In this document: positions 1-64,000 of the stretch, piece by piece
Position numbering within the stretch: the first letter of the stretch is position 1
Layout: each line of letters starts with the position of its first letter
From: Polytrichum commune
Taxonomy: Eukaryota > Streptophyta > Polytrichopsida > Polytrichales > Polytrichaceae
NCBI GenBank assembly: GCA_950295325.1
Contig: OX485803.1
Span: 34,613,554 to 34,677,553 of the forward strand
Direction: 5' to 3'
Length of the DNA: 64,000 nt
Notes under the pieces: generated by a model
Database searches by the model: none
What the model saw: the letters and a program-made list of their open reading frames with translations, nothing else
What the model was told of the DNA's origin: nothing
Translations under genes and position numbers: made by a program

Positions 1-2536
1 GCATATTATATATTGAACTTTCGCGAACAACTTCCATTGCAGATGATTGCAGCATTTCAATAGCTAAACACACGGAACAACAACAATTCAAAGCATCAAC
101 ACAAATTGCTAAGGAAATCCTAAGGGAGTTTGAAGGTGATGTGATGTGCAAGGGCTGAGACAATGAAGGAGTATTCAAGACCAACTAATCAGGTGTATGA
201 GCAATTGCAGTTGGCGACTGGCATTCAAGAGAGCAAGAGTAAATGGCGAGTACACCCAACGATGAAAGAGGAAGAAGGTGAAGAATGGAGAGAGATGAAG
301 GCGGGAGATGGGAGCGACGAAGAGCGATGAAGGCAGAGCATCTGGCCACCCTTAAACCCTGCGCAACGGTAAACGGCGAAGGAGGTGAAGAGAAGGGATG
401 GAAGGCGGCAAGACGAAGACGGACGGGAGGCGGGAGGCGGCGAATGCCCACCAAATCAAATCGGATTTGGTGGGGGGTAGCTGGCGAACATCATTGCAGG
501 AGATGATGAGATATGGCGTACTTAGGGTTCTCGATGGATGGAATTCGGCGAATTAGGCCTCATTCCATCCCAATAATTAACACACCGGTGTCACCCACCC
601 AATTATTTTATCATTTTCTGGCTAAATTTCGCCTAAAAAAAAAGGGCTGCCCCGTACCTTCCCCCCCTTGTACCTCCCCTCGGTACCTTCCTCCCCCCTA
701 TCCCTATCTAGCGTCCCCCCCCCCCTAGGCCTACGTCCAAGCCCCCTTCCCCTCTACCTAAGCCCAACTCCCCCCCCCCCCTAAGCCTAAGCCCTCCCCT
801 CCTCTGCGGCAGCGGCAGCAGCAGAGCTGTTGCGGGGGGGCAAGGGGTCTTTTTTTTTCTTTTCTTTTTTCCAAAAAACATATTATTGTTTTTTATTTTA
901 TTTTTAATACAATAACCTTATTTTTGTTTTTTTGAATACAAAAAAAATACATTAAACTGAGATACAAATTCCTTGGATCCAAGAGAGATGTATCTTGATG
1001 GAGACATTCTCCATGGGTGTTTCATTAATCTAAAACGAAAGTTGGGGGTATTCAAATTTTTCAAGAACGTGCAATTCTTGGATTTTTAAATAACAAACTT
1101 TGGCGAAAAGATTAAGAGCACCTTCTCGACTTCCTTGGGGGTTGTTGGAGGTTTTGTACCAAAATCATTTTGTTGAGAGAGGTGGAGCATTACGGGAAAG
1201 GTTCGCGAGAGCATCCGGCAACACACGGAGGACGTGGGATCTCGGCGAATTTGCGGTTAGCTTCTTTTTCTTCCGCAACGACTTGATAGAGGTACTTGTC
1301 AAAAACGGAGGTTTTCATTCTCTTTTATTAGAAGGAAAATAAGGGCATTGGGATTTAATTGGGGATAGATTTATTATATTGTTGTTGGAATTTATTTGGG
1401 GATAGGTGTAGGATTTATTTTGGGATAGGTTTATTGGATTGTTGAGGGATTGCTGAGGGGTGGAGCGAATTGGCACATAGAATCACCATTCGACTTAACA
1501 AGATAATTTTTAAGGGCGAATTCTAGGGATTTCAGGGAGGAAAAGATTTTATGTTGTAGCGGGAGATGAGAGATGTGCTTATGTAATTTTCTTTTCCTAA
1601 GCAACATGGGCTTTTCATTTTGACCACCAATTGCAGGCGGGTGCTAGTTGGGGGACATTTAGGAAAATTAGTAAACATGGTGCGTTAAAATATAGGGTGT
1701 GTTTTATTCATGAGCTATAAAATTTAGAAAATTATTGGATATAACTATGGACTATTTAAATTGAAAATCCATGTTATAAATAATATTGAAGTATACTAAG
1801 TATTGAAATTTATCAAGGTTTTAGATATAATATAGCATAGGAATTTTGATAGCATGAAAAATAATATTACAGTCCACCCTTTATAAATGTTAGGCTCTGG
1901 AGTAAAATTTTCCTAACATTTATAGTGAGTTAACATTGTAACAGTTATAAAGGAAGTTTTTTGAATGCTTAACAAATATAAATTCATTAAAATTATGGAG
2001 GGAGAGTTTTGCAAAATTATCATATATATAAAATATGTGTATCAAAATAAATCTTTTATTTTTATGAAACAAAATAAGAATCAATAGTCCTTTGGATTGA
2101 TTCTGAAGCATTTACAATCTTCAAATGCTTTTCAATTTTCACTCAATGTAATGGATGTCATCACACAATATTGGATGTATTTCGTAGGTTAACATTTATA
2201 AGTGGCAAATTAACCCCTAAAGGACTGGGGGTTTTTATATTATTTTTCAAAAATTCACATTACAAATTATTCAAATCAATTACTTTACATTCAAATCAAA
2301 TAATTATAAAAAAATTACGATTCCTCATTTTCATTTGCATCCTCACTCTCGCAATCTCCATAATCAATATAATCTATATACTTGATATCTTTCCAAGTGA
2401 TAGGATTTTCACTTTGAAATTGATTTTCAACTCTTGTACAAATTGCTACTTTATTAACCAATTTCCAATCACGTCAAGTTCTTCTGTTTTCTATTATTTT
2501 GGGCTCTAACTCATGATATTGTGTTCACCCTTGTAG
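1..2536. other. Region without a confident gene
   Basis: I see no supported gene here. Positions 185-454 on the minus strand hold a short Arg/Pro/Ser-rich frame with almost no acidic residues, which could be a transit-peptide-like first exon of a gene running off the left edge, but nothing confirms it. Positions 655-830 are low-complexity C-rich DNA with runs of ten or more C, and 850-960 is poly-T/A-rich. Positions 1340-1460 contain a short degenerate repeat built on a gggatag-tttattg motif. From 1680 to 2530 the DNA is AT-rich with no coding character. Confidence 0.4.
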
Positions 2537-5500
2537 AAGGATTCATTTGTTGAACCCGACTCTTTCCGTCCTCTTGATGAGTCCAACCCTGACGAGACTG
2601 AGCTCTTGATTCGGAGAACTAAAAAAGAAGACTCTAATGTTGTGATTCATCGGGTTCGAATAAAACCTCTTGTTAAGTCACGTTTAAAACCTCTTGTTAA
2701 AACCTCTATTCCTTTGTGCCGCTTGCAATGTCTTCCTCTAGTTCGGCCCATTAGCGAGGTTGATGTCACTCGGTTGCAAAATGAGTTCGTTATGGGTTAC
2801 CGTGACGGTGACCGTGCCATGTATGTCTCTCCCTACAACAACCTTGATGAGGTGCTTCATGTTTCCGAGGACATTCGGGCCTCCTGGAGTTTATTATGGC
2901 AGGAGGCCAATGATGAGTTTGATTCCATTCTCCAAAATGACTCCAACCTCTCTCACCTTGTTGGCAAGATGTTTTTCGTGTGGGAGGGAAATCATCGATT
3001 GACGGCTTGGTTTAGGTACATTAACAAGCACCACTCCATGGACAAAGATTGGCACATCTCCGTGGATTGCATTGTTGTGGACCCGAGAAACTACACCGCC
3101 GTCTTCCTTAATGCCATGAATGACATCAACTGGTACGTTTGTTGTTTTTTTGGTTGTTCTTGTGTTTTTTGTTTTTAATTTTATTCTCATTTTGTTTCTC
3201 TCTTGCCTTTTTTTTAGGTCCACAGAGCATGACCATGTCAAGGACAACCTTCCCGCAAAGCTACTCCGCATTCGAACATTTGGGAAAATGAAGCTTGAGG
3301 AGTTCAAGGACCTCATTTCTGTCGCCGACTACAAGACATGCAAGTCCAAAATGGATAAACATCCTACTTGGTATGCCCTTACCTTGGACGTCTTCGTCAA
3401 ATTCTTGTATAAGGTAATTCTCCCTTTCATTATGCTTATGTGTTTTTCTTCTTGATTTTTGTCATTTCCTTACATTTTTTTTTGTTTTAGAGAGAGTTAT
3501 CAAACGCAGCCGACACTGCAGCAAGGTTGTACCAGGATAATACACCCGAGTTGCTCAGGTCTGCTCCCAAAATTTGGGATACTATGAACAAAGCCCAAGA
3601 TAGACTCATCAAAAGTATTCGGTCTCAAAATTTTGAGAAGTTTATTTCCGTGGCCCATAAGGATAATGGCGAAGATTTCTTCTACGAGGTGCGCCTCCTC
3701 TCTTTCTTTCTTTTTTGCTTTTACTTTTCTTTTCAATTTCTACTTGTTCTATCTTTTCTTACACTCGCATGTGTTGCAGATTGACCGTCATTTTTCCACC
3801 TTCCTCGTCACAGATATGACAATAGAGAAACTTCAAAAGGTTGCAACCACCCATGTCGATGCCTCCTTCAAAGCCAAGTGGCTTCAGTGGTGGAATTCTC
3901 CCGCCAAGGTCAAAATCAAAAACCATTTCTCCTCGGCTCTTCCTCTCCGTGAGAAAGTCCTTGACGACTGGCTTAACAAAGCTTTTTTCTGGGCCCAGGT
4001 ACATCTTCAAGTTTTGTTTTGTTTTGTTTTTTCCTTTTATTCTTTGTCATTTTTAATTGTTGGTCTCTCTTAACATAGTTGGAGAAGGGGGTTGAGGCCG
4101 AGATCGCATCGTTTAAGAACGACTGTTCTGTGGATATTGATTGGATTTCTACGGAGATTTTGCAACCTTCCAATTATGTTGAGCATTGGAGGCTCATTTT
4201 GTGGGACAAGGCTTTCTGGGTGTATTTTGACAACAAAGGCGATTTGAAATTTGTTAAAGGCCTTGACCTCACGGAGTTTGAGGAAGGCCCCATAGCAATC
4301 AAACGCGTTGCTTACCGGTAAATTTCTCAGTTATCATTTCGTACATATTGTTTTCGTTTATTTTTTTTTCCACCACCGTTTTCTTCTTCCATGTCCTTCA
4401 TTTCCCAGGTACATTCATAGTGAGTTCGTTGTGAAGAATGTTTTGCCTCCTTCATGTTTGCCCACTTTCCTCTTAGATTGGGTCGATGTCAATTCCAATC
4501 TTTGTGTCTACACGGCCATGCAATTTACAAAGTTTCCACACGTGCACTTGGAGGCTAGTGATTGGTACTTGGATTGCTCTCGTGGATTCGTGCCCGAGGT
4601 GGAAGCAGTGCTTTACAACACCCTTGTAAGCTCTTCCCCTGAGATGATTGAATTAGAGGAAGAGCCGGAAGAAGATAATCCAGCTCTTCTATCCAATGAC
4701 AAGGATGTTGCGTCGGTTAAAGTTAAGGGCAAGGGTAGGAAGGTTGTCCCGGCCCCATGCCTCTTCTCAAGTATCTACTCGTTCTTTCAAGAAGGCCACT
4801 ATTCATAGCATTGTTGCTTCATCCACCACCGTGGTTGGAAGTCCAACCGCCACTCCTTCTGCCCCTCCCCCTGCCCCCGATCTTGTTACCGCGCCTTCCC
4901 ATAGCGGCGCAACCATTCCATCGTTGCCTCGCAAGAGGAAGGTTGTTACACTGGATACATTGGCGACTTCCTCGAAGAGGTCATCTAGTCTTTCATTGAT
5001 TGAGAATGTGGACATGGGAGAGTTCATTGAGGAAATCATGAAGACGAAGGTTCCCCTTCCCGCCTACCGCTGCATACAAGAATTCTTTACCAAGTTTTGT
5101 ATGCCGTTCACTTGTTTTATCTATTCTTTCAATGCAGTTTCATATTCGATTTTTTATTTTGATTTTCTTTGGATTTTGGCTTTTCAGGTTGGAGCAGGCC
5201 GTACTCGTCCAAACACCAAGCCTAAGGTTCACACGGGCATTGATCTACTCTTTGCAGATATGCCCGAGAACCTATGTGTGCCGAGCATCTCGGCCTCATC
5301 CTCACATGTTCCTTAGTAAAACAAATATTCTTCCACATACTTTGAAGTTTTGTTTGCCTTCGCAAATGCCAACCTCCATGACGATGGCGTATTCATCTTT
5401 GCACACACCACTGATCCAGAGGTCTCTAGATCAATTCCCAATTGGGCACAAACTGAGGAATTTTATGTTGCCAAAGACTGGTTTGGCATAAATGACCTCG

Positions 5501-6533
5501 ATCTCCAATCGCTCACTACTCCTTCTGAATTGATAATGCATTTTCAGCTTCATCAATTTTCATTCTTACCTTCTTTCTTTCATTTATGTATTTCTAATTC
5601 TACCCTTCAAATTTTGTGCAGACTCGCAAGTTCTTCATCAAGGTGTTTGTGCGTAATGAGTCCATTTTGAATATCCGGACCTCCGACTTCGAGGACATGG
5701 GTTACAATCTCAAAAGAGATGGTTGGCTCAACAGCTTCACTAATGTGAAGAACCAATTCATGAGGGAAGACGGAGTGCCTTAGAGAGGTGCTCGTGAAAA
5801 ACGTCTTAATTTTTTCTCCATCATTTTTTCCGCCCTCATGGACAAGGACGACATTATCTTGGATTGGCAATGTGGTGTTGGTTCATTCTTCACCTCTTTG
5901 TTTTTCATGTCTTTGGTTTTTTATGTTTTAATTTTTTTGTATTTGGTTCATCTCCTATTCATTTCTTTATCCTCACCTATTCGCATTTTGTTGTTCTACG
6001 AAGTTCTATCATTGCATGCCGCTCCATTCAACGCCATATTGTTACGCTTGAATCGGAGATTGATGTCTTCAAATCCATCATCCTCCCCATTTGTGAGCCT
6101 GAGCAAGAACACACCTCTCAACACACCGCCCTTCAACGAGGCTCGGTTTTTGCTCCTCCTCCCCAGAAGATGGTGAAGTACAATTTCGATTTGTTGTGTG
6201 CATAAGTTCATTCTTGGATTCTAATTTGTTTACAATTCTATCATCTCGTATTAGAGTTTTGGACATGTGCTCATGTTTTCTTTTCAATCTTCCTGTGTGT
6301 GCAGAGTTCAAAATGAGAGTCCCATCCGCGTCCTTAATGCGAACATGTTTGCAACGCCTTCGACGACGTTTGAGCTTATTTTTTATGCTGCTAAGCTTGC
6401 CCATCTTTTGGTGGAAGCACCGTCCCCACTTTCTAATCGTACCTGTCCTTTCAACAAACTAGTATTGGATTTCCTAGACATAGAGGCCAAGCAGGGCGAG
6501 GATAGTGATAGACATGGTAGTCCAAGTTCTTGA
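2537..6533 (+). pseudogene. Decayed ParB-like domain plus amino (N4/N6) DNA methyltransferase gene, multi-exon
   Basis: Exons with GT-AG borders read at 2537-3132, 3218-3413, 3491-3688, 3780-3998, 4079-4317 and 4409-about 5093, then 5188-about 5540, 5622-5880, 6004-about 6200 and 6305-6533. The first exon has a ParB/sulfiredoxin-like core with a GNHRLTAW motif, comparable to the GxHR signature of ParB N-terminal domains. Downstream exons fit a class-beta amino-methyltransferase: a motif IV position reading LLFADMPEN (DMPE where DPPY is usual), a following DDGVFIFAHT strand, and motif I DWQCGVG near 5862-5880. Continuation in 6004-6100 (IIACRSIQRHIVTLESE) matches the segment after motif I in such enzymes. 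Defects: a 1-nt frameshift near 4755, in-frame TAG TAA at 5314-5319, TAG at 5781-5783, and a frame break across the 5880/6004 junction. The 5' end is not found. Function is inferred from motifs: probably a DNA-binding, DNA-modifying protein, now dead. Confidence 0.6.
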
Positions 6534-6680
6534 CTACGCCTCGTGCATTTGGAACCTCTATCTCATATGTATTGTTTTTGTTTAAGTTTTTTATAAGTTT
6601 ATTTGTTGAATTTCCATGTACCTTTTGCAAACCCCATTCAACTCCTTATTCATCTTATGGTGGTGTTTGATTTCACTTCT

Positions 6681-7065
6681 CTAAAGAGGTTCGGGTTGAC
6701 GGATTGAATCTTTGGTGGTTGGGTTGATATGTCTCAAGTTAATGGGTTGGACAATGTAGGGACCCTCTCGGTTCCGAGAGGGTCTAGGGGTTGGGGGTAT
6801 GCACTTCATTGTTGGTTGTCTAGGGAGGTTCGGGTGGACGGGTTGAATCTTTGTTGGTTGGGCTGATATTTCTCAAGTTAAGGGGTTGGACAATGTCGGG
6901 ACCCTCTCGGTTCCGAGATCAGGGTCTAGGAGTTGGGGGTATGCACCACATTTTTGTTGTCTAAGGAGGTTCGGGTGGACGGGTTGAATCTTTGTTGGTT
7001 GGCTTGATATTTCTCAAGTTAAGGGGTGGGGGGTCGGGGGTTGGGGGTATGTACCATATTTTTGC
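6681..7065. repeat. Tandem repeat, about 140-bp unit, three copies
   Basis: Copies begin at 6681, 6820 and 6961. The third is shortened by an internal deletion. Each full unit contains a near-perfect palindrome (6761-6784 in copy 1) with 11-nt arms around a 2-nt centre, core CTCGGTTCCGAG. The same core recurs in the next array. Confidence 0.8.
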
Positions 7066-7123
7066 ATGTGGCATTATAGTTATAATGATAAAGATTGCAT
7101 TCCCGTTAGTATTAGCTATGATC

Positions 7124-7502
7124 AGGGCACCACGGGCCTTGGCTTGGTGGTTAGGGCTCATGGCCCCCAATGAGGAGGTTGTGGGTTCTATTCCCCATGC
7201 TAGCGTGGTGCTCACCACCTTAGTCCACCCAACTATGGTGGGGGGTCCTTGGACCTTGTTGTATGGGTACCTCAAAGCCCTTTGGGGGGATACCATGTCC
7301 GGTATCTTCAAGGCACTAGTGGCTAGCTAGGAACTAGTATAGTGTGTCACTATAGTGTCCATCCTCGAAAGGGGAGAGTAGTATTGTCCCAATGTCCCCT
7401 TGTCCGGTGGGCATCGGGTCATTGGCATTACGAACGGACACTTTATTCACGCCGGCCCCTTGCTAAAAAAGGACCGGAGTTTCTATCTATCTTCTATCTA
7501 GC
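7124..7502 (+). mobile_element. tRNA-derived SINE with 11-bp target-site duplication
   Basis: The element is flanked by identical copies of TAGCTATGATC at 7113-7123 and 7503-7513. Its head carries RNA polymerase III promoter-like boxes: TTGGCTTGGTGG near 7139 (box A-like) and GTGGGTTCTATTCCC near 7182-7196 (box B-like), as in tRNA-derived SINEs. The tail is a short CTAT-rich repeat (about 7482-7500) rather than poly-A. At 379 bp it is in the normal size range for plant SINEs. The open frames across it are incidental. Confidence 0.75.
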
Positions 7503-7679
7503 TAGCTATGATCCCCCAATCAAGGTACGATTCACCCCATTAATCTAGAGCAATCCAAACGAATATCATCCCACTGATGGTCACATCCCCGTGCACCCTT
7601 TTCACATTGGAATACTTCCAAGCGCATGTGCCACATAACAAATGCCAGTGTTGGTTGGGTAGCTCTCAGCCACAATTCA

Positions 7680-8319
7680 AGAAGGTTGGATGTTGGAGGT
7701 TCGCCCCCTTACACCAGATTTTGAATTTTTTTTTCGGTTGATCATGTGGGTAGGCTAAGGGTCTCGGCTCCGAGAGGCTAGAGGATTCGGCTCCTTATAT
7801 CAGATTTTGAAGTTTCTATTGGTTGATAATGTGGGGAGGCTAAGGGTCTCGGTTCCGAGAGGCTGGAGGATTCGGCCCCTTATACCATATTTTGAAGTTT
7901 TTTTTTGGAGGGTACATGATTCGGCCCCTTACACCAGATTTTGAACCTTTTTTTTGTTGATCATGTGGGTAGGCTAAGGGTCTCGGTTCTAGAGGCTAGA
8001 GGATTCGGCTCCTTATACCAGATATTGAAGTTGTTTTGTGGTTGAGAATGTGTGTAGGCTAAGCCTTTTGGTTCCGAGAGGCTAGAGGGTTCGGCCCCTC
8101 TCACAAAATTTTGGTGTTTTTTTTGGTTGATCATGTGTGTAATCTAATGATCTCGGTTCTGATAGGCTAGAGGATTCGACCCCTTACACCAGATTTTCAA
8201 ATGGTTTTGTGGTTGAGAATGTGTGTAGGCTAAGCCTTTTGGTTCCGAGAGGCTAGAGGCTTCGGCCCCTCTCACCAAATTTTGGTGTTTTTTTTTGTTG
8301 ATCATGTGTGTAATCTAAG
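7680..8319. repeat. Degenerate tandem array A, about 85-120 bp units
   Basis: About six to seven units carry the order gattttgaa, T-run, gttgatcatgtg, aggctaaggg, tctcggttccgagaggc, tagaggattcggcccctta. Copies are anchored at about 7752, 7848, 7972, 8055, 8140 and 8226. The array is split by the hAT-type element at 8320-9298 and resumes at 9299 for about 45 bp. No coding function is visible. Confidence 0.75.
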
Positions 8320-9298
8320 CAGGGTTGTCTATTGTGTCGTGACGGAGGGTAATCCCGACATAATGTCGTGCCGTCACAACACGTATCCGTCACGACATTA
8401 TGACGGATGATGTCTTTATCCTGCCGGACTTGAATTTTACCGAATTTTTTGTGTATTTACATTACCCCATTGCGGACACGTAGGAGTTACGATGTCCACG
8501 TGTGATGACATGTCAGCAAAGTAGAGGTAAAGTGGGGAATAAAATTACTAGCGCCCGTCCGCCCTCCCGTCCGCCCCCGTTCCCCGTACCCTAACCCCGC
8601 TCCCTTAGCCCATTAACATGTTCCCTAACCCGTTCCCTACGTTCCCTCCCGTCCGACCTTTTCCCGTCCGACCCCCCGTCCTCCCTCCCGTTCCCCTCCC
8701 CTGTTCCCCTAATCCCGTTCCCATCCATCCCGTCCTATCCAAACCTCCTAAACCCGCTCCCATCCCCCGCCCCCACGTTCCCACACGCTCCCCGCGTTCC
8801 CCCCCCCCCCCCCCCCCGGTTCCCACTTACCTTCCCGTCCTCCCTCCCCGTCCTCCCCTTCCCCCCCCCCCCCCCCCCCCCCGTCCGTCCCTTCCCCCAC
8901 CCCCGTCCGACCCATCCCCCCCCCCCCCCCCCCCGTCCGACCCTTCCCCCCGCCCGACCCTCACCCCCATCCGACCCCATGTTCCCCCGCGCTCCCCACC
9001 CGTTCCCCCCGTCCGACCTACACCCTCCTTAGTAATATTTTATTACTTTGATTTTAACAAAATGGTAAACACAATGGCAAAATGGTTTACATGCCAAGGG
9101 AAATATACACATCCACGTCGGCATTTTTTGCCACATAGGACGCCACCTTGGCAAGAAGGTAAGTATTTTACCCACCCTACTAGGTTGACCCTAGTTTGAC
9201 CCTACGAGGAGCCTATTGTGTCGTGACGGAGGGGTCCGACCCGACACGACGCGTCATGACGGCACGACCCCGTCATGACATCGCGATAGACAACCCTG
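8320..9298. mobile_element. hAT-type MITE, copy 1
   Basis: Terminal inverted repeats begin CAGGGTTGTCTAT and end ATAGACAACCCTG. They are bordered by an exact 8-bp target duplication AATCTAAG (8312-8319 and 9299-9306). An 8-bp duplication plus CAGGG termini is the hAT signature. There is no transposase; the core is extreme C-rich low-complexity DNA (about 8550-9030, built on CCCGTCCGACC and poly-C). A non-repetitive segment at 9030-9100 is shared, inverted, with the copy at 11934-12637. The proline-rich open frame across the core is an artefact of composition. Confidence 0.85.
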
Positions 9299-9306
9299 AA
9301 TCTAAG

Positions 9307-9990
9307 GGTCTCGGTTCTGATAGGCTAGAGGATTCGGCCACAATTCAGAATGCTTGAATGTTTGACTTAAGGTTTAGCTCTCGGCCACTTTTCAAAAATC
9401 TTGAATGTTTGAGTGAATGTTTAGCCCTCGGCCACATTTCAGAATGCTTGAATGTTTGACTTAAGGTTTAGCTCTCGGCCCAAAATCAAAAATCTTGAAT
9501 GTTTGAATAAAGTTTTAGCTCTCGGCCACTTTTCAGAATGCTGGAATGTTTGACTTAAGGTTTAGCTCTAGGCCTAATATCAAAAATCTTGAACGTTTGA
9601 GTAAAGTTTTAGCTCTCGGCCACTTTTCAGAAATCTTGAATGTTTGAGTGAATGTTTAGCTCTCGGCCACATTTCAGAATGCTTGAATGTTTGACTTAAG
9701 GTTTAGCTTTTGGCCGAATATCAAAAATCTTGAATGTTAGAGTTAAGTTTTAGCTCTCGGCCACTTTTCAGAAATCTTAAATGTTTGAGTGAATGTTTAG
9801 CTCTCGGCCACATTTCAGAAATCATGAATGTTTGAGTTAAGGTTTGCCTTTCGGCCGAATATCAAAAATCTAGAATGTTTGAGTTAAGTTTTAGCTCTCG
9901 GCCATATTTCAGAAATTTTTAATGTTTGAGTGAATGTTTAGCTCTTGGCCACATTTCATAAAGGTTGGATTCATATGATGAATGTGTCTC
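9307..9990. repeat. Tandem array B, about 45-bp unit
   Basis: About 13 units of a 45-46-bp motif (ttagctctcggccac, atttcagaa, tcttgaatgtttgag) run head to tail. A small remnant of array A leads into it at 9307-9340. Units alternate between two subtypes, one carrying cggccacatttcag and the other cggccgaatatcaaa, suggesting a higher-order dimer. Confidence 0.8.
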
Positions 9991-10047
9991 ATTTTGTAAC
10001 TCATTGAGGTTTGCGCATCAGGTTGGGGAAGATCACGCCAATCCCAT

Positions 10048-10560
10048 GTGATGGAGCCACTTGCATTGTATTTGGACGAAGATGTACAATTAACGGTCTT
10101 GGTTCCAAACTTGTTGGTGGGTGCCGCAAAAGTGGATATGGGTGCAAAGACGGCATTGGACACCCAACTCCGTTTGTTGCTAATCCATAATTTGAGGCTA
10201 TCTTGCAAAGCATGGAAAACGATTGTTGATTAAAGAGCGGAGTTCAATGCTCTTCGTTTGGCTCAATATGAATACGCAATGGGCCCCAATGCTATCATAA
10301 GGGTTTGTTTGCCACGCGAACATAACCTCATCACTCAATTTTAACTAAACTTGATGTGGTTCTCACATAGCCGCCACGTCAGCTCATAGATTTCGCAGAG
10401 GATTCTTATGTCGGACTTGGGGGATTTAAAATTGCGGAAATTGGCTAAGCTAAGGGATGAATTGAAGATGTCATTCTGTGCGGTGGAGTTCTATGGCATG
10501 AGCTTTCATCCACGTGCACCGTATTGGATATGCCCGGCCGATAGGGTGTAGACACGTGGA
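10048..10560 (+). pseudogene. Degraded open frame of unknown family
   Basis: One frame runs about 510 nt with only a few stops: TAA at about 10231, TAA at about 10343, then others near 10396 and 10548. It has protein-like composition (MEPLALYLDEDVQLTVLVPN at the start, later NALRLAQYEYAMGPNAI and LPREHNLITQF). I do not recognise the family. It lies upstream of the gypsy element and could be part of that element's 5' region, of another transposon, or of a dead host gene. Confidence 0.3.
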
Positions 10561-11142
10561 GGAGCCAAATGGACTTTTTTGCGCACACCTTTTTTTTCTT
10601 TTCTGGAGTAAACTGTTTATAGCAAATTGAACTGGATACACATTTTTGTAAGTTTTGACTTTGGCATCTAACTTCACCTACATTATCTCGGCCAATCAAA
10701 TATTTTGTGTATGGGAATTTTGGACATCTAAGAGTTCTTGGAAAGAGTACCGTAGCTACTTGGGCAATGTATCACTTTCTGGAAATCATTTAAGTACACT
10801 TAAGTACATTTAAGGGCTACTTCACACAATTGCTGACGTCAGCCCTATTTGAATATGAAACCATTTCAAAACCTAGACTATAAGATCTTTGATAACAAAT
10901 ACATACTTCCACATTTTTAGGTTCCGTTTGTTCCTCGACCTAGGTTGGGTTAATATCTCCACGGGATTGGGGTGTCTTTCCAAAAAATTGAATTCAAACT
11001 ATCTATAAATTCCACGGAAATAGGCACTGCTTGTCCTATTTTTACCCAACAAAGTCAAAAATTTCCGCTCTCCGCTCTACGCTTACACTACTAAGTTTCC
11101 CATCGGGCAGGGGGCAACCCTATTCGAGTTGCTCCCCAGTGT

Positions 11143-11805
11143 GTGATGATGGATTCGGGAGTACAACCTGTTATAATCGGCAAGAGGTTTGCCCAGGAGT
11201 TGGGGTTGGCGGCCGAGGATTTGGCTCCCTGTCCATTCATCATTGTCACGTCCATTGGTCACGTGGAGCGGGCCACAGGTTATACGCGGGAGCCATTACA
11301 ACTTAACTTCCGAGTGAAACCTGGAGATCCACCCGCACCTCTTCTTCTTAGGTGTGCGGTGACGGATGCGACCAACTATGACATTTTAGTTGGTCAACAA
11401 GCACTTTACCCTCTTGGTTTTGGTTTGGATAACTGGACTGAGGAGGTGTGGATCGGACCAGGCTGGTCGGCTAGGGACGGCCGCAGAGAACTTATTCCTA
11501 TGGCATTCGCGGCGGCCGCGACCATAGCACCATTATCCATGGTTTTTGGATGTGGTGCTATTGTGGACACATTGCCTTATGGTTCCACAATGTTGGAGGA
11601 GTCATTGGCATTCATGGGGAGTACAAACAATCACCAGGATATGGCACCTAAAGATGCATTGGTGCGCCATCCCAAGGACCCCCTTCCTCCCTGGCGAGAT
11701 TTCGCCGACCTATTCCGGAGGTGTGAGGACATTGTCCTCTCTCTCACTCCTAGGACACCGGTCATACCGGATGCCCCATCGGCATTGGCACATCCCATTT
11801 TGTAG
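11143..11805 (+). pseudogene. Retroelement aspartic protease
   Basis: The frame begins MMDSGVQPVIIGKRFAQ, containing the D-S-G catalytic signature of retroviral-type proteases in the xxDSGAxxxxI context. It continues with TNYDILVGQQALYPLGF, the usual second-half motif (DILLGxDxL). An in-frame TAG at 11803-11805 ends the segment, and the same frame continues directly into the methyltransferase motif I. Protease and methyltransferase were therefore probably one polyprotein, and the TAG is a later mutation or, less likely, a readthrough site. Confidence 0.7.
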
Positions 11806-11808
11806 CGG

Positions 11809-13540
11809 CCGCCAGATGCGGGAATTATTTTGGTAGAACTGTTTGGGGGCATTGGGACGGGATTGGCAGCCGTGTTGGCAACTGGCCTCACCGTTCGACA
11901 GTACATCTATGTCGACAACAATCCTATCTCCATCAGGGTTGTCTATCCCGCCGTTATGACGGTGTCGTGCCGTCACGACGTGTCGTGTCGTGACGGACCC
12001 CTCCGTCACGACACAATAGGGTCCACGTAGGGTCAACATAGGGGGAACGGAGTAGGGTGGGTAAAATACTTACCTTCTTGCCAAGGTGGCGTCCTATGTG
12101 GCAGAAAACGCCGACGTGGACGTGGATATGCCTAGCGCCAGGTAAACCATTTTGCCATTTTGTTTACCATTTTGTTAAAATCAAAGTAGTAAAAAACGAC
12201 TAAGGAGGGTGTAGGGCGGACTGGGCGGACGGGGGGGAACGCGGGGGCGGATGGGTGGGAACGGGGGCGGACGGGGGAACGCGGGGGCGGATGGGTGGGA
12301 ACGGGGGCGGACGGGGGAACGCGGGGGCGGACAGGGGAGCGGACGGGGGGGAACGGGGGTTGGGAACGGGGGCAGACGGGGGGGCGGACGGGGGTTGGAT
12401 CGGGGGTTAGTAATTTTTTCCCCACTTTACCTCTACTTTGTTGACATGTCATCACACTTGAACATCTTACATCCTACGTGTCCGAAATGGGGTAATGTAA
12501 TTACACACAACATTCGGTAAAATTCAAGTCCGTCAGGATAAAGACAACATCCGGCATAATGTCGTGACGGATACGTGTCGTGACGGCACGACATTATGCC
12601 GAGATTAGCCTCCGTCACGACACAATAGACAACCCTGATCTCCATCCGTGTGAAGCGTCACCATTTACACCAGTTGATGGTGTTGTACCCACAGCAGCTT
12701 CATCCGACTGCCATCCGTGGGTGCTTTGGACGTATTCCTCGTGATGTTACACTTATCAACGAGGAAGACTTGCGAAGGTTGGGCCTCGTTGATCTGATGA
12801 TTGCAGGATGGCCATGCCAGGGCCATTCACGTGCTGGAGCCAGCCGAGGTCTAGAGTATCTCAGGTCTAGTCTATTTTGGGACCTCATTCGCCTCATGCA
12901 GTGGTGGTTTTCCCACCAACCTTCCCTTTCATGGTATATCTTCGAGAATGTACCTTTGTTGGGAGACTCTCGGGACAAGGTGTTGGAAGGCGGTCATTAT
13001 GTTTGTCAACACCTTGGAGATCCTATTTTTGTGGATGTCGCGAGCATTGGATCTTATGCTCACCATCCTCAGTGAATTTGGACCAACCTCGCACCGTCAT
13101 TTCCTTCAGCTGCAACATTTTTTGCACTGCCTCCACCTTTGGATCAGAAGGTGGATGACATCTTGGATCCAAACCGGACCTCTTTGCCGGTTGTTCGAGG
13201 TGATTTACCCCCGTCGGCATTGGTCAACAAAGTGGGGCACTACGGAGGGCCTTTCCCACCTTTATGACATTTCCACAGTCATTCGCCTTCCGCGATCAGG
13301 GTTCGGGTATGGTGTGGGATGCTAACACCAAAACCCACACCGAACCCTTGGCTGACGAACGGGAGCGTGCCATGGGATTCCGCACTGGTACCACCGCACT
13401 GGCCTTTCTGAGGGCCAATGACGCTTCGTGTTGGGCCAAGCCATAGATCTTCATACCATGGTGTGGACTGTTGGTTTATGCCTTGCATTGCAACGACATT
13501 ATATTGACCAGTTGTTGTCTCTGGGGGCAGAGGATTTTGG
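11809..13540 (+). pseudogene. C5-cytosine DNA methyltransferase domain of the retroelement, interrupted by a MITE
   Basis: Motif I is ELFGGIGTGLAAVL (about 11836-11877), followed by an acidic YVDNNP strand. The hAT MITE (11934-12637) sits between this and the next segment; its 8-bp target duplication shows a clean insertion into the open frame. Motif IV is GWPCQGHSRAG (about 12808-12840) with the catalytic PCQ cysteine. Motif VI is FENVP (about 12943-12957). The motif VIII region ends HHPQ, then TGA at 13074-13076, then IWTNL. A late DERERAMGF segment (about 13354-13380) and LGQAIDLHTM (about 13432-13460) fit the C-terminal target-recognition and motif X region. Frameshifts lie near 13255 and 13425. 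The known reaction is methyl transfer from S-adenosylmethionine to cytosine C5; self-methylation of the element is an inference. Confidence 0.8.
11934..12637. mobile_element. hAT-type MITE, copy 2 (inside the methyltransferase)
   Basis: CAGGGTTGTC and GACAACCCTG termini are bordered by the 8-bp duplication ATCTCCAT (11926-11933 and 12638-12645). It is inverted relative to copy 1: the shared segment containing the ttttgttaaaatcaaagta motif is at about 12165-12200 here. The core is G-rich (GGGCGGACGGGGG units). At 704 bp it is shorter than copy 1 mainly because the core repeat is shorter. Confidence 0.88.
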
Positions 13541-13980
13541 TTAGGGGGCATACCGGTCCACATCCATGGAGGAAGGAATTGAGGTCATGGTTGGAGAAGC
13601 CAAACGAATCTTTCGATTCGAGCAGTAAGTGATGGATGAGCTCCGAGTTTAACGGATTTTTACTGCTTCGGCTTCTTCACCTCCAGTGGTGGCTCCATCA
13701 TCACATATTGGTGGTGATAAAGAGAGGATAACCTCCATTGCTAGCACGGAGGTTGGGCGCATGCTTAATGCCCCTTCCTCTCATTAGCAGTTAGAGTCCG
13801 TGGCAGCACCAGGTGGCTCTCTTTTAGTGGAGAGGGAGACCACAGAGTTTGATGATTGGCCATTGGAATTGGGCCCTCATCTCACTGGTACTGAGGCACG
13901 GAAAGTACGAGCATTTATTCACTCGTATCGTAGGTGTTTTATTTTTAGCCTTCAAGATCTTGAAGGTTAATAAGGAAAAC
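13541..13980 (+). other. Linker between methyltransferase and reverse transcriptase
   Basis: Fragmented frames with several stops. A part at about 13690-13960 reads as low-complexity Ser/Pro-rich linker followed by a VRAFIHSYRRCFIFSL stretch just before the reverse transcriptase. This is typical of the spacer ahead of the gypsy RT fingers domain. No separate gene is seen. Confidence 0.4.
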
Positions 13981-14830
13981 CCATCCATATTCAGTTGAAG
14001 GACGACCATCCCATTTTTCGGAGATCTTATAGGCTCAATGTTTCCAAGCGGATTGGCGTTCAAGCTCGTTGCCGAGAGCTCTTGGCAGCAAGGCTAATGA
14101 AATTGTCCAACGGGGAGTATGCTTGTGCTACGGTTATGCCATCGAAGAAGGATATCTTTGGCAATTGGACGGAGAAGCGGATGTGCGGGGATTACCGTCT
14201 AGTTAACTGGAAGACCAAGTCGGATCGGTATCCCATGCCAATCCCGGAGGAGTTGTTCGATGCCCTCAAATTTGCTCAAGTCTTTAACACTTTGGACTTG
14301 AGATCTGGCTATCACCAGCTCCCATTACTTGTGGGAGACCGGGTGAAAACCACATTCTGGGGAGTTGATCAAGATGGGAAGGATCAACTTTACCATTGGA
14401 AGTTTCTTTCATTTGGCCTAAAGAATGCACCTGCTGAGTTTCAAAGGGTGATGGACAGGTCCTCTCTGGCTTGCCCTTTGCTCGGTGTTACATAGATGAT
14501 GTGATCATCTTGAGCAGGATACCACAAGAGCATGTACGGCATCTGCAAGCCGTTTTTGAACGGTTGCAGCAGTGGGGATTGCACTTGCACCACGGCAAGT
14601 GCAAGTTTTTCCATGACCAGCTGGCATATCTAGGGCATATGATTGTTCTAGGAGGTCTTGGGGTACAGCAAGCTAAGGTGGACGCCTTGCAAAAGAATCC
14701 GGCACCGGTCGATGTGCCGAAACTTCGTTATTTCTTGGGCTTGGCGAATTACTACTGGCGATTCGTCAATAACTTTAGCTTAATTGCCAAGCCGCTCACC
14801 ATTCTCACGAGTAAGGACCAACCTTAGACT
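13981..14830 (+). pseudogene. Gypsy reverse transcriptase
   Basis: The RT shows KRMCGDYRLVNWKTKSDRYP (fingers), FNTLDLRSGYHQLPL (motif A with catalytic Asp), FLSFGLKNAPAEFQRVMD (motif B) and CYIDDVIILS (motif C, YIDD). Further motifs are LGHMIVLGG and FLGLANYYWRFVNNFS (thumb). A 1-nt frameshift lies near 14460, just before YIDD, and a TAG near 14825 ends the segment. The catalytic aspartates are present but the frame is broken. Confidence 0.85.
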
Positions 14831-15300
14831 TGGGGTTGTGAGCAGCAACAGGCATTTAAGACATTGAAGTAGAGATTGGATACAGCTCCAGTGCTTCAAC
14901 GTCCTAATGTTTCCAAATCTTTCCAGTTACATACGGATTGGAGTTCATTGGGTTTAGGAGCAATTCTCATTGAGAAGGATGATTTTGGCCGGAAGTATGT
15001 TGTTGCTTATGCTTCACGAAGCAACAATAGTGCGGAGGCCAATTATTCATCCTATAAGGGAGAGGCGTTGGCAGCGGTATGGGCTATTGCCCATTTCCGG
15101 CCATATCTCTATGGTCAGTTTTTTACTTTGGTGACTGATCATCAGCCTTTACGGTGGCTCATAGAGCTCATAAGCTTACTGGCAAGCTCGCCAGGTGGGC
15201 TTTATTGCTCCAGAAATACGACTTTGAGGTGGTGCACCGTGCTGGGATTACCAACCTAGATGCATATGGACTCTCACGCAATCCAAGTCCTTCGGATGAG
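14831..15300 (+). pseudogene. Gypsy RNase H domain
   Basis: LHTDWSSLGLGAIL, YKGEALAAVWAI and LVTDHQPLRWL supply the Asp-Glu-Asp residues of the RNase H active site in the usual order. The frame breaks near 15160, then resumes with HKLTGKLARWALLLQKYDFE and VVHRAGITNLDAYGLSR, the normal end of a gypsy RNase H/connection region. Confidence 0.8.
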
Positions 15301-16273
15301 GACTTGACTAGAGCCAGGTGGCATGGAGATTGTGATCGAGAGGCGGTTCCAGGTTGGCACGCGGTTGCTTACCTCACCTTATTTTCTGGTGCGATTGTTG
15401 AGGTTCTAATACAGGGCTTGGATGATGAGACTGATCGACCTCAAGCTATTGCAGATATATGGGAGGATCTTCCCGTATTGCATAACCTTCAGCAAGGGAC
15501 CTTTCCTTTGTCGACATCGGCAATGAAAAGGAAAAGGATTAGACATCGAATAATAAGGTTCCGTTGGGAGAACGGGTTGTTAATTCGATTGTGGTCAGAT
15601 GGGACAAGGTGCATTGTCCCTAGGTCGGATCAGAGGGCCTCCTTGGTGCAACAAATGCACAAGAAACTTGGCCATTTTGGCATACGCAAGACACATTCGA
15701 TGTTGCGTGGCCAATATTGGTGGACTGGCATGTATCAACAGATGTCGGGAGGTGTGAGGTTTGTGACCGGGTCATGTATAGCTTTAACACCTTGTCACCT
15801 CAGTTACAGCCCTTACCTATCATGGGATTGGGCTACCGTTGGTCGCTAGACTTTGCGGGACCGTTGGTTGTCACGCCACGTGGAGCAAAGTATGTGTTGG
15901 TGATGGTGGAGCATTTTAGCAAGTGGATTGAGCTTGTTGCTTTACCCCAAAACTCTGCGGAGTTGGCTACGGCCGCCTTTTTGGATCGTGTGTTGGTACG
16001 TTTTGGAGCACCGGCTAAGGTATTGACGGACCAAAGGAGGGAGTTCCTTGGTGTTTTTGAGGAGTTGTGTACTAAGGCGCTCATAGATCACCGCAGCACC
16101 TCTCGGGATCATCCGGAGGCGGATGGCTTGGTTGAACGGGTTGTTCAGACAACCAAGCGTGGCTTGAGGAAGTATGGATTACTTCGCAGGAGCCACCGGG
16201 ATTGGGACCTTATGTTGCCTTGGATTGCTATGGGCTATCGATTTAGTAGGCAGGCCTCTTTGGCGTCCTACAG

Positions 16274-17244
16274 TGTCGCAACCCTTGCTAGCCCCCCTTG
16301 ACAATCTTGCCAATTTTCAATTCTAGCAAAGGTTACGAGCGCTAACCATTCGCATTCCGCCATGCCAATGATTAGCTCCTCCTACCCCGGACCTTATAGT
16401 TCATAGGAGGGAACCAACCTTCCTACTTTGCTTTCGGGACTCACCCCTTAATCGGTAACCCATTCCTACATGTGGACTTCCATCCATGGAAGTCCAATCC
16501 CATGTTGATCATCGCATTGCCGGAGCAACACTACAACAACCCGAACCATACTAGGCAACTATGGCCTCACATTGGGCCAAGGCCCATGGAGTCCTTGCCG
16601 TTCGGCCTCGGGTGGGTGAGGCCACACCACCTCACCCCTATAAGCCTCTAGGACTCTACGCGGGGCCCCTACCCCACCGTCAACCAACCTCTTGTCTCTC
16701 TACCAAGAGTTGGGGCCAAGTGGACATTCTCCTTTAGCTGCTGGGCCTAGAACCCCCCAGCAGCTTCAGACCATCATAACTTCCTTGTATGATGTCTGAT
16801 CATAACAACCAACCACTCTATCTGCATCTACGCTTCACGTAGATGCCGATGGACTGCTCACTTGCCCCATTCGGGCAAGTGTTGAGGAAGTTATGCGTGT
16901 TTGAACCTTGGCAGTCCCGGGAATCACTCCCAGGCACTGCTGTACCGGGCGCTGTCCCGGGACAGCGCCCCACTCAAATGGCCATAACTCCTAGCTCACA
17001 CCTCTGATTGAGGTGTTCTTGAGCATTCTAGAATCACCACGCCATGAGCTACGCATAGCTCATGGCCTTACCCTTGTGCCTCCTAGTCTCCGTGGGTGGG
17101 AGGCGTTCCCAACGCCCGGGCCCTCACCCACACTAGGATCACTTGGGCCCTCTCACCAATGGCGCCACAAGTCCCGGGTGTCACTCCGGGGTCCCCCTTG
17201 TGCCCATGGTGTTTTGGGCACTCCTCATGGAGAGGTGCGCAACA
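16274..17244 (-). repeat. LTR (3' LTR in element orientation)
   Basis: 971 bp, TGTCGCAACCC to GGTGCGCAACA in plus-strand reading. Compared by eye with 22814-23785 it differs at about three substitutions and one 1-nt indel. It holds a chain of perfect inverted repeats, e.g. 16474-16495, 16736-16765, 16824-16846, 16861-16879, 16947-16970 and 17041-17066. Confidence 0.92.
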
Positions 17245-17264
17245 CTCACCCCCACCAAACGGAG
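17245..17264 (-). promoter_or_regulatory. Polypurine tract of the nested element
   Basis: On the minus strand the purine-rich GGTGGGGGTGAG directly abuts the 3' LTR. Position and composition fit a plus-strand priming site. Confidence 0.55.
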
Positions 17265-18670
17265 TCGATGCCCTCATCGACTATACTCGTAGTCGGCACA
17301 CCAATTCTCAAGTTGCCATCCTCTATGGTGCGGCATTGTGTTTACCTTAGGGCGCGACCCCCACAATGCATCTTCAAATTTGGCATAGTCCCAAAGGTGT
17401 CGTTCCTAGGTGGTCCGTTAGCGACCTTGGATCTCTCATCCAAGGACCTAACCTATAGTAGACCCACCTACTTTGGGACTCACTTGGGTTGCCCCCCTTT
17501 GGGGCCTCCCCCATTAGGCTCCACTAGCCTAACGTGACACATCTAGGCGAGACCTCAACGCTTCCACTAAGTTGTCTCGGTTGCAACTCCGAGATGGCTT
17601 TCCATTGTTAAGCCACGCCTCCATCGCACGGGGGTGATGCCAAGTCCCGCCCGACTCGGTTCCCACTTTGCTCTTTCGAGACATGGGTTCATGACTCCCA
17701 TGCGCCAACTCTCGTTAGCTCGCGGGTAGCACTTTTATGAGCACGCGCCATCACCTTGTCCCCGCCCGGACAAGCCCACAACTAAGAAGTTTCTTGGTTT
17801 TATCCAAGGCCCCTCCAAGCCATGGCCCCCAATTACTCGGCTTACCCAACCTAGTTTGGCATATCTATTCCCCCTCTTCCATTAACCAAGCACAAGTACA
17901 AGACTAGGACCTCATCTCATACTTTTCTCTTTGCACCACTAAAGTTTGGACTTTATTCCCTCAAGCCAAAGAACAAGTTCATGTTGTGGAGTAATTAACC
18001 TCGAAGCTAAGTGTGCTACTAGCGTCTCTCCCCCACTAAAAGAGATTGATGTCCTCATCAATGCCTACGCTTCATTTCATTGGAGTGTCTAGCCTTAGTT
18101 TCTTCAAAGTGCTTTACCAATTCCTTGCCGTTCATCATGTCTCTTGCCGCTACCCAAACGGCTTCTTTCTCATGGTATCCTCACCATTTCACCAACTACT
18201 CCTTTGTACATTTTCTTTCATTTTCACTTGGGCTTCCTACACTTGAGGATGCCCTCCTACCTCATGTTCCAAATGACGTCCACAAGGTCGAGACGTGGCC
18301 TAATCACTTGCTTGTGTTCGGGCCACAAGGTGTCGTCCTAAAATGACTTTCGTAATGAGACATGAAATGTCGGATGCACTTTGATCTCCGGCAGTAATTC
18401 CAATCTATACATGTCCTTGAACACTTGTTCCACAATGGAAAACAAAGCTCCAATTTTGGACATGAACTTTGGAGTGAGTCCTTCCGGCTAAGTAAAGTTG
18501 TTCACATTCAACAACACCTTTTGGCCCACCTCATTCTCCACTTCGCGTCTTCCGGCATTGACTTGCACTCCGTAGCACCTTCGGGCTTTCTCCACCAACA
18601 ACTTGGTCATCTCCAAGACTTGTTTACCATCCTTGGCCAGGTCCTCACCATCTTGGTTGAACTCTAGTGT

Positions 18671-19474
18671 TCAATGTGCCCCCTCGAGAGCTAGGTTAAT
18701 AGGTTGGAGCGCATCCACTCCATAAGCCACCACCAAAGACCACCCCTTGGTAGCCAAGTGCGTGGCTACATTGCAATTACACTCCGCTCGACCCACATAG
18801 TCCGCCCAATCTCCTTGGTCCGCCCCCACCAAGTTCCTCAAGTATTGCTTCAAGACTCCATTCACACGCTCCGTTTTCTCATCCATTTGGGAATGCAAGG
18901 CCGTGCTAAACCTTAGTTTCATTCCGACCTCCTTAGAGAAATGCATTGAAAATGCACTTGTGAACTTTGAATCTTGATCCCACACAATCACTCTTGGCAA
19001 CCCGTGGTGCTTCAACCATCCTTTGAGAAAAGGCTATGCGGTCTCCAACGCGGTGGCGGTTCCCACAATCGGCAACATGTGTGCCAACTTGGCAAACCGC
19101 TCTACCATCAACAAGATGGCATCATACCCATGTGACTCCGGCAAACTTGTGATCAAGTCCATGCACATACTATGCCATGACGCCGACGGGATAGGCAACG
19201 GTTGCAAGAAACCGCCTTGCTTTTGGTAAGAGGCTCGGTTCACTTGGCACTTTATTCACGCCTTCACAAAGTGGGTTATATCCTCCTTTATGCACCCCCA
19301 ATGGTACCTCTTTGACACCATTCTATGGCGGTTGTTTCTTTCTCCTTTATGGCCGGCAATAGGACTATCATATTCCTCCTTCAAAACCGATAGCCTCAAC
19401 TTGCCTTGTGGCACATACACCCAACTTTGCTTGCACTTGAACAATCCGTCCACCAACTTAACCTCTTTGAGCAC
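18671..19474 (-). pseudogene. Integrase of the nested element, broken
   Basis: Minus-strand frames read the zinc-domain part at 19256-19474 (GHKGERNNRH, then KRYHWGCIKEDI). The core follows at 19034-19243 (CMDLITSLPESHGYDAILLM, first Asp) and 18671-19015 (RVIVWDQDSKFTS, second Asp; HSQMDEKTERVNG, Glu). Frames are separated by stops and shifts. Confidence 0.75.
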
Positions 19475-19876
19475 CTTGCTCTTGCGAAGCTCACCTAAAA
19501 GCTTTTGTGCTTTGGGGTAGTTAATTTACCCCTCCCGTATCTTGCATTACAAGTTTCCTTCGCCGGCACACATTAGCCACAAGGTTTGGATGGTTCTCAT
19601 TGCTTGGAACTCTTCCGGTCTACTTCGCGCATCCGGCACCACATTTCCACGGTCCGGTTTGTGGATCAAATCCACGTTCATAAGCGCCAAACTATCATGC
19701 CACCGCAATGACTTGGTGCTTACTTGCGCTTGAATGTCAAAATTCTTTTAGGACACATTGTCCATATAGACCTTTGTTTTGTGCGACCCCAAATAGTGTC
19801 GCCACATCTTCAAGCAATGCACTACGGCAAAGAAATTCTTTGTCATGAGTTGGTTGTCTTCTTTGACAACCATCAA

Positions 19877-21023
19877 GCTTCATGCTCCCATATACAATGG
19901 CCATCCAACTTACATCAACAATCCGCCATTGGCAAAGTCATTCACCCCCATATGCACCTCAAGAGGTTTGTCAAGCTCCGCGAACTTGAGCACGGGCGGC
20001 GAAAAAAACTTGTTCTCAAACTCCCCAAAGACTTGGTGGCAAGGCTCATCCCACTCTTGGGATAGCCATTTCTTCCACAAGTCGGATAAGGTCGGATAAC
20101 CATCGAGCTTAACGCTCTCATATGCAATGGCCATCCATCTTACATTAGCCATCCGCCAATGGCAAAGTCACTCGCCCCCCGTATGCACCTCAAAAGGTTT
20201 GTCAAGCTCCGCGAACTTGAACACGGGTGGCAAAGAGGACTTTGTCTTAAGCTCCCCAAAGACTTTGGGACAAGGCTCATCCCACTATTGAGATAGCCGT
20301 TTCTTTCACAAGTCGCACAAGGTTTGAAACCTTTAAGCTTAATGGTCCCATATGCAATTGGCATCCATCTTGGATCAACATCCGCCAATGGTAAAGTCAC
20401 TCGCCCCCGTATGCACCTCAAAAGGTTTGTCAAATTCCGCGAACTTGAGCACGGGCGGTGAAGAGAACTTGCTCTTAAGCTCGTCAAAGACTTGGTGGCA
20501 AGGCTCATCCCACTCTTGGAATAACCATTTCTTGCACAAGTTGGACAAGGTCGGACAACCATCGAGCTTCATGCTCTTATATGCAATGGCCATCCATTTT
20601 GCCTCAACATCCGCCAATAGTAAAGTCACTCGCCCCCGTATGCACCTCAAAGGGTTTGTCAAACTCCGCGAACTTGAGCACGGGCGGCGAAGAGAACTTG
20701 GTTTTAAGCTCCTCAAAGACTTTGTGGCAAGCTTTATCCCACTCTTGGGATAACCACTTCTTGCACAAGCCGAACAAGGTTCGACAACCATGGAGGTTAA
20801 TGCTCTCATAAGCAATGGTCATCCATCTTGGATCAACATCCACCAATGGTAAAATCCTTCGCCTCCATGTGCACCTCAAAATGCTTATGAAAACCCGGAA
20901 ACTTAACCACATCTTGCGAAGAGAACTTGCTCTTGAGCTCCCCAAAGGCTTGGTGACAAGGCTTATTCCACTCTTGGGATAGCCATTTTTCCTCAATAAA
21001 TTGAATAAGGTCCTAGCAACCTT
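19877..21023 (-). repeat. Five tandem copies of an RT/RNase H junction segment
   Basis: Units start at 19877, 20107, 20337, 20566 and 20795 and are 229-230 bp each. On the minus strand each encodes the same junction of the RT thumb and RNase H start: EWDEPCHQVF, then PPVLKFAEFDKPFEVH, then ASDF-I-GG, then WMAIAYES-KL. The unit length is not a multiple of three, so reading frames alternate between units and the array is not one continuous protein. The normal element would have one such segment. Confidence 0.85.
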
Positions 21024-21304
21024 CAAAAACTTCTCGAATGAAGTGGTGGTAGTAGTTGGCTAGGCCAACAAATGGCCTAAGCCCTTTTTGAATGAAGGGC
21101 CAATTCTCCTTTGGGATTGCCTTGACATTCTTCATGTTCGTCCACCAACTTCCTTTGTCACCACGTACCTCAAGAACTCAATTTCTCGTTGAACAAAGTT
21201 ATTTTTCACTCCTTGGCGGTAACTTTTTGTGCAACACATTGGTGAATACATCCTTGTATCTCACCAACATCCCACCAATATGGTTTGGGGGAGGCCCATC
21301 TTTC

Positions 21305-21694
21305 CTAGCCTCCCCATACGTTCCTTGGAGTTGCTCCAATTGAACCACGACCATTATGTTTTTTATTTTTCATTTGGTCTATTAAGACCAAATTCAACTT
21401 GGGTCCTCCTACCATAGGAGTCCTTGTCAATTTGAACTTCAATTCATTGCCATTATGACACATCATAATGTGCCACAAGCACACCGGCTTGCACCTCACA
21501 TCTATCATGTGAGTTTCAAAGAAGGCGGCCTTGACAATGACATGCATTTCATCTATTTCACATGGTGTGAAATTTTGACAAAAATCCAATGTCCCACATT
21601 GAAAGGTTACATGCATCGCGGCCTCCTTTGTCTCATGCGGTTCGCCCTTTCCAAACCGCACCTTGGTGGGCTTGCCCACTCTATCAATCGGCAA
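21305..21694 (-). pseudogene. Aspartic protease region fragment of the nested element
   Basis: On the minus strand the frame contains GTLDFCQNFTPCEIDEMHVI, FFETHMIDVRCKPV and LKFKLTRTPMVGGPKLNLV. This is typical of the second half of a gypsy protease and the linker toward RT. The catalytic D-T/S-G triad is not visible in this frame. Confidence 0.5.
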
Positions 21695-21854
21695 GCCCCA
21701 ACTCCCTTGTGAGTTTTGGGCTCAAGAAGGAGTGATAGCCTCTTTGTCAACCCATGAGACATTTCTCCCATTCATTTGAGCCTCAAGGTACAAAAGATTT
21801 GGCCTTGGCTTAAGGCTACTAGCCTTGGCCACAATGCCATCGTCTTACATTCGG

Positions 21855-22150
21855 TCCTTGGCAACTTGGCTTGGCTTGGTCCGCAAAGCCAACTTTAAAC
21901 ATTTCGTCCGCGGGACAAATTGGTTTGGTGCCACAAAACCAATTTCTAATAGTTTGTCCGCAAAACAAACATGTTTTACCTTGGTAGCACAAAGCCACCT
22001 TCCCACACTCCGTCCGCGGCACGAACATGAATTGCCTTGGTAGGACAAACCCACCTCCCAACATTCCGTCCGCGGCACAAGTATGATTTGCTTTGGAAGC
22101 ATAAAGCCACCTTTCAACATTCCGTCCGCGGCACCAACATGTTTTGTCTA
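21855..22150 (-). repeat. Cys-rich tandem repeats, about 57-65 bp unit, five copies
   Basis: Units share the plus-strand core cattccgtccgcggcac plus ccttggtagcacaaagccacc. On the minus strand some frames give Cys-rich text such as TCLFCGQTIRNWFCG. This position, between the primer site and the protease, is where gag zinc knuckles normally lie, so the array may be amplified knuckle DNA. Frames are interrupted. Confidence 0.5.
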
Positions 22151-22798
22151 AGTAAAATGGACCAAACAATTTGCACTCATTTCTTTGGGACCTACTTTGG
22201 CTAAAGCCACTTGTGGTGATACGCCGCCAAACTTCTCTTTGGGACCATCGGATTCAATGATCTTGCAAACTTTATGATCCCCACCATGTCCTCAAGAAGC
22301 CTTGGGGACTTAAACAAGGCATCCACCACCCGCTTTTAAAACCCCACCTAAAAGGATGCATTTCTTAGAAAGCTCGTCCGTTTTAGGTGTATCCTTCATT
22401 TGTGCGTTTGAATAGCGCACATAGGCCTTAAGAGGCCCCGGGTGCCTCATTAGCACCAAAATCATTCCAACATCAATACATTCCAAGCATTTCGAATTGG
22501 AATTTCAATCCAACATTAATGCCCTCCAAGGTTTTGGGTGCTTTCGGTATTCTAGGCCCCAAATGTTTTTTGAGGTTTGCGGGAGCCTTTTTCAAAGCAC
22601 TCCTCCATTTTCCTTACCAAATCCACCCTCATGCCCACCATTGTCATTAGAACCAATGGTATGGTCAAATTCCACTTGCACATGATCCTTGTTCCAATTT
22701 GAGCCTCACAACCTTTTGGAAACCCCGGGCTCACCATGATAACCCGCCTTTTTGATAGCTATGTTTCCCTCAAAGTGCGAGCTCAAAACTTGGAACCC

Positions 22799-22811
22799 TG
22801 CTCTGATACCA
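22799..22811 (-). promoter_or_regulatory. Primer-binding site, initiator tRNA-Met type
   Basis: On the minus strand it reads TGGTATCAGAGCA two bases inside the LTR end. This is the standard plant LTR-retrotransposon primer site complementary to the 3' end of initiator methionine tRNA. Confidence 0.85.
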
Positions 22812-22813
22812 CG

Positions 22814-23785
22814 TGTTGCAACCCTTGCTAGCCCCCCTTGACAATCTTGCCAATTTTCAATTCTAGCAAAGGTTACGAGCGCTAACCATTCGCATTCCGC
22901 CATGCCAATGATTAGCTCCTCCTACCCCGGACCTTATAGTTCATAGGAGGGAACCAACCTTCCTACTTTGCTTTCGGGACTCACCCCTTAATCGGTAACC
23001 CATTCCTACATGTGGACTTCCATCCATGGAAGTCCAATCCCATGTTGATCATCGCATTGCCGGAGCAACACTACAACAACCCGAACCATACTAGGCAACT
23101 ATGGCCTCACATTGGGCCAAGGCCCATGGAGTCCTTGCCGTTCGGCCTCGGGTGGGTGAGGCCACACCACCTCACCCCTATAAGCCTCTAGGACTCTACG
23201 CGGGGCCCCTACCCCACCGTCAACCAACCTCTTGTCTCTCTACCAAGAGTTGGGGCCAAGTGGACATTCTCCTTTAGCTGCTGGGCCTAGAACCCCCCAG
23301 CAGCTTCAGACCATCATAACTTCCTTGTATGATGTCTGATCATAACAACCAACCACTCTATCTGCATCTACGCTTCACGTAGATGCCGATGGACTGCTCA
23401 CTTGCCCCATTCGGGCAAGTGTTGAGGAAGTTATGCGTGTTTGAACCTTGGCAGTCCCGGGAATCACTCCCAGGCACTGCTGTACCAGGGCGCTGTCCCG
23501 GGACAGCGCCCCACTCAAATGGCCATAACTCCTAGCTCACACCTCCGATTGAGGTGTTCTTGAGCATTCTAGAATCACCACGCCATGAGCTACGCATAGC
23601 TCATGGCCTTACCCTTGTGCCTCCTAGTCTCCGTGGGTGGGAGGCGTTCCCAACGCCCGGGCCCTCACCCACACTAGGATCACTTGGGCCCTCTCACCAA
23701 TGGCGCCACAAGTCCCGGGTGTCACTCCGGGGTCCCCCTTGTGCCCATGGTGTTTTGGGCACTCCTCATGGAGAGGTGCGCGACA
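22814..23785 (-). repeat. LTR (5' LTR in element orientation)
   Basis: 972 bp, TGTTGCAACCC to GGTGCGCGACA in plus-strand reading. It is the near-identical partner of 16274-17244. The adjoining internal side (below 22814) carries the primer-binding site, which fixes this as the 5' LTR of a minus-strand element. Confidence 0.92.
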
Positions 23786-24015
23786 TACAGCCTGTATCAG
23801 TTGTTGTATGGACGTGAGCCTATACTTCCAAGTTCTATTCGGAAAAAACTAGCTCATGTTATGGACTTGGATGATCCAAACATTTGGGCAGAGTGTTTGC
23901 AGGAGTGGGCTCAATTCTTCCAGAGAGCCATGCCTATGGCCATGGAGAATTTGTCCATTGCTCAGCACGCATTCGCAGTGGTGCTTACCGACCTCAATTG
24001 CGGAGATTATAATAG

Positions 24016-24417
24016 GTGGATTATGTTTATCTCCAACGTGAGGCGCTTACGACATTGGATATCAGGGCAGGGCGCACTATCCTTCGGATGAAGGACGTGT
24101 TGCCAAATGGTTTGTTGTTGTTGGAAGGCAAGGATGGTAGGGAATGTCGCGAGCATTCCAAAAATTGTGCCCCATGTCATCTATCCATTGAGGGTACAAT
24201 TCATCATGAACTGGCCGTCGTGCCAGAGGGTCTTTCATGTTTTGTGTATGGAGAGAAGAAAGGAGCAGCTACTATGTTCTTGTGTGATCAGTATCAACGC
24301 GGTTGGCACATGACATGCTTGAGGCCACCTTTGACTTCTCCACCATCTGGACAGTGGAGTTGTCCTCGTTGTCGAGGATCTTCGGTACTTGGTGCTTCCA
24401 CCAATCGTATTCAATGA
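24016..24417 (+). pseudogene. Integrase C-terminal tail with PHD finger
   Basis: After a segment LRMKDVLPNGLLLLEGKDG (possibly a small beta domain) the frame reads a PHD finger at about 24234-24396. It has SCFVYG, MFLCDQYQRGWHMTCLRPPL and SGQWSCPRC. Spacing and the GWH-xx-C and W-x-CPxC signatures are those of C4HC3 PHD fingers, which read histone H3 tails. The second and fourth zinc ligands are Tyr instead of Cys (both TAT where TGT is expected), so this copy could not fold normally. The frame ends with TGA at about 24415. Confidence 0.75.
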
Positions 24418-24689
24418 TCCTGTGTAGTTTTCATCATCTTGTGCATGTTCAAATGGAAAATGAAGAGTTATGGCTTAGAGACGCAATCAACATAAAGCAA
24501 TGGATTTAATTCTTTGAAATCTAATGTCCAAACATCAGAGGCAATTAAGGATGGGACTCACATTGCACCCAGCCTACAATTCCTTGGAATGACGTTCACC
24601 ACAGTAGTTAGTTGCGGAGCAATCTTTCATTATCCCTGCCCTTTGGATTGGCATTGGTCCTAGCTGCTTGGCAAGACTTCTTAGTCAGC

Positions 24690-24830
24690 TGAGGGGGGGG
24701 CATGTCAAGGTGTGTTGTTTATGTGTGACTTTGCTATGTTTTAGTGTTGATTGTTAGTGGTGGTTGGTACTCAAGCTGCAATGACATACGATCCCTATTT
24801 ACACGATAGTATGGAGTGTAGGGTAGATGG
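24690..24830 (+). repeat. Polypurine tract and start of 3' LTR of the outer gypsy element
   Basis: TGAGGGGGGGG (24690-24700) is a classic plus-strand primer tract. The sequence after it begins TGTCAAGG at 24703, a normal LTR start. The LTR is recognisable for only about 125 bp before a dispersed repeat starts near 24829. No matching 5' LTR was found, so the length is uncertain. Confidence 0.5.
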
Positions 24831-25170
24831 GTCTTAAGTGGCGTGTTTTCTTAATTGGACCCTATAATTAATTGGTATGTGGTTCAGTGAGGATCAAAGA
24901 ACAAACATCATAAAGACACATGTTTATAAGAAATCGGACTATGTCTTCAAATATTGATAATTGCTCTACACTCAAAAGTGAGCACAATTGGGACGACCTA
25001 TGTATCCAGTTTAAAAATCAACAAATATGTACTTCCAACGATCATAACTAAATCAAAGGAAGTCCGAGTTTCAACATAGATTTTTTGATGCAACACAAAT
25101 TTTATTGTGTAAATTTAATCAGTAGAAGTTGGAGAACATGAAAAATGAACCAAATAGCACCCACATACCT
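24829..25170. repeat. Dispersed repeat family R1, copy 1
   Basis: Begins gtcttaagtggcgtg and ends near acccacataccttac. It matches 26158-26530 and 38202-38583 along its length (for example ctctacactcaa and agttggagaacatgaaaaa). No coding capacity or terminal repeats are recognised. It starts within about 130 bp of the outer element's 3' LTR start. Confidence 0.7.
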
Positions 25171-25611
25171 TACACTGTATTGCAATTTTGATTGAGTCAA
25201 TTGACTCCCACTTTTTCCACCCAGTGTACACTATCAACAGCATATGAATATTTTAATCAACTGTGGGTACACTAAAAACCATGATGTTGCAATTGCATGG
25301 GGTTTTCTTCTAGACGTTGGTTGTTGATCTTTTGGTTGTTTGTGCGTAGGTGCAAATGAAAGTTCCTTGCCAAAAGTACAACTTGGACAAATTCCAATTG
25401 TTAAGGGTAGCCGAGGAATGAGGAGCGAGGACTCATGAGGGGCCCTTTCCATGCTCTAACCTGACCCACTCTTCACTATTTGAGAAAGTGAGAATGGGTG
25501 ATAATGCACCTTCGTATGTGAATACCAATTTTATTGGAAATCAAAATGTCTTATGTTTTTTTTTTTACCTAGAAATGATGAAGAAAGCATGCAAACATGT
25601 GTGAGTCACAA

Positions 25612-25750
25612 GACCATTAGTGTTAGTTTTCATGTAGGTCGCTTGCTCACCAAATCCTAATGAAAATGTAGATTCCACCTTGTGGCATCTAAATTTCTAC
25701 TAGAATCTAGTGGGTGGGCAACCTACATGGAAACTAACCCTTAATGAGGG
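25612..25750. repeat. Small foldback element
   Basis: Imperfect inverted repeats at about 25613-25650 and 25710-25748 share gttagtttccatgtagg against cctacatggaaactaac, around a 60-nt centre. This is the size of a small MITE or foldback element. A target duplication is not clear. Surrounding DNA at 25171-26157 otherwise holds no recognisable gene. Confidence 0.5.
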
Positions 25751-26157
25751 TGACTAGCATAAAGAGAGTGGGCGACCCACTCTTTGTTCAAGCTTGGTCA
25801 GGGAGGTAATTATAATAACCCGCACCAATGAGAGGGTTGCCATACCTCTTAGAACGGGTTCTAGTGGCAAAGTTGGCCCATAGGGACTCTCCCCATCCAC
25901 TTTTGAGCATAGGCATTGGGGAGAGCACATGAACAAGGAGATCAAGCAACTAATTATAGGCATGCCAATTTGATTCCCTAAATTGCCATTACAAAATTGA
26001 AATCTTGGGCAACTCACCGAACTATACTTTTTGTTCTTGACATTTAAAAAAAGTACAAGCAGTAACTGAAGCATTTAAAAAAAAATGGCCAATGGGTTAT
26101 ACAAAACTGGGTGCAAGCACGGTATAGTGGATAGCTTAACTCAACCAAGATTCGGAA

Positions 26158-26530
26158 AGGTCTAAGATTAGTGGCTCATTTTCTTAATTGGACCCCTATG
26201 TTTGATTGGTATGTGCTTCGGTGAGGATATAAGAGCAAAAATCATAAGGTCTCATGTTTAAGGGAGATTGGTCTACACTTCAAATATTAATAACTACTCT
26301 ACACTCAATAGTGAACACAATTGAGAGGACATATGTATCCATTTAAGAAACCAACAAACATATACTTCCAATAACCATAACTAAATCAAGGCAAGTCTGA
26401 TTTCTTTTTTCTTTTTTCTTTTTTTGATGTTTCATCGCAGACCTGCTGATGCAACACGCGTTTTGTTGATTCATGGGTAGAAGTTGGAGAACATGAAAAA
26501 CAAACCAAATATCACCCACATACCTTATGT
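26158..26530. repeat. Dispersed repeat family R1, copy 2
   Basis: Same family and orientation as 24829-25170, with a T-rich insertion near 26400-26425. Ends at acccacataccttatg. Confidence 0.7.
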
Positions 26531-26569
26531 TACCACTGGTTTGAGAGAAATTGAGTATTGACCAATGAT

Positions 26570-27176
26570 CAAGAAAAATTTTGGGCAAAATCAATTGAGA
26601 TCCTACTGTTTGCAAGTCCAACCAGTTCCATGTTGACATCCTTCGGTTTTCCTTTATAAAATTGGGATATATTCTATAAAATCCTGTAAAATGATCGGTA
26701 ATTTTCCTGCAGTCTTGAACTTCAATCGGTTACTTCTCAAACTCAACCGGTTCATCTGTAACCAACTGCGGGTTCTCCCCGATCATCGCTACTGACTTAT
26801 CTAAGTAGCTGCAATAGTCAATGAGAGGAACATGATCAGAGTGTCAAAAAGTACTTGATAGCGTGATATTCGGACTACATAAGCTACACTTTGTGTACGA
26901 TTCCGGAGTCAAACCAAACCAGGCATAACCACACAGGTTGCCAGAACCAGTGATCGGGGAGATTTTTGGGCATAATCGGATGAGATCCTAGTGTTTGCCA
27001 GTCTGACCAGTTACATGTTGACATCCTCCGGTTTTCCTTTATTAAATTGGGGTATATTCTATAAACTCTTCAGAAATGATCAGTAATTTTCTTGCAATTT
27101 TGAGCTTCAACTACTTATTTTTCAAACTCAACCGGTTCATTTGTAACTAACAGTCGGTTCTCCCTGATCATTGGCT
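26570..27176. repeat. Direct duplication of about 230 bp
   Basis: 26570-26805 and 26952-27176 are direct copies. They share atgttgacatcctccggttt and tcaaactcaaccggttcat and are separated by about 145 bp of unrelated DNA. Copies differ at many positions, so the duplication is old. No coding frame is conserved. Confidence 0.7.
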
Positions 27177-27908
27177 AGAACCCACTTAATACTACACCAA
27201 ATATGATATTTAGTGTCACTTACTATTTGGAATTACGGAGTGCTATATCCATTTATTGTACATCTCGTATTTTACCAAAAAGATGTTAAATTGGTTGTTT
27301 GGACAACATAGAGCATTAACAACTTTGCTTCGTAAAAAATTACATCAGAAGTAAAAAGATAGTAGAATTTTGTAAATCCAAATATGAAGTGACATTAACT
27401 ACCATATTTAGTGTTCCTTACCTTGAAAAGATCATTTAATGTGGCCATGAGCGCAAAGGGTGTCAGAATACTGGGTCCCATCCTCACTGCCATGGTCAGT
27501 CCTGTACTTGAAACTACCGACCGCCGCTCGGACTGACTTTGGACTTAAAATTCTTCGATTCTTTGAAACTAGAATGGTTGTTGTGGGTCGCTGCCTGTTG
27601 ACCACCTCGGAAACTGCATGATCCTCGACCGGCATGCTTTGTGACATTGATCGGCATACTAACATATTTTTGCTGTGTGATTCACATCGACGGGTATATT
27701 AGCCTGAAGTCATATGCAATTCAAATCATCAATCCCTCGTATCACTGGAGCATGTAACTAACATCGACAACAACAACATAGGAGCTTCCCATCATCGCAA
27801 CCTCGCTCTCAGATCTGCTCTGTATCTACGATGGAACAGCAAACTTGGTGTAGCAGTCTTCTCCAGCTCCGTCCACTTTGTTGCCAATTTACAAGGATTT
27901 GTGTACGC

Positions 27909-28451
27909 ATGGACGGACCGAAGAAGATTGTCAACAGGCTCTTGAGAAAGGTTAATTTGTCTGCCATCAGCTCCGACCGGCACCGCAACCTCCTGCGTTC
28001 TAGCCCTAACCCTAGCACTGCGAGTTTGACCTCCATGAGTTTATTAAAGTCTGCTTCGTCGAGTACTAACTCTACGGGAAGCATGGGAAGTTCACGGCAA
28101 TCTTCTTGGGAGAGCCTCCCAGATTTGATAGAGACCGAATATTGTGGTCCGAGTACTAGCTGCGCCTGCCCGAGGGATGTCCCCGAGGGTTGTCTTGCAG
28201 TGTACGTTGGCACCGAGCGGAGGAGGTTCGTTATCGCGACTTCGTACCTGACGAACGGCGTCTTTCAAGTTTTGTTGGCCAAGTCAGCAGAAGAGTTCGG
28301 GTTCAAATGTGATGGCGGCCTGCGCATTGCTTGCTGTCCTGAGGTTTTTGAGCACTTGATATCGTGGCTGCAGCAGCAAGAAGGGGCGAAGACGCAACAT
28401 GCAGTACCGGAAGAGGTTGAGCTTCTTGGATTGAAGTACTACTCCAGGTAG
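27909..28451 (+). CDS. SAUR-family auxin-responsive protein, intronless
   Basis: 180 aa from the ATG at 27909. An upstream in-frame ATG at 27831 would add 26 residues, but the later start gives the basic amphipathic MDGPKKIVNRLLRKV N-terminus usual for SAURs. Residues 30-80 are Ser/Thr-rich and low in order. The SAUR domain spans residues 88-155: CPRDVPEGCLAVYVG, RRFVIATSYL, FQVLLAKSAEEFGF, CPEVFEHLISWL. SAUR proteins bind and inhibit PP2C.D phosphatases, which raises plasma-membrane proton pump activity and cell expansion. The single exon is normal for the family. The domain is intact and the gene looks functional. Confidence 0.88.
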   Translation: MDGPKKIVNRLLRKVNLSAISSDRHRNLLRSSPNPSTASLTSMSLLKSASSSTNSTGSMGSSRQSSWESLPDLIETEYCGPSTSCACPRDVPEGCLAVYVGTERRRFVIATSYLTNGVFQVLLAKSAEEFGFKCDGGLRIACCPEVFEHLISWLQQQEGAKTQHAVPEEVELLGLKYYSR

Positions 28452-28589
28452 GGCGGGAACACATTGATGCACATATCCGATAAATGTGTCTGCTGTGATG
28501 ATCCCGTGAAGAGCAGAGATGCATTTTTTTCCATCTCAATCATCCAGCAGGGGCATGAACGGTCACACGATATGGCAACAACAAACAAA

Positions 28590-29145
28590 ACGCATCCGGT
28601 CGAAATAGCGGATCCAGCAAGGAAAACCAATTCCGAACTGTCTGCATTTCCCGGCATCAGTTTTCTCCACGCATTCGAAGCGGTCCAGCTCTCTGGATAT
28701 CACCTGGCCATAGCCGGAGTGACGAATGTTGAGAGAAGATTGCCGAAGTGAAGAATAGTGAAAGAAGATCATGACCTGGCCGTAGCGGAAGTGAAGGTTG
28801 TTGAAAGAGGCCTGTGTAGTGCATTCCAGACACATTAATTCCACAGCGTAGGAGGGTAGTATTTAAGTTGGGTACCTTCAACAATGTGATATGCTGGTTG
28901 GTGATACAACCTCCAGCTGATTCCGGTTCAAAGCGAACCCTTTAATTCATCCACACATTTGAATCCAGTGCAAGTGTATGAGTATGATCGTCGAGAAGAA
29001 GTATCCGATCGCAGTAGCAGATTAAGCAAGGAAATCAATGACGCACTGTTTGGATTTCTTGCTACCCCAATTTTTCGCCCTTTCGAAGCGATCCAACTCT
29101 CGAAATCATATAACCGGACCATCGCCAAAGTGAAGAATGTTTAAA
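28590..29145. repeat. Old direct duplication downstream of the SAUR gene
   Basis: 28596-28745 and 28990-29145 resemble each other: gatccagcaaggaaa-caat, cattcgaagcggtccagctctc and a ccggagtgacgaatgtt-like end. Each contains a short frame of similar residues. It may be a degenerate duplicated exon or repeat. I recognise no protein family. Confidence 0.4.
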
Positions 29146-29320
29146 GAAGAGCTAGTGCACCTGAATCAATTTCGGAGGCCATTCTCTAGGATGCAGATGT
29201 CTGATTTACATCTGGGCCATGTTCCACTTCAAAGTTGGGTTCATTAAGTGGTTAAAAGTTAAATAGCAGCAACCAATGTCATCAAGGGCCAATGAGGAGG
29301 GTAGAAGCTAGGGATAAGGT

Positions 29321-30255
29321 TTGAAGAATTCAAGTAGGAACTTATTAGGTCATGTGCACATCCTTTGGCAAATTATGATCTTTGAAAGTAAATTGAAGGA
29401 TACATTGGATGGTCAAGGTTGTCACAAATCCCACCTATTCAAGGCTTTGGTGCTTCCTACTTTCACACATGGCACCAAAATTTGGGGACGCGACTTGAAA
29501 AACTCTCATTAGAAGGTTTTCAAGAAGGGCATGAAGATGCATATGATGTCTCACATCAAAGTGTGTACTTCGACTACCTATCATATTTTGTTGGACAACT
29601 TTTGAGAAGTTCCATAGAATTACATGCACTCAAGCTTATTATGGGCCCTCAACAATGGTTTACCCACCTATTCCCCCTCATGGTTAGCCAGTAAAGCAAC
29701 CTCACTCTCCTAACACCTAAACAAATAAGGATTTAACACTAAGCAAAAATTGACTACCATGTGGAAGTCATCATGTTGTCCATCTCATTGGGAAATCCAT
29801 GACAACCCAACCGCATCAAAAACAACATATGATAATATCAAAGAGGTTTTTCTTGCTAAAGAGTGGAATTCACCTCCACCTTACGGAGTTTTCTAAATAC
29901 GAATGTGAATTTCACTTGAAGCAACCATTGACTCCACCACAACGCAAGATCATCGTTGCCTACCGCATCTTGAACCATAGACTTGCCATTGAAATTGGAC
30001 AATGGACGACTGTCTCTATCCCTAGAGATTCTAGACTATGCCACTTTGCTCCTATAATGCAATTGAAAGGAGGCAAATTTCATGCTGGATTGTTTTGTAT
30101 ATAATCCACTTAAAGATAAGTTCTTATCATCATTTGAGAACATAGTTCTAGGAAACCTCGAGTCTTTCTTTCAATTAAACCATCAAGTTAATATTAGCCT
30201 CTATCTCACAGATTTACAGTTCTGCCACTCTAGAGAATTAACCAGTTGAAACCAT
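29321..30255 (+). pseudogene. LINE ORF2 C-terminal remnant
   Basis: Frames jump, but in order the text reads KALVLPTFTHGTKIWG, then KKGMKMHMMSH, then ELHALKLIMG and NNIKEVFLAKEWNSP-type stretches. It ends in a CHF-C-like zinc segment near 30035-30070. FVLPTFTYGTEIWG-like and zf-RVT-like text is characteristic of the 3' end of plant LINE reverse transcriptases. Many stops and shifts make this long dead. Confidence 0.5.
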
Positions 30256-30936
30256 CTTGATGTACTTTCAGTCCCATTAGCCTTTTCAACTTCCTGTACT
30301 TTAAAATCAATTTCATTTCATTTCGATGCAATACTTTTCTACTAATAAAGGCTTTGCACTTTCAATGAGCCTTTCTGAGCACATCCTCACCCATGGAGCC
30401 CAAAGGGCATGCCTGGTGCCCTCATGAAGTTGGCCCTAACCTCCATTGCCCAAGCCAATTAAAAGGTCACCTTCAATGAAAATTACACAATGAGTAGAAT
30501 GCATGAGAGGGCGGCGCGCTAGAGTCTGGACCGTGCAAATCTATAGTAAAGTCCCCCACACATTACATATTTGGGTTGATTCCATGGTTGAATTAAGCCT
30601 CTTGCACATCACAATGCAATCTCCATGTAACTTTATGACGTTTCCAGCTTATCCCAAGGACCTACGGCAATGTCAAAGCCCTTTCTATTGACACGGAGCG
30701 CAACCCTAGAAATACTTGACAATAACTGCAGCAGATCCAAAACATATCTCTGGAAACCCAATCTTTACCTGGACAGACAGAGGCATCAATAATGAACTAG
30801 ATTACCTGATTCTCCTCCTAGTGATCACCAAGACAGCATCAACACTGTAAGGATTAGAATATCCACTCAAATGGATGCCTTACAGAAGCAGGAAAAAGTA
30901 ATTGAATAACCCTATACCTCAACACAAATAGGGAGG
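30256..30936. other. Gap between LINE remnant and SRP68 stop
   Basis: No gene seen. The part nearest 30936 is expected to hold the SRP68 3' UTR. Confidence 0.4.
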
Positions 30937-33900
30937 CTACTTACGCCAAAAGCTAAAGACACTGCTCTTCTTCTCTAGTTTCTTCTTCAACCGTCCTTGC
31001 AAAGATGGGAACACATGAGTGTTCAATGCTGTGTCCAACACAATGGGTCGGCAAGGAACAGACCGGAAAGGTGGGGGGATCTGTGCTATCCGTGGGGGAT
31101 CTTTTGATCCTGGAGCACCTATCCAAGGTACATACTTTTCCAAGTTGTTCATCAAGTACTGCTCATCCTCCTGTACAGTGAAACAAGATGTTTCAGACCT
31201 TAAATTGTGTTTTCGTAATACAAAACGACCTCAAACTTACAAAAAGAATACCAAAACAAGAAGAGTTAGGCAGGATAAACAACAACAGCTTTGAGGGGAA
31301 AAAAACCAAACAGTGAGAAAGGCAACAAGAATATTACTACTCCTAATACCTTCGTAGAATTTGGTTGCTCCTTCAGTTGCATTGAAGCAACTCCTTTCTG
31401 CAGAGAATCCTGAGCCTTGGAAGCTTCAGTCACCCCCCGGGCATGCACAACACAGGCCTCTCCTCTGCTTGTCACTCTCAATTGCTTCACTTCCTCCATG
31501 AACACCTGAAATACAGGTATACAACAGAATTGAGTGAATTGAAGACCTGCAAGAATCCTTTTGAACAAGCTTTACAGGGACGTTCCACATCACTCCCTGA
31601 TCAAAAAAATGCTAAGCTTCATCTTATAGAACTCATATTTATTTTTTCATATCATGGAATTTGAACTGCGGATAGGATCAGCAACCCAAATAGATGCCAG
31701 ATTCATGGATATTCATCAATATAGTTCACATATATTACCTTGTCAAATGCAAGAGTTTTAGACGCTGACTCTGCATGCTGTTCTGCTCGCTTGAAGAGAA
31801 GGTAGGCCTCAGGATATTTGGTTGCAACATTGTAGGATTCGGCCAGGTAGAAACACCTTATCAACAAGATGAAAGTACAGCTCTGGTAAGGTGGGACAGA
31901 TACTCAAACTTAAACAAAAACCAAATCACAGAAACACAAACCATTCATTCTAGACCTTTCATCTTCTGAAATATTAATGGAGTGCTTGAACTACTAACCC
32001 CATACATACAAAACACACATTTACCACAACTGCTAGTATGCAGCAGGAATATCACATCAGGGTCCGGTTTACTTTACACACAAAGGTCATGTCAAAACAT
32101 CAACAAAGTTCCAAGACTGTTGAAAGAAATAGCTACAAGATCCTGGTTCAATTATTTTTGTAGGTCAGCAAGAGTAGATGGTAAAAATGCTCCAATAATG
32201 TGATGAGCTCAGTAGACTGCAGACTGCAAACCAAATGTGAGAGTACAATCTGGCAGCTGTAAATTAGGTAGGACACCCAAATATCAGAGTCTACTACATA
32301 TATCAAATGTGACCAGTTCAAACTCAACATTTTTCTCCCTAAAGCCACATAGCTTCCTATATTGTAATCAAACACCAATCTACTGGAATCTATCATATCC
32401 TCGCTTCCATTATTCAGAACAGAATTAAAAGTTTGTTACCTTTGAGCTTGAAATGCCTCTCGTTTGACTTCAAGCTCCTCTGCAAATGCAACTTCAGCTT
32501 CTTTTGGATGCCTGCCTGAAGTTGTAAGATCTATCAAGTCTGATGCATTCTGTCATAGGTAGAACTCACCAAATAATCATTATCAGGTGATTGTAATCCT
32601 CCTTGTCAAGGAAGTGGCCAACATGATCTGTACTGCTGCAGGGAGAATCAGATCTGGCAACACTCTACTGCACAAAATGCTTTGCTAACCATTGCATTCA
32701 ATACTCTTGCACATCTAGCAATAAATATGCTACTCCTTTTCTCACCTGACAAAGAATGTCAAACAGCCGAACAAGATCCTCGGGTTTGGCAGGCTTTTCT
32801 CCTTTCTCTTCACGTAGTCCCTGTTGCTGCCGGGCTAGACGTGCTTTAGCACCAGCAACAAGAACCAGATTCCGCTCGATGGTTCTTTGAAGAAGGATAC
32901 TGCTCACTGCCTTATCCAGGAGTGTCAGCTCTTCCCTCACATCCTCTGTGCTCACGGCCCTTGCCTACAAAAGATACACTCACCATTAAATTAGATTAAC
33001 GAGGAAACATTGGGTCAGTGACAATGACTTTTTTATAAAAATGAAACCGGACCGACTCATGAACCAACTGCTACTTTGAGGGGCTTGCTACTCTGAGTGT
33101 TGTCAATAGAATAAGACCAACATTTATCCTTATTATAACAAGACTAGTCCACACTGAGCACAAAAAGAAGAATCTAACGGTTACAATGATCTCAACATTA
33201 GTTTCAAGCGAAAAAAAAGGTCAGAGATCCTAAGAATACTCTGAGAAGACCCCATTGGATATGACATTGCTAAAAACCCTCTAGATTATAAATCTTAACT
33301 CCTAGAGGTTTCCAAGGATATTCCAATTCGCCAATATTAATGAACAAGGTGCACATTACTGTTCTTCAAATTTGCTACAGAAACATGTTACTGAAATGAT
33401 TATGACTGAGTCCTTACCATAAATATGTGCAAATGTGCAATATCAGACTGGAAACAGATACTTCAATCATAGAAAATACTAGGTGCTCTTACATCACAAT
33501 GATGAATTAACCATATTTATCTGGTCAAGTGGCATAAACACTTCAAGTAGCATGTAGGAAATAAAACAACAAGTACTTACATCCCTTCTAAATCCATTAT
33601 TTATAATGAAGAATAGCTTATTCAAGAGAGATAAAGTAAAGTTTGCACAGGATCAGTTTAAACCCCCTCATACTCTAGAGATGAACTGTCTCTTTCGCCC
33701 TTCCAGAAATTACTCTTCTACTTGGTGGCATTACATAAACTGAACCACCATATGCAGCTATTGAGATAGTAAATGGCCGTGCTTTAGAGGCTTGAAGAAT
33801 CCATATCACATAGCAAATGAACTTGAAAAATAAACACAGAACATACTACAATAGCACAGAACAGATAGTCAACGCACTTGATAGCAAATGCAGGGCCTTA

Positions 33901-36900
33901 AGCTTCAAAAATTGCATCATGAGTGAATGAAAGTGGCAACCCACCAGATCCTCTCGGATGTGACGTTTTGCATCTTGGTATGTGATGAATATCTTGTCAA
34001 AAATTGCTAGCTTTTTATCTGTAGATAATGGATTTGAAGGCGATTCTACGACATCTTTCTCAAGCTCTTGCCCTGCTCTCATCCAAAACAAAAGTCACCA
34101 GTAAGTAAACTGCGTGAGTTAACTTCTGAGATTCATACAATTCAAGGTCATGAAAAGGTATGAAGTTTAACAGAAACCCATCAACCTGTATTCTATGTAG
34201 CAAATTCTCAAATCCGTCACTAAACCACAGCTGAACCTAACCAAAGTGAGTTCAGCGTGTATCATAAAACCAACCTTTCAAAATGCACATGCGGGTATTT
34301 GCATTGTTCACTGGCATCTTGCTGCCTAACCACTCAAGCTCAGTCACAGTGACTGCCTGTTGTGACCTTGCCTCTTCCATGACAGCCTGCATTTAGACAA
34401 AACAAAAGATGTTGAAACCAAAGTCATACTTGATCAATTCAAGAAGCCTTATACACATGCTCAAAGTACATCAATCCTGCAAACCTTGAACTGGAGTCCC
34501 CCATCAGTTACAAGTATGAGAACCTTACAGAAGACCACAGATTAAAACTAAGTATCCAATCAACTCAAAGTGACTACAGGGTATTAAGATCCTCTCATCA
34601 ATTTCATTCCACAATGTGACCACAATGAAGCACACCAAGTAGAAACACTTTGGTGCCTCTTACGAGCTAATCCGCACTCTCTTTGCTGTTCATTTGATCT
34701 CCCAAGTATGAATACCACTAGGCAGCCTGGATCAAATGACCTTAGCTTTCACTTGTATCCCAAGTACAAAAGTCATATTTCCAACTAACTAGGTAATATA
34801 ATAGGGCCCCTCAGATTCTTACACAAAAGCCCAAAATGGTTACAAGTTGAAGAAGCAACACACCTGAAGCTTTGACTGAAGAAGGTCCAGACCAGGGCCA
34901 TCCTGAGTACTCAGCTCAAAAACATTCAAGCCTTGAATGTTGTCATTTCCCATTTTGTACTTGCAATATTTAATGCTTGGTTCTAGTTCCTCAACACGCT
35001 GACGACACAAAACCTGATTCTCAACATCTCCATACTTTCCTAGCTGTTCATATATACCCCTGATCATCAATTATATCCTTGTAAGTATCAGGGGTAACAG
35101 GCTGTAAATGCATTAAACGTCATAAATTAGTTAACACAGTAGCTTGCAAGCACTTCCACCACATGGTAGCAGTTAAATGCTGAACTCCACAGGACATCTG
35201 ATCATACGAGAGCCATTCCCATGGAAGCACCAGTACAAGGAACATGAGAAGGTCTTAGGTGTAATGGACACAAGCAATAGAACAGACCAATATGCTCAAA
35301 TACTTCTACAGATCCATGAAGGAGAACTTGATTGTATCTCAAATAGGTAGCAGTTTTCTGTAAGATTTCTAGAAGCTATGAGCTAGACACTGGTCCCCAG
35401 TCAGAAATGAAGCATAAGAAGTTGAATATGTTGATTAGATGAATGTACCCAGCACTTTGAAACTTCCTCAAAGCTGTATCCCAATCATCTTCACGCTCAA
35501 GTAATAGGTTACCTCTCATGTATGCAGCATACGCCTGGCAACACATACAACATCATGTCAAGAACTCAAAACGAAATTAACTTTCGTTCTTTACAAAACT
35601 TGCAGGGACTTTTTTGAACACCACCTACAAAGAGGGGGGGGGGTAGAAATGTAATAACAAAACTCAGAACAGGCTGTCTATTTTGGAAACATTGGAAGAT
35701 GTATCCTTTCGTGCATTGATATTTAAACAACATGTACAGATATGGGTAGCAGTAAACCATACAATAAGAATAAAGAGAGATAGTTAATACAAAGCTTTTA
35801 AAGTTACATACTCAATACAAAGCAATCAAAATCATTGAAACATGCCAGCTGAAATCTTCCTGGAACACCTATCACAGTTTGAGTGCCATCACTTACAGCT
35901 GCTTCTAAGGCAGTTCGAGCATCTGCCTTAAGACTGCAAAGCTGAGAAAAGAGATCCCCCCAATGTGCAGCTTTAGCTAAGCGGCGAATTAAGTGCATTC
36001 GCTGACGTGAAGATGTGCTTCCTGATGCCTTCTTTATTTCCATTGCATAGCTCCAGGCTCTCTCAGCCAGGTACAGTACTATATGAAGATACCTGCAAGA
36101 AAGATAAATCTGTCAATACTCAAAGGATCTCTCACACTAAAAAGAGTTCATAGGATCACATGCAAAACTTACACAAGGCCAGCAAAACCAAGAAGACTAC
36201 AGACATCAATAACAAAAGGATCCTTTGCATTCAATTAGATAAAAGGACTGTCAAGATTTCTGTCTCAAGCATGAACCTAAACTGACTAGTACAATGCTTC
36301 AAGGATCTCTCTCACACTGAAGAGTATATAGGAAAAACTGAGACACAAGGTCTAGCCAGAACAACCAAGAAGATTCCAATCATCACAAACAAAAGAAGCC
36401 TTTGCATTTCATTATATTAAAACAGATGCCTCAAGCACAAACCTCACTGACTTTATTGAAGGACGAAACATCCACATGTGTCCTTCTGTCTTCTAAATCC
36501 TATATATTCCCAAAGTTAAGACATAACAAGAAGCGCTCACCTAATGGCATGACACAAAACCTTTGGCAGCGTTGTTATTCAAGTGAATTTGGTGAAACAT
36601 GTTCAGATCAGCTCAAAAAGATTTTTTTTTTAAAAAGCTAGAGAGGTATTACATACATCAGAATGGAAAAGATAGATAGAGAGAGACCTCACGTTTGTTA
36701 CAGTTGCTTCAGATATTGGCTTCTTCACATACTTCCCACGTCCATGCATGAAGTTCAAAGACTTGCACAACCTCACCAGCCTTGCAGTACAGTACCTCCT
36801 ACAAAACAGGAACAGTTCAGCTTCAAGAAGAAGAAAGAGGAAACATATGTGAAAAATGAAGCATAGGAACAGCAATGCTGTACGAATCATGATACACCCA

Positions 36901-37916
36901 GAAATTCTGATGGAAACTTCATCTAAATGACCTGACTACTATGAGAAAGACAAACTTATATGGTAGTAACTTGGAGTAGTCTTTGTTCGTGTAGAAATGC
37001 GTGCTTCATATTTATCGCCAGACACCTGGCACTACACCTCCAGCGACATTGAGAGGAACTGATAGGTTCAGGTAATTCTGGACTCGAAGCCGAACATAAA
37101 ACCTGAACGAGGATAAATATACCTGTAGCGTTGATAATCTCCATGACGGAGGCCATGTTGTGCTTGCGCCCCCTTAATCATCTGCAATACTGTAAAACCA
37201 GCCCCAGATAATCCACACTAGCACCTTAGAATCAGCGAGAAATCTGCATTGCCTACCAGAAAAAAAAAGAAAAAAAAAATCACCCCTACTCCAACGAGAT
37301 TGCATTCAGCTCAAGCTCGAAACAAAAGAGTTGATGATTGCATGTCACCATATGTGAAAAGCGTGGGGAGCATTGTGAAACTTGCTCCAGGGGAAGGAGA
37401 GGTACATCATAGACGACGATGCAATTCAACATAACTGCTTGTTATGTAGATGTCGGCACAGAATCGAAACACACGTGATCCAAGGCAAGCGAGCTGGATA
37501 AACAGAACTCTAAAACACTTCTTATGCAGGTCTCATCTCCAACACGATTATGAAGCTTGAAAGGTGCAATAAATTAAGGTTCCAAATTGGAAGTAATTTC
37601 CCTCCATCGTTGCAGTAAATCTAAATGCACAATCTCTATCTCTCTCTCAAAATTATTATCTTTTAATTAAGAAAATTAAACATTAAAAAACATAATGCCT
37701 TGAGGATCATATATGCAACCTCTGACCAAATTGAAATGTTGACACGTGAAGCCGGTGTCCTCCAACCAACGATCAGCAATGCAAACTCCTCCCCTTCCCT
37801 ACAAGACAAGTTTGTAGTGCAGAGTAAAGCGTACCGTTGAGTGAGAATTGCTGCTCTACCGGCGCAGCAGCAGCAGGGGCGTCCACCATGGTGGTATCCA
37901 TCGCCGTAGCGGCCAT
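30937..37916 (-). CDS. Signal recognition particle subunit SRP68, 13 exons
   Basis: Exons on the minus strand: 37835-37916, 37123-37189, 36688-36798, 35897-36092, 35449-35534, 34864-35059, 34275-34386, 33945-34075, 32746-32964, 32440-32549, 31739-31856, 31350-31505 and 30937-31170. They sum to 1818 nt, giving 605 aa plus stop, the usual SRP68 length. The N-terminal RNA-binding part shows HGLRHGDYQRYR and RRYCTARLVRLCKSL (residues about 40-65). Later signatures are LAERAWSYAME, QRMHLIRRLAKAAHW, AYAAYMRGNLLLERED, KPAKPEDLVRLFDIL (about 380-400) and a C-terminal LDTALNTHVFPSLQGRL. SRP68 pairs with SRP72 on the S domain of SRP RNA and supports co-translational targeting to the ER. An upstream in-frame ATG at 37979 would add 21 residues; 37916 is preferred because it sits nearer the conserved region. 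All introns are GT-AG. No defects seen. Confidence 0.95.
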
Positions 37917-38201
37917 GGCTTGAGTCCTTCCGTGTGAACAACGCAGCAGATGAAATGATGGTGGTGAGGCGAGGGCCAAGTCCAGGAGTGCTCTGACTAA
38001 GCTCTAGGGTTTGGAGCTCCTGCGTTCCCCTGCTTGCTTTCCTTTACCTACTTGAATGTCCTCTCCTCTGTTCTTGGTTCCCGGAGGGGTCTAGGGTTTT
38101 CATCGTCGACGGGTGCAGTCTCCCCCAATTTGGTCCTCCTCCGAGTTTTTGTGGTTCATTTCCTAAAGTACATTAAATTACTAGGATGGATGTCTATCAA
38201 G

Positions 38202-38583
38202 GTCAATGGGTCTTAAGTGGCTTGTTTTCTTAATCGGACCCCTTTATTTGATAGCTATATGGTTTGGTGAGGATCAAAGAGCAAATATCGTGAGGGCCAC
38301 ATGCTTAAAAAATATTGCACTACGTCTTCAAATATCGATAACTACTCTACACTCGATAATGAACACAAATATATGGAAGGAACTATATGTCCAGTTTACA
38401 AACCAACAAACATGCACTTCGAATAATCATACCCAAATTAAATGAGGTAAAAATTTCAATTTGTCTTTTTGCATATGTTTCATCGTAGAATTGTTGATAC
38501 AACACGAGTTTTGTTGTGTTAATCTAATTGATACAAGTTGGAGAACACGAAAACAAACCAAATAATACCCAAAGACCTTAATC
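38202..38583. repeat. Dispersed repeat family R1, copy 3
   Basis: Matches 24829-25170 and 26158-26530 from gtcttaagtggcttg to the agttggagaacacgaaaac end. It lies 286 bp upstream of the SRP68 start codon, so it may lie close to that gene's promoter. Confidence 0.7.
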
Positions 38584-39147
38584 CTTAAGCATCCGAGAGC
38601 CCCTATCTAGACTTTGATATGCACAAAATGAAATATTTGATTATGTGATTTTTTTAAATTCTAAAATTGTGTTAAAGGTAGTCTTATGTTAATTTGGCTT
38701 TTACCATCAAGTGCATGCTTTAAATCAATCGAGTATCGTAATGCAATTGGACTATCAGGTTCAGGTTTGCAGTTTTGTGTCTTTACATACAAATTATATA
38801 CTTAATATAATGACAGTAGTATCACATATAATTTTTTTTTCTTAACATAATGGTAGCATGCTAAACAATGTTCCAAACCTATTAATTTAAATATGTATTT
38901 TGAGAGTTGGTGAGGACTGATATCAATTGTTTATATACGTCATACATTCAACCCCTTATAGTTCCAAGAGTACATTGAGATATTTTGTTCCACGTTTCTA
39001 GCATAAGGATCCAAGTGTGTTCACAATGCCACAAATCAAATATTTGAGAATTTGTATGTGATTGTAGTGTTTCATTTGCCAGATAATTATATTGTGTCCA
39101 TGGGTTTAGGTTTAGCACTACTTTGCTACTTTTGATTATTACATCTA
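38584..39147. other. Spacer with no gene
   Basis: AT-rich DNA between the R1 repeat and the pogo-like transposon. Nothing recognised. Confidence 0.5.
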
Positions 39148-40140
39148 CAGTCCTACCTCTTTAATATGACACGTTTGGGAAACGAGAAAAAGGTCGTATT
39201 ATCGAGGTGTCACATATTCAATAATATGACGAATTGGACTTGGTTGTCACAATAACGAGGTACTTCATAAAAACACACTTGAGGTATTTTTCCATATGTA
39301 AAAATGAGTATTCTTTCAAATGTATTACAAATATGCAAATTCTCCTCACTAAACCTATGTGGACTTGAAGAAGGAATCAATAATCCGTTGATGTTGCCAC
39401 TTCAAGTTAGCAACATATATCTTATTGAGCTTCTCTACTATGCCCTGCAATTTCATCAAATTTGCGGGAGTGAAGTCTAATGAATTGTCCATAAAAAAAT
39501 GTAGCTAATAGCTGAGCATGTTGTTGAGCATCCGTCAGTTTCACAATAGGTGGAGGTCTCTCATCAACATCTAAAGGGTTTACGGTCTCAACAGTAAGGT
39601 CCAAACTAACTGGCTCTATTCTCTGTCCTAAGGCCATATCAACCAGCTCTGACATGCAATATTCAGCCTCAATGATGTCTTCACCTTCCATTACCACATA
39701 CTCTTCAAATGGCATCTCATATGATCCAAGCTGTAGTTTTGATATAAGAAGGGCCAGGTCTTCGGACTCCTTGATCAATCTCGATTTATCTCTTTGGTCC
39801 TCATGAGTAGGGTTTTAGAAAGAGAACCTAGTTCCCATGGTTCTCATGTTTATTTCATCATTTTACATTTAAACTTCCTTAATCCAAACTTCATATGTAT
39901 AAGATTTATGAATTTAAAATAAATTATGTATTTATGTATATATAAGTGTGTGGGACCCACCATATAAATGCATTTATTACCTCTATAATATGACATTTGG
40001 GGGGTCTAGGAGTGTCGTATTAACATTGTCATAGTCGTAGTATAGAGGTAGATTTGAACTAGGAAGTTTGGTTTACGAAATTTGTGTCATAATATCGAGG
40101 TTGTCATATTATCGAGTGTCGTATTAAAGAGGTAGGACTG
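39148..40140 (-). mobile_element. Pogo/Tigger-like DNA transposon, internally deleted
   Basis: Perfect-looking termini CAGTCCTACCTCTTTAAT and ATTAAAGAGGTAGGACTG are flanked by TA on both sides (39146-39147, 40141-40142). TA target sites and CAGT-ACCTCT-TTAA termini are the Tigger/pogo signature. Sub-terminal copies of a tcgaggtgtcacata / atatgacatttgggggg motif lie just inside both ends. At 993 bp it is far shorter than an autonomous element and keeps only the tail of the transposase gene. Confidence 0.85.
39422..39778 (-). pseudogene. C-terminal fragment of a pogo-like DDE transposase
   Basis: The frame encodes LISKLQLGSYEMPFEEYVV, then EGEDIIEAEYCMSELVDMAL, then an LTDAQQHAQLLATFF segment. 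This acidic tail with a short helical end is typical of the C-terminus of Tigger/CENP-B-type DDE transposases. The catalytic core is missing. The identification leans on its position within the TA-flanked element. Confidence 0.55.
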
Positions 40141-40142
40141 TA

Positions 40143-42373
40143 TTTGGTTTGAAAGAGACAAGGAGATATTAACTCCCTAAATCCTAAGCATGTTTGAATA
40201 TGGCAGTGGATTCTTTGTAGTTGACACCTAATCATGCAAACTTTGAAACATGTTAAGGAACTCAACGACATGCCTCAACGTAGTGGGGTTCATGCAAGCC
40301 ACATTTATTGTGTAAGCCCAAATTAACCTAGGATCGTCACGATAAGGTAAGTGAGCCTAATTCAAGTACTTATCTTAATAGGACTCATATATTTAAGGTT
40401 GTGGGTTTAAGTACAATTACCAAAGAAATGCATATTTAAAAGAGATTGGGTTGCATGTCTAAAATTTTGTCGATTATTCTATTTAACAATCAAAATAATT
40501 GTGGGGGAGGGCTAAATGGTATTTTGAGAAGTACATACATAATCCAACAATGGATACAATATACATATGAACCCCGAAATTCATGAAGAAATAATTATGG
40601 CCTAGGTTTGGATTTTTAGTCATCAAGTATACTCATGTGTTTAAATTCCTAGGAGAAGTGGAGTGCAGAACTAAAGGTGTTTGTTTCACGCCCTCTTCCT
40701 TTAGGTGTGAAGGTGATGCTTTCATTCACACCTTAATCTAAGATGGGCACAACAAGGGGTCACAGTGTGAGACAAGGGTTTTTCTAAACGAGGACACTAC
40801 AAAGGGAGAAACAAACAATCTCATATAGTTCATCAACCCATTTGAAACATTGATTTATGTACATGAAAGACAAGAGCAAGTTACTAGGTATTTTGCATTT
40901 ACGCTAATTTTCATATTGAATGTACCTACTAAGGTAGTCATGCCTAAATTGAACATAGCAATAATCTAGACATCTATACTTGATTGATATGTGGTTAGAT
41001 AGATAGATAGATACATACATACATACATATATATATATATATAAGAACAAACACTAAAAAGACATGTATTCAAAAGGGATTGAACTACATGCTCAAAATA
41101 TGATATCCGTTTTAGGTTGAACAATCAACATGATTCGGGGACCTCCATGACCACTCGATGGACAAGCAAATTGTGACTTTAATAACGAGTAAGATATTAA
41201 TCCTTGTAATTTTTTGGGGGGATTATGGATATACAATGTTGCAATTACTATCACTTACCAAGCAATTTTCCATCCAAATTTTGATCATTCATGGTAATAT
41301 TTCATCACAAGTTACTGACAAGAGAAGGTAGGGTTTTGACCAATGGATGAACTCATCCATAATCTATGACACTCTTTTTTCACTTGTTTGTAAGAAGTGT
41401 CATCCCGACACTAGAGTAGGAACACTATAGTGTTGAGTAATGTTATTCGACTAACCTAATCGTGCATTTCATATCCTACAATAAGTGGTTGCAAAGAGAA
41501 AACCAACCCTAACCCTAACCCTACCCTCTGAGGCGACGTGGCCGCCTCAGAGGGCAGCATTTCGGCAGGAGGCTCCAAGCCTCCTCCTTGAATATCCGAA
41601 TAATACAGTTATCCATAAAACCCCTCAAAGTGGGACGAGGTCGTGGGTTTGGTCCTTCTTTGAGAAAACTTTCTATTCAAAGCTCACTGGCTCCTTGTGT
41701 TTCGGAGTCTATTTAAAAAGCTGGGTGCAAAATCTGGGACCTTCTCTTCCTACCTCTGAAACTCTGAGAGGATTTTAGAATCTAAAAATGAGCATGCGCA
41801 TGGGACCCATTGTCCTAAATCCCAAATCAGCCCATGCAAGGCTACATTGGCCCACCCATCCTAGAAAGACAAGCTAAGAAAACAAATTTTAATACCCAAC
41901 ACACTCCTTGTATATGAAATATTTAAGGATTAATTTTTTTTTTGGCGAATTTGTGTTAATTCTCATGAGTGGGACAACCCATGGTTTCATCCACTTTACT
42001 TTACAAATAACTCTAATACACGTCTACCCTGGAGCGATCATGGAACCATGCCACATAGACCACACGACCGCTTCTGAAGTAACAGGAACGTGGGGATCAT
42101 GGGAACCCAATGAGAACGTGCGTGGGAACAACGTCTTCTCCGTTAGGGACTATGGTGATATTGCAACCAAACCCTAGCGATCACTGCATGAGAAATTTGG
42201 GAGCGTCGGGGAATGCATTCCTGCAGACGGGGAACATCGTAGCTGGAGAGTTTGGAGGTTCGATTAAGGCTCCTAAGAAGGTTCTAGCATGTGGTAGAGA
42301 AGGATCAGAGGGATTGAGAGCATTAAGGACATCAGACGGAAACAGGGGAGCAAGCTAACATCGGAGAAACAAG
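40143..42373. other. Intergenic region upstream of VPS29
   Basis: No gene recognised. Positions 40320-40500 and 41040-41180 look like diverged pieces of a repeat related to R1. A microsatellite (GATA, CATA, then TA) spans about 40995-41042. Positions 41507-41554 hold a telomere-like stretch followed by a hairpin. The last few hundred bases (about 42180-42373) are expected to include the VPS29 promoter and 5' leader. Confidence 0.45.
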
Positions 42374-43562
42374 ATGGTGCTGGTACTGGCTCTAGGGGAC
42401 CTTCACATTCCGCACAGGGCTGCGGATCTCCCTGCCAAGTTTAAATCCATGCTCGTGCCAGGAAAAATTCAACACATTCTCAGTCCTGGCAACCTCTGCA
42501 TCAAGGTTCGTGGCCCTAATGTCTTCCTCATCGGAGTTGTCTTATTGTACACTTTTTTCTGTCCCTTCTGAGGAGAAGGTGTGAAGAGATGACTATGATG
42601 TTGCGTTAACTGAGGTGTATATTTATCGTTGAGTTGCTCTAAGTTTACATGTAATCCTGAAACGGGCAGGACGAGAAATAGAGGGCCCCCAAAGACTATT
42701 GCCTCCTTTCAAAGATGACAAGGCTGCTTGCACCTGTCTCATCCAAGGGCAAACCCCTAGGTTCCTTGATTGAAAATATCTGGTTCCCCTGGATTCCCGA
42801 GTCCCTCATTAAGGATTTCTATCTAGATAGGTTTGTGCATTGGTATGTTGTATTCATGTAAGGAGGGTTCTCGTGCAGTTTTAAGAGGTCGAGTTCGTAG
42901 GGTTGAGGAATTTGCAGGAAGTACACGACTATCTGAAGTCATTGTGCTCAGACGTACATGTCACCCGAGGTGAATATGATGAAGATACTCGGTACCCAGA
43001 GACAAAGCAGCTGACTATTGGTGCATTTAAGATTGGCATCTGCCATGGCCACCAGGTTCTACTCGCATCTACTTCACATCTGCTTTGATGGAATAAGTCT
43101 TTATGAGCAATTCTTATATCTTAGTATATCTTATATCTTTGTATCATAGAGGGCTGTTGCAAACTAATTATATTTTACTCCTGCCCGCTCTAATGGATAC
43201 AGTACCTCTACGTTTGGTATTTGCTGAGCATCTTTTATGTCTGATTTTCCAATGTATTGGTTGCATTTCGGTGTCTGTAGGTTGTGCCATGGGGAGATTT
43301 GGATTCTTTAGCAATGCTTCAGCGGAAGCTGGATGTTGATATTCTGATAACTGGCCACACACACCAGTTCAAAGCTTACAAGCATGAAGGTGGAGTGATC
43401 ATTAACCCAGGATCTGCCACAGGAGCCTACAGCAGTATCACATATGATGTGAATCCCAGTTTTGTTCTCATGGATATTGATGGGTTACGGGTGGTGGTAT
43501 ATGTCTATGAGCTTGTTGATGGTGAAGTGAAAGTTGACAAGATTGACTTCAAGAAGCCATAA
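42374..43562 (+). CDS. Vacuolar protein sorting-associated protein 29 (retromer subunit)
   Basis: Exons 42374-42505, 42918-43055 and 43281-43562 give 183 aa, all joins in phase 0 with GT-AG borders. The fold is a metallophosphoesterase-like protein: GDLH at residues 8-11, GN at 39-40, GEYDED in exon 2, the GHQ end of exon 2, [18 protein letters not shown] (about 115-120) and NPGSATGAY in exon 3. VPS29 with VPS26 and VPS35 forms the retromer core that recycles vacuolar sorting receptors from endosomes. The start is the only sensible one: [16 protein letters not shown] is the invariant N-terminus. The protein ends at DKIDFKKP, a few residues shorter than many plant homologues, with no sign of damage. 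It is convergent with the BCCP gene. Confidence 0.96.
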
Positions 43563-44724
43563 TGACCTAATCAGCGCTCTTGCGTACCACGACGTCATTG
43601 TACGTCAGTGTGATCAGTCTGAGGCATTTTCCATGTAAAATACCTGTAGACTGCAATTTCACATTATACATCAAGTCATGTTTTTTCCTGATGAACTGTG
43701 GCATTGTCCTCCTTCTGAGTCCATATATCATACAGAATGATTAAATCTGAACGCTTTGAGATATCGATATATTATGCTGTCAAGATTCGTACCGAGTATT
43801 CGATAGTTATATTATTTGATGCTATGATGGAAACTGGCTTTACCATCATCGTACATGCAACGTACACTCGACTCGCAAAGTTACATTTTTTTAATTACCA
43901 ACAGGTTGCTGCTTCAGACATGGAAAAGTGACTTGTTGGTCAATGGTATCCAACAGTATCTGTGAGTATTTTCATTTGAGTTTTCTTCCCCTCCAATACT
44001 AGAATAGGCCTTTCGCAACAAGTTTGCTGCCAGCTCCAAGACTGTCGTCGGAAATTCTCTCCTACTACCATAATTCATCTCAATAGTGGTAGTATGCCTC
44101 AGATAGTGGTACCAATGGTAGTCGCATACTCTTAATAATGGCAGGCACCCTCAGTACAGCTATAAGCTCTAGACAAACAGATCGCAAACCTGAAACAACA
44201 AAATTGCAGACTTTTTCCTGCATAGGCGTCAAGAGCAGTTGCAACCAGCACCGTGGAACTCTGGATTCCTCATGACCACTTCACTTGGCTTTCACACGAA
44301 GGTATACAATTTCAGCTCAGATGAGACACCAGATTTGCTGGGCAGTTGGTAGAAATTTCGAATGAGTCTTGGAGCTGGCAGCAAACTTCTCCCACAGCTT
44401 GCAAAAGCTGTGGGTTTTGATCAATACAAATGATGCGTCAAAAATGCCAGCAGTCACACCTTGAGCCTGAGTTCGCCTTCACATTTTCTCAAAACCAAAG
44501 TAAAACGAAATAAGGGGATCATCAAACAACAACCGTCACTAAAACTAGGGAGGCTTCTAGATTGCAAACTCGTACAACTATGCCTTCTATTAGTAGTTGA
44601 TAGGATCTAAAAATGCAGGCTCTTTGTATATTTCACGCTACATGGGGGATGTGAGACAAGTTTGGAGAAACTTCCATACTTTCACCGTAGGAATATTGGC
44701 AGCAGGGCTCCATCAAATGTTTCT
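43563..44724. other. Shared 3' intergenic space of VPS29 and BCCP
   Basis: Holds the expected 3' UTRs of two convergent genes. Inverted repeats at about 44022-44046 and 44361-44386 share gtttgctgccagctccaagact against agtcttggagctggcagcaaac and delimit a roughly 365-bp foldback or MITE-like unit. A 10-bp hairpin (cccacagctt / aagctgtggg) follows at 44393-44415. Confidence 0.55.
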
Positions 44725-47347
44725 TCAAGGCTTAATGATGAAAAGAGGCTGCATATACAAGAAACCGCTGTATTAGAACACTTCAAATTGGAAAGACTAA
44801 ACAACCTGAACTAGGTTGGACCATGTTCACATTTGCTGTCAACTAAATAGGTCACAAATTGGACCCCGACGTCTGTATGTAGTGACCAAAGGCTTCCAAG
44901 ATAATCATAACCAATCTTCAAAGCGATGACTACTGTGAATCCTGGTGGTAATTATGGCAAATTTGATTCGTTGTCTCTTAAAGATTGCTAAGATATATGA
45001 GACACTCCAAACTCACAATGTTGCATATTAAAATTAGGTGGAAAATGCTAGATATATAGGGAGCAGGACATACACTTTCAATGGAAACAGGCTTTCCATC
45101 TTCAGCAACAATCTCCACAATGGTTCCAGATTGATCCGCCTGAAAGAACCAAGATTAGGGTTAGTAAACAAGACATTAGCATATTAGTAAAAATAGCACT
45201 CACGAGTGCAATCTTGTCCACTCCTTACAGTTCTAATTTGACAAGATCAAATGAGACAATAAAACTAAACATCCACAGAACGCACTAATTAACATGTTTT
45301 TGCAAGAACTTAAACAAGACAACATAAGCAGTGCTTGAGGCCTCAGTGATTTTCTCCAGTTCCTGCTGGGTGAAACTTACTTCGATCTCGTTCATCAATT
45401 TCATTGCTTCTACAATGCACACAACTTGCCCTTTTGTAACCTTGTCTCCCACCTGTCCAGATCAATGACCACAAATTTCATTATCACCTATCCCACAATG
45501 CATGTCTATAATTTCAGTCACATCTCCGAATCATAAGTATTGGCATCCGCTGTAGGTCATCTCCAAGAACTTTGGAAAGTCCTTGAAAGGTGCAGCAGTC
45601 TTACAAAAGCATGTGCTGTTGATAAACAACCAGTTTTGTATATGATTCACGCCAAAAATATGTTTCTGGTATGTGACCTACAAAAGTAGCATAAAAAACC
45701 TTCACGAACGCTTTTACATCAATAGAAAATTTACTTACCTTTACAAACTGGGGTTCACCAGGTCCAGGACTACGGTAGAAGGTACCAGCCATGGGTGACA
45801 ACATCGGAGGATGCTCAGCAGCCAGAGGAATAGAATCTGCTGGGGAAGGCACTGCAGGGGCAGGAGTGGCCTCCTCCTGCATGGGTTGGCTCTGAATTTG
45901 AGGCTGAGGTTGGGGCTGGAAACCAGGGTACATGGTATGGGCCATCACATGTGGACCTTGGTTGGAAAACTGCTGGGAGGCAGGCGGAGGTGGTAAAGCT
46001 TCTTTCTTTCGGATTACTAGCTCATAATCCTTGTTCTTTAGCTCTAGCTCCACTATGTCCCTGGTATCGACGAGCCTGCATTGCAAAGGAAGAGCTCATA
46101 TTGAGAACTACCCTCCATAACTAAACAAATTGTGCTTCCTTCAAGATTTCTTCAAACTAGAGATTATTCCATACAACCTAATCTGGTTGTCGGATGCTCG
46201 AGATTGTCACTTCTTTGATCCATAGGAAAACAAACAGTTATCCTTATGAACCTGTCTAGACAATGACGTCGTATTCAGCACCAACTCTTGGATTCCAATA
46301 TGAAACTCACTTGATCAAATTGGCAACATCCGCCATAAACACAGATGCCGCCGTTTCCAAGGATGGAGCAGCTGTCGAAGGTGATTCAGGGGCAGCCTTT
46401 TCAGATGAAAAAGGAACATCAACTTTCTTGGTGGTTGAATTAGATGAGCCGTCTACTGCAATCTGCAATCAGACATAAGGAACTCAGACAGTCGATTGAT
46501 AAATGCTAAGTCAAAGCGCAAGCATACCGCAAGCTGATAAAACCTATACAATAATAAGAGCAGGATAAAAAGTTAGGATAGATTTTCACTAAACTGTCCT
46601 TGTCTAACCAAGGAGGCAATCCATCAGCTGACAGGATTTTAGCACATCGACTGTGGCAGACCTACTTCTCATCAACACCAGGTGCACCATTGTTGCTAGG
46701 TCAAAGGACGCTAACCTCATTCACAATGCTTGCCATAACACGGGGAGCGGATCCCTGTATCCATAGAAACAGCCCGCCATATTAGTATCTGAGAAATACA
46801 ACAACGTACGAACCCCTCTAAAAATTCCCATTCAGCGAAACACCACGATCAGACCCCGTAGCACTGCAACTTTGACAAAAAAAAAAAAAGAGGATTCCGC
46901 ATGTCACCAATTCCTTCTTAGGCCGATGCCACAAGACATCCAACCAAAGTGTACGCTCTTCATCGCTCAACGCACATCACATAGTACAGATCAATGTATA
47001 TACAATGCGTAAGCGACGAGACGAGAGCGGGATAGAAACAAGAAAGAGTGAAACACAAGGCTCCATTGCCAATGCCGCTGTCATTCATTTGACACAAACG
47101 AATACCGAAGCGTGACGGAGCTCACATTGGACGAACGGAGGACGGAGCGATCGACATCCACTCCGAAGAAGGAAGACAACGCTATCAAGCGCGGCTGCAC
47201 GGACTGCGAGAACTGGCTATGGCTGGGACCGGGCCTGGCTGACGCTGAATGTGCCCTGATGGACGGAACCAACGCACCGCAGTGTGCACCGCTCTCGCTT
47301 GTGCTCACCAGCGCGGCCCTCCCCGCCGCAGCAGCAGCTGCCGCCAT
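44725..47347 (-). CDS. Biotin carboxyl carrier protein of plastid acetyl-CoA carboxylase
   Basis: Exons: 47126-47347, 46716-46754, 46311-46462, 45739-46075, 45381-45452, 45074-45139 and 44725-44748. They sum to 912 nt, giving 303 aa. Residues 1-74 are Ala/Ser/Arg-rich with few acids, a chloroplast transit peptide. Exon 3 and the start of exon 4 carry the conserved ADVANLIKLVDTRDIVELELK stretch in two parts. A Pro/Gln-rich linker follows (about 165-220). The biotinyl domain shows SPMAGTFYRSPGPGEPQFV, then EAMKLMNEIE with the biotin-accepting Lys near residue 268, then a tiny last exon encoding PLFIIKP. The protein carries CO2 as carboxybiotin between the carboxylase and carboxyltransferase parts of heteromeric ACCase, the committed step of fatty-acid synthesis. 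GT-AG borders throughout; intact. Confidence 0.94.
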
Positions 47348-47379
47348 GCTTCCAATAACACACCAACAACAACTACTAC

Positions 47380-47402
47380 ACTCTCTCTCTCTCTCTCTCT
47401 CT
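47380..47402 (-). promoter_or_regulatory. (GA)n tract upstream of the BCCP start
   Basis: A CT microsatellite on the plus strand reads as a GA repeat about 35 nt upstream of the BCCP ATG. GA/CT tracts in 5' leaders are common in plant housekeeping genes and can bind GAGA-type factors. Function here is inferred. Confidence 0.4.
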
Positions 47403-47409
47403 CCAACCT

Positions 47410-50400
47410 CAACCAGGCCTAGGGCTTTCACAGTGGAGCAGAAACAGCAGGAGGAGGCTAAAACGGTGCGGAAGCTCTGCAAGCTTGTTGGTTGGGGGTT
47501 AGGGCGGGCGTGACAAGCGTGGCGGTCCGCAGCGAGGCTCGGCCGAGTGACTGGTGCGGCAGGATTGAGAGCTTTGGCTATGGCGGAGCCCAGACGAAGG
47601 GGGGGGTGGAGGAGGGCCAAGGGACCAGTCGCTCGCCCTTCCCAGCACACGGCCCGATGAATGAACGAGCTGTCTTCATCTGTGCGTTTCATCTAGTTTC
47701 ATCTCTTGGACTTAACGACGGGTGATGAAACCTAGGCTGCCCGCTGTAATATATAGTCCTGTCGCGGCCTGCCCGGCGGGGTTTTGTTTTGTGCGGGCGG
47801 GCTGCGGGCAGGGCGCGGGTGCTTCTGGGCCCTGTCGCTGCGCTTTGGGGGCGAGGCTTCAGGCTTTTGGGGTGGCCGCTGGTTGGGTGGGCGTGCGGGG
47901 GAGTCATCAGCAGGGTACTGTGTGTGACCTGGCACAGAAAACTCAGGGACTTGCGTGTCTATGTGGCATAAAAGGAAAAAGAGTTCGTTCTTCAAGGTGG
48001 GTTTACATAAGAGGTTCAAGACCATACAAACTCCAAAATCAAGCAATCGTATTAGCCGGTATAATCCTTTTGGACACGAGGAGTTTACTCCAAAGTCCAA
48101 TTCCAAAGTATGAAAGAAAAAAAATGAAGTAGCGCTAATGTGGCATCAATTTTATTTTTTTTGCACTTCTGCTATCAATTTTGCACTCAATAATATGCAC
48201 TTTGTGATTTGAGAGTTGAACCTTCAAGTTTGGATCTATTTAAGTCCAAAAACAAGGTTCATTAAGGGATGTTGTGGATCTCGAGTTTTGGGGCCCAACC
48301 CCTGATGTGAATCCACCCTAAAGGGAACACTTGCCACATTAGCGTAAGGCCAAACATGGTGACAAATGGGAAAAGAAAAAGAAAAAGATCATTTATCACC
48401 AAGTTCCCCCCCCCCCAACCAAAAAAAAAACTTGGTGACAAACAAATGGGGGAAGTAAATGTGGAAAGATTGAAATATGCAATGGCTTGGGATGGACATA
48501 GGATTACCGAAATATTACTTCACATGCACATGTGCAACAAATAGGAACGACATGAGTTTGTTGCACATGTGCATGTGAAGTAATATTTTAGCTAATACAT
48601 CAAGAGAGGGATTGCTAGGTATTGGTTGATTCCTCTTTCAATGATGGTTACTCAACCCATGATATTGTTGAATGTAAACCACATTTTTTGCCCATAGCCC
48701 AGCCAAGGTAGGCAATTCCACGGGGCGATCACACCCCCTTACATTTCATAGCCACGTGCGATAAAAATTTGCTACCCTATATTACATGCCATAGATAATT
48801 TTTAAAATTATGATATTTTTTCTACATACACATAACCATTGATAATATCTTTTGTATATTTTTCTGAAATTTTTAGTCGTCATCATTTTTGTAGTAATTT
48901 GTTTAGTTCAATGTTACGTCATTCTAGTTAGAAACGGTATGTTTTATAAAAAAAAACAAATCATCAAACTTGGTTACCAATTTTTGCTATGTAATAGATA
49001 CTATGTATATCTACTCATGAAAAAAAATCATAAACTTTTGAACCATTTTGGTGATGCTTTATGTAAAAAGTAGATTTTGTTTTATCGCACATGGTGTTCA
49101 ACTTGACAATGAAGTGCACCCCCCAGGGGCAATTCTCAATTTGGATAGACCTTGGTGGCTTTCATCCAACCTTTAGTGGTTAGACTCTCGTTCATAATAG
49201 GATTAGAAAGCTATTGCCATGATAAGTTGGTTATTGCATGTAACCACCTTCTCCTTCCTCTTTACTTGATAAGAAGATTGGCCAAAGAAAGAAGGAGGCT
49301 AATCTCATAAGTAGAATCAAGCATAGTCTCAACATAGCATAGCAATGAACTTTTTGGTGAACACCGAAGCTCATAGATTAAGTTCATGTGAGTAGGCAAT
49401 AGGAGAATCCCAAGTGAGGTGGTTGAGGATGGGAAGTTAGTATGACATGAGCCGAATGATTCAGGCTCTAGAAAATCTTTGATACTCCGATCTTGGGAAT
49501 AATTGAATGATGTTGATGAGCATTGGTATGAATAAGTTGATCATGAATTTTAATGTATGTGGTTTGTATTACCAAGTGAAAGATAGATCTTGAACATACA
49601 CGAGCAGTGGATTCAAAGTTGAGTCGTTTAAAGAATATTTGAAGAGTAATGGCGAGTTAGTCAAACTTTGACATAATTAAAGTTGAGCGTCAATAAAGAA
49701 GCCATGGCAATAGGCCATGAAAGAAGAAAGGTTGAGTAAGGAAATGAAGACAAAAGTTTGTCATAATATCTTGTGAGTAAGGTCATGACGTAGAGAGATG
49801 AGGCAAATGTAGTGGTCTAAGCGTAAGTAGTGCACCCGTTAGGTGAGTGAGGGATGAAAGGTTTTGAGAGCCATAATTAAGTAGGGTTGAAGAAGCCTTC
49901 GCATAGCCTAAGGAGCAAAGCAAGTGAGAGATTGTGAAAGGTAAGAGTAACGAGGAGGAAAGAGGAAAGCCTTGGTAATAAGCAAGTGAGCATGGTCACC
50001 TAGCATGTGAGGGAAAATGAAACCTAATTGTTGAGAAGGGCAATAAATTTTGACAACCAAAGGAAGTTAGTTGGGAAGCTTAAGATGAAGATTCAATAAA
50101 ATCGAGAAGGGCAGTGGTCTGGTAGAATCTGAATATTGGCATGATTAGTGAAAGGTTGAAATGAGGTTAATTCCCTCATGGGGAGTGAAAATCAATAGCC
50201 TAGTGAGAACAAGAGTGTTCAATGAAGCCTTGGATGGGCACAAATGAGATAGAGATAGTTGGAAGGCCATAGCCAAACCTTAGGTTAAAAGATAGCCATG
50301 CGAACGAAAGGCATTACTAGAGGGTAAGAATGCAGTTAGAATATAGCCTAGCAAGTCTACTACATCTTGTCGGAGCATACAAAATCTACATGCAAAGATG

Positions 50401-53400
50401 ATGAGGCATAAGGTTATTTTATGCAAGCTATAGGCTATTAAGGACATTACCTTGGTAGAAAGAAGATTTTAACCTTGTTGGAGTAAGTTTGTATCCAATG
50501 AAGATTATTTGAGCACATAAGACAACCTAAACCATATAATAAAGGATATATTTTTATTTGTTGAGGCGTTGTTATTATATTAATCAGTGTGGATAATTCT
50601 TAAGACAAGATACCATGTCCACCGAAGATGAAGGTGGTGATTACAATTGTGAAGACTTGTATGATGGTTGTAAGTGGATTAAGGTAATTTAACTTTGAGA
50701 TTATCGCAAGCATAATCCATGGCAATTGAAGACTATGTGTTTACTCAAAAGACATTACCTTGGACATTGTCCTGACTATGAGCCATGGACCACTTGCCAA
50801 GCTTTTTGAGCTTCAAAACTAACACAATAGATGAAAAGTAGAGTGACATGAGTCCACACATACAGGACAAAACCGCACACGACTAAGAAAACACCAACGA
50901 ACCATAAGAGTGTATTGGAAACTTTGATCCAATGTGACATTAATCCTCATAAACACTAACGTAGTCTTCCTTGAGAACTTGTACCATGGGTTGTTTTCCT
51001 TGGGTTAGTTTAAGTGATAGCAAAACCCTAACTATGTTGAACATGGCAATAACGTGCAAGGAACTTATGTTCATTCATGTAGCATCCTTGCCCCCATGCC
51101 AATATTTATGCACGTAATTGTTTTTTTTTCAAAACATTCTTTGTGAGAGCAACCCTAGTATGTTTTGCCACAAAGCTTTTACTTCTATCATTTCAACCCA
51201 CTTGAGTTATTCTAACAAACTTTAAATATATGCATGTGACTACAAACCCCCCCCCCCTAAACACAAAGCAAAAGATTTGATTAGGAAAAACATTGTATAA
51301 ATAAAATAAAAATTCCATGGCCTATTTCAACAAATTATGGGTCTTAGATAACCGATGTACTTGTTTTCTTTTATGTAGCACAATGAAGTTAATTATAAAG
51401 AAACCGGGTTTTAGGATTTCAACTAGGGGGTTCCAACCCATGTGTTGAGTTGAACCTTAAGGTTTAAAGGGGTTTTGAGTGGCAAATCATGACCTGAAAA
51501 AAATATTGTATTAAGCTAGCCAAAATAGATGTCGAGGTTGGGAGTGAGGATGAGGTCCATAAACCATAAGGTAAGGCCAATAGTTACACTAGTAAGAGGA
51601 GCTTGCATCTAATGACATGTTAGGATTGCCAATTAGAGTAGGTTGATCGAACGTGTTAGGCTTGTCAACGATTTAGGTTGCTCCGATGGTGGGAGCTTAA
51701 CAACACTCCAATGGATTGCATACTCAAACACATTATTTGTCCATACCCACTTTGTGGTGATGAGCAAATTGGCAACTTATTGTTGAACTCTACTACCCAT
51801 GGGCAAACCTCATAGTCACCAACAAGACTCATTATTGTTGCAATCTAACGGCCACCATGGAAAACTTTGAGTTTGACGATGTTTTCAACTCCTCAAAGTC
51901 GGCACAAACACGGAATTCAAGGAGGAATTCGCTGAGGAGAAAACTATGTATTTGGCTATCATGGTTGCAGTATCAAATTCCAAACAAACCTTCAATTCAT
52001 ACAAACTTGAGGAAGTTGCCAACCTGTCAACATTGATTAAGGAGATATGAATCATGTCGTCATCTTTGACAATGCCTTTTGTTCTTTTTTCTTTTATTGA
52101 CACCAACTTGATTGAACCATGTGTTGTTGGCTACCTATATAGTTAAATGTTCCCACCTACCACATGAATGGCTATCTCCTTGAATCATAAGTGCAAAGGA
52201 TGGGAATGGAAGCCTCGTCTACCATTTCTATACGTGCATTCATTTCCAACCAACTTGTCCAATTCATTGCCAAAAAGTACACTCTTGGATGGGAGTACAT
52301 GTAGAGGGCACTTAATTCCATTTGTACTATGTAGTAATGGAATGTCATTTCCACATGGGATTCAAATGGTCTCAGCCAATGTGGGAACGACACGTGACAA
52401 CAAGCGAGGGGAAAACAATTGCGTTCCTATCGGAACATACAACTCTCTCCAGTATAAAAAGGGCAAGCTGGATGCCACCTAAGAAGACCCTCCTCATTGA
52501 ATGTGTACAAATTTGTGAACCCTTAAAAGACGTGGGGTCTCAATATACAGCCACATACAAAATTTATATGGGCTTCATCAAGTTCACAATTCATGTTTTA
52601 TATATATATATATATGAAGTCAAGGTATTTTTAGTCGACCATGTCCATTTAACCACTCACTAGGATACATGTAATGTTGACATGAATCATATTTATATTT
52701 TTGAGGCGAATGGAGTCATGAGGATTCATGAAAATATAAAATATAAAATTCTCCTTAGAATAGGTTTCTCTTTGAAAGAAAAACAATTCACCTCTATTAC
52801 TTCTCCTAAATATACGAAAACTCTCTTATTTTAGCAGTTATACATGCCTCAACCTTACAATGTTTTATGTTAGGGAGAAAAATTAAATATACTCATATTA
52901 GACATTGAGGATCAAAATACAACATATGTATTTGCATCCAAGGGCACTCAAGCTGCGTATTTTGAGCTTGGACCTTTGATGACATCAAAGTATCTAGCTT
53001 AATATTCAAACCTAAGTGTACTTGAAGAATAAGTTAATTTTAGATAGGGTCACTTTTGACATGACTGATTAAAATTGAAAGTACATAGCTCAAATACAAC
53101 ACACACATGTATAATTTTATTGTTATGCTTGGATGAGCCCAATATGGGCCTCTTGGACACATAGAAGGTTAACACTTGGGCTTGGCCTTGTGTGTTTTGT
53201 GTTGATGAGTATGGCCATTGTCTCCACCAAAAGCATGGGTCATGCAAGACCCATGATTTCCTCCAACATAACATTGATGCAAAAATTCAAGAGAAGGTGG
53301 TATGGTTGTGGGCTCCAATGAAGGGGGAGAGTTGATTGCTTGTTACAAGATGAACCGGTTGAGGTAGAGAAATAATGGGTTGAATTTGAAGACTTCAAGG

Positions 53401-54520
53401 GGAAAAAAAGATTGATCGTTTTAGAAGAATTTATAGAATACATTTCAAAGTAACCCTTAACTGCATAGTGTGTATTGTGTTTTTATTAGATCATTTGAAA
53501 AGTATTCTTTCTAGAATTTAATTTTAGTGTACCTAAAAGAAAACTTGTTGTTAATGATAATAAGATCACATCAATACAATAGCAATATAATGTTTAATAA
53601 GTTTGGGTGGATTTAATGTAATATTTTGTCACTTTTGGGCATGTTATTTCGACTATTGTTCCCATCTTATCAACCATGGTGTAATTGTAGATGATTGTAA
53701 TATGCCTTTATGAGGAAAACATAATCCAAAATTTGATAATTTTTTGAGAAAATCGTTATATTCGTTAATTAGAAACTTTGGAAAGTCTCAAAGTAAGTGA
53801 AAATGGTTTAATATTTGGTTTAATTGATTCTTAAAAAAAACCATAATAAGATAGAATATTTTTATTCTTATTGCGATGACATGTATTTGTGCCAAATTGG
53901 TTAGTGTTGCCCATGCAAATTACTTCATTAAGTCACATTGAATATATTTTTGCATTTTTCTTGTTCTTTATTCTAAAACCATGTCCTTAAATAGTTTCAA
54001 AATCATGAAGAAAACTCCAATTACTGAATATAGTGATGAAATTGAAAAGTTGAAACACTGCCCAAAGTTACCCCTTTTAAAAAAACCCAAGTGTAGTATA
54101 GAAATTTAAGATGACTCGAGGTGGTACTAAGACTTTCAATGCTCATATGTTGTTCACTAAAAACACACAGTTACGATCATTTCAATGTTACATTTATATG
54201 TTTGAAACCTAAAACTAACATCTTGACATGTATAAGATTTCACATGGCATCTGGAATTCCAAGACAAAATGGATGTATGTATTCCCAACTTTGAGGAAAA
54301 TAAAACATGCTTGAGGTGCCTCCAACAAGATCACTAGAAAAATGATCTCCCATTCGGCTTTTCAATTTTTTTTTGTAGCAAAGCCACATGATCCATTATG
54401 CCACCCACAAAACTCAAATATTTTGACACTTTATTGCTAACCAATTTTATTGATAAAAAAAAATCACCTAGGCCCTTTCTCACCTTTAAATATGAAATGG
54501 CATAAGACTTTAGTATTGAA
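47410..54520. other. Long intergenic region without a recognised gene
   Basis: The first 450 bp is GC-rich, probably the BCCP promoter. From about 48130 the DNA is AT-rich, apart from purine-rich, repeat-like text at 49300-50560 where the motifs aagtgag, gttgag and gaagg recur. Frames are short. The frames at 51885-52106 (-) and 52168-52482 (+) have protein-like stretches but match nothing I know. A TA microsatellite lies at about 52598-52612. Confidence 0.4.
48510..48588. repeat. Perfect 32-bp inverted repeat with 15-nt loop
   Basis: Arms 48510-48541 and 48557-48588 are exact reverse complements. A smaller inverted pair (tcaccaagtt / aacttggtga) lies just upstream around 48398-48440, so the whole 48355-48590 stretch can fold. 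It could be a small RNA hairpin or the core of a foldback transposon. Confidence 0.85.
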
Positions 54521-54598
54521 AAATGAGAAAAAAACAAAGAGACTAATGTAGGAAGGTGGACCACTATACACAAGGATTGCATATAATGGAGAGAGTGA

Positions 54599-55159
54599 TT
54601 AGCTCCTATTCAACAACGAGGTCTTTGTATTGAGCGGGGTTCCGATGGGTTTGCAATCACCCATCCTGAATCGTTTTGAAATGGTTTTGATATAATTTCG
54701 TTGATGCATGGTAATGGTGTTGGTCCTCCTATCCTTCTCGAAATGAAGTCCGAGGAAGAAATGCAACTCGCCAAGGTCACTCATCTCAAATTCGCGCTTG
54801 AGGCTAGACTTCAACTCATTGATCATGTCCACATTGCTTGTAAAAATGATGTGGTCATCTACATATATGATTACAATCACAATGTAGTAGCAATTTTGCA
54901 GGACATACAATGACTAGTCTGCATGGCTCATCATAAAGCCTTTATTCACAAAGAATATGTGAATACATTCGTATCATGCTCGTCTGGATTGCTTCAATAT
55001 GTAGAGTGATTTCTTTAACTTACATACGAGGTGTTTTTGGCCTTTTTGTTCAAACCCCTCCGGTTGTTTCATGTAGATTTTCACGTCTAATTTGTCACTC
55101 AAGAATGTTGTCTTCACATCCATTTGATATATTTCCAAGTCCATGGCTGCCCCGAGTGC
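54599..55159 (-). pseudogene. Copia reverse transcriptase, part
   Basis: The minus-strand frame includes the YVDD motif in VIIYVDDHIIF, followed by LHFFLGLHFEKD and CKPIGTPLNTKTS, all standard Ty1/copia RT text. Upstream pieces include MDLEIYQMDVKTTFL-like and QPEGFEQKGQKHLVCKLKKS-like stretches. A TAG lies shortly before the YVDD segment (near 54913). Confidence 0.8.
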
Positions 55160-55689
55160 AGGAATGCTATCTTGTGAGCGGTGAGCGGTGAGCCGTGAGC
55201 CGTGAGCAGAAAATTTGAATTTTTATTCTTCAAAATTTTCAATGAAATGTATGATATAGACCCTATGACCGTGGAGAATTTATGGTTTCATTCTATAAAA
55301 TCTGCATATTATTTTTTATTTATTTGTTTTTTTTTTTGAATTTTCGTGGATAAATACTTAAAATTTTAATTTACATTCTTATCCCTTATTTTATGTTCCC
55401 TATTATTTTGGAAGTTTTTTTCTAAATTTTTTTTTCGTTTTCTTCCGTTTCTTTTTATGGATGGTTTTTTCAAAAGTTTATAATTTCCACTCCACGGTTA
55501 TAGGCACCATCCACAGTTAAATGTACCATCTACTTTTAGTCATATTTGTAAAGAAACTATACGAAGAGTCCTACTCGGTGTAAGAATTAAGTCAAATATT
55601 CTGATTTTTTTAAAATCAATTTTTTTTTTTTAAAATCAAATTTTATGCTCACCGCTCGCCGCTCATTGCTCACCGCTCACAAGATAGCG
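55160..55689. mobile_element. MITE-like element with 21-bp perfect terminal inverted repeats
   Basis: Inverted repeats at 55166-55186 and 55668-55688 (core GCTATCTTGTGAGCGG) enclose AT-rich non-coding DNA. Inside the left end GTGAGC repeats four times. A 16-bp direct copy of TGGCTGCCCCGAGTGC borders it at 55144-55159 and 55690-55705. Discounting one copy keeps the copia frame (ALGAAMDLE), so it is an insertion. Confidence 0.8.
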
Positions 55690-55705
55690 TGGCTGCCCCG
55701 AGTGC

Positions 55706-56076
55706 GAGTATTAGTCAAAGTGGATTATATTTGGCCACATGAACAATTTTTTTACCAAAATCTACACCTTCCACTTGCGAGCATCCCTTGGCCACCAACC
55801 ATGCTTTGAAACGTATTACTATGCCGTTGGCATCCTTCTTCGTGCCAAAAACCCACTTGCACTTCACGGCCTTACGACCCTTCAGTAATGGAGTTAATTT
55901 CTACGTGTTGTTGGTTATAAGAGATTTGTCTTCCTCTTACATAGCTAACTCTTACTCGCTCGCATCACTCGATTGATTTGTCTTTCTCAAGTTTCTAGGT
56001 TCCCCAACGATTGCCATGTTTACATGCTCTTTGTCTTGGAATGGCGGAATGTGGTTTTTTCCACCATTCCCGAAGT
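55706..56076 (-). pseudogene. Copia integrase-RT linker and RT start
   Basis: Minus-strand text KCKWVFGTKKDANGIVIRFK, then AWLVAKG, marks the normal start of the copia RT domain. Upstream of it is the variable linker. Stops are present. Confidence 0.7.
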
Positions 56077-57053
56077 TGTTGTGCACCTCTCCATGAGAAG
56101 TGCCCGAAACACCATGGGTACAAGGGAGACCCCGGAGTGACATCTGCGACTTGTGGCGCCGTTAGTGAGGGGGCCCAAGTGATCATAGTGTGGGTGATGG
56201 CCTCGAGTGTTGGGATTTCCTCCCACCCACGGAAACTAGGAGTTACGAGGATAAGGCCATGAGCTATGAATAGCTTATGACGTGCCGATTTTATAATGCT
56301 CAAGAACACCTCAATTGGATGTGTGAATTAGGAGATATGGCAATTTGAGTGGGTTGTTGTCCTGGGACAACGTCTGGTACAATGGTGGCTTGAGAGTGGC
56401 TCCTGAGACTGCCAAGGTTTGAACGGGCATTACATCCTCAATACTTGTCCAAATGGGGCAAGTGGGTAGTACATTGGTATCACCATGAAACGTAGATGAC
56501 GATGGAGGGGTTGCAGGTGAGCATCAAAGAACATACAAGGAAGTTATGATGTTCTGAAGCTGATAGGGGTTTCCAACCCCAGCGGCTAAGGGAAAATGTC
56601 TACTTGGCCCAACTCTTACTAGAGAGACAAAGGTATCTTGACGGTGGGGTAGGGGCCCTGCCCAAAGTCCTAGATGCTTATATGGGTGAAGCGGCGTGGC
56701 CAACCAAACCCACCTGCGGCCAAATGGCATGGTCTCCACGAGCATTAGCCCAACATGGGGGCATAGTTGCCTAGTATGATTCGGGTTGTTATAGTGTTGC
56801 TCCAACAACATAATGATCAACTAAAGATTGGACTTTCATGGATGGGAAGTCCACATCTTACCATTGGTTACCGATTAAGCAGTGAGTCCCAAAAGCAAAG
56901 TAAGAGGGTTGGTTCCCGTCCTATGAACTATAAGGTTTGCGATATTCGAGTTGATCATTAGCATGGCGGAATGCGAAGGGTTAGTGCTCGTAACCCTTAC
57001 TAGAATTGAAAAAAGATCAAGTTAGTTAAGGGGCGCTAGCAAGGGTTGTGACA
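56077..57053 (+). repeat. Old solo LTR of the nested gypsy family, mismatched flanks
   Basis: Reads TGTTGTGCACCTC to GGGTTGTGACA and is the reverse complement of the 16274-17244 LTR along its whole length, but with many differences, mostly C/T and G/A. Flanks are GAAGT on the left and CTTCC on the right, so there is no target duplication. Left flank is the copia integrase-RT linker; right flank is copia gag. Confidence 0.85.
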
Positions 57054-57208
57054 CTTCCAATGGATGGTGGTGGCGCCTCCGTACCCTCTACGATCTTCCA
57101 AAGGTCTTCGGTGGCCAACATCATCTCCAATTTGAACTTATAAATGTTGAAGTTGTCGCTACCAAACTTGTCAATCGTTATAAGTTATTCACCCTCACTG
57201 GAAGCCAT
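57054..57208 (-). pseudogene. Copia gag N-terminal fragment
   Basis: From the ATG complement at 57206-57208 the minus strand reads MASSEGE, then a stop, then KFGSDNFNIYKFKLEMMLAT and EDLWKIVEG. This is the usual start of copia-type gag (UBN2-like). It ends at the foreign LTR. Confidence 0.7.
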
Positions 57209-57279
57209 TTTGTAACTCAAATGCAAAATTCCACTCACTCAATCTACCACACAACTAAACTCCTTAGAATTCAAAACAA

Positions 57280-57990
57280 TCAAAGATTGTAAGAATCTTC
57301 CTAGTCAACACCTTGTTAGTCCAAATAGATGCAAAACCACTACAATATCTTCAAGAGAGCATGAATTCACAAAACCTCAAAACACTCAAAGAATGTGTAA
57401 ATATTTAAAGTCAACACCTAAATGTTCCGATTTGGTGCAATAACCACTTAAAACACCTCAAAGAGCAAATCTAAACTTTTTAGCACTCAAAAAACCTCAA
57501 AACATTTAAAGAATGAGAGAATATCTCAAGTCAACACCTATATGATATGGTTAGATGCAATATGACTCCAAAACACCTTAAAGGGCAAATCTAAGTTTTT
57601 GGGTACTCCCATGCCTTCACAATAATTTTGGAAGTTAGGATACGCTCAAATGAGCACCTAAATGATCCGGTTAGATACAATATGATTCCAAAACACCTCA
57701 AAGAAGAAATCTAAGCTCTTTGGCACTTGAATGTTCTCACAACACTCTTAAAAGGTAGGAAACACTCAAATCATCACCAACATGATCTGGTTAGATGCAA
57801 TATGACTACAAAACTCCTCAAAAAATATATCAATTCCTCAAGCTCTTTGGCATTCGAATGTCCTCACAACATTTTTAGAAGGTAGAAAACATTCAATTTA
57901 GCACCTAAATGGTTTGGTTAGATGCAATATGACTCTTAAACATCTCAAAGAGCAAATCTAAAGTCTTTGGCATTTGGATGTCCCTAGCCC
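57280..57990. repeat. Degenerate tandem repeat, about 120-bp unit
   Basis: About six units contain ggttagatgcaatatgac, aaaacacctcaaagagcaaatct and ctttggcactcgaatgtcctcacaac. It lies between the copia gag start and the possible 5' LTR remnant, i.e. in the untranslated leader or LTR of that element. Confidence 0.7.
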
Positions 57991-58347
57991 AACAATGGAT
58001 CTGATGTGTGCCAATGCAATCAAAATTGATTGGACTTATACTAATGAGTTCCAAAAGATCTCAACACTCCTCGAAGGTCCTCCACGCTATTCCACTCCTC
58101 CAAGAATGCTCTGAGATGCTTCAAAGGTGTTATAAATATTCAAAATTCCACCAAAAGCTCCAAACACCTCCAAATCGCCTCCCATCATATCTAGGCCTCT
58201 CTAAGATCCTCATAAATCGATCTCCTCCCTCCAAAGCAAAACGGGCCTATAACCTATTGAGAAATGAAAGAAAAAGGCAAAGAGACCAATGTAGGAAGGT
58301 GAAACACAATGCACAAGGATTGCATACAATGAACATAATGATTAGTT

Positions 58348-59640
58348 CCTCCCCTTATGTCTTTATTTATATGTGTAGGTTACAACTAGCGTTGACAACC
58401 CATATGGGACAATGTCACGAATGTAACCTAATACTATCCTCCAATATTTAGATGGTCATCTCTCATTCAACCAACAATAGCCAATGAAGATTCATGGCAT
58501 CTATGGACTTTATGGGTGGAATGAAGATATAATATTACAAATATATGAAACTATGGGTTTGATCTTTTTTTGGAGAATCTTTCTATTTAGAGTTTGTTAG
58601 CTCGTTTGAGTGTTCAAGGCTATTTTGAAATTTGGGTGGAACTTTGCGGACTCCCATTGCCATTCCAATTTTTTTGAAATAACTCTAGGATCTAAAACAG
58701 GGTATACCCATGGGACATGTTGTCTTAAATCCTAGATTGGCCGATTGCAAGATTATCTTGATCTACCCATCCTAGGGTCCATATGCACTTCATGATCAAG
58801 GCTTTGCTTAGAGTAAATAACTGCTCAAATTATTTATATAGTGACCACACCACCATGTTAAGATGATTAACCAAACATATAAGGTAGCTAACATGTATAA
58901 GAGCTACTCAATCTCATGCGCCCACATCATGTAGTTACAATTAAGGTGTAATTAAACGGTATCAAACTAGAAGTCGTTTAACTCTTTAGACTTTTAAAAA
59001 TAATATATTAACTCATCCATACCCTATAATAATAATAATTATTATTATTATAAACAATTATTAACTCAATTTGATTCCTTGAGCCCGACTCTCATTATCT
59101 CCACCTCTTCTCCGTTCTACTATGAGGTGGACCACAATATTTCTAAACCAGTATTATAATTCAATTATAAATAAAATTAATTGAAAAATGATCCTATCAT
59201 TTTTAATGCTAAAAAACTAGATAAATAACATTATCTAATTTCACTTTAATTAGAGTGAAACAAAATGGTACGGGCCATATAAGTTGTAACTTTCATAATG
59301 AATGTCATGTTGAAAACTTGAGCAAGTTGAGTGAAACTTTGGTTGGTCAACCTTTGGTTACTCATAATTGAGACATGTGGATGTAAGATCAATTAGGTAG
59401 CATTAAAAAAATAAAAAATAAAAAATGAACGTCATTGTTGAGCATGCGATGTCCATTCACCATTCTTAGACCATACATGCATGAGTAAGGGTTTCAAAGG
59501 TGTCTTGTTTCCTATGATTAATAGGTGGACCATTGGTTAGTGTTTGAAATAGTAGCATGTTAGTAAGGTTCAATAGTAGTGGTTTGTTATTTTTTGTTCG
59601 TTGAGTACAATGTGTGTTAGATATATGATGGCTATTTGTG
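58348..59640. other. Spacer without a recognised gene
   Basis: AT-rich DNA. A self-complementary (AAT)n/(ATT)n tract lies at about 59027-59053. No coding frames stand out. Confidence 0.45.
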
Positions 59641-59649
59641 AGAAGGTTT

Positions 59650-62250
59650 TCATTGATTTTTTTGCGTATTATATGTGATTATATGGAGGTCCTTGAGGCA
59701 TTGGATGGAGTGGTTGTGGATAATTCCTATAATTTTAGCATTGATGATAATTGGCGGGAGAATTGTCCATCCTTGATGGGTTAAGAGTGGTTGAAGCATG
59801 GCATATTTATCAAGTTTGTGTGTTATTGCAATGGCACGAAATATGTCATTACAATAGGTGAAATCAATTAGATGTATTTTTGGATTGGGGTTTGGAGTGA
59901 AGGGTGGTGCAAGCTTCTAGGATGTATAGTATGTTGGGGCGGAGATTGGTGGAGCATTGGTAGCATGGGACGAAGCATGTGCAAGGGAGGAGCCATGATG
60001 GTATTGTGTTGTCCAGAGTGTAGTCTTGGAATTTGTTGGTGTTGATTTGTGTGAAGCATCGAGTAATGGGATTGGGCTAAGAGAGTGTTGGCTAGTGCAT
60101 GTATTGCTTTATTATGGCAATTTCTTTGTAGATTATTAATGTGTTTGTTTTACAACATGATAATAGGTGAAAACAATTGTTGTATTTGTCATGTTGTGCA
60201 TAGGTTGCATAGTGGGATAATATATTGTTTGAGTATATATATTTTTTCTTCCTATAGTTGCCAAGGTATCTTCCATATCAAAATTTGAGGACTTGTGTAA
60301 TTTGGGCATATGTAATCCATGGGGATTCTATAAGAGGTTGGACCATTTTAGGTGTAGGTCATTGGAGAGACATTTATTTATAAATGGTGTTGTATCCGTG
60401 GCATGCGTTATGAGTGTGTTTTCATATATATATATATATATATATATCTCTTTTGAGGCTATGGACCAAGCCATCGTGTTGGGTGAGGGTTGGAGGTATT
60501 GCATGCCAATATGGGGTTAGTTGGCCTATATGGCTAAAGGGAAATGTGCATTATTGTGGTTCTTCAACACCATGTTTGACCAATTTGCCGGCATCATCAC
60601 CACCCATAATATTTGTGTGGGCTTTGATTTGTCTTATAGTTGTGTTATGTGATGAGTTTTTAATGGCATGAATTATGTGAGCTATGAGTAGTTTGTCTAG
60701 GTCATTAAATTGGGAGGAGGGGTTTCTTATATGGTTTAGTAAAAGGTATGTGTTGTTAAGGCTATCAACAAAGATGAATGTGTCGGTGGTGAGCGTTTTC
60801 ATACGTTCTACTGCCAATAATGATGCATATAATTATGGTCTAAGGATATTTGGGTATCCAAATAGTTAGCTACGATGTTTATATTTAAAGGTCCGTTAAA
60901 TACGCCGAAGCCTGCGATAGTTTCATTGCCATCACCATTGGAAGAGGGGGGGGGGGGGGGAGCGTAGGGGAAGGATATTTGTTGCAAACCGTGGAAAGGG
61001 TAGGATGTTAGTGTGTGTGGGAGTAGTTGGTGATGGTTGGTTGGCTATATGCAAAGTTTTGGGGATTTTGTTAGGCAAAATGTTTATTTGCGTGTGCGGA
61101 TTATTTGAGTATGTGGTGTAGAGAGGGAGGAGTGTGATGGGGAGGCTAGTTAAAAGGGAAGATATTTGTGTTTGGTTGGCTTTTATAAGAAACTATTAGG
61201 ATTGAAGTGAGAATCGGTTGTGCGAGGCTGTAATACGTGGAGAAGGTCAACAGTGGAGGGTATTAATTAGTGAGTACGGTGATGTTGATTATGGCGGTGA
61301 TGTTGTTATGTTGTAATGGGTTAAAGTTGTTGTTAGATCAATCATCATGGTTGATGGTGATGATTATGGTGGAGTCGGGGTTTGTTTGTGCCTATAGTTG
61401 TGCCCATTTTATGACTTTTGGTAGGAGGTCATGTTCCATGACGTGGGTTAGTCCTTGGCCCTTCCATTGGGTAGAGAAAGCGGGATCTAGTGATCCAAAG
61501 ATTATGTATCTTTCGTGTGGGGAGTTCTATTGTGAAAATTTGCGGGGCACGTGAGAGGACTGGAAAAATATGAGCATGTAAGTTGGGAGGTGTAGATGAG
61601 GTTGTCTAAGATAGGTGGTGGTAGGGAGCAGTGGTTATGAAAGGGGGGAGGTTGGCGGTGTGTGTTGGGGTGTAATCATGTTAGTCTTTCAAGTGAGGTG
61701 GTTTTTTGGTAGTTTCCTTTCATGATCATGTATTTAGGCAAAAGGTGGATGGATTTATATTGTAGGCTTGGTTGATATGATGTATTTGTCAGGATTGCAT
61801 TATTGAATTTGTAGTGCGAGGTGCGGGATGGAGAAACTTGGGCTGACATATCACCTAACACATGGTTATGTTGATTGTGGAGTAGTTTTTGTTTTAGAGT
61901 TTGCTTATAGATGTTTTGGGTTAGCTTCATAACAAGTAGTAGGTTATGTTCGTAGAGGATATTGTATGGCTTTAGTTGTAATTGGGTGATCCATTTTGAA
62001 TATATAATGTGTGGGGAGTTCCAATGACATTGGAAGGTACGTGTACATTTTTTTGCGTCACATTAATCTGTCATGTGTTTGGTTTTGAATGTGGAATTGT
62101 GTGAAATGTGGGTGCCGAGTGCTACAGTGGTTGTGATTTGAATGGATTTTGAGATTGGATTTAGTGGGTTGGTTGTAGGTGGTGGTGGTAGTGGGATTGA
62201 GTGTATAGCATGTAGTTGATAGAAAAACAGATGTGGCTTATAGGAGGGCT
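59650..62250 (-). pseudogene. LINE remnant, minus strand
   Basis: The clearest part is a minus-strand RNase H-like segment at 60551-60817: TFIFVDSLNNTYLLLNHIRN, DKLLIAHIIHAI, then IRQIKAHTNIMG and DAGKLVKHG. This has the order of RNase H domains carried by plant LINEs. Further upstream on that strand (61260-61560) is HVMEHDLLPKVIKWAQL, then NPDSTIIITINHDD. Strand composition is strongly biased (T/G on plus) over the whole block, marking its extent. Stops are frequent. Confidence 0.5.
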
Positions 62251-64000
62251 TGTTTTATTCTTCTCGATTTGGTTTGGTATTTTGTTAGAATTTGTGGTGA
62301 ATTAATATTTGGATGCACGTAGGGTGTTGGATTTGAGGTAGGGATGTGATATTAAAGGTGGCAAGGTTTGCGATGAATTTTGTTGTATTAGTTAGAATGT
62401 GTGTTTGTTAACACACAATATTTATTTGTTTTTATTCTTAGAGGTAGGTTAGAGTACATGTTTTAAAAAGTTGAAGCATTATAGACTTTGGCGGCTAATA
62501 ACATAAATGATCATTTGCCTACCTTGAATCAAAACTTATCAATTTTTCTTGTTAGAGTTTTCTTTTGTAGCTAACCATAGTTGTTTTCCGTTTGTGATTT
62601 GGTTGAGGGAGCAAAGAGTTATGAATTTCCAAAATTAATATATAGAATAGGATATTCATTCGGGCAACGGCTGTTGGCCCAAGAAAAAATTCAATATAAA
62701 CATTATATTTTTCTAAATAAATATTTTATTTGATTTTCTAGGTCCGTTTAGAATGTGTGATTTGATTAAGTAAAAAATTAGGTTATAAATCTCTAAAGAT
62801 TGGATACATAGTTTGGACACTACTGTTATCTAGGTGTGTAAACCTAATGTTGCCATGTCGAGGTGATAGGGCAAACCTATTTGATATTTTTTTCTTTTAT
62901 AAAAAAATTCATAGTCTTTCTAGAATTGTATTTCATGACGGATTTGACCAAAATATGAATTAGAAAGGTTTATTTTCCTTAAGTTGAATGTACTATAGGG
63001 TTTTAGTTGACTGCTGCATTACAAGGAGGCTGTTAGATCCATCTAGATTTACTTTGCTAATCTCACATTATTCTCTAATAGACCTCCTTGATAGCTTCCC
63101 AATAGTGTATAGCAAGCCCCAATTTGAGTAATAACGAATTAATTATGAGTTCTTGAAGTTGGACGTTAGGTAGGTGGAGGTGAAAGGATGGGTTGAATAG
63201 ACATTGTGCTTCCAAGGCTCATAACTTTTACCATTCTTATCCAATACGAGTGGATTCTAGGTCTCTAAAAAGCTAATAATATGTACTAGGAGATTAATTA
63301 TAGTGAAACCAAAATTAATTTATATCAAAATAAAGATTTAACCATTGAATAACCTAAGTTTCATAGCTAAGTTAGCTACAAGGAAGGAGTTACGGTCAAT
63401 TCGCAGGAAGTGGAGCAAGATAAAGAGGTAGTGGCTTGACTTATATCAAACCCAACCGAACGAGGAGTACTCATGTAAGCCAATTAACCCTAGCCTTCCA
63501 TTTAGGATTGAAGAAAGCACGGCCAAGGTATTCATTCCTAAACCCACTCACCTATTTCAACCACTTGACCGCCAAGGGGGGTATCCAACTCCGTTGTTCT
63601 TCGGGGCTCCTTAGTATATTTCATGGTAGTAGTTTTTATTATTAGAAAAAATCATATGTGGTGAAGTTAGATTAATCACAAGCACGACCATTCAATATGT
63701 CGTTGGTGAAAATGTGGAGTTAATGATTCACGAATCCACTATTATATTGTTGGCCCTATGAATTGAAAGTTATGGTCCCAATCTATGAAGATTGTGCAAC
63801 AAGTTAAATCTTCAGGTTGCTCGTCACCCTGGTCTATTAAGTTGCGTTTTGTAGTCCATCCAGTGCAACGCACTTAATAATAAAAATATGAAAAATATAT
63901 CGTGAACCCTTGTTGGCATGAATGTCCAAATCGAGAACTCAATTCGGTAAGGTGACACCACCCTTCGGTCCGAAGGGTTTGGCTATCACTCGACCTTCAA
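62251..64000. other. Right end of window, no recognised gene
   Basis: AT-rich DNA with short frames only. The open frame at 63436-63645 has no motif I know. The last 30 bases contain a small palindrome (cccttcgg-tccgaaggg, about 63961-63979). Confidence 0.4.

Follow-up and report, generated by a model that had tools for sequence, protein, structure and literature searches.

A decayed Ty3/gypsy Pol region that very probably encloses a DNMT3-type cytosine methyltransferase

Layout of the Pol region

The window analysed here is the whole 64-kb stretch of DNA. Between 11095 and 24417 its plus strand carries what is very probably the broken Pol of a Ty3/gypsy LTR retrotransposon, with a DNMT3-type C5-cytosine methyltransferase (DNMT) between the protease and the reverse transcriptase (RT). 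The list of open reading frames (ORFs) and the Pfam matches together give the order protease-like ORF, DNMT, RT, RNase H, integrase and PHD finger, all on the plus strand. The first of these, at 11095-11802 in frame 1, is called protease-like from its retropepsin-like DSG motif and its position; its best Pfam matches (PF13650, E 0.09; PF13975, E 0.11) fall below the cut-off. An in-frame TAG (11803-11805) separates it from a DNMT motif I segment at 11806-11933, so that frame 1 continues from the protease-like ORF through the stop codon into motif I (FGGIGTG), just as an earlier note on this DNA had described.

In the motif I segment, the alignment to the DNMT3A segment pairs 11809-11925 with residues 4-31. 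Motifs IV (PCQ), VI (ENV) and VIII, together with the start of the target-recognition region, are placed by Pfam and PDB matches at 12638-13255 in frame 2, with a TGA at 13073. The PF00145 match (E 1.3e-11; 12638-13072, frame 2) includes the catalytic PCQ and the ENV and spans only positions 48-119 of the 324 in the profile. Farther along lie a candidate motif IX (ERERAMGF; 13258-13443, frame 1), in the collinear place, and a candidate motif X (13431-13541, frame 3, the frame of the RT). These two are visible by eye only, their scores against DNMT3A being reached by 158 and 425 of 500 shuffles, respectively. The earlier claim of a full catalytic domain therefore holds for motifs I, IV (PCQ), VI (ENV) and VIII, the presence of which identifies a C5-cytosine methyltransferase, but not for motifs IX and X, which score no better than shuffled sequence. 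The match to the NCBIfam dcm profile is below its cut-off (41.8 vs 100.65 bits), and an AlphaFold model of the DNMT piece was uninformative (mean pLDDT 32.7).

The RT had been said to follow directly. It does stand in the same frame, which extends back through six stops to the end of the DNMT and takes in the motif X candidate, but 432 bp of linker containing those stops (13542-13973, frame 3) lie in between. The RT itself (13974-14827) is read in frame 3 and then in frame 2, carries a YIDD motif and matches PF00078 (RVT_1) at E 3.6e-10 and 6.9e-13. RNase H occupies 14873-15259 (PF17917, RT_RNaseH, E 2.8e-28); its end and the integrase zinc-binding domain occupy 15139-15849 (PF17921, H2C2, E 6.7e-11), and the first part of the integrase core 15624-16273 (PF00665, rve, E 5.8e-12). 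RT, RNase H and integrase are thus all present by Pfam, in the order expected of Ty3/gypsy. The remainder of the integrase, recognised by eye without a Pfam match of its own, is at 23786-24091 in frame 2. The last recognised coding part is a PHD finger at 24016-24417 in frame 1 (PF00628, E 2.7e-7), where the ORF ends at TGA 24415.

The case for a Ty3/gypsy Pol with a DNMT is carried by the Pfam E-values, because the ORF-length control is weak: nine ORFs reach at least 100 aa, where 300 Markov sequences have 3.1 on average and never more than 8, and one control ORF, at 291 aa, is longer than any real one (maximum 236 aa). The same domains might be chance neighbours, if a gypsy element inserted next to a DNMT3 gene or pseudogene of the host, or if one copy picked up the DNMT once and did not spread. 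The six stops between DNMT and RT would fit such an origin, as would the single DNMT copy in the window and the lack of an LTR pair to delimit the element. We nonetheless consider it very unlikely, since the DNMT is linked by frame to the protease-like ORF on one side and to the RT on the other, with no intron apparent. Moreover, DUF3444, which is carried by DNMT3 genes of non-flowering streptophytes (PMC6453930), is absent among the Pfam families reported for the scanned pieces, and a DNMT within a gypsy Pol has an algal precedent (PMC5890265). The proposal that the DNMT lies within a Ty3/gypsy Pol is borne out by the ordered Pfam domains and by the frame links on both sides.

Later insertions, decay and the element ends

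Two insertions, both flanked by exact target-site duplications, interrupt the Pol. A hAT-like non-autonomous element of 704 bp (11934-12637) lies within the DNMT, with an 8-bp duplication, ATCTCCAT, at 11926-11933 and 12638-12645. It accounts for the gap in the split DNMT coordinates of the earlier note (11809-11933 plus 12638-13540), which were correct. A related, inverted copy of the hAT-like element is found at 8320-9298. The second insertion, in the integrase, is a nested LTR retrotransposon of 7,512 bp on the minus strand (16274-23785), with LTRs at 16274-17244 and 22814-23785, a TACAG duplication at 16269-16273 and 23786-23790, and, at 22811 on that strand, TGGTATCAGAGC, which resembles a primer-binding site. 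Its LTRs differ by three substitutions and one indel. The interval 11095-24830 is consequently not one element, as had been supposed, since 16274-23785 belongs to this separate one. Frame arithmetic agrees with observation in both cases: the 704+8 bp of the hAT-like insertion predict a shift from frame 1 to frame 2, and the 7,512+5 bp of the LTR element a shift from frame 3 to frame 2, the frame in which the integrase remainder is read. Because the reading frame is kept across both sites, both insertions must have struck continuous coding sequence.

The Pol copy at 11095-24417 is dead. Ten in-path stops occur across it, the last at 14870, and about six frame changes beyond those due to the inserts were counted by eye. 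A TAG at 14493 lies beyond the likely frame switch in the RT and is therefore outside the stop count.

The ends of the element are less distinct. The earlier note extended it to 24830; recognised coding sequence ends at 24417, and 24830 falls in the first few bases of a dispersed repeat, roughly 350-375 bp long, rather than at an established boundary. Two copies of this repeat form a direct pair (24827-25172 and 26170-26527, 73% alike) and a third is at 38206, the copies being 73-75% alike. We considered it as a DIRS-like B-A-B or terminal repeat and rejected it, given the third copy elsewhere and a divergence that appears too high beside a coding sequence so lightly decayed. The earlier note also proposed looking for full-length copies with two LTRs. 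Around the present copy, comparison of the flanks at 5000-11100 and 24400-40000 produced one 41-bp match (E 0.79), with no LTR pair and no other repeat common to the two sides, a result in which truncation and decay are indistinguishable. No Pfam family was matched at E 0.1 in three frames of 9991-11095, upstream of the Pol, suggesting that gag is truncated or decayed past recognition. No tRNA was found, and there was no Rfam match at gathering score.

As the window shows no LTR pair, no Pfam-recognised gag and no second DNMT copy, transposition of the DNMT together with the element is at most a possibility. The idea that a retrotransposon captured the DNMT is supported in part, by the position of the DNMT inside the Pol.

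Affinity of the methyltransferase

To place the DNMT, its pieces were aligned to DNMT3A, DNMT1 and M.HhaI, which were the only references, with 500 shuffles per piece. The scores against DNMT3A for motif I (z 7.5) and for motifs VI-VIII (z 6.1) were reached by 0 of 500 shuffles, compared with z values over the same two pieces of -0.9 and 0.4 for DNMT1 and of 2.4 and -0.4 for M.HhaI. Protease and RT control pieces gave z of at most 1.2 in the same alignments. Over motif IV the order is reversed, M.HhaI (z 18.9) scoring above DNMT3A (z 10.1), and the catalytic motif is PCQ here and PCN in DNMT3A. The pieces stand in canonical order, motif I ahead of IV-VIII. A DNMT3-type assignment is therefore partly supported, by motif I and motifs VI-VIII, with motif IV nearer to M.HhaI.

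This mixed affinity raises the possibility that the domain is a bacterial Dcm-type methyltransferase gained by transfer. M.HhaI is the best PDB match (E 4.5e-5) as well as the top reference over motif IV, and PCQ in place of PCN points the same way. We regard a bacterial source as unlikely, since DNMT3A is matched by motif I and by motifs VI-VIII, two pieces that resemble M.HhaI weakly or not at all. In addition, bacterial and archaeal contigs scanned with the DNMT piece gave 40 pattern stretches and 0 confirmed relatives, in a search that would miss distant ones. Viral contig scans with the DNMT, RT and RNase H/integrase pieces gave 11, 4 and 2 pattern stretches and no confirmed relative; single-protein scans of this kind reach close relatives only. 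Two PDB searches at E ≤10 gave 48 and 49 distinct sequences, in which the DNA methyltransferases of eukaryotes were DNMT3A, 3B, 3C and 4onj; the last, a DRM, was a weak match (E 0.077 in one search and 0.0024 in the other). Searched alone, motif I and the motif IX piece had no PDB match, and the VI-VIII piece had no methyltransferase match and one weak, unrelated one.

Host, possible role and known systems

The element neighbours a SAUR gene at 27762-28448 (PF02519, E 6.6e-23), from which we conclude that the host is probably a land plant. A SAUR survey found none in four streptophyte and seven chlorophyte algae, Klebsormidium and Chara not being among the four (PMC7789510). A streptophyte alga as host, with which the element would merely repeat the charophyte case, is unlikely. 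According to a 2019 paper, DNMT-encoding retroelements of this kind are absent from land plants (PMC6338049), a statement that the relic contradicts if its host is one. In that event the host is the new part, the presence of a DNMT in a gypsy Pol being itself known from an alga. Among the open-access papers listed, no title or abstract opening refers to a land-plant DNMT retrotransposon. A survey of plant LTR elements does not use the word "methyltransferase" in its main text (PMC6317226), and a paper on the fern Ceratopteris names two CMT genes with a methyltransferase domain (PMC9477723).

It is with enzymes of this class that cells mark jumping genes and silence them, and elements carrying their own are rare. 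Self-methylation of new copies has been put forward for such elements in a published discussion (PMC5890265), and the element at 11095-24417 may likewise have methylated itself. In working copies the DNMT would be made together with Pol, and could reside with RT in the particle or accompany the cDNA into the nucleus. It would methylate new cDNA no later than integration, and each new copy would arrive already marked. Methylation would probably be at CG, by analogy with the published DIRS relatives, and the probable role of the PHD finger is to bind a histone tail and so guide the choice of integration site. More broadly, and only tentatively, we suggest that DNMT3-bearing gypsy elements form a lineage which land plants either kept from their streptophyte-algal ancestry or acquired later. 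Its hosts would be organisms in which DNA methylation silences transposons, and the element would put that host mark on its own new copies while the PHD finger chose their sites. With a land-plant host, the self-methylation hypothesis would become testable in land plants, whose methylation pathways are well studied.

The closest known system is KnitGypsy-Dnmt3 of the charophyte Klebsormidium nitens, which had already established a DNMT in a gypsy Pol (PMC5890265). Compared by description and not by sequence, the two have in common an intronless, non-rearranged DNMT3-type domain in the gypsy Pol of a streptophyte; here it lies within Pol between the protease-like ORF and the RT. They differ in that a PHD finger closes the Pol here, whereas the term PHD is absent from the main text of the KnitGypsy-Dnmt3 paper, and in that DIRS-like repeats are described there and none is established here (PMC5890265). 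In yeast the KnitGypsy DNMT produced no methylation, in a test that its authors call inconclusive, whereas both copies tested of SymbioDIRS-Dnmt3, from Symbiodinium, methylated CG de novo (PMC5890265). SymbioDIRS-Dnmt3 likewise has a DNMT3-type domain in a Pol with RT, but is a DIRS element with a tyrosine recombinase, while the present element has a DDE integrase (rve). Land-plant DNMT3 genes share the DNMT3-type catalytic domain and its canonical motif order, but they are host genes with DUF3444 (PMC6453930), whereas the domain here is linked to an RT. The DRM methyltransferases, also relatives of DNMT3, have a rearranged motif order (PMC5890265), in contrast to the present domain, where motif I precedes motifs IV-VIII.

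Layout and state of the element

A decayed Ty3/gypsy Pol was identified at 11095-24417 on the + strand by translation and Pfam searches. It opens with a protease-like ORF (11095-11802, +), recognized by its DSG motif and its place, with a Pfam match (E 0.09) under the cut-off. A C5-cytosine methyltransferase (DNMT) with one insert follows (11806-13541, +; PF00145, E 1.3e-11), and downstream, on the same strand, are a reverse transcriptase (RT), RNase H, an integrase zinc-binding domain, an integrase core and a PHD finger, in that order. Apart from the protease-like ORF, the strongest Pfam match in Pol is that of RNase H (E 2.8e-28) and the weakest that of the PHD finger (E 2.7e-7). This succession of Pfam domains bears out an earlier note, made from the sequence alone, that had placed a DNMT inside a Ty3/gypsy Pol between protease and RT. 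The PF00145 match spans profile positions 48-119 of 324 and was not lengthened by a longer reading; the match to the NCBIfam dcm model fell under that model's cut-off.

As the note had also stated, the protease-like ORF and DNMT motif I share one frame across an in-frame TAG (11803). Its statement that RT directly follows the DNMT held only in part: the motif X candidate lies in the RT frame, but the linker between DNMT and RT (13542-13973) contains six stops. Because the coding path carries ten in-path stops and, counted by eye, about six frame changes over ~5 kb, we infer that this copy is dead, yet not very old.

No Pfam match to gag was found upstream of the protease-like ORF (three frames, 9991-11095), nor was an LTR pair found when 5000-11100 was compared with 24400-40000. 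The end formerly proposed, 24830, falls just inside a dispersed repeat that begins at 24827, not at an established boundary. That repeat, about 350-375 bp long, occurs at 24827-25172, 26170-26527 and 38206-38580 (73-75% alike). Immediately 5' of the element is a minisatellite (9240-10056) of at least 12 copies of a 47-bp unit.

Later insertions and neighboring genes

The methyltransferase is interrupted just 3' of motif I by a 704-bp insert (11934-12637) with ends CAGGGTTGTC...GACAACCCTG and an 8-bp duplication, ATCTCCAT, features that we take to be hAT-like. The integrase is interrupted by a nested LTR element on the minus strand (16274-23785, 7,512 bp; duplication TACAG), whose LTRs of 971 and 972 bp differ by three substitutions and one indel. 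With their duplications the insertions add 712 bp (1 modulo 3) and 7,517 bp (2 modulo 3), and the frame shifts observed, 1 to 2 across the hAT-like insert and 3 to 2 across the LTR element, are those predicted from these lengths; both would agree by chance one time in nine. Therefore, both insertions entered continuous coding sequence.

A relative of the hAT-like insert lies inverted at 8320-9298 (979 bp) with its own 8-bp duplication, AATCTAAG; it has a C-rich core and a CpG ratio near 1, higher than the other stretches measured. The near-identical LTRs of the nested element contrast with an interior that appears decayed by eye, in which a 229-bp unit (19869-21014) occurs five times in tandem and looks RT/RNase H-like in minus-strand translation. 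The nested element is perhaps non-autonomous and mobilised in trans. An inverted copy of its LTR, 81% identical, at 56077-57055 is possibly a solo LTR.

Neighboring genes include one for a SAUR auxin-responsive protein (27762-28448; PF02519, E 6.6e-23) and a biotin carboxyl carrier protein-like gene (45380-46095, minus strand) with the biotinylation motif EAMKLMNE, a TIGR00531 match under the cut-off (E 5.8e-12) and no Pfam match. A Ty1/copia-like RT fragment with YVDD was seen by eye near 54865 on the minus strand. Excerpts of a SAUR survey report none in four streptophyte and seven chlorophyte algae (PMC7789510), so the SAUR gene makes a land-plant host likely.

Type of the methyltransferase

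The DNMT pieces were aligned to three references (letters checked against PDB chains), with 500 shuffles each. Motif I scored z = 7.5 with DNMT3A, 2.4 with M.HhaI and -0.9 with DNMT1; motifs IV-VI scored 18.9 with M.HhaI, 10.1 with DNMT3A and 4.1 with DNMT1; and motifs VI-VIII scored 6.1, -0.4 and 0.4 with DNMT3A, M.HhaI and DNMT1, respectively. The motif IX candidate reached 0.6 (DNMT3A), 1.6 (M.HhaI) and 0.4 (DNMT1), and the motif X candidate was below 0 against all three. Protease and RT controls in the same test gave z <= 1.2. Since the DNMT3A matches are collinear (segment residues 4-31, 56-138 and 124-168), the motif order reads as canonical, whereas in DRM it is rearranged.

In the PDB, sequences matched at E <= 10 were DNMT3A, 3B, 3C, bacterial methyltransferases and 4onj, a DRM, besides a few unrelated chains, none of them with an E-value below 0.25. 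DNMT1, CMT and DNMT2 were absent among the 48 and 49 distinct PDB sequences at this threshold, and searches with motif I alone or the VI-VIII piece alone found no methyltransferase. Judged on the three references and the PDB matches, the enzyme is, with moderate confidence, of the DNMT3 type. DNMT3 is given as undetected in angiosperms in an excerpt of PMC6453930, which makes a flowering plant a less likely origin for such an enzyme.

Comparison with known elements

In intact relatives the DNMT would be made together with Pol and may methylate new cDNA either ahead of integration or as it takes place; the PHD finger might guide integration.

Land plants are said, in an excerpt of PMC6338049, to be without DNMT-carrying transposons, and no land-plant DNMT retrotransposon appeared among the listed titles and abstract starts of open-access papers. 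A 2025 paper, in the portion available, puts DNMT3 members in retrotransposons of streptophytes and dinoflagellates (PMC12344493); the streptophyte element is LTR Copia there and Gypsy in the original report (PMC5890265). In the accessible text of that report, De Mendoza and colleagues describe DNMT3 domains in Symbiodinium DIRS elements, with CG methylation demonstrated in yeast, and in Pol of a Klebsormidium gypsy element, with no methylation in yeast, an outcome they term inconclusive (PMC5890265). As described there, the Klebsormidium element resembles that of Polytrichum in carrying a DNMT domain in a gypsy Pol, and probably in the DNMT3 type of that domain.
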